In this document: one piece after another, positions 1 through 23,186 of the stretch
Layout of the letters: each line of letters opens with the position of its first letter
How positions within the stretch are numbered: position 1 is the first letter of the stretch
Virus record (IMG/VR): IMGVR_UViG_3300009002_000522
Coordinates: 1 to 23,186 of that record
Strand: one strand, 5' to 3'
Length of the DNA: 23,186 bases
Origin: a virus
Made by a program: the position numbers and the translations under genes
The notes under the pieces: model-generated
Told to the model about the DNA's origin: nothing
The model's database searches: none
The model's input: the letters and a program-made list of their open reading frames with translations, nothing else

Positions 1-691
1 CCTCCTCTGGGCCATCTTCTGGATAAAATTTTAAATCCACATCTGGCTGTATACCGTTTAAGTGCTTTCTAAATGCTCTTGAATCTCTAGCTAAAAACTG
101 CTCGTCTACAAAGTCTCTTATAAATTTTGTATCACCATTACCGTCTACAGCAATAATCATATGTTTTAATCTAGTAGAAAGATCAGGTGAAGCATCTTTA
201 GTAATTTTTTTAATGCCCTTTATTTCTTGATCAACTTTAAGTTCATCCCCGTGAGAGAGAAGCTTATACGTTAGTTCGTTCTTTGTTGTAGGAAGAGTAT
301 ATTTAAATTCATTTTTACCTTTAGATACAAGTTTTTCATCAAAAGGCTTATTTTCTATTTGGGTTAAGTCTACTTTAACCTGTTCGCCTTGGTATGTGAA
401 TTCATAATCAGCTCCGTAACCTAGAATTCTTGCTGCTACTAAAATAGCATTTTTATCTCCTACTAATAATTCATTATAATTAATTTTTTTGTCAACTATT
501 AATGATTTTAGTAGTTTATCAATAACTATTCCTTTCTGAATATAGTTTTGATTAGTTAGAATATCTTCTTCTTTTGCTGTCATATACTTCATCTCTATAG
601 TTCCAGAGGAGAGTATTGAATCTTCAGGGTAAAGAAGCCCTTTCGATGGTAAATCAACGATTTCTGTAGGGAATTTTTGTTCTGTGCTCAT
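1..691 (-). CDS. T4 gp26-like baseplate protein (3' end outside window)
   Basis: The gene starts at an ATG at 691 and stays open for 230 codons to the left edge, so the C-terminus is missing. The N-terminus reads MSTEQKFPTEIVDLPSKG, followed by LLYPED, a KYMTAKEEDIL segment, an NGxxID-like stretch (QKGIVIDKLL), and a GDKNAILVAARILGYG segment with ADYEF after it. This order (PSxG, T.kEEdiL, D.n.iL..aRilgYG) is what I know from the T4 baseplate protein family of gp26 (baseplate hub/wedge assembly). It would act in the virion baseplate. The 60-nt upstream gap carries an ATATTTATA-type motif and a 12-bp palindrome, so it probably has its own promoter. The family call is by memory of motifs; the exact T4 orthologue (gp26 or a relative) is less certain. 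Confidence 0.78.
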   Translation of the reverse strand, partial: MSTEQKFPTEIVDLPSKGLLYPEDSILSSGTIEMKYMTAKEEDILTNQNYIQKGIVIDKLLKSLIVDKKINYNELLVGDKNAILVAARILGYGADYEFTYQGEQVKVDLTQIENKPFDEKLVSKGKNEFKYTLPTTKNELTYKLLSHGDELKVDQEIKGIKKITKDASPDLSTRLKHMIIAVDGNGDTKFIRDFVDEQFLARDSRAFRKHLNGIQPDVDLKFYPEDGPEE

Positions 692-700
692 AAATTTTAT

Positions 701-712
701 TAGTTATAACTA
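701..712. repeat. 12-bp perfect palindrome upstream of the gp26-like gene
   Basis: TAGTTATAACTA is its own reverse complement and lies between the candidate promoter motif and the start codon at 691. It could be an operator or a small hairpin in the leader, or chance in AT-rich DNA. Confidence 0.3.
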
Positions 713-727
713 GTCTTATATAAATAT
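711..727 (-). promoter_or_regulatory. Candidate late promoter motif of the gp26-like gene
   Basis: Read on the minus strand the site is ATATTTATATAAGACTA, ending 19 nt before the ATG at 691. It is nearly identical to the sites at 21081-21100 and 21717-21735, both also just upstream of structural genes. The core is the reverse complement of the T4 late consensus TATAAATA, so assignment as a promoter rests on recurrence and position only. Confidence 0.42.
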
Positions 728-752
728 ATGAATAAAAAATTTATTATACAAC

Positions 753-1796
753 CTAAATTTCTGAAAAGAATAATTTATCTAGTATCTTTTTTTTATGGTC
801 TAAGTTAAAAAATAATTCTCTGTTATGTAATGTATATTTATCCAAATTTTTATCTACTAGGTATTCAGCTGTCTCAACTACCTTTTTGTACCTATTTTCA
901 TCTTTAAAACTATCATAATCTACGTCTGGGTAAATAAAGCCTAGTTCCTTTAATGTTTTTATGTAATTTTTAGTACTATTAACAACGAAAGGAACTCCAA
1001 GCATTATAGGTTTATAAACTTTTTCGGTGATATGTATTTCATTTTCTTCAGAATAGTATGTTTCATTAACTATATCTAATTTAACTAACTTATACCAGTC
1101 GCTATTGAACCCATATAGACCTAACTTATCCTTTAACTTATCTTCTCTGCTTAAGACTACGTCGTTTTCTATACCTTTCTTCCTCAACTTGCCTATTTGA
1201 GGATAGCGACCATTTACTGATGATATCCAGCTGTATAAGGTATCTTTAAGTAGTTGTTTTTTGCTAAGTTCTAATAGTAACTTATACTTATACGGTCTCA
1301 TTCTTCTATTAAGACATAAAAATTTATAAGTAGGTTTTATATCTGATTTTTTCACATAACTGCTGCATCTTAGTAGGGTTGTTATTAAAAACAAAGGAAA
1401 ACAAACAACTTTTACTTTTAACTTATAATAATTAACTGGTGGAGTATGATTATTAGTAGCTAGTATTACTTTACTTATATCTATACCGCTACTTTCTAAA
1501 CTTTCTATATAGTCGAAAAGATCTTTCCTATATATTGTACCTTCAGATGATGAGTCTATTATTAAAGTTACTCCTTGTTTTTGTAAACTTAATAATTTTT
1601 CGTTATATTGTTCTGTGAATATATTGGGTATAAAAGTTTTATACACATCTCCTTGGTATACTCCCCAATATTGGATTAAAAAATACTCATCTTTACTTTG
1701 TTTATTACGTAAAGACAAATCAGCAGTTAAATTCTCATATAGATAATCTAAACAGCTTTTTATTCCCCCATTTTTATCTTCATACCAGAATATCAT
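753..1796 (-). CDS. Putative glycosyltransferase, fucosyltransferase-like (GT10-type fold)
   Basis: This 347-aa protein has no signal peptide or membrane segment. It has a two-lobed layout. After an N-terminal half of unknown detail, residues 158-170 read KFLCLNRRMRPYK, an arginine-rich motif common in phage-encoded fucosyltransferase-like proteins. Residues 256-272 read ITEKVYKPIMLGVPFVV, which matches the donor-binding signature of GT10-like enzymes (EK.y..i..G.pfvv). It probably transfers a sugar from a nucleotide donor; donor and acceptor are unknown. It begins 4 nt after the U-tract of the terminator at 1801-1825 and shows no Shine-Dalgarno sequence (upstream bases are T-rich), so it depends on terminator read-through or an unrecognised promoter. 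It is separated by the sheath and tube genes from the other glycosyltransferases of the window. Confidence 0.6.
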   Translation of the reverse strand: MIFWYEDKNGGIKSCLDYLYENLTADLSLRNKQSKDEYFLIQYWGVYQGDVYKTFIPNIFTEQYNEKLLSLQKQGVTLIIDSSSEGTIYRKDLFDYIESLESSGIDISKVILATNNHTPPVNYYKLKVKVVCFPLFLITTLLRCSSYVKKSDIKPTYKFLCLNRRMRPYKYKLLLELSKKQLLKDTLYSWISSVNGRYPQIGKLRKKGIENDVVLSREDKLKDKLGLYGFNSDWYKLVKLDIVNETYYSEENEIHITEKVYKPIMLGVPFVVNSTKNYIKTLKELGFIYPDVDYDSFKDENRYKKVVETAEYLVDKNLDKYTLHNRELFFNLDHKKKILDKLFFSEI

Positions 1797-1800
1797 AACT

Positions 1801-1825
1801 AAAAAAACCCGACATAAAGCCGGGT
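1801..1825 (-). terminator. Intrinsic terminator after the tail tube gene
   Basis: On the minus strand the RNA forms ACCCGGC-UUUAU-GUCGGGU, a 7-bp stem (one G-U pair, five-base loop), followed directly by seven U. Stem arms are 1819-1825 and 1807-1813, and the U-tract ends at 1801. It lies 22 nt after the tube stop codon. Confidence 0.9.
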
Positions 1826-1846
1826 CTTAAATATACTTGGCATGTA

Positions 1847-2332
1847 TTAGTAGTTAAGTACGCAGTAATCCATATCTACTGTTATGGTTAGTTCTGCTAC
1901 TTCAGAGTTACTCCAATCGAAGTCTCCTTGGGACATTGATGTTATAAATGCTCCTTTAATTACCCATTCAGAAACGATGTCTCCTACTGGGCCTAGTACG
2001 TTTAGTGTTAGATCTTTCTTATAGAAGTCTGAATAACCAGCTCTACCGGTTACTGATTCGTATGATAGACGAGCCCAGTCCATTACTTTTTGAGCTCCAG
2101 AAGGTGTAATTGGATCATATAATGTCATATCCATTGTACCCCATTCTCTTTTTCCACGAATCTTTCTATAAGTGTTAATATGATCGAGTTTTATTGATTC
2201 ATCCTCGAACGAGGGAGCAGAAACTTGCTTAATCATGAAAGATGGTATTGCATCGATATACATGATAAATCTATTCTGTACCTTTGGTTCAAAGGCCTGA
2301 AACATTACTTCAGAAGGTGATAATACTGCCAT
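1847..2332 (-). CDS. Tail tube protein, T4 gp19-like
   Basis: This 161-aa protein is the size of T4 gp19 (163 aa). It starts with an FEPKVQNRFIMYIDAIPSFM segment (about residues 14-33), then QVSAPSFEDESIKLDHIN, a KREWGTMDMTLYDPITPSG stretch around residues 61-79, and a C-terminal MSQGDFDWSNSEVAELTITV segment. This order (n.F.m.i.gip.f.ik.v..P, W..m.vtlyD...ps....v..W, .fdws....i.i...dyc) is the gp19 family pattern. Hexamers stack into the inner tube of the contractile tail. It lies directly downstream of the sheath gene, the usual T4-like order (18-19), and is closed by the terminator at 1801-1825. The leader is A/T-rich with no Shine-Dalgarno sequence and carries an ATATTTATA motif. Confidence 0.95.
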   Translation of the reverse strand: MAVLSPSEVMFQAFEPKVQNRFIMYIDAIPSFMIKQVSAPSFEDESIKLDHINTYRKIRGKREWGTMDMTLYDPITPSGAQKVMDWARLSYESVTGRAGYSDFYKKDLTLNVLGPVGDIVSEWVIKGAFITSMSQGDFDWSNSEVAELTITVDMDYCVLNY

Positions 2333-2346
2333 GTTTGTTTTATTTT

Positions 2347-2358
2347 AATATAAATATC
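2347..2358 (-). promoter_or_regulatory. Candidate late promoter motif of the tail tube gene
   Basis: The minus strand reads GATATTTATATT, ending 14 nt before the tube ATG at 2332. If it acts as a -10 element the leader would be only a few nucleotides long. Support is recurrence of the motif before other structural genes. Confidence 0.35.
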
Positions 2359-2369
2359 TACTTTTTAAA

Positions 2370-4124
2370 TTAAGCCGTAAATGTTGCTCCAGTAGGCTCG
2401 ATTGTAAAGTCAAGAACTATGAATTCAACTGTCTTAGCTGGTTGAATAAATATCTGACCGATCAATTGATTTCTGTCGATTACGTCGGCTGTATTGTTTG
2501 ACTCGTCCATTACAATTCTAAAAGCGTAAAGTCCTTGTCTTTGTACTACTGATTCTAGGAACGGATTAACTTGTGATAAGAAATTGTTTCTAGTATTAAT
2601 AGTATTTTGTTCAAATACTAAAGTTCTTGATACATCGTTCACAAACTTCTTAAGTTCTATTAAGAGACGTCTTACATTTACTCTATCAAGTGCTGATTTC
2701 TTTTTCTGTAAGGTCTTCTGACCGAATACTGAAATACCAGCTCCTGGGAATGTAGCAATTGGGTTAACATTTGCATTATATAGAGTATCTCTTTGAGTTC
2801 TAGTTAATTTTCTTTCTGCTTGAATTACGTCTGAAATTCCTCCTCTAGTTAAACCTGCTGGTGCAAACCATGGTGCTGCTGCATTGTCTGTGAATGCATA
2901 TACTCCTGGGATTACTACTGATGCAGGAATCCATACATTTTTACCTGTAGAAGATTGAGTCTGTAACCAAGGCCAGTAGGTTGCTGTAAATGAACTATTT
3001 ACTGTACTAGCTGCTGCTGTTACGTTAGATACTGTAGCTCCGTACTGCTCAAGATCTATTACTGCTATAGTGTCTCCTCTAGTTTCTGCTAAAGAGATAA
3101 TTGAATCTAATTGTGTTTTATGTGTACCGAAGTCATATATAAGACCTGGTGCTGATATAATATTGAAAGCATACTCGTCTTTATTACCTAGTAGAGAAAT
3201 ACTATCTACGTAGTTAGCTCCTACTAATCCCTGAGTATCTGTATTTGTAATATCACCAAAGTATTTATCTCCAGCATTTCCATTAGTTCCTGTTGCTCCG
3301 TGGAATGAACCAGACTGTGCAACTGGAAGAGATCCTGAATAAGATATGTTACTGTTGTCACTACCTACTGTTAAACCATCAGTTCCAACATAATTTAATG
3401 TTTGGTTATTAACTGCTGATATTCTTACGAAGTTAGACTGGTTAACAAATTCTCCAGTAGTTTGGATATAAACGTTTCCGTCTCCGTCTGTAGTTTTAGA
3501 CTTAGTTTGGTTACCTACAACTCTTTCTATATAGTTTCCTGAGTTAGGATCTAAAGATAGGTCGTTGAAAGTTTCTAGTATTACTTTATTTTTAGCGCTA
3601 TCATCTCCTCTTCGTACTGTTAAAGTAAAAGTTCCTGTACCGTTTTGTATGTTGGAAATTTCGTACCTTAAATTATCAGCTGATCCAGATTTAAGTGATC
3701 CATCACTATTTTCTGATCCAGCATCACTTGCTCCAGTTGAGTTATTAAAGATTGATCCTTTACCAACTGTCTCTAAAGTAAATGGGTTATTAAGCGAACC
3801 TGTAGCTGCTGTAATATCTGTACTAGAACCAACTGAGTAAGATCCAGAAGCTACTCTAGTAACTAATACTGATCCTCCTCCTTGATTGAAGTATGATTTT
3901 ACTGCAAGAGACGTTAGGTATTCTTGTTTTGTCGAACCAGATTCGAATGTAACTCCGAATATACGTTGATATTGCCCGTATGAGGTAACCAGTGTTGGAT
4001 CCTCAACTGGTCCTTTTACGGTAGGACCTAGGATAGCTGCACCAGCTTCTACGGCTGCTGGAGCGATAAAGGAAATATCATTTTCTCTGGTTAATACACC
4101 TGGGGAGATTAATGTTTCTGCCAT
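2370..4124 (-). CDS. Contractile tail sheath protein, T4 gp18-like
   Basis: This 584-aa protein begins with the sheath N-terminus ISPGVLTREND (residues 6-16) and a VEAGAAILGPTVKGPVEDPT segment (25-44). Residues about 100-300 form a Ser/Gly/Thr/Asn-rich variable region that fits the surface-exposed protuberance domains of gp18. The conserved core resumes at IISAPGLIYD (322-331) and continues through PASVVIPGVYAFTD (400-413). The C-terminal domain contains VNVRRLLIELKKFV (482-495) and ends in VMDESNNTADVIDRNQLIG (538-556), IFIQPA and EFIVLDFTIEPTGA. This is the classic phage sheath C-terminus, which donates strands to the neighbouring subunit. It polymerises around the tail tube and contracts on infection. 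A gap of 111 nt upstream holds possible promoter and operator elements. Confidence 0.97.
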   Translation of the reverse strand: MAETLISPGVLTRENDISFIAPAAVEAGAAILGPTVKGPVEDPTLVTSYGQYQRIFGVTFESGSTKQEYLTSLAVKSYFNQGGGSVLVTRVASGSYSVGSSTDITAATGSLNNPFTLETVGKGSIFNNSTGASDAGSENSDGSLKSGSADNLRYEISNIQNGTGTFTLTVRRGDDSAKNKVILETFNDLSLDPNSGNYIERVVGNQTKSKTTDGDGNVYIQTTGEFVNQSNFVRISAVNNQTLNYVGTDGLTVGSDNSNISYSGSLPVAQSGSFHGATGTNGNAGDKYFGDITNTDTQGLVGANYVDSISLLGNKDEYAFNIISAPGLIYDFGTHKTQLDSIISLAETRGDTIAVIDLEQYGATVSNVTAAASTVNSSFTATYWPWLQTQSSTGKNVWIPASVVIPGVYAFTDNAAAPWFAPAGLTRGGISDVIQAERKLTRTQRDTLYNANVNPIATFPGAGISVFGQKTLQKKKSALDRVNVRRLLIELKKFVNDVSRTLVFEQNTINTRNNFLSQVNPFLESVVQRQGLYAFRIVMDESNNTADVIDRNQLIGQIFIQPAKTVEFIVLDFTIEPTGATFTA

Positions 4125-4150
4125 GTTCTGTCAATTAGATTATTTTGTAC

Positions 4151-4163
4151 ATTAATAAATATC
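4151..4163 (-). promoter_or_regulatory. Candidate late promoter motif of the tail sheath gene
   Basis: The minus strand reads GATATTTATTAAT, ending 26 nt before the sheath ATG at 4124. It shares the ATATTTAT core with the sites before the tube, S74 fibre, 186-aa fibre and gp26-like genes. Confidence 0.38.
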
Positions 4164-4177
4164 TTGATATATACGAA

Positions 4178-4247
4178 ACCTATAAAGGTGAGTGTACGTA
4201 TTCCTATATAAATAGGTAAAAGAACTGAAGAAGTGCTATATAGGTTT
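4178..4247. repeat. Three spaced CCTATA/TATAGG dyad elements before the sheath gene
   Basis: On the minus strand three related dyads occur: ACCTATATAG (about 4237-4246), ACCTATTTATATAGG (4203-4217) and ACCTTTATAGG (4179-4189). Their centres are about 26-32 nt apart. The middle one can form a 5-bp stem with a four-base loop but has no U-tract, so it does not look like a terminator. The first overlaps the stop of the coiled-coil gene. They may be operator sites or secondary structure between the modification operon and the tail genes. Confidence 0.35.
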
Positions 4248-4487
4248 AAAAACTCCTGATATTATGTCTACTGTGCCTCTACCGTACTTTTTTTCTAGAC
4301 CTTTTGCAACTTCTGATTCTCTTGTTTTAAGTTTAAAGTAATAATCTTCTGCTCTTTCTTTTCTTCTTTCGAGCTCTAATTTACTAATGTTAATCTTACC
4401 AAGTTCTTCAGTAATCATTCTACTGCTTTTATCTATACCTCTAAGTACTCCTATTTCTTCTTCAGAAAGTTTTAGTTCTTTATTCAT
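4236..4487 (-). CDS. Small coiled-coil protein of unknown function
   Basis: This 83-aa charged protein is predominantly helical. Heptad-like spacing runs through residues about 8-66 (SEEEIGVLRGID, ITEELGKINISKLELERRK). It ends with KKYGRGTVDIISGVFKP, a YGxGTxxxxxGxF tail seen in many small proteins of marine T4-like phages, as far as I can recall. It has no signal peptide or membrane segment. The start codon follows directly on the stop of the upstream radical SAM gene (TAA then ATG), so it is translationally coupled and is the last gene before the sheath promoter region. A structural or chaperone role is possible; no function can be assigned. Confidence 0.7.
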   Translation of the reverse strand: MNKELKLSEEEIGVLRGIDKSSRMITEELGKINISKLELERRKERAEDYYFKLKTRESEVAKGLEKKYGRGTVDIISGVFKPI

Positions 4488-5702
4488 TTATATAACGTTT
4501 TTATTAATATAAGGTTTAAAAATATTACTCAGCTCAGGAAAAGTCTTTTCAAACTCTTCTTTTCTATTTACATCTAAAAAATCATTAACTTTAAAAAATT
4601 TATTGAACGATTCAATAGGAGCTGAGTTTTTGTTCATGAATTCTACCGTAGTATACACTTGTTCTTTAACTTCTTGTAAATCTATTGACTCTGCATAGCT
4701 CATTAATTTTTCAGTTATCTTACCTTTAAAGTTATTAGGTATACATTTAACTGAATAGTAGAGTGGCCAACTAACTTGATTAAAGAATAACGGCATGTTA
4801 GGAAAAGTTAAAGTAAAAAAGTCACTTACCTCTCCTAAATCTAATATATTAAGGACTGACACTGTAACACATATGTCTAACCTATAGTTAAGTTTATCTT
4901 TAGTGGCATCATTCCACTTATTCATATTTTTAAGTACTTCTACCCAGTCCCCATGATGTCTAATGTAATTAAACTTGTCTTCTATTCCATCAATACTAAA
5001 ACTAATAGTAGTATGTTTAAATTCGTCTAGTATTTTTACGTATTCTTCACTAAATATAGAACCGTTAGTATTAAAATGAAGTCTTATATTTTTACTATAG
5101 CCCATTCTAATTAACTCTTTAAGAAACTCCCATTGTTTTTTTACTAAGAAAGGTTCTCCTCCGTACATATCTATAGTTTCTAATGTTGGAGCTACTTCAT
5201 AAACCGATTTCCAGAATAGACTATCATCTTCATAACTTTTATACATTTTCTTAACGTACGAATTATACTCTTTATCTGTTTTGTCGTCGAATCTAAGTTT
5301 TTTATCTTCCTTATACCATTTTATACTAGCTTCTATACCGCACATACGGCATGCAAAGTTACAAGTGTTACCTAAATTAAGCTCTAAAAACCTTACAGTA
5401 TTAATTAATTTTTTCTCTCCAAAATTTCTAGTATCTCTTATTCTTTTACTTTCAATACCTGCATCTTCTTCTTTCCAACATCTTGTACATTCAACCGGTC
5501 TTTCACCCTTGTTAAATTGTTTTCTTAAATCAGATAAAGTTTTATTTTTAAATACGTCTGGTAATGTAGTAGAATTAACGTTTACTTTTTTACCTTCTTC
5601 GTCTTTATAGTCTATATTAGGATCAAAGTAACAGCAAGGTTGAGTAGTACCGTAGTTAGTTACTCTAAGACCACTTTCAATATGTACACATCTTATACTC
5701 AT
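4488..5702 (-). CDS. Radical SAM protein with N-terminal twitch domain (copy 6 in transcription order)
   Basis: This 404-aa protein carries the radical SAM cluster motif CNFACRMC (Cys114, 118, 121), which binds the 4Fe-4S cluster that cleaves SAM, and the GGEPF motif at 181-185, which contacts SAM. In front of the barrel is an N-terminal twitch-like cysteine region: Cys5, the pair Cys23-Cys24, and Cys72/Cys75 in CTRCWKEED. These would hold an auxiliary Fe-S cluster. The C-terminus has the NRKEEFEKTFPEL motif shared by the paralogues. It belongs to the CC subgroup with the genes at 5699 and 6958. The FC.LPW motif at the extreme N-terminus is degraded here (RCVHIES). It overlaps the upstream gene by ATGA, and an AAAGGTGA sequence before the ATG makes it one of the few genes with a Shine-Dalgarno sequence. 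Its substrate is unknown. Confidence 0.93.
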   Translation of the reverse strand: MSIRCVHIESGLRVTNYGTTQPCCYFDPNIDYKDEEGKKVNVNSTTLPDVFKNKTLSDLRKQFNKGERPVECTRCWKEEDAGIESKRIRDTRNFGEKKLINTVRFLELNLGNTCNFACRMCGIEASIKWYKEDKKLRFDDKTDKEYNSYVKKMYKSYEDDSLFWKSVYEVAPTLETIDMYGGEPFLVKKQWEFLKELIRMGYSKNIRLHFNTNGSIFSEEYVKILDEFKHTTISFSIDGIEDKFNYIRHHGDWVEVLKNMNKWNDATKDKLNYRLDICVTVSVLNILDLGEVSDFFTLTFPNMPLFFNQVSWPLYYSVKCIPNNFKGKITEKLMSYAESIDLQEVKEQVYTTVEFMNKNSAPIESFNKFFKVNDFLDVNRKEEFEKTFPELSNIFKPYINKNVI

Positions 5703-6958
5703 ATTAACTCACCTTTCAAAGCATTAAACAACTCAGGGAAATGATCGTTCATTTTTTCTCTTCTCAATTTATCTACTGCATTGGTAACTTTAAAAAATTT
5801 AGATATTTCATTATTATAAGGAGAGTTATAATATCTACCATAAAAATCATGATATAGTTCACTACTTAATTTATCTTTTATACTATCTATTTTTTGCTGT
5901 CTTATATTCTGTGGTATAACAGTAGCATTTTGGTATGCAGGAGCATGTACGTGATTAGGTATAATTCTTGGTATCTGACCAGTACCGTCTAATTTATATA
6001 ATCCTTCTTCTACTAAATATTGAGATAATTCTTCGCAATATAAGAAATTGTAAGCACTTATAGTCTGAGTAATAGTATAATTAAAGTCAAATCTTTCTAT
6101 AAATTTTTTAATATTATCTATAGTCAACTTAAAATTACTTAACTTCCTTATGTATGCATTCCTTTCCCATATATCGTCCAGGCTAAAACTTATATATACA
6201 TTATGAAAATTTTCTAATTTTTCTAAAACAGGTATTAGTTTTTCAAAATTATAATTACCGTTAGTTATGTAAAATATATCTATACCTTTAGCAAGGTCAT
6301 CTTCTACTAATCTTTCTAATAAGTAGAAATGCTTTTGTACTAAGAAAGGTTCTCCACCACTTATGTGTAATTGACGTATATTAGGACTATTAGATATTAA
6401 CTTATCATAAAATTGTTGATCCTCTACCCAATCGTAGTTAGACCACTTACTATTTTTTACCTTATCAAAATTACTAGGTAGAGGTACCTTATCTTTTAAT
6501 TTATAGTAATCATCTATCCAAGAAGTAGATGACTCTGCATTACAGGAACGACATTTTAAATTACAAAAGTTACCTAATCTTAATTCTATATTAGATAAGT
6601 CTACATCTATACTCCCATCTGCGTTTGTTATTTCATCAAAGTCTACATCAAATACTGAATCTCTAACTCTTTTTGATCTTCCTCCTGATTCTTCTACATC
6701 CCAGCAGGTCTTACATGCTAAAGGTTTTTTTCCTTCTAGCATCTCTTTTCTAATAGTCTTATAACTGTCTGAATTAATTATATCTTCCAGAGGGTCAGTT
6801 GCTACATTATGTATTCTAAACTCAGCATCTACTCCAGTAGTAGCTTGTGATCCAATATAGTTATGGTCAGATACACAGCATATAGAGCAGTTACCGTGGG
6901 GGTGTACACTTAAATGCTTCCATGGTAAATCACATATAAATCTTTCTTCTTTTAGCAT
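5699..6958 (-). CDS. Radical SAM protein with N-terminal twitch domain (copy 5)
   Basis: This 419-aa protein opens with FICDLPWKHLSVHPHGN (Cys9), then CSICC (Cys24, 27, 28) and CKTCWDVEESGGRSKR (Cys82, 85), the typical order of N-terminal twitch radical SAM proteins. The catalytic motif is CNLKCRSC (Cys132, 136, 139), followed by SGGEPFLV with GGEP at 201-204. The C-terminal motif is LRREKMNDHFPEL. The N-terminal region would hold an auxiliary Fe-S cluster next to the SAM-cleaving one. Such enzymes abstract hydrogen from peptides or small molecules, and no sequence feature here identifies the target. It overlaps the upstream gene by one base (TAATG) and the downstream gene by four (ATGA). Confidence 0.94.
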   Translation of the reverse strand: MLKEERFICDLPWKHLSVHPHGNCSICCVSDHNYIGSQATTGVDAEFRIHNVATDPLEDIINSDSYKTIRKEMLEGKKPLACKTCWDVEESGGRSKRVRDSVFDVDFDEITNADGSIDVDLSNIELRLGNFCNLKCRSCNAESSTSWIDDYYKLKDKVPLPSNFDKVKNSKWSNYDWVEDQQFYDKLISNSPNIRQLHISGGEPFLVQKHFYLLERLVEDDLAKGIDIFYITNGNYNFEKLIPVLEKLENFHNVYISFSLDDIWERNAYIRKLSNFKLTIDNIKKFIERFDFNYTITQTISAYNFLYCEELSQYLVEEGLYKLDGTGQIPRIIPNHVHAPAYQNATVIPQNIRQQKIDSIKDKLSSELYHDFYGRYYNSPYNNEISKFFKVTNAVDKLRREKMNDHFPELFNALKGELI

Positions 6959-8235
6959 TAAAGTTTACTTTTTCCTATACTGTTATACCATTCAGTATAA
7001 TAAGGATATATTTCTAAAAAATTCTCATTACGACCTTTATCTATTTTATCCGTCATAGATTTTAATTGAGCATATATTTTGTTTACATTATCTTCTGGGC
7101 TTTCATCCATAAACTTAAATATACTGTCATATTTAATTTTTAATTCTTCTTGCTCTCTTCCTTCAAATTTTTCTAAGTGTTTACTGTATAGGTACTTTAC
7201 TTTATCTTTTAATTCTATAGGTAGTATATTAATATTGTAATATAAAGGATTAGTTAAAATATTATTTAATTGAATATGAAATATGTCTAATCCTAATTCT
7301 ACCATTCTATCAATAAATGTAGGTATATGGAATACGTTCATTATGCTGGTAGTACAACTAACGTGAAAGTTTAAACCTTCATCTATACATTTCTTTATAT
7401 TAGCCTCTACTACAGGCCACTTTGTACCTTTTCTTTCGTATTCAGCTACTTCGTTTATACCGTCTATTGAAGCAAATATTGCTACATTATCATTATTTAC
7501 TTTTCTAAAAGGTTCCCATATTTTTAAATTATCCCATTTTTTAAATTTTAGGTAACCTAAATTTGTATTATACCTTATTCTAACATCAGTATGTCCAATC
7601 TCGATAAGCTTTTCCATAATATAATAATGCTCATCCATTATAAGAGGTTCACCTCCTGCAAAATAAATTTCTTCTACGTCTTCTATAAACTTATTGAGAT
7701 AGTATTGAATATCTTTTTTACTATAATCGTTTACATTTATTATTGCTTTAGGTAAATTAGAACCTCCAAATATTTTTATTTCGTCTTCAAACCATTTAGA
7801 ACTTAAATACGATCCGCACATCCTACATTTAAAGTTACAGAGGTTAGAAAATCTAAAGTCCCAATAAAGAAGTTCAAACTTTTCATTAGTTCCGTCTGGT
7901 TTGGTATGCTCTATTATATTAGGTATATGATGTTTGTAATGTCTATTAGTAGAAGTTCTAGTACTATCTAATCCGTTCCTTTCCTGCTGGTAGCATTTTC
8001 TACAATTGTCATGCTTCTTACCTAATAGCATATCTTTGCGAATGTCTTTCATTCTAGCAACATTCCATAGTTCTTCTAGAGTGTTATCCTTCATATTACC
8101 TAACTCTTCTCTATAGTCAGTTAAACAGCAAGGATATACATTACCGTTGGGCCAAGTATTAAGGTGAATCCAAGGAAGGATACAGAATGTGGGGCTAATT
8201 TGATCCCCTGGAGCTAGTAATTTAGTTTCTGACAT
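6958..8235 (-). CDS. Radical SAM protein with N-terminal twitch domain (copy 4)
   Basis: This 425-aa protein shows the most canonical N-terminus of the set: FCILPWIHLNTWPNGNVYPCC (Cys18, 36, 37), then a WNVARMKDIRKDMLLGKK stretch and CRKCYQQERNG (Cys78, 81). The radical SAM motif is CNFKCRMC (Cys133, 137, 140), and AGGEPLIM follows with GGEP at 194-197. The C-terminus carries GRNENFLEIYPYYTEWY, a divergent form of the shared R.E.F...FPEL motif. It is grouped with the two downstream copies by the paired Cys-Cys. Spacing to the upstream gene is one base, so expression is coupled. The enzymatic target is unknown. Confidence 0.94.
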   Translation of the reverse strand: MSETKLLAPGDQISPTFCILPWIHLNTWPNGNVYPCCLTDYREELGNMKDNTLEELWNVARMKDIRKDMLLGKKHDNCRKCYQQERNGLDSTRTSTNRHYKHHIPNIIEHTKPDGTNEKFELLYWDFRFSNLCNFKCRMCGSYLSSKWFEDEIKIFGGSNLPKAIINVNDYSKKDIQYYLNKFIEDVEEIYFAGGEPLIMDEHYYIMEKLIEIGHTDVRIRYNTNLGYLKFKKWDNLKIWEPFRKVNNDNVAIFASIDGINEVAEYERKGTKWPVVEANIKKCIDEGLNFHVSCTTSIMNVFHIPTFIDRMVELGLDIFHIQLNNILTNPLYYNINILPIELKDKVKYLYSKHLEKFEGREQEELKIKYDSIFKFMDESPEDNVNKIYAQLKSMTDKIDKGRNENFLEIYPYYTEWYNSIGKSKL

Positions 8236-8236
8236 A

Positions 8237-9574
8237 TTATATATTTTGGAACCAATCGTTAAATTGAACTGGCATAAATTGTTTTATAGGTTTTTCTCTA
8301 CGTCTAGCGTATTGAACTGTAAAGTTTTTAAAGTCGTTAGCTTTATTTTTATAACTATCTTCGTCTTCATAAGCTTTATCTACATTTCTAAGGTATACTA
8401 ATAGCCTATTGTAATGATTGATTTCCCATTCGTGCATCCAATCTTTAGATGGAATTAATACCTTTTCTATTTTATAGGCTAGATCATTTTTAATTTCTTT
8501 TGGTAATATATTCATACTTTGAAAAGAAGGAAATCTTAAAATATTAACTGACATATAAAGCATTTCTTTAGTGCCTGCTTGTTTTCTCCAGCCAATTATC
8601 TTTTCTAGAAACTTATCTGTAGTCCAGACACTCAATGCGCTTAGAGTCATCATAATATGTACTGCTCTTATCTGAGGTGCCGCTAATAATTTAGTAATAT
8701 TTCTCTCCCATATATCCCAATCAAAGCCATCTCTAACAAATTCTTGATTTCTACCAAAAGATTCTGCACTAGTGTAAATATCGAATGCTTTAAATTTTTT
8801 TGCTGATTCTATTAATGTATTTAACCTATCTTCTGGCATTATAAGATTACTATTAACTGCAAAATCGAATGTATCATTATCACACATGTCCAATAGCTTC
8901 CAAAAAGAAGGTGACCTAGCAGGTTCTCCTCCTGATACTCTAAGTTCTTGTAATCCTCCTCTAATTGAAGGAAACCATTCAAAAAACTTCTTTATAAATT
9001 CGTTATCTTCGTTTTTATGTCCAAAAGGCATTGCATGAGAACCGTTATTAGCAAAAGTATGACCTCCTTTAGTTTCCATTCCTTTGTATGGACCATTCTT
9101 ATTAATATCTTGAGCCCAAGTAGAACTAAACTCAGCATTACAGTAACTACAAGCTAAATTACATAAGTTATCAAAAGCAAGTTCTACTGTTTTAGGAATA
9201 ACGTTATGGTCCCAAGGCTTATCTTTAATCTTAACTATTTCATCAGTAGTATATCTATGTGATTGGTATACTCTATCACTATATACATCTTTTTTACCTT
9301 TAGCAGCGTCTTCTACTCTCCAACAGTATCCACATTCTTTAGGTCTATCACCTTCAAGCATCTCTTTACGAGCAGTTTTTTTAAATTCTGTATTATGAAG
9401 GGCTGATGGATTGTTTTGCAGTTCCATTCTAGGTATATGGTGGGCTAAAGGATGGTGACATGATGCTGTTCGTCCATTACCTAACCATATCGATACATTA
9501 TACCACTTAGCAGCACAAAAGGAAGGTGAGATTGAATCTATTAGCTTTTTAGTTTCTTCTAAGCTTCTTGACAT
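8237..9574 (-). CDS. Radical SAM protein with modified (CHH) twitch region (copy 3)
   Basis: This 445-aa protein has FCAAKWYNVSIWLGNG at the N-terminus (Cys20). The paired cysteines of the CC subgroup are replaced by SCHHPLAHHIP (Cys39, His40, His41). CGYCWRVEDA (Cys81, 84) follows. The catalytic motif is CNLACSYC (Cys138, 142, 145), with SGGEPA at 214-219. A conserved ALHNTxxxKxxRxxMLxGxRPxxC stretch links it to the copies at 9559 and 11563. The C-terminus has YARRREKPIKQFMP. It overlaps the upstream gene by 16 nt. The Cys-to-His change suggests altered ligation of the auxiliary cluster, or its loss, compared with copies 4-6. Confidence 0.93.
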   Translation of the reverse strand: MSRSLEETKKLIDSISPSFCAAKWYNVSIWLGNGRTASCHHPLAHHIPRMELQNNPSALHNTEFKKTARKEMLEGDRPKECGYCWRVEDAAKGKKDVYSDRVYQSHRYTTDEIVKIKDKPWDHNVIPKTVELAFDNLCNLACSYCNAEFSSTWAQDINKNGPYKGMETKGGHTFANNGSHAMPFGHKNEDNEFIKKFFEWFPSIRGGLQELRVSGGEPARSPSFWKLLDMCDNDTFDFAVNSNLIMPEDRLNTLIESAKKFKAFDIYTSAESFGRNQEFVRDGFDWDIWERNITKLLAAPQIRAVHIMMTLSALSVWTTDKFLEKIIGWRKQAGTKEMLYMSVNILRFPSFQSMNILPKEIKNDLAYKIEKVLIPSKDWMHEWEINHYNRLLVYLRNVDKAYEDEDSYKNKANDFKNFTVQYARRREKPIKQFMPVQFNDWFQNI

Positions 9575-10929
9575 AACTTGTAAAATTGTTTAAGGTCAGG
9601 AAAAGCAGCATCAAATGATGTTCCTCTTCTTTTATCGTATTCTTGAGTAAAATTAAAAAAATCTTTACGGTTAATATTTAATTTACTGTCTTCATCCGTA
9701 TTATTATACATATGATCTACTAGCCTATTTAGCTGGTCGATTTGAGTTGCTGTTAGGCATTCATCTTTATCTAAACCTGAATCGTAATGACGTTCTTTAA
9801 TTAATATGTCAACAGATTCTTTAAACCTATCTTTCGATTTTATATCTAAGTTAGTTATAGCTAAGAATTCAGGATAACGTAAGTAGTTTGTCATAAACTG
9901 TACCTTGTCAAAATTTACGGTTTTATTATGTACCTTCCTTAATGATAAAAGATATCTTATAAAGTCACAGTACGTACCTACGCTAGTTAAATTAACTGTT
10001 GTCATATTGGCTACTAAAACGTTATTAGTCTCATTTAATATTCTTTCAAAATTCTTTTGCCATTTTTTATAGTTAGTACCAAATCGTATATATTCATTAG
10101 CTAGTCCAGTTGCTTCCCCGCTAGAAAAGACTTGTATTTCTTTTACCTTACCGTCTAGTTCGTTTAACTTGTAAATTAGCTTATCTATTAATGCATCTGG
10201 TACTAATAAATTAGTATTAACACAGAAGACTAATTTAGGATTAGGATTTTCTATAACTTTATCTATAACTTTCCAAACATCTTTAGAGAGTAAAGGTTCT
10301 CCTCCTGTAAGTCTCAAGGTATGTAACTTAGGAGCAAGTTCCGGCCACCATTTCCAGAAAGCTTCTACATAGGGATTATCTTCACTATATTTGTATGGCA
10401 TTTTATCTTGAGACTTAAACCAATTTAAATCGTTAAAATTAGTAGAAGTAGGGTACCCACCATGCTGCTCTATCTCTTGCATCCAAGAAGTAGATATATC
10501 AGGTGAACAGTAAGCACATTTTAACTGACAAGCACTGCTAAAGCTAATCTCAAGATAGCTAGGCTCTATATCAGCTGATTTTCGTTGAACTATTTCCTCT
10601 AGTTTAACTGTCGACATTTCATGAGCTGATTTGTATACTCTATCGCTTATATAGTCCTTCCCTAAGTCCTCTATTTTCCAGCAGTACTCACATTCAGAAG
10701 GTCTTTCTCCTCTAAGCATTTTTCTCATTTGAGACTTCTTATGCTTTGTATTGTGAAGAGCTTTAGGGTTTTCTAGTACTTCTTCTAAAGGTATTTTATG
10801 AGGTGTAGGATGGTGACAAGAATGATTATAACCTGTATGTAAGTATAAAGTTAACTGTGCCCATTTAGCTATACAGAAGCTAGGGCTTATTTCATTTAAC
10901 TTTTCTCTTATAGAATAAAATTCTTGCAT
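9559..10929 (-). CDS. Radical SAM protein with modified (CHH) twitch region (copy 2)
   Basis: This 456-aa protein has FCIAKWAQLTLYLHTGYN (Cys19), SCHHPTPHKIP (Cys38) and CEYCWKIED (Cys80, 83). The radical SAM motif is CQLKCAYC (Cys134, 138, 141), and TGGEPLLSKD has GGEP at 209-212. A block around 185-200 (NPYVEAFWKWWPEL) just before GGEP is shared almost unchanged with the gene at 11563, so these two are the closest paralogues. The C-terminal motif is KRRGTSFDAAFPDL. Its ATG overlaps the stop of the LamG-like gene by one base (TAATG), and it runs 16 nt into the next copy. The role is as for the other copies: SAM-dependent radical chemistry on an unknown substrate. Confidence 0.94.
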   Translation of the reverse strand: MQEFYSIREKLNEISPSFCIAKWAQLTLYLHTGYNHSCHHPTPHKIPLEEVLENPKALHNTKHKKSQMRKMLRGERPSECEYCWKIEDLGKDYISDRVYKSAHEMSTVKLEEIVQRKSADIEPSYLEISFSSACQLKCAYCSPDISTSWMQEIEQHGGYPTSTNFNDLNWFKSQDKMPYKYSEDNPYVEAFWKWWPELAPKLHTLRLTGGEPLLSKDVWKVIDKVIENPNPKLVFCVNTNLLVPDALIDKLIYKLNELDGKVKEIQVFSSGEATGLANEYIRFGTNYKKWQKNFERILNETNNVLVANMTTVNLTSVGTYCDFIRYLLSLRKVHNKTVNFDKVQFMTNYLRYPEFLAITNLDIKSKDRFKESVDILIKERHYDSGLDKDECLTATQIDQLNRLVDHMYNNTDEDSKLNINRKDFFNFTQEYDKRRGTSFDAAFPDLKQFYKLCQEA

Positions 10930-11576
10930 TATAATATTTTTCCTATCAAATTATAATTGTTTGTATAATCCCAAACTTGATAATCAGTTCTATTTACAAA
11001 ATCATATACTCCAGTAGAATTATATTTAAGCAACTCTTCTGTTGTATATGGTTTAATACTTAAAAATTCTTTAGTAACAAAAAACTGCTTAAGTTCTATT
11101 TCACTATAATTGAGATTAAACCCATTATGAGGAAAATTACCTGAGCCTAGTATAATATGAGATTCATCTGACTTTAATAACTCTTCATTTTCATCAAATT
11201 GAACTTCAATTATTACTTTTCCGTCTATGCTTAAGTCTAAAAAGTTTTTTTGTTTACTATACCTTATATAGAATCTATGAAAATCCTTATCTAAACTATA
11301 ATCCGAAAATTCGTAGTATGCTTTTTCTTCTCCGTTATTAACTGTCTTTATTATAAATAAAACATTATTATTTTCTTTCTCTATATCTAGACCTAAATAA
11401 TTTGGTAATCTTGAAAAAATAGTTCGTTTATCTGAGCCTTCTGATAGAAGTTTAAATTCTATGCCTAGAGTAAAGTCGTTGTCTCCTTGAAGAGAATTAT
11501 TTATATCTTCTTTACAGAGCCCGTGACTATATTTTTTAGGCCATACTATCCAGGGTTCACCTTTATTTATTATCAT
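10929..11576 (-). CDS. Stand-alone LamG/concanavalin A-like jelly-roll protein
   Basis: This 215-aa protein is predicted to be almost all beta-strand: DFTLGIEFKLL (34-44), then alternating strands including FHRFYIRYSKQKNFLDLSIDGKVIIEVQF, and a late SEIELKQFFVTKEFLSIKPYT segment. This resembles the LamG pattern (f.i...fk, w..i.i.y....l.lyidGk.v, .i...ri.n..ls..e). No signal peptide or enzyme motif is visible. Such folds bind glycans or proteins. It sits between the two most similar radical SAM genes, overlapping the upstream one by 14 nt and the downstream one by 1 nt. The LamG-like segments inside the two GT7-like enzymes upstream suggest a shared glycan target. The fold call is by pattern and not certain. 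Confidence 0.6.
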   Translation of the reverse strand: MIINKGEPWIVWPKKYSHGLCKEDINNSLQGDNDFTLGIEFKLLSEGSDKRTIFSRLPNYLGLDIEKENNNVLFIIKTVNNGEEKAYYEFSDYSLDKDFHRFYIRYSKQKNFLDLSIDGKVIIEVQFDENEELLKSDESHIILGSGNFPHNGFNLNYSEIELKQFFVTKEFLSIKPYTTEELLKYNSTGVYDFVNRTDYQVWDYTNNYNLIGKIL

Positions 11577-12948
11577 AGTAAAATTCTGCTAGTTCAGGAA
11601 AAGTTTTTAAAAAATTAGTACCTCTTCTTTTATCATGTTCATCCACAAATTTAACTAAATTGGATCTCTCTAATTTTAATTTATCTTCATCTATGTTAGA
11701 TTTACTCCAATCGTAAATTCTTTTCATTTTATTAATTTCTATGGTAGTAAATCCTAACTGAGTGTGATTAAATACAGGTGAACTTTTAAAGTACATAAGC
11801 TCAGCATTTGATCTAATAAGTTCTTTATGGCTGTCAGTTAATAGTTGAACTGTTTGATGATGAGGGTACCTTAAGTAAGATGTATCTAAATGAATTGCAT
11901 GCTTCCAATATCTCTTATCGTTAGCATATTCTTTTTTAAGTTTATATACTCCATCAATTAACTTATTGTAAGTAAACGGAGAAAACATATTATACGTAGA
12001 CATTAATACTACAGTAACTTTTGGAAGTTTATCTAATAGAGTATTTACATTATCCCAAAATTTATTGAATACTAATCCATTTCTAATATATTCTGCCTGT
12101 TCTCCCCATCCGTCTACTGAGGTAAATATAATAAACTCGTTTACTCTTTCTTCCTGAATTATTTTATCTACTTTTTCTACAAACTTGTTAAATAGGTTAT
12201 CCGGTATGCCGAGATTAGTATTTACTGAAAGGTTTAACTTGCGGTTAGGTTCTTTTGCTTCTAAAATAAAGTCTAATACTTTCCAGGTATCTTTAGAAAG
12301 TAGAGGTTCTCCTCCAGTTATTCTAAATGTATGTAAATCGTTATACAATTCAGGCCACCATTTCCAAAATGCTTCAACATAAGGATTATATTCTGATTTT
12401 AAATAAGGTATGTGTCCTTTTTTTTCTAAAGTATCTAACCTGCCAAATTTATCATCAGTTGGATAAGGACCTTTAGATCTTATTTCATCCATCCATTTAG
12501 AAGAGAACAAAGGACCGCAGTATGAACATTTAAAATTACAAGTATTAGAAAAAGATACTTCTACATACTTAGGGTTATAGTCCGAATTCCATGGTTTAGA
12601 AACTATTTCATCAAAGTGGTCCATAGACCATGGTTCTGATGATTTAAGTACTCTATCGGAAAATCTATCAGAATTATCTTCTACGTTCCAGCAGTAATCA
12701 CACTCTTTAGGTCTCTTGCCTTTGAGCATACTCATCCTTTGACGCTTCTTATGTCTTGTATTATGAAGCGCAGTAGGATTTATTTGTATTTCTTTAAGAG
12801 GTATTTTATGAGGAGCAGGGTGGTGACAAGAATGAGTAAGTCCATTATGTAAATGCATAGTAACTTGACTCCACTTAGCTATACAAAAGCCGCAGCCTAC
12901 ATTGTCAAGCTTATCCTTGACATCTTTAAAAGCTACAGGTAACTTCAT
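11563..12948 (-). CDS. Radical SAM protein with modified (CHH) twitch region (copy 1, first transcribed)
   Basis: This 461-aa protein is the first radical SAM gene of the array in transcription order. It has CGFCIAKWSQVTMHLHNG (Cys19, 22), SCHHPAPHKIP (Cys41) and CDYCWNVED (Cys83, 86). The catalytic motif is CNFKCSYC (Cys137, 141, 144), with TGGEPLLSKD having GGEP at 212-215. It shares NPYVEAFWKWWPEL and ALHNTRHKKRQR with the copy at 9559. The C-terminus KRRGTNFLKTFPEL is almost identical in pattern to that copy. It overlaps the upstream GT7-like gene by ATGA, tying radical SAM chemistry to glycosylation in one transcript. Confidence 0.94.
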   Translation of the reverse strand: MKLPVAFKDVKDKLDNVGCGFCIAKWSQVTMHLHNGLTHSCHHPAPHKIPLKEIQINPTALHNTRHKKRQRMSMLKGKRPKECDYCWNVEDNSDRFSDRVLKSSEPWSMDHFDEIVSKPWNSDYNPKYVEVSFSNTCNFKCSYCGPLFSSKWMDEIRSKGPYPTDDKFGRLDTLEKKGHIPYLKSEYNPYVEAFWKWWPELYNDLHTFRITGGEPLLSKDTWKVLDFILEAKEPNRKLNLSVNTNLGIPDNLFNKFVEKVDKIIQEERVNEFIIFTSVDGWGEQAEYIRNGLVFNKFWDNVNTLLDKLPKVTVVLMSTYNMFSPFTYNKLIDGVYKLKKEYANDKRYWKHAIHLDTSYLRYPHHQTVQLLTDSHKELIRSNAELMYFKSSPVFNHTQLGFTTIEINKMKRIYDWSKSNIDEDKLKLERSNLVKFVDEHDKRRGTNFLKTFPELAEFYYDNK

Positions 12949-14366
12949 AGTTCTATATTGAGCATTTTAGCCCATGGAGTAAAAACTTCTTCGCTAATTA
13001 ATTTATACTTTAATTGTTTTATACCGTCATCCTTGTAATTAATTTCATCTTGCTGCATACCAAGTACATATCTTCTTTCATTAGCAGCTGTAGTTTCACC
13101 TTTTACAAACTTACCGTCTACTATACCTTCGTCTTTATGAGGTAAGCATCTCATTCTACCTTCTACTCTATGAGGAATAATAGAGTTAGGAACTTTTAAC
13201 CTTTCTTCTTTAGTTTCTATATTAAAAGTGTCTAATTTAGATTTAGGATTATTAGCGTCATAATTTGTAATTAATCCATTTTCTGGGAGTTTAATATGTA
13301 AGTTTTTAACTTCTATAGGTTTAAGTGCTCTATCCCAAGAGTAAACTCTAGCAATATCTCCTTTAAAAAATTTATGAGTACTTTCTACAGATTCTGATGG
13401 GGAAGTTCCTAAATACATACTGTTAGTTCCGTACTTTTTTAACTTACCTGCAAATCTAAAAGGAGACGGGCTACCAAATCCACCTTTAGAGTCTACTTCA
13501 GTACCGTTTAAGTAAAGGTGGGATAAATGATTTTCTTCATCTAATACCGCTGTTAACCAGCTCCATTGATTATCGTATCTTTTAAGCCACATATAATTAT
13601 GTTTATTAAAAGAATTCCAGTAAGTTAAGGATAGAGCTCTAGAGTTATTGAATGAAAATCCATAATCATAACCAGGTATTCTTAAAATAGGGTACTCAAC
13701 ATATGCTCTTTTTTTATCTCCTATAAGGAATATTTTATTTTTATCTAATGTATGATATGCTCTTACTAACACAGATATAGTATGTGACTTAGAAGTAAGG
13801 TTTCTCATACTCATATCAAAAGGAAACTTTGCGTATGAATCTATACCATTAAAGTTAAGGTACTTCTGGTTAACATTGTCTATATCTAGCCAAGTATCGT
13901 TAGTAAGTCCTTCTTTATGGCATCTCCAAAAAAGATCATCGTCCTCCATACCCCAGTCCCAGTATCCGTTACTGTACCCATTTGTAGCTTCGACTTGTTC
14001 TTTAGTAAAAAGTACTGCTCCTCCAAAATATTCATGATATTTAAGTTTATAGTCCATTTGAGATATCTGAGTAGCTATATGTCTAGGTGCTTTTTCAGGG
14101 TATGAGTAGTCTGCTCCTCCGTCTTCTTCAGGTATCATATCTATATCATGCCAAACTATATAATCACACCCATCTTCAAATGCATATTTTGCTCCTATAT
14201 TTTTTGTTGCACCTCTATTGAACAGTTTATCATCTACTTGATGAACAATATATATCTGAAAGTCTATACCTTGGTTTTTAAGGTATTTACCTATTTTCGG
14301 TATGAATTCATGCATATGTAGCTCTCGATTCCTATAGGGAACACATACACCTAATTTGTGACTCAT
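12945..14366 (-). CDS. GT7-like beta-1,4-galactosyltransferase with inserted LamG domain (second copy)
   Basis: This 473-aa protein matches animal beta-1,4-galactosyltransferases. VPYRNRE (9-15) is the donor-site motif, FNRGATKNIG (49-58) matches FNRAKLLNVG, DIDMIP (74-79) is the DxD-type metal site, and YFGGAVLFTKEQ (113-124) and the GYWDWGMEDDDLFWR segment (134-148) follow the family. Residues about 165-395 are a LamG-like jelly-roll (LNFNGIDSYAKFP at start, FFKGDIARVYSWDRALKP near the end). After it the GT7 C-terminus resumes: GRMRCLPHKD (403-412), then NERRYVLG and DDGIKQLKYKLIS. His410 aligns with the metal-binding His347 of bovine B4GALT1, while the Met344 position is Cys407. It probably transfers a hexose from UDP-sugar; acceptor unknown. 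It overlaps both neighbours by ATGA. Confidence 0.85.
   Translation of the reverse strand: MSHKLGVCVPYRNRELHMHEFIPKIGKYLKNQGIDFQIYIVHQVDDKLFNRGATKNIGAKYAFEDGCDYIVWHDIDMIPEEDGGADYSYPEKAPRHIATQISQMDYKLKYHEYFGGAVLFTKEQVEATNGYSNGYWDWGMEDDDLFWRCHKEGLTNDTWLDIDNVNQKYLNFNGIDSYAKFPFDMSMRNLTSKSHTISVLVRAYHTLDKNKIFLIGDKKRAYVEYPILRIPGYDYGFSFNNSRALSLTYWNSFNKHNYMWLKRYDNQWSWLTAVLDEENHLSHLYLNGTEVDSKGGFGSPSPFRFAGKLKKYGTNSMYLGTSPSESVESTHKFFKGDIARVYSWDRALKPIEVKNLHIKLPENGLITNYDANNPKSKLDTFNIETKEERLKVPNSIIPHRVEGRMRCLPHKDEGIVDGKFVKGETTAANERRYVLGMQQDEINYKDDGIKQLKYKLISEEVFTPWAKMLNIEL
13182..13874 (-). other. LamG-like insertion within GT7-like enzyme (residues about 165-395)
   Basis: This coding segment is placed between the EDDD catalytic segment and the metal-binding His segment. 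The typical LamG opening (L.FNG.DSY) and closing (F.GdI.rVY.wDrAL...E) patterns are visible. Boundaries are approximate to about 10 residues. Confidence 0.7.
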
Positions 14367-15766
14367 ATCTTAGCTATTATATGGTGGTAATTCTTAACAT
14401 TTATATAGTCTAACTCTCTGTGTCTACAATTAGTAAGTCCGTCTTTTTCATAGTTAGTTCTATTATTCTTAGCTTTTTCTAAATATACTTCTTGGTTTTC
14501 TCTACTTTTCCAAGATACCCAATATCCGTCTTTATATCCATTTTCATCGTGGGGTAAGACTTTAAATTTACCTTTTTTTCTATGAGGAATAGGTAGCTTA
14601 GTATCAAAAGTTAATGAAGTAGTTGTAAACTCAGTATTTTTGGTATATCCATTGTTTTCGTTTCCTGATAAGTCTAATACCATATTCTGGTTAGTAAATT
14701 TAAGGTCATAATATATCTTCATATCATTTCTGTTAAAGAATTCAAATAAACTCTTATTTATATTCCCTGATAAGTCATATATTTCTTTCTTATCTAATAC
14801 TTTATCAAAAACACAAAAAGTATCAATAGATCCTTTAAACCAATTCGGTTTCTTTTCTCTTTCAGGATTACCGGCTCCTAAAAACATATATTTACTTTTT
14901 TGTACTTTATACAGATCGTCGTAGGTATTACTTCCTACTTTTTCTCCATTTATATAAAAGTTTATTTCTCTAGGTTCTACTGTGTTGCATATAGTAACTA
15001 TAGCGTTATAAGTACCTTTAGGTAAATTAAGAGAAGGTATAGATATAGAGTCTAAGTTTTTCTTCCAAAATTGGAATGAAAAGTTTCCAAAAGAGTTATA
15101 AGTAACGGTGGTATCAAAACCTGGTATCGACCATATACTATATTCATCTATTATCTCTTCCATATTAGTAGGAGTATCATCTACTGTAAATGAAGTATAG
15201 ATGGAAAAGTCTTTCAATGAGTTTACTACATTAGGAACTACTATATAACTATCTTTTCCATTAAACTGAAGAGCTCTGTCTACTCTTCCTCTTTGGGTTA
15301 CTATTTTAGTATCAAGGTTAATATGGTTCTCTCTACATCTTAAGAGTAAGTCATCATCTTCAAATCCCCATCCATCGTACATATTTGAATATCCGTTTAT
15401 CTGTCTAAATATATTAGAAGGAAATAATGTTACTCCACCGAAGTATTCGTCAAACAAAGTACGAGATACATCATCAGGTAAATCGAATTCTGTTATTAAA
15501 TGAGTAGGTTTAGATTCATACGTATAGTCTGCCTCTACAGGTAGCATATCTATATCATGAAATACTACGTAATCACATCCTAATTCTTCAGCCTTTAGAA
15601 AACCTATATTTAATAACTTACCTCTATTGAAGTCATCTCGATCACTTTGCTCAACTATAATGAGTTCGTAATCAATATTTAAATACTTAGTAATGTGTTC
15701 TCTAAAAGATTTAAGTTGATTAGGTCTGTCCCTATAAGGAACTATTAAACCTAATTTATGACTCAT
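14363..15766 (-). CDS. GT7-like beta-1,4-galactosyltransferase with inserted LamG domain (first copy)
   Basis: This 467-aa paralogue of the downstream gene has VPYRDRP (9-15), FNRGKLLNIG (46-55, very close to FNRAKLLNVG of B4GALT), HDIDMLP (70-76), YFGGVTLFP (108-116) and GWGFEDDDLLLR (132-143). A LamG-like jelly-roll of about residues 160-392 interrupts the domain. It starts at RALQFNGKDSYIVVP and has FYINGEKVG and WFKGSIDTFCVFDKVLDKKEI near its end. The GT7 fold resumes at KGKFKVLPHDENG, where His406 aligns with B4GALT1 His347 and Val403 stands at the Met344 position, then reads KDGLTNCRHRELD. Probable UDP-sugar transferase, cytoplasmic in the infected cell, substrate unknown. It overlaps the downstream gene by ATGA and the upstream 64-aa gene by 11 nt. 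Confidence 0.85.
   Translation of the reverse strand: MSHKLGLIVPYRDRPNQLKSFREHITKYLNIDYELIIVEQSDRDDFNRGKLLNIGFLKAEELGCDYVVFHDIDMLPVEADYTYESKPTHLITEFDLPDDVSRTLFDEYFGGVTLFPSNIFRQINGYSNMYDGWGFEDDDLLLRCRENHINLDTKIVTQRGRVDRALQFNGKDSYIVVPNVVNSLKDFSIYTSFTVDDTPTNMEEIIDEYSIWSIPGFDTTVTYNSFGNFSFQFWKKNLDSISIPSLNLPKGTYNAIVTICNTVEPREINFYINGEKVGSNTYDDLYKVQKSKYMFLGAGNPEREKKPNWFKGSIDTFCVFDKVLDKKEIYDLSGNINKSLFEFFNRNDMKIYYDLKFTNQNMVLDLSGNENNGYTKNTEFTTTSLTFDTKLPIPHRKKGKFKVLPHDENGYKDGYWVSWKSRENQEVYLEKAKNNRTNYEKDGLTNCRHRELDYINVKNYHHIIAKI
14591..15289 (-). other. LamG-like insertion within GT7-like enzyme (residues about 160-392)
   Basis: The segment is inserted at the same place as in the downstream paralogue. 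A second partial strand set (IYYDLKFTNQNMVLDLSGNENNG region, about 350-374) looks like the start of a LamG repeat or a linker. Boundaries are approximate. Confidence 0.68.
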
Positions 15767-15950
15767 TCTTCTTTTCGGGTTCTCCCTTTTCTAAAAATTC
15801 TGATAAATAATACTGGATTCTTTCTCCCCATTCTTCTTTATCTACTTCTTCAAACCATAGAACAAGAATAGCTAAGCTTTTAGATATTTTTTCTAGAGCT
15901 TGAACCTTACGTTCTTCAAGTAAAGCTTCTTCTACTTTATTTTGACTCAT
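15756..15950 (-). CDS. Small charged helical protein, unknown function
   Basis: This 64-aa protein reads as helical and acidic, with an amphipathic centre (ALEKISKSLAILVLWFEEVD, residues 18-37) and a Lys/Glu-rich tail. The central hydrophobic stretch is too short and charged at its edges to be a confident membrane segment. It overlaps the upstream GT gene by 4 nt and the downstream GT7-like gene by 11 nt, which supports a real, translationally coupled gene. No family is recognised. It could be an adaptor or a small regulator of the neighbouring enzymes. Confidence 0.6.
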   Translation of the reverse strand: MSQNKVEEALLEERKVQALEKISKSLAILVLWFEEVDKEEWGERIQYYLSEFLEKGEPEKKNES

Positions 15951-16786
15951 ATTGTAACTATTTTATTTTTTAGTGTATCCCAATGAGGATAATCTTTATA
16001 CTCAATATACGAAAGTTCTTTCATATCCTCAACTAAAAACTTAAGATTATTAGTATCTATTTTAAAATTATTTTTCTTTATAGCATCGTACATTATTTTA
16101 TATTCATCAGAAAAAGAATAGTCTTTTTTGTTATCTGCTACTTTTTTTATTCTTTCAACACATGTACTGTCCCATTTAAAATGATGCACTTGTGTAAAGC
16201 ACTCTTCTATCGGCATACGTCTTTTATGTTCAGTCCCCCAACTATTAGTACCGTCATTAAAAGATGCGTAATGTTGACCGGAAGTAACTTTTTGATAACC
16301 TTTCATTAACGTAACTTTGTTAGGACATGCTCCAGACATTGGATGTCTAAAGAAACCTGCTAAAGGAAAAGTTCTGTGTAAATCTGTCTCTCTCGTCACT
16401 TTAGGAAAAGTACCATCTATACCTATTCGATCTAAGAACCCTCCTGTAACAAACTCATAACCATTTCTCTCACAATTCTCAATGATATCTTCGATAGGTT
16501 CTGGGTATACCTGTAGTTCATCATCATCAGATACGATCCACCAGTCATTAGGTTTAGTTTGCTTAATAGTATTGTATATTTCCGTAACTCTTTCCCAGTT
16601 ATATTTAGGTTCGGTAAACACCATAAATGGTTCAATACCTAACTCTTCTATTTCCTCCAATATACCATCATCATCACTTTGACGATATACTGCTACATAT
16701 GCTTTATCTATAACATCTTCGTAATGTTTTAACATATGAGGTAATATATGTGTATTTTCTCCTACTACTGTAACTAAATTAGGCAT
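15947..16786 (-). CDS. Glycosyltransferase, GT2-like (GT-A fold)
   Basis: This 279-aa protein starts with MPNLVTVVGENTHILPHMLKHY, which matches the first beta-strand and helix of GT2-like enzymes that begin by describing an encounter site (v.vvrnE...l...l.hy). The acidic metal site is WWIVSDDDEL (82-91), and later there is GFLDRIGIDGTF and a histidine-containing VHHFKWDSTC segment. It probably uses a nucleotide-sugar donor and acts on a glycan or protein in the infected cell. It overlaps the upstream methyltransferase by 8 nt. The donor and acceptor cannot be read from the sequence. Confidence 0.8.
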   Translation of the reverse strand: MPNLVTVVGENTHILPHMLKHYEDVIDKAYVAVYRQSDDDGILEEIEELGIEPFMVFTEPKYNWERVTEIYNTIKQTKPNDWWIVSDDDELQVYPEPIEDIIENCERNGYEFVTGGFLDRIGIDGTFPKVTRETDLHRTFPLAGFFRHPMSGACPNKVTLMKGYQKVTSGQHYASFNDGTNSWGTEHKRRMPIEECFTQVHHFKWDSTCVERIKKVADNKKDYSFSDEYKIMYDAIKKNNFKIDTNNLKFLVEDMKELSYIEYKDYPHWDTLKNKIVTI

Positions 16787-17546
16787 GTCTATATAATGTT
16801 AATCCTGTTGAACTAGGTTTACCTTGAAGATTACCTTCATTAAAAAGGTTAAGTTTTTGCCAACCTTTTATATTCTCTTTATTAAATTTACAGGGGCCTT
16901 CTGTAAAAGATTGATATTGGTTTTGTTCTTCTAAGTCCTTAGAAACTATGTAATTGTTTTCATACTTACTGTCAGTATCGTGAATAGATATTAATCCATT
17001 ATCTGAAAGTAAATTAGAGTATAGTTCAAAGTCCTGTTTTACATCTTCATATGAATGACCTGCGTCTATATGTAAGTAATCTATTTTTATATCTTCCTTT
17101 GTAAAAAAATTATAATATGCATTTTTGGTTGTATCGTTAATAAATCTAGGAAAAAATTTTGATCTAAAAAAAGAATCCTCATCTAAATAGTTTATTTTTC
17201 CTCCAACTCCATTGGCGGCATCAACTAAAAAAGTAGAACCTATATCGCCCCAGTTAAATTCTTTTTTACCTTCAAATATACCTGAATCATATAAATCTAA
17301 TCTTGCTTGAGTCATAATACGAGGTATAAATCCTCCTCCAGAACCTAAGCACACACAGACTTTAGCTCTAAGAAACTGTATGAGTGAGTATATAACTAAA
17401 CCGTCGCCTAGGTGATTATCTGTAGCACCGTGAGTCCATCTATAAGGAACAGGAATAAGTTTTTTATAGATCTGTTCATCGTCTCCTATTACTTCAATAT
17501 AATCATTAGTTATATTTTCTTTTATGTAGTTAAGGTCTAAGATCAT
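16779..17546 (-). CDS. Class I SAM-dependent methyltransferase
   Basis: This 255-aa protein shows motif I as CVCLGSGGGFIPRIM (64-78), where the glycine-rich loop binds SAM. The IDYLHIDAGHSYEDVKQDF stretch (155-173) and the ending NGLISIHDT (183-191) match the Methyltransf_24 type (lDllhiDg.Hsye.v..Dl, GG.i..HDt). Members of this type often occur in polysaccharide clusters and may O-methylate sugars. The start ATG at 17546 overlaps the upstream glycosyltransferase by 17 nt. It probably finishes a glycan built by the adjacent transferases; this is inference from context. Confidence 0.85.
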   Translation of the reverse strand: MILDLNYIKENITNDYIEVIGDDEQIYKKLIPVPYRWTHGATDNHLGDGLVIYSLIQFLRAKVCVCLGSGGGFIPRIMTQARLDLYDSGIFEGKKEFNWGDIGSTFLVDAANGVGGKINYLDEDSFFRSKFFPRFINDTTKNAYYNFFTKEDIKIDYLHIDAGHSYEDVKQDFELYSNLLSDNGLISIHDTDSKYENNYIVSKDLEEQNQYQSFTEGPCKFNKENIKGWQKLNLFNEGNLQGKPSSTGLTLYRHA

Positions 17547-18378
17547 TTAATTTTTCTAACTTTATACCTTTGTTATTACCTACGATTTTTTTAAGATTAA
17601 TATACTCAATACAAGTTTCGTCTTTTCTAATCCTAGGTTTATCCATCCAGTAATGCTTAAAGTATTTATATGTTTCTTCTTTCGGTATAAGTCCTTTATC
17701 ACAAGATACGAACTTTCTTTCATTCGCCAAAAAAACTTCTTTCATTAATGTATCGTACTCTACTTTATGGTAATCTAGTAAATGCTTTAAAGCTAGCTGT
17801 TCAGCAAAAATTAAAAACTTAGAATTAGGAACTTTTAATTTAGTAAACCTGTACATTAACTCTAAAGAAAACTCAGCATACTTATTTGCAAATTTATAAT
17901 CAGGAAAAAAAGAGAAACAACAATTTACAGCATAGGGTTTAGGTCTAGGGAGTAAATCAGATACTTCTTGTATAAATGGATCATTTGCAGTTGGGTAATA
18001 CCGTATTCCATCTTCTTCATGAGCAAATAAATGTTTATCAGAAAATAAATCAGAAATGTTTTTGTATACTAAAAAATCGTGATCCATTAATAGAACTGGT
18101 TCTTTTATATTTCTTAAAACTTCTAATTTACTAGAAGCCCAGAATATACTCTTATCAATACTCTTATTTGTGGGAAGTATAATAATCTTATTCCATGTGT
18201 CTAATGCATTGAGATCTTTTAGGAAAGCCTGAGTTAATTTATCACAATATAAGGTAGTAGAGTACTGTGGATGATGTTTTTTCCACTGTACACCTGAACT
18301 GATAAGTAGTAGTGTATCTAACTTGGTATAAAAAGAGTTGTCTCCCTTTATATTTTCATAAACCCATATAACCTTCAA
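17530..18378 (-). CDS. Putative glycosyltransferase, GT-A-like, TTG start
   Basis: This 282-aa protein opens with MKVIWVYENIKG and has LYCDKLTQ (43-50), FWASSKLEVLRN (79-90) and LLMDHDFLVYKN (96-107), where DHD is a DxD-like metal site. This order (alYtd, fWa.sKl..l....ePfl.mD.D.flykn) is typical of small uncharacterised glycosyltransferase-like families. The start is TTG at 18376-18378: upstream in frame there is a stop (TAG) six codons before, no ATG lies between, and AAAAGG precedes the TTG. It is the first enzyme gene after the fibre-type proteins, 18 nt from the stop of the 148-aa gene. Donor and acceptor are unknown. Confidence 0.68.
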   Translation of the reverse strand: MKVIWVYENIKGDNSFYTKLDTLLLISSGVQWKKHHPQYSTTLYCDKLTQAFLKDLNALDTWNKIIILPTNKSIDKSIFWASSKLEVLRNIKEPVLLMDHDFLVYKNISDLFSDKHLFAHEEDGIRYYPTANDPFIQEVSDLLPRPKPYAVNCCFSFFPDYKFANKYAEFSLELMYRFTKLKVPNSKFLIFAEQLALKHLLDYHKVEYDTLMKEVFLANERKFVSCDKGLIPKEETYKYFKHYWMDKPRIRKDETCIEYINLKKIVGNNKGIKLEKLNDLRP

Positions 18379-18396
18379 TAACCTTTTGTTTTTCTA

Positions 18397-18843
18397 TTAT
18401 GTAAATTCAGCGTAGAATACTGTAGTAGATGTTTGATCTGAAGTACCTAATGTTAATGTTGTACCAGTCTGTATTTCAGACCCTCCAGAACCTCCTGCTC
18501 TCCATCTTACAAATGTTCTAGGGTAAGCAGCAGTTTCGTCTGCTGTTAATGTAACACTATTTAAATCTAAGTCAACATTTTTTAAAGTAGTCGTACTATT
18601 CACATCATTTACCGAGTAGCTACCTGCTGAAACATCTACAAATCCTCCTGTGGATACTTGTACTGATCCGTAAAACCAGTTACCATTATATATTTCGCTA
18701 GCTGATGTTGGGTTAGAATTAGAAGGAGAAGCATCTGCTAATGCATTATTCATAGTTACATTAGAATCAGATGATATATTATTAGCCCATGTATCAAAAG
18801 AGCTAAATGAAATATTAGTTGTTCCGTAAGTATGTACTGCCAT
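18397..18843 (-). CDS. Small Ser/Asn/Thr-rich virion-type protein
   Basis: This 148-aa protein has an N-terminal TTNISFSSFDTWANNI segment (8-23), then an Asn/Ser-rich stretch and EIYNGNWFYGS (50-60). This resembles the ISFSxI...FYG pattern of small tail-appendage proteins in marine phages. The C-terminal part (TFVRWRAGG...TTVFYAEF) resembles an InlB B-repeat-like beta-domain (f..W..g......t...l..d.t..A.f). No enzyme motif is present. Its many Ser, Thr and Asn residues and its position just upstream of the glycosyltransferase block make it a possible substrate of that block. It lies 2 nt after the gene at 18846. Confidence 0.6.
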   Translation of the reverse strand: MAVHTYGTTNISFSSFDTWANNISSDSNVTMNNALADASPSNSNPTSASEIYNGNWFYGSVQVSTGGFVDVSAGSYSVNDVNSTTTLKNVDLDLNSVTLTADETAAYPRTFVRWRAGGSGGSEIQTGTTLTLGTSDQTSTTVFYAEFT

Positions 18844-18845
18844 CG

Positions 18846-19394
18846 TTATGTTTTTATAATTTTATTAGGAGGAAAAAATTTCTTTAATTCTTCTTTCAAT
18901 ACTTTATAACTATTACCTGTTAAGTCATCTAAAACTGATATGTCTATTACTTTTTTAGTTTCTTTAACTGTTTTTACTTTTACTTTTTTCTCTTCTTCTA
19001 CTGTTCTATATAATGTTATTTCGTCCCCCTGTTCATCAAAACTTATATAGGGAACTTCTACTTGAACTGTCTTTGTTTTATAAACTGGTATTTCTACCTC
19101 TTGTTCCTTAATCATTTCAAAACTATACAAGTTTTTTATATCTACTTTTTCACCTTTACTTAATTCATCTTCGTAATAAATTACTTTAGATCCTACTAAG
19201 CCTACTGCGTTTTTACTTTTATCATCAGCGTACTTTCTATTAAAGTTAGTAGCCTGCTCTTTATTAAGCCAAGCAGTAGTTGTAAAAGTAACTAAATTGG
19301 AAGATCTGTTAATTTTCCAATTTTCTATTCTTATATAAAACTCTGAAGTAGGACCTGATGTTGTCTCTAATTCTACATTTAATTTAAAACCCAT
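18846..19394 (-). CDS. Hypothetical virion-associated protein
   Basis: This 182-aa protein begins with a beta-rich segment (GFKLNVELETTSGPTSEFYIRIENWKINR, residues 2-30). The middle (about 98-150) is dense with Val, Lys and Glu (VEIPVYKTKTVQVEVPY, EEEKKVKVKTVKETKK), suggesting an extended beta or coil rod. The C-terminal 30 residues are helical and basic. I recognise no family. It lies 3 nt after the S74 fibre stop and 2 nt before the next gene, so it is co-expressed with the fibre. A tail-fibre adaptor or accessory role is the simplest guess. Confidence 0.6.
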   Translation of the reverse strand: MGFKLNVELETTSGPTSEFYIRIENWKINRSSNLVTFTTTAWLNKEQATNFNRKYADDKSKNAVGLVGSKVIYYEDELSKGEKVDIKNLYSFEMIKEQEVEIPVYKTKTVQVEVPYISFDEQGDEITLYRTVEEEKKVKVKTVKETKKVIDISVLDDLTGNSYKVLKEELKKFFPPNKIIKT

Positions 19395-19397
19395 TTT

Positions 19398-21056
19398 TTA
19401 TTTGCTTAATTCTTCTACTTTTGTTGCTAATTCTTTTACTGCCTCAATTAATACTGCACTTAATTTAATATAATCTACTGCTAGATATCCATTATCTCTT
19501 TCGTGAACTAGATCAGGATACTGTGCTTGTATCTCTTGTGCTTTAACTCCAATATCGTGTCCTGTTTTACTAGTAGCATCTTCAATTCCGTCTTTCCAAT
19601 CAAATTCGTATCCTCCGATTGCTTTTACTTTATCTAAAGCACCTGCTAGTGGTGCAAAGTTCTCTTTTAATCTTTCGTCAGAAGAATAGTATGCTGTAAT
19701 ATCTCCTGTAGCTCTAATCTCTCCTGCTACTGTTGATGGAGCTGTTCCTATACCTAAACAATGTGATTGTAAGTGACTAGAGAATTGTGAAGTACCAGTT
19801 CCGGTTACAGTTACTAATCCGTCACTATCTACATTATTAAACGTTACATCGTCTGTCGTTTTAACATCTTGGTTCATTGCATATAGCTCATTTGCTCCTT
19901 GACCTGTGTTAAGTGTTGCTCCTGCTATAGCTCCTGTAGTAGTAATAGTATTAGCTCCCATATCAAGAGCTTTATTCATATTCCATTTAGTACCGGAATG
20001 AGTATAAGTAAATGTAGCTGATGCTCCATCGACTGTAAGTCCTGCACCATCTGCTGCTGCTGAATCTGCTGATCCAGATGCTACTTTGATATTTTTATCC
20101 TCTACATTAAGATTTGTAACTTGTAGTTCTGTAGTCGTTCCTGTAACTGTAAGATCTCCTGTCAAGGTAAGATCAGTAAAAGTTGGGCTATCTCCTGCTC
20201 CTACACCGATCGATGTTCTGAGGGTTGCGCCGCTTTCAGCAACTGGGTCTCCTGTTCCGTCTCCTACAATCATTTCACCATCACCTAAAACACCCATTGC
20301 CGTAATAGCTCCTGTTCCAGATCCTAATAAGACTCCTCCATCAGTTAAAGTAGAAACACCTGTTCCTCCATCGGTAACTGGTACATCTGTACCACCAGCA
20401 CGGTATATTATATTACCTTCTATATCAACATCACCAGATGAAGCTCTAGTAAGTGTAGTATCTGATGCATGACCTAATTCAATTCCTGTTAGTTGAGGAC
20501 TATCACCAGTTCCAACACCAATTGATGTACGTAATGTCGCACCGCTTTCTGCTACAGGATCTGTTGTTACGTCACCTACTATCATTTGACCGTCAGTTAA
20601 AACAGCCATTGCTGTGATAGCTCCTGTACCGGAACCAAGTAGTACTCCTCCATCAGTTAATGTAGAGGCTCCAGTACCACCATCTGCTACGGGTACATCA
20701 GTACCGCCTGCTCTATAAATTACATTTCCTTCTATATTTACGTCACCTGAGCTGGCTCTTGCTAAAGTTGTATCGGATGCATGACCTAATTCTATAGAAG
20801 CGAATTGAGGAGTATCATCAGTGCCTAATGCATTTGAGTTTACGTTTACTCCATTAAATTTTATTTGACCTTGTGCATCACCTTCTGCTGAAGCTGAGAT
20901 TAAAGTTGGTTTGCTTGTTATGTTAGCGTATCCAACAGTAAGATTGGCTCCATCACCATCAAATGAACCACTGAAGGAACCAGTAAAGTTAGAGTCAGCT
21001 ACTGCTGCTCCAGGTTGGAACGTTAAATTAGAGACGCTAGGGCTATCTATTCTCAT
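19398..21056 (-). CDS. Tail fibre with C-terminal S74 intramolecular chaperone
   Basis: This 552-aa protein has a repeat-rich shaft and an S74 (intramolecular chaperone) end. A short N-terminal region is followed by ITSKPTLISASAEGDAQGQ (46-64), a module also found in the 359-aa protein. Then come two tandem repeats of 104 residues (88-191 and about 192-292) with VPVADGGTG...LLGSGTGAITAM. LTGDLTVTGTTTELQVTN (298-315) is a second module shared with the 359-aa protein. The chaperone starts at SDERLKEN (459-466); Ser459 and Lys464 are the residues expected for self-cleavage, by analogy with phage endosialidases. It ends with helical VLIEAVKELATKVEELSK. Folded trimers would release the last 94 residues. 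It probably binds the host surface. Confidence 0.92.
   Translation of the reverse strand: MRIDSPSVSNLTFQPGAAVADSNFTGSFSGSFDGDGANLTVGYANITSKPTLISASAEGDAQGQIKFNGVNVNSNALGTDDTPQFASIELGHASDTTLARASSGDVNIEGNVIYRAGGTDVPVADGGTGASTLTDGGVLLGSGTGAITAMAVLTDGQMIVGDVTTDPVAESGATLRTSIGVGTGDSPQLTGIELGHASDTTLTRASSGDVDIEGNIIYRAGGTDVPVTDGGTGVSTLTDGGVLLGSGTGAITAMGVLGDGEMIVGDGTGDPVAESGATLRTSIGVGAGDSPTFTDLTLTGDLTVTGTTTELQVTNLNVEDKNIKVASGSADSAAADGAGLTVDGASATFTYTHSGTKWNMNKALDMGANTITTTGAIAGATLNTGQGANELYAMNQDVKTTDDVTFNNVDSDGLVTVTGTGTSQFSSHLQSHCLGIGTAPSTVAGEIRATGDITAYYSSDERLKENFAPLAGALDKVKAIGGYEFDWKDGIEDATSKTGHDIGVKAQEIQAQYPDLVHERDNGYLAVDYIKLSAVLIEAVKELATKVEELSK
19401..19682 (-). other. S74 intramolecular chaperone domain (residues 459-552)
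   Basis: The SDxRLKxN motif opens the domain. GHDIGVKAQEIQAQYPDLV and YLAVDYIKLSAVLIEAV follow in the family order, and the domain runs to the end of the fibre. Expected cleavage is just before Ser459. Confidence 0.9.
20181..20795 (-). repeat. Two tandem 104-residue repeats in the fibre shaft
   Basis: Unit 1 (20484-20795) and unit 2 (20181-20483) encode nearly the same protein segment, from IELGHASDTT to TSIGVG.GDSP, with a period of 312 nt. The DNA is also visibly similar between copies, for example around 20212 and 20524. The second copy is slightly trimmed. Confidence 0.9.
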
Positions 21057-21080
21057 AAGTTATTTTATTTTCGTATGAAT

Positions 21081-21100
21081 TAGTCTTTTATAAATATCAC
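21081..21100 (-). promoter_or_regulatory. Candidate late promoter motif of the S74 fibre operon
   Basis: The minus strand reads GTGATATTTATAAAAGACTA, ending 24 nt before the fibre ATG at 21056. It is the best match to the site at 711-727 (shared ATATTTATAWAAGACTA) and precedes the whole 17-kb operon. It also overlaps the last codons of the gene upstream. Confidence 0.45.
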
Positions 21101-21657
21101 TTTTTTACTACAACAGTACCGTTAAACGTAGAAGTAAAAGTAATATCTAATGCATTTGCAGATGTTGTTATTATTTCTGACGGTATAACTTGTGCTCTAC
21201 TGCTACTGTAAACTTGAACTATAGGGTAATCCTCTGACAAGCTATGTGTGACTGCGTAAGAGGATGCTCCTGTAATACTTTCTCTGTATGCTTGTGTTGA
21301 ACCGGAAACTATATGACCAGCTTTTCCTATTACTACCCTACCTGTAGTAGATGAATCGAATGTTGTAGTTACAGTATTAGTATCGGTAGTAACTATGCTA
21401 TCAGGAATAATCATAGCATCGTTGTCATCGTAAACAGCTACTTGAACATTTTTAGTACCAAAATTGTGTGATGTTGCTACTGATGTTTGATTTGAGAAAG
21501 AATCAGCAATAGTAGCTGTTTCTGAAATATCTGATGTTATTCCTGTTAACGCTGATCCATCACCTTTGAAGTATGATGCAGTTACTGCATTGGTAACACT
21601 AAGATTGGTTAAATTAGCAGAAGACCCGCTAACTATTAGTTTTTTCCAGTTTGGCAT
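21097..21657 (-). CDS. Fibre-like protein with duplicated beta domain
   Basis: This 186-aa protein begins with NWKKLIVSGSSANLTNLSVT (3-22) and AVTASYFKGDGSALTGI (24-40). This head module is repeated almost exactly at the start of the 359-aa protein. Two copies of one beta domain follow: residues 53-112 (NQTSVATSHNFGTKNVQVAVYD ... GRVVIGK) and 124-186 (YAVTHSLSEDYPIVQVY ... NGTVVVKK). No enzyme motif or S74 domain is visible. It looks like a short tail-fibre or adhesin component. The gene follows an ATATTTATA motif and a terminator, so it probably starts its own transcript. Confidence 0.72.
   Translation of the reverse strand: MPNWKKLIVSGSSANLTNLSVTNAVTASYFKGDGSALTGITSDISETATIADSFSNQTSVATSHNFGTKNVQVAVYDDNDAMIIPDSIVTTDTNTVTTTFDSSTTGRVVIGKAGHIVSGSTQAYRESITGASSYAVTHSLSEDYPIVQVYSSSRAQVIPSEIITTSANALDITFTSTFNGTVVVKK
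21100..21501 (-). repeat. Internal duplication of a beta domain in the 186-aa protein
   Basis: The two copies share the pattern T.sH.....v.VqvYd.....IPs.IvTt....d.tF....tG.vVv.K. They correspond to 21322-21501 and 21100-21288. A third related copy is in the 359-aa protein (residues about 132-190). Confidence 0.65.
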
Positions 21658-21716
21658 TTTACTTTATATTATGGTTGGTAACTCAATTGAGCCCACTTCC
21701 TTTCAAGGCCTATAAT

Positions 21717-21735
21717 AGCTTTTATATAAATATAG
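21717..21735 (-). promoter_or_regulatory. Candidate late promoter motif of the 186-aa fibre gene
   Basis: The minus strand reads CTATATTTATATAAAAGCT, lying about 60 nt before the ATG at 21657 and 30 nt after the terminator at 21765-21785. It matches the sites at 711-727 and 21081-21100. Confidence 0.42.
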
Positions 21736-21764
21736 TAAAAATTTACTAATTATCCTACTAAAAT

Positions 21765-21785
21765 AAAAAAAGGCCCGAAGGCCTT
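21765..21785 (-). terminator. Intrinsic terminator with UUCG tetraloop
   Basis: On the minus strand AAGGCC-UUCG-GGCCUU is a perfect 6-bp stem with a stable tetraloop, followed by a U-rich run. It starts 3 nt after the stop codon of the 64-aa gene at 21789 and separates it from the 186-aa fibre gene. Confidence 0.95.
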
Positions 21786-21788
21786 AAT

Positions 21789-21983
21789 TTACTTTTTCAT
21801 ATCTGTCAATTTTTTAAATACAGTATAGAACATTTCAAATTCTACTCCTTTGTAGTTAGCTTGTCGTAATTTAGTTAAAACAAAATCTATTTCAGTAGAA
21901 CTTAATTTAGAATTATTTGGTTTGTTTAAATTTTCAAAAGCTTCTTTACCTGTTTTAAAGTCTCCATTAGTAATTAACGCCAT
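21789..21983 (-). CDS. Small helical protein, unknown function
   Basis: This 64-aa protein reads MALITNGDFKTGKEAFENLN at the start, has a predicted helical middle (LSSTEIDFVLTKLRQANYKG, residues 27-46) and ends in VFKKLTDMKK. Charged and soluble, with no signal peptide. It starts 5 nt after the stop of the 359-aa protein and is followed by a strong terminator, so it closes that transcript. No family is recognised; a virion accessory or fibre assembly factor is plausible from position. Confidence 0.65.
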   Translation of the reverse strand: MALITNGDFKTGKEAFENLNKPNNSKLSSTEIDFVLTKLRQANYKGVEFEMFYTVFKKLTDMKK

Positions 21984-21988
21984 AATCT

Positions 21989-23068
21989 CTATGCATATAT
22001 CCAGACAGTACCATCGTCAGTTTTAATATTTCCATTTTTTTGGTATTCAGGGACGTCAGTATGTCCTGCGTCAATATCCACAACAGCTGCTGCAAAAGCA
22101 TCTGGAGCTACAGAAGTAGCACTGTGTGATAAGGAACTGGTAAAACCAAATCTAGTTTCGTTGCTATCGTAAACATAAGCATGTCCTTTAGCTCCTCCTT
22201 CATCAATTAAAATACCTCCTTCATCAGGGTTTGCAGATCCTGAGTTAAGAACTATAAATTTATCTTCTACAAGTAGATTGCTAGTTTGTATTGAAGTAGT
22301 AGTACCCTGTACTGTAAGATCACCTGTTAGTGTTAAACTAGCGAAAGTGGGACTATCGTTTGATTGAAGAGTAGTAACATCTACATTTACTCCGTTTAAC
22401 TTAATTTGACCCTGTGCATCACCTGAAATAGATGATGATACTAATGTGGGTTTACTACTAATGTTTGCAAAAGGAATAGATCCTGATACAACATGTCCTC
22501 CTTTACCGACGATTACTCGACCAGAAGTACTAGTATCAAACGTTACTGTAACTACATTAGTATTAGTAGTAGTTACTGTGCCAGGAATAATCTGTTCGTC
22601 ACTACTGTTGTATACGGTAGCTAATACATTTTTAGACCCGAAATTGTGGGTAACTGCTACACTTGTCTGATTTGTAAATTCTTCAATTACAGTAGCATTT
22701 TGATCTACTGTTATATTAGTTAAAAGAGAACCATCTCCTTTAAATATAGAAGCAGTTATTGCTCCTGTACCTAAATTTACTTGTTGGTTAACTAGACTTG
22801 CTACTACTTGTTCTGACCCACTTAATAAAGTTAGTTCTAATTCAGTTTCGGCCGTTGATAGTCTGCTAGCTAACGATGAACTAGTAGAGGTAAATGATCC
22901 TGATATATCAGAGGCAATTTGTGCAGAAGATGAAATAGTACCGGGTGCAGTAACATTAGTAAGAGCAGAACCGTCTCCTTTAAAAAAGGAGGCAGTCACT
23001 GCATTACTTACATTTATGTTTGAAAGTTCGGCTGAAGAGCCGCTAAGTATTATTTTTTTCCAACTCAT
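21989..23068 (-). CDS. Fibre-like modular protein
   Basis: This 359-aa protein starts with WKKIILSGSSAELSNINVSN (3-22) and a FKGDGSALTN element that recurs at 109-118. Residues about 132-190 are the beta domain of the 186-aa protein (HNFGSKNVLATVYNSSDEQ, SGRVIVGKG). Residues 201-247 (ANISSKPTLVSSS, GQIKLNGVNVD, SPTFASL) and 248-290 (LTGDLTVQGTTTSIQTSN, LVEDKFIVL) match modules of the S74 fibre. The C-terminus KNGNIKTDDGTVWIYA resembles the end of the gene upstream. It has no S74 chaperone. It looks like a fibre or fibre-base protein assembled from modules shared by its neighbours. Confidence 0.75.
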   Translation of the reverse strand: MSWKKIILSGSSAELSNINVSNAVTASFFKGDGSALTNVTAPGTISSSAQIASDISGSFTSTSSSLASRLSTAETELELTLLSGSEQVVASLVNQQVNLGTGAITASIFKGDGSLLTNITVDQNATVIEEFTNQTSVAVTHNFGSKNVLATVYNSSDEQIIPGTVTTTNTNVVTVTFDTSTSGRVIVGKGGHVVSGSIPFANISSKPTLVSSSISGDAQGQIKLNGVNVDVTTLQSNDSPTFASLTLTGDLTVQGTTTSIQTSNLLVEDKFIVLNSGSANPDEGGILIDEGGAKGHAYVYDSNETRFGFTSSLSHSATSVAPDAFAAAVVDIDAGHTDVPEYQKNGNIKTDDGTVWIYA

Positions 23069-23105
23069 TGTTCTATTTTATTAGGACTAGGTGATTAACT
23101 AACTT

Positions 23106-23186
23106 CTATACGTAAATGTAAGCGTTAGTTGCATCTACTTTAATATTTCCTCTCTTAGCTACTTTAGTATCAGTACCATCTTGGGA
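23106..23186 (-). CDS. C-terminal end of another fibre-like protein (5' end outside window)
   Basis: The last 26 codons and the TAG stop (23106-23108) are present. The ending VAKRGNIKVDATNAYIYV parallels the YQKNGNIKTDDGTVWIYA end of the neighbouring 359-aa protein, so both probably carry the same C-terminal module. The gap to the next start is 37 nt with no promoter motif or terminator, so the two genes are probably co-transcribed. Confidence 0.7.
   Translation of the reverse strand, partial: SQDGTDTKVAKRGNIKVDATNAYIYV

Follow-up and report, generated by a model that had tools for sequence, protein, structure and literature searches.

An ordered array of six N-twitch radical SAM genes in a fibre- and glycosyltransferase-linked phage island, with a candidate role in glycan tailoring

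Phage islands with multiple radical SAM genes are already published, for CP220/CPt10, for 332-Vera and for a T4-like Tara genome, and have been on record since 2010 (PMC2853527), with no function found for them in the relevant passages of these accounts. In the Campylobacter phages CP220 and CPt10 the island is described as an exchangeable module in which five radical SAM genes are accompanied by a putative amidinotransferase, and 11 radical SAM genes are reported for the CP220 genome as a whole (PMC2853527). Two CP220 genes noted as nucleotide-diphospho-sugar transferase follow the module, and a possible baseplate lysozyme lies about 3 kb before it. The Aeromonas giant phage 332-Vera, a phiKZ-type phage that we liken to the present case by the annotation and position of its radical SAM genes, is described as having eight of them in its large cluster of structural genes, along with five tail-fibre genes (PMC12390700). 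Twelve are described for the T4-like environmental genome TARA_ERS488813_N000010 (PMC5332604), and the host-recognition clusters of pelagimyophages are said to have gained radical SAM cassettes in an island of fibre and glycosyltransferase genes (PMC7029224). The comparison with these last two is by description, and the features given in the relevant parts of the two accounts do not include N-twitch membership, a conserved gene order or a core of GT7-type glycosyltransferases with a LamG insert (GT7-LamG).

The DNA analyzed here, referred to as the window, is a stretch of 23,186 nucleotides. Its source is an uncultured, marine-type phage. All six proteins of its radical SAM array are well over the 170-bit cut-off of NF033640 (N_Twi_rSAM), with scores of 292.6 to 388.8 bits and matches that span nearly the whole protein in each case, so that their predicted membership in the N-twitch family is borne out by profile search. 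The name of the NF033640 subfamily model specifies no reaction, and in the loci examined the members of NF033640 form ordered sets of distinct clades. When 11 CP220 proteins, six of them annotated as radical SAM, were compared with the array-family profile, only CPT_0084 matched, and weakly; the CP220 proteins tested are therefore not N-twitch enzymes. Radical SAM genes that match this profile are found in the cultured Vibrio phages KVP40 (three in the stretch examined) and K566 (four), and the identity of their proteins is about 21–26%. The first clade A copy of the array and the GT7-LamG proteins had no match in KVP40 or K566 at E 1e-5, and the second clade A copy had a match of E 6e-3 in K566 and K567. 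No annotated fibre or sheath gene is present in the KVP40 and K566 stretches examined, most genes of which are hypothetical.

The array and its neighbours in the window

The six radical SAM ORFs (404–461 aa) were confirmed to lie head to tail between positions 4488 and 12948, and all are intact. If the 215-aa interrupting gene is included, adjacent reading frames overlap by 4, 1, 16, 1 and 14 nt and are separated once by a single nucleotide (Table 1). All six proteins also pass the curated PF04055 cut-off of 29.5 bits (30.3–51.7 bits), and the CxxxCxxC cluster motif, the GGEP motif and four N-terminal cysteines arranged as C..C..CxxC, attributable to an auxiliary cluster, are invariant in all of them. 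The N-terminal cysteines are found in all representatives of clades A–H and K and are variable in clades I and J and in small unlabelled groups; Pfam calls SPASM in only three of the six array proteins. The three radical SAM cysteines are present in 402 of 402 family representatives. Judged by these motifs, all six enzymes are probably catalytically competent, as had been proposed. Pairwise identity among them is 19–45%, the two clade A copies being 45% identical to one another. Comparison with a close relative gave dN/dS values between 0.045 and 0.175 at dS of 1.0–1.7, which is near saturation, and all six genes are under purifying selection.

Table 1. Features of the window, with dN/dS for the array genes.
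Feature	Position	Strand	dN/dS	Remarks
Tail tube	1847..2332	-		phrog_4542; 75% identical to immuto
Tail sheath	2370..4124	-		phrog_23, E 6.1e-70; 63.5% identical to Flavobacterium phage immuto
Small gene between array and sheath	4236..4487	-		38% identical (E 2.4e-17) to the gene at the equivalent position in immuto
N-twitch radical SAM, clade D, final gene of array	4488..5702	-	0.175	404 aa; NF033640 303 bits; PF04055 51.7 bits; N-terminal SPASM (PF13186)
N-twitch radical SAM, clade F	5699..6958	-	0.109	419 aa; NF033640 315 bits; N-terminal SPASM
N-twitch radical SAM, clade H	6958..8235	-	0.045	425 aa; NF033640 389 bits; N-terminal SPASM
N-twitch radical SAM, clade B, His-rich twitch	8237..9574	-	0.055	445 aa; NF033640 293 bits; motifs
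N-twitch radical SAM, clade A, copy no. 2	9559..10929	-	0.048	456 aa; NF033640 320 bits
LamG-like small protein between two clade A genes	10929..11576	-		215 aa; member of LamG27, a family flanked by radical SAM genes in 25 loci
N-twitch radical SAM, clade A, first copy; constant member adjoining GT7-LamG	11563..12948	-	0.058	461 aa; NF033640 338 bits
GT7-type glycosyltransferase, LamG insert	12945..14366	-		PF13733, PF02709, PF13385 above cut-off
GT7-type glycosyltransferase, LamG insert	14363..15766	-		PF13733, PF02709, PF13385 above cut-off
Small acidic conserved protein	15756..15950	-		64 aa; its family has 64 members, spread over 63 loci
GT2-like glycosyltransferase	15947..16786	-		PF13704 E 1e-5, 26.4 bits, just below cut-off of 27.5; in 71 loci its family occurs close to radical SAM genes
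SAM methyltransferase	16779..17546	-		PF13578, 41.2 bits; in 62 loci its family occurs close to radical SAM genes
DUF6734-like protein	17530..18378	-		PF20508 E 4.4e-5, below cut-off
Tail fibre with S74 self-chaperone	19398..21056	-		PF13884; PHROG tail-fibre families; first gene after nearest upstream promoter-like motif

The phage tail context is as originally described, with sheath, tube and baseplate hub downstream of the array and the S74 tail fibre upstream. The cultured relative immuto matches the window on the sheath side, and the immuto stretch compared contains no such radical SAM gene. An Rfam scan of the window and immuto gave no matches, and no recognized gene for sugar-nucleotide synthesis is present in the window. 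For the interrupting gene the description "LamG-like" holds only at a distance: Pfam makes no LamG call and the direct match of LamG27 to the GT7-LamG proteins is weak (probability 33%), but its profile matches the small family LamG17 (E 6.6e-7), and LamG17 matches the GT7 proteins over their LamG region (E 5.6e-12).

A promoter-like motif is located at 21089–21096, upstream of the fibre gene, and no gap longer than 18 nt occurs between that gene and the array. In the sense orientation this motif, TATTTATA, is intergenic in five of its six occurrences in the window, a test that is post hoc, since the motif is the reverse complement of TATAAATA and was noticed afterwards; lineage 1 (see below) and immuto serve as the check. 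TATAAATA had been tried as the T4 late-promoter motif and gave 9 matches against 7.6 expected. The resemblance of the sense motif to a late promoter suggests that the array may belong to an operon headed by the fibre gene, in which case the island would presumably be expressed late.

Related loci and the fixed order of clades

Loci were chosen by their similarity to the array enzymes (the best 80 of at least 587 together with the best 80 of 534), so that the numbers of loci given here do not measure how frequent such features are among phages. The window itself (L001–L006) was excluded, flanks extended to at most 10 kb, contigs were incomplete and genes were called as simple ORFs of at least 60 aa. 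The tree was built from 573 rows less seven that were shorter than 300 aa, and lineage purity was judged by a parsimony count. Among the 120 non-redundant viral loci found in this way, 63 have at least five copies of the family and 85 have three to eight, and one contig has 21 family matches; six genes in a row are therefore less unusual than had been claimed, and the idea of a multi-copy array unique to the window phage is rejected. Copy number and cassette content differ between loci, and the order of clades A, B and C is kept in 194 of 195 pairs, a value reached by none of 2000 shuffles. Taken with the separation of the array genes into different clades, this conserved order supports the proposal that the enzymes carry out different reactions in a division of labour. 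An array arising by chance or composed of pseudogenes is ruled out by the conserved cysteines, the fixed order and the low dN/dS. Recent duplication within the window phage alone is likewise ruled out, because the array copies fall in clades common to other phages and even the two clade A copies have diverged to the extent noted above. Bacterial loci were also mapped, and in 15 of these 57 most neighbours match no viral family.

Two lineages of loci were distinguished, with none in common. In lineage 1, to which the window belongs, clade A has a GT7-LamG gene as its neighbour in 81 of the 85 loci, and in the 64 loci of lineage 2 the place of GT7-LamG is taken by X6, X10 or X12 (neither count de-duplicated). 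X10 and X12 match one another (E 2e-24), and X10 has a weak likeness to glycogenin/GT8 (E 0.0016). Sequence profiles of X0, X6 and X12 found no PDB match and a Pfam scan of single members of X0, X6, X10 and X12 made no call, so the classification of X0, X6 and X12 as glycosyltransferases rests on motif or on the kinship of X12 with X10. The cluster names GT-like, SGNH and SDR are similarly given by motif except where a Pfam call exists; cluster 18 ("SGNH18") is DUF6071 by Pfam. An S74 fibre gene lies no more than five genes upstream in 33 of the 58 lineage-1 loci and is lacking from that interval in the other 25 (again not de-duplicated), and c20, which matches virion and fibre PHROGs, lies no more than four genes upstream in 31 of the 37 lineage-2 loci. 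Linkage to fibre and glycosyltransferase-like genes is thus supported in both lineages. The original prediction had also placed the array beside sheath and fibre genes. Fibre-like genes are indeed the more usual neighbour, but closeness to the sheath is not general: Pfam matches a sheath in 10 of 29 contigs, and among these ten its distance from clade A is about 8 kb in the twin of the window, 12 kb and 27 kb in a further two and 52–115 kb in the remaining seven.

In lineage 1, 94 of the 95 gene families that lie downstream of clade A and outside the radical SAM array were scanned with Pfam (complete ORFs of at least 120 aa, the family of window positions 753–1796 being omitted). Of the 54 Pfam families matched, the first 25 include NAD epimerase, RmlD, cytidylyltransferase, nucleotidyltransferase, dTDP-sugar isomerase, UDP-sugar dehydrogenase and carbamoyltransferase. 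The comparison of solo with array loci drew on 41 non-redundant loci of lineage 1 that extend at least 6 kb downstream. X0 is present in 22 of 24 solo loci versus 8 of 17 array loci (p 0.003), and the equivalent numbers for cluster 18 are 14 of 24 and 1 of 17 (p 0.0008). For genes of sugar-nucleotide type, a group of six clusters of which one is untyped, one was typed by eye and one is an E1-dehydrogenase, the proportions of 17/24 and 8/17 do not differ significantly (p 0.19), and a proposed excess in solo loci was dropped.

Candidate substrates and the role of the array

The original prediction had named a virion protein or a glycan as the substrate, and the gene content of the island leans to a glycan. 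We give roughly even weight to the proposal that the six genes tailor a glycan in a late, fibre-linked glycosylation island and to its being wrong. According to this proposal, the fibre genes would be followed by a core of methyltransferase, GT2-like protein, small acidic protein, two GT7-LamG transferases and a clade A radical SAM enzyme, and then by a variable cassette, here consisting of the five further radical SAM genes. The transferases would build a short glycan, with the LamG-type domains holding the acceptor or the glycan, and each radical SAM enzyme, perhaps acting in sequence with the others, would abstract hydrogen at one sugar position and so bring about an oxidation, epimerization, deoxygenation or rearrangement. 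The N-terminal cluster might hold the substrate or relay an electron. The edited glycan would most likely be destined for the tail fibre and less likely for the host surface. In favour of the proposal are the glycosyltransferase-like neighbours in both lineages, the sugar-related genes downstream, the linkage to fibre genes, the position of the promoter-like motif, the fixed order, and the motifs and purifying selection of the enzymes. Against it count the absence of a recognized sugar-nucleotide synthesis gene from the window, the 25 lineage-1 loci that lack a nearby S74 gene, the motif-based typing of X0, X6 and X12, the non-significant comparison of sugar-nucleotide-type genes, the structural neighbours described below, additional copies of the family located at a distance from the main array in large contigs, and the 15 bacterial loci whose neighbours mostly match no viral family.

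The predicted structures bear on a rival that we regard as a good deal less probable, in which the six are peptide-modifying enzymes that place cross-links, epimerized residues or other C–H changes on the fibre or LamG protein and so harden the adhesin, while the transferases would work independently or on the residue so modified. AF2 models of the first clade A protein (pLDDT 92.8, pTM 0.90) and the clade D protein (pLDDT 90.1, pTM 0.88) confidently predict a six-stranded partial barrel in both of the copies folded, two of the six. Radical SAM structures top the VIA lists of both models, headed by the peptide enzyme SkfB (Z 14.2 and 11.5), with anSMEcpe (12.7) and SuiB (12.7) near it for clade A, and the first Foldseek row is the protein-modifying enzyme MgmA (E 2.2e-4, TM below 0.4). 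These top neighbours, like the apparent inclusion of the array in one operon with the fibre, argue for protein modification. However, peptide and sugar or nucleoside enzymes follow SkfB closely in the VIA lists, and such structural matches cannot tell sugar from peptide chemistry. The array-family profile matches BtrN, of the carbohydrate-tailoring twitch type, in the auxiliary-cluster region only (E 0.0012 and 0.0026). Three points lean against a peptide substrate: a PqqD-type domain, which binds leader peptides for RiPP maturases, exceeds the cut-off in none of the 29 incomplete contigs, with one sub-threshold match; the conserved small acidic neighbour has no conserved cysteine in the 16 members aligned (ORFs of at least 60 aa); and sugar-type genes are common in the corresponding slot of related loci. 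A Halobacteriovoraceae radical SAM protein has a C-terminal domain for which Pfam makes no call and the best PDB row is a glycosyltransferase at E 0.31, and for these reasons the fusion is not used as evidence.

If the glycan belongs instead to the host surface (O-antigen or capsule), its late editing could keep progeny off debris or exclude rival phages, with fibre and receptor-editing genes inherited together. In the relevant parts of PMC7029224 this kind of explanation is favoured for the glycosyltransferases of the pelagimyophage island that also gains radical SAM cassettes, and the island genes here resemble those for surface glycans; the first 25 of the 54 Pfam families include no flippase, ligase or polymerase, which counts only weakly against it, and the motif layout links the array to virion genes, yet is compatible with a late surface change. 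We consider host editing less likely again than protein modification. Much further down the scale is an auxiliary role in infected cells, serving the cofactor, nucleoside or iron-sulphur metabolism of the host, which we think improbable. Viperin and MoaA are among the structural neighbours, a metabolic benefit was proposed for the radical SAM genes in the relevant part of PMC2853527, and nine of the 29 contigs encode A-type iron-sulphur carriers (9 of 20 with at least four family matches versus 0 of 9 with at most two, p 0.027, a comparison confounded by lineage and contig size). The carriers may merely load clusters, and neither proximity to fibre genes nor recurrent glycosyltransferase-like partners would be expected of such genes. 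The variation of copy number and cassette content among loci might also reflect a decaying expansion of paralogues with little function, but the low dN/dS of all six genes, the universal radical SAM cysteines and the fixed order make this very improbable.

Returning to glycan tailoring on the fibre, a broader and more tentative idea, to which we give rather less than even weight, is that the fixed-order sets serve as an assembly line for virion maturation. Phages of at least two kinds would then employ five or six radical reactions in succession to produce an edited sugar or side chain on the tail fibre, and the cassette would be inherited with the fibre. To our knowledge such adhesin chemistry is known from no other virus. 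The conserved order of distinct N-twitch clades, together with fibre-like genes and two glycosyltransferase-like cores, defines a testable pathway. A product on the fibre would mean that phages have a further, novel means of making or concealing the adhesin, and a product on the host would amount to a novel form of receptor editing. In both cases a substrate would be assigned to a radical SAM subfamily that has no reaction in the name of its model.

The enzymes of the array

The window, 23,186 bases long, is the record of an uncultured virus. The original prediction placed six radical SAM genes head to tail in it and these are real, forming an array that is interrupted once, by a 215-aa open reading frame (see the table). 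In a profile search all six proteins passed the cut-offs of PF04055 and of the N-twitch profile NF033640. Alignment showed that CxxxCxxC, GGEP and an N-terminal C..C..CxxC are invariant in the six, so that the intact cluster and GGEP motifs claimed for each copy are indeed present. Pfam SPASM was matched at the N-terminus by the three downstream copies, which belong to clades D, F and H of the tree described below; it was not called in the three upstream copies (A, A and B), and their version is His-rich. Structure prediction had been proposed as a check for broken barrels, and six strands follow from the cluster motif onward in both of the copies folded, two of the six, which lie at opposite ends of the array (clade A, pLDDT 92.8 and pTM 0.90; clade D, pLDDT 90.1 and pTM 0.88). 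Compared with the related locus L088, dN/dS is 0.045-0.175 across the six copies, values that call for caution since dS is 1.0-1.7. With this caution, the comparison indicates that purifying selection acts on all six. The interrupting gene appears from its sequence to encode a distant LamG-type protein, and the label “LamG-like” is supported in the sense of such a distant relation.

Features of the window discussed in the text
Feature	Position	Strand	Remarks
Six radical SAM open reading frames, 404-461 aa	4488-12948	-	overlaps of 1-16 nt, single 1-nt gap
Intergenic TATTTATA	719-726, 2349-2356, 4207-4214, 21089-21096, 21725-21732	-	gaps before structural genes
Gene between tube and hub	753-1796		
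Small gene	at 4236		
Small acidic protein gene	15756-15950		
Fibre gene	19398-21056		

Distribution and gene order of related arrays

From two scans of viral contigs the best 80 of 587 and the best 80 of 534 relatives were retained, giving 161 loci with the window and 120 once near-identical loci had been collapsed. Among these 120 non-redundant loci, all found by similarity, at least three copies are present in 85, at least five in 63 and at least six in 34, and the longest strictly tandem run comprises at least four copies in 48. Loci with three or more copies are thus common among the relatives found, and these counts do not support the view that such an array is unusual. When 29 contigs were searched whole, matches to the family ranged from 1 to 21 per contig, and the six matches in L087, a 54-kb near-twin of the window, are the same array. 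A viral structure library returned 31 matches with E no higher than 0.001, mostly from uncultured Caudovirales. In two large contigs the N-twitch radical SAM matches number 21 (L033, 346,856 bp) and 19 (L016, 155,922 bp), many of them distant from the main array.

A tree of 402 representatives was cut into clades by a rule seeking about one copy per locus; some of these clades are poorly supported on the tree, and gene order played no part in defining them. Across 76 loci, 194 of 195 pairs are concordant in the order of clades A, B and C along the genome, a value matched by none of 2000 shuffles. The order is perfect in 41 of the 51 loci holding at least four of clades A-E, with 487 of 501 pairs concordant. 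We conclude that the array consists of intact genes with two cluster motifs, which fall into separate, conserved and ordered clades.

Phages with many radical SAM genes have been described in the literature. CP220 and CPt10 encode 11 and 12 such proteins and have an interchangeable five-gene module with an amidinotransferase (PMC2853527); unlike the six of the window, the CP220 proteins tested lie outside the N-twitch family. A structural cluster in 332-Vera holds eight radical SAM genes (PMC12390700), a T4-like genome has 12 (PMC5332604), the pelagimyophage fibre and glycosyltransferase island gains radical SAM cassettes (PMC7029224), and in Tasman Sea phages glycosyltransferases are enriched and radical SAM genes prevalent (PMC7150976). 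The accessible parts of PMC9301287 and PMC10783043 describe no radical SAM arrays. The array is real and represents a widespread form of multi-radical-SAM island in phages; in the open-licence literature searched, as far as its available text extends, we found neither this form described nor any mention of a conserved order among N-twitch genes, a GT7-LamG core or a demonstrated array function.

Neighbouring genes and a putative late promoter

The neighbours divide the 161 loci into two lineages that share no member. Lineage 1 (85 loci, including the window) carries GT7-LamG transferases, lineage 2 (64 loci) carries the gene families X6, X10 or X12, and 12 loci have neither set. Both lineages are present in clades A, B and D, and because parsimony requires just 2, 3 and 1 changes between them in these clades, the lineages have mostly inherited their copies separately from an old common stock. 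X10, kin to X12, weakly resembles glycogenin (E 0.0016). A PDB search gave no match for X6, X12 or X0, another neighbour family, and these three we presume from a motif to be GT-like. In lineage 1 a GT7-LamG gene adjoins clade A in 81 of 85 loci, with GT2-like, methyltransferase and small-protein genes upstream. Where the flank is long enough to judge (58 loci), 33 have an S74 fibre gene within five genes upstream and 25 have none in that interval. In lineage 2 the four genes upstream include family X14 in 33 of 37 loci and c20 in 31; virion and tail-fibre PHROGs were matched by both c20 members tested, and a PHROG search with X14 gave no match. The small acidic protein gene of the window adjoins the GT7-LamG genes, and its family occurs in 63 loci. 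By eye, the product of the gene between tube and hub has a C-terminal motif like that of X0 (15-25% identity on alignment); Pfam and PHROG searches with it gave no match.

Downstream of clade A, lineage 1 loci have a slot that varies from one to the next. One representative from each of 94 of its 95 gene families was scanned, and these matched 54 Pfam families. The 25 of these 54 listed include sugar epimerases, RmlD, cytidylyl- and nucleotidyltransferases, dTDP-sugar isomerase, UDP-sugar dehydrogenase, carbamoyltransferase and other radical SAM proteins. We compared the 41 non-redundant lineage 1 loci whose downstream sequence extends for at least 6 kb: 17 carry arrays and 24 are solo loci, which have clade A alone or one more copy. 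X0 is found in 8/17 array and 22/24 solo loci, cluster 18 in 1/17 and 14/24, and any of six sugar-nucleotide-type clusters in 8/17 and 17/24 (p 0.19); other island genes are therefore fewer in array loci, although some are present. Within the stretches compared, the sheath is reached in 7/17 array loci and in 0/24 solo loci. The array is linked to glycosyltransferases and fibre-like genes, and the slot in relatives often contains glycan genes.

Among cultured phages, Flavobacterium phage immuto has the closest sheath (63.5%), and its sheath, tube, hub and small pre-sheath gene match their counterparts in the window. Since immuto matches on this side, the host is probably of the Flavobacteria type. 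The radical SAM profile had no match in the 33-kb immuto stretch. Its annotated tail-fibre gene, just upstream, gave no BLAST match to that of the window, so that an empty slot is evident in immuto on its sheath side alone.

The motif TATTTATA is intergenic in five of its six sense-strand occurrences in the window, where 578 of 23,186 bases are intergenic, a test that was post hoc, being run once the motif had been noticed. It is intergenic in 101/229 sense-strand cases in lineage 1, compared with 12/151 on the other strand, and in 10/10 cases in the immuto stretch. In the window it stands before hub, tube, sheath and fibre genes, so positioned that it looks like a late promoter of the window and immuto phage group. 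Between the fibre gene and the small gene listed in the table the largest gap is at most 18 nt and no intergenic copy occurs; the core is likewise free of intergenic copies in 70 of 85 lineage 1 loci, with at least one in 15. This arrangement suggests a single operon with the fibre gene at its head and a late promoter.

Likely role of the array, and its distant relatives

Foldseek placed MgmA first among the structural neighbours. In the VIA comparison the clade A model is near SkfB (Z 14.2), BlsE (13.0), MoaA (12.8), anSME (12.7), SuiB (12.7) and DesII (12.2), and for clade D SkfB scores 11.5, with viperin-like, DesII, sactipeptide enzyme, BlsE and anSME structures within 1. These comparisons of models do not separate sugar from peptide chemistry, and if anything protein and peptide enzymes come first. 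No PqqD-type domain exceeded the cut-off in 29 contigs and this, together with the content of the island, inclines us against a classical RiPP pathway. Tailoring of a glycan is the most likely role: the enzymes, predicted to be active and expressed late, would act sequentially on a sugar, and the edited target would be the fibre. Iron-sulphur carriers were found in 9/20 contigs with at least four matches and in 0/9 with two or fewer (p 0.027, with lineage and contig size as confounders), a distribution that fits working enzymes.

Among cultured phages, all the relatives that tblastn detected are distant; they belong to Vibrio phages and to one marine single-cell virus. At E 1e-5 the first clade A copy and GT7-LamG had no cultured-phage match. 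A single scan of bacterial genomes gave 57 loci; 29 have at least two profile matches, some weak, and 40 are titled as Bdellovibrionota-type, Elusimicrobia or Flavobacteriales genomes. Some Elusimicrobia radical SAM proteins are tandem TPR fusions. On three Elusimicrobia MAG contigs (L176, L177 and L179) tandem large proteins have N-terminal extensions joined to N-twitch radical SAM domains, with TPR repeats in L177, where the extensions were scanned. A “Rickettsiales” MAG contig (L201, NZHE01000012.1) may be a misbinned phage contig; besides six strong N-twitch matches it carries further radical SAM-like genes and one that is X6-like. In a Halobacteriovoraceae MAG, an N-twitch radical SAM protein (L171:7962-9911) carries a C-terminal extension that is weakly glycosyltransferase-like (PDB E 0.31).
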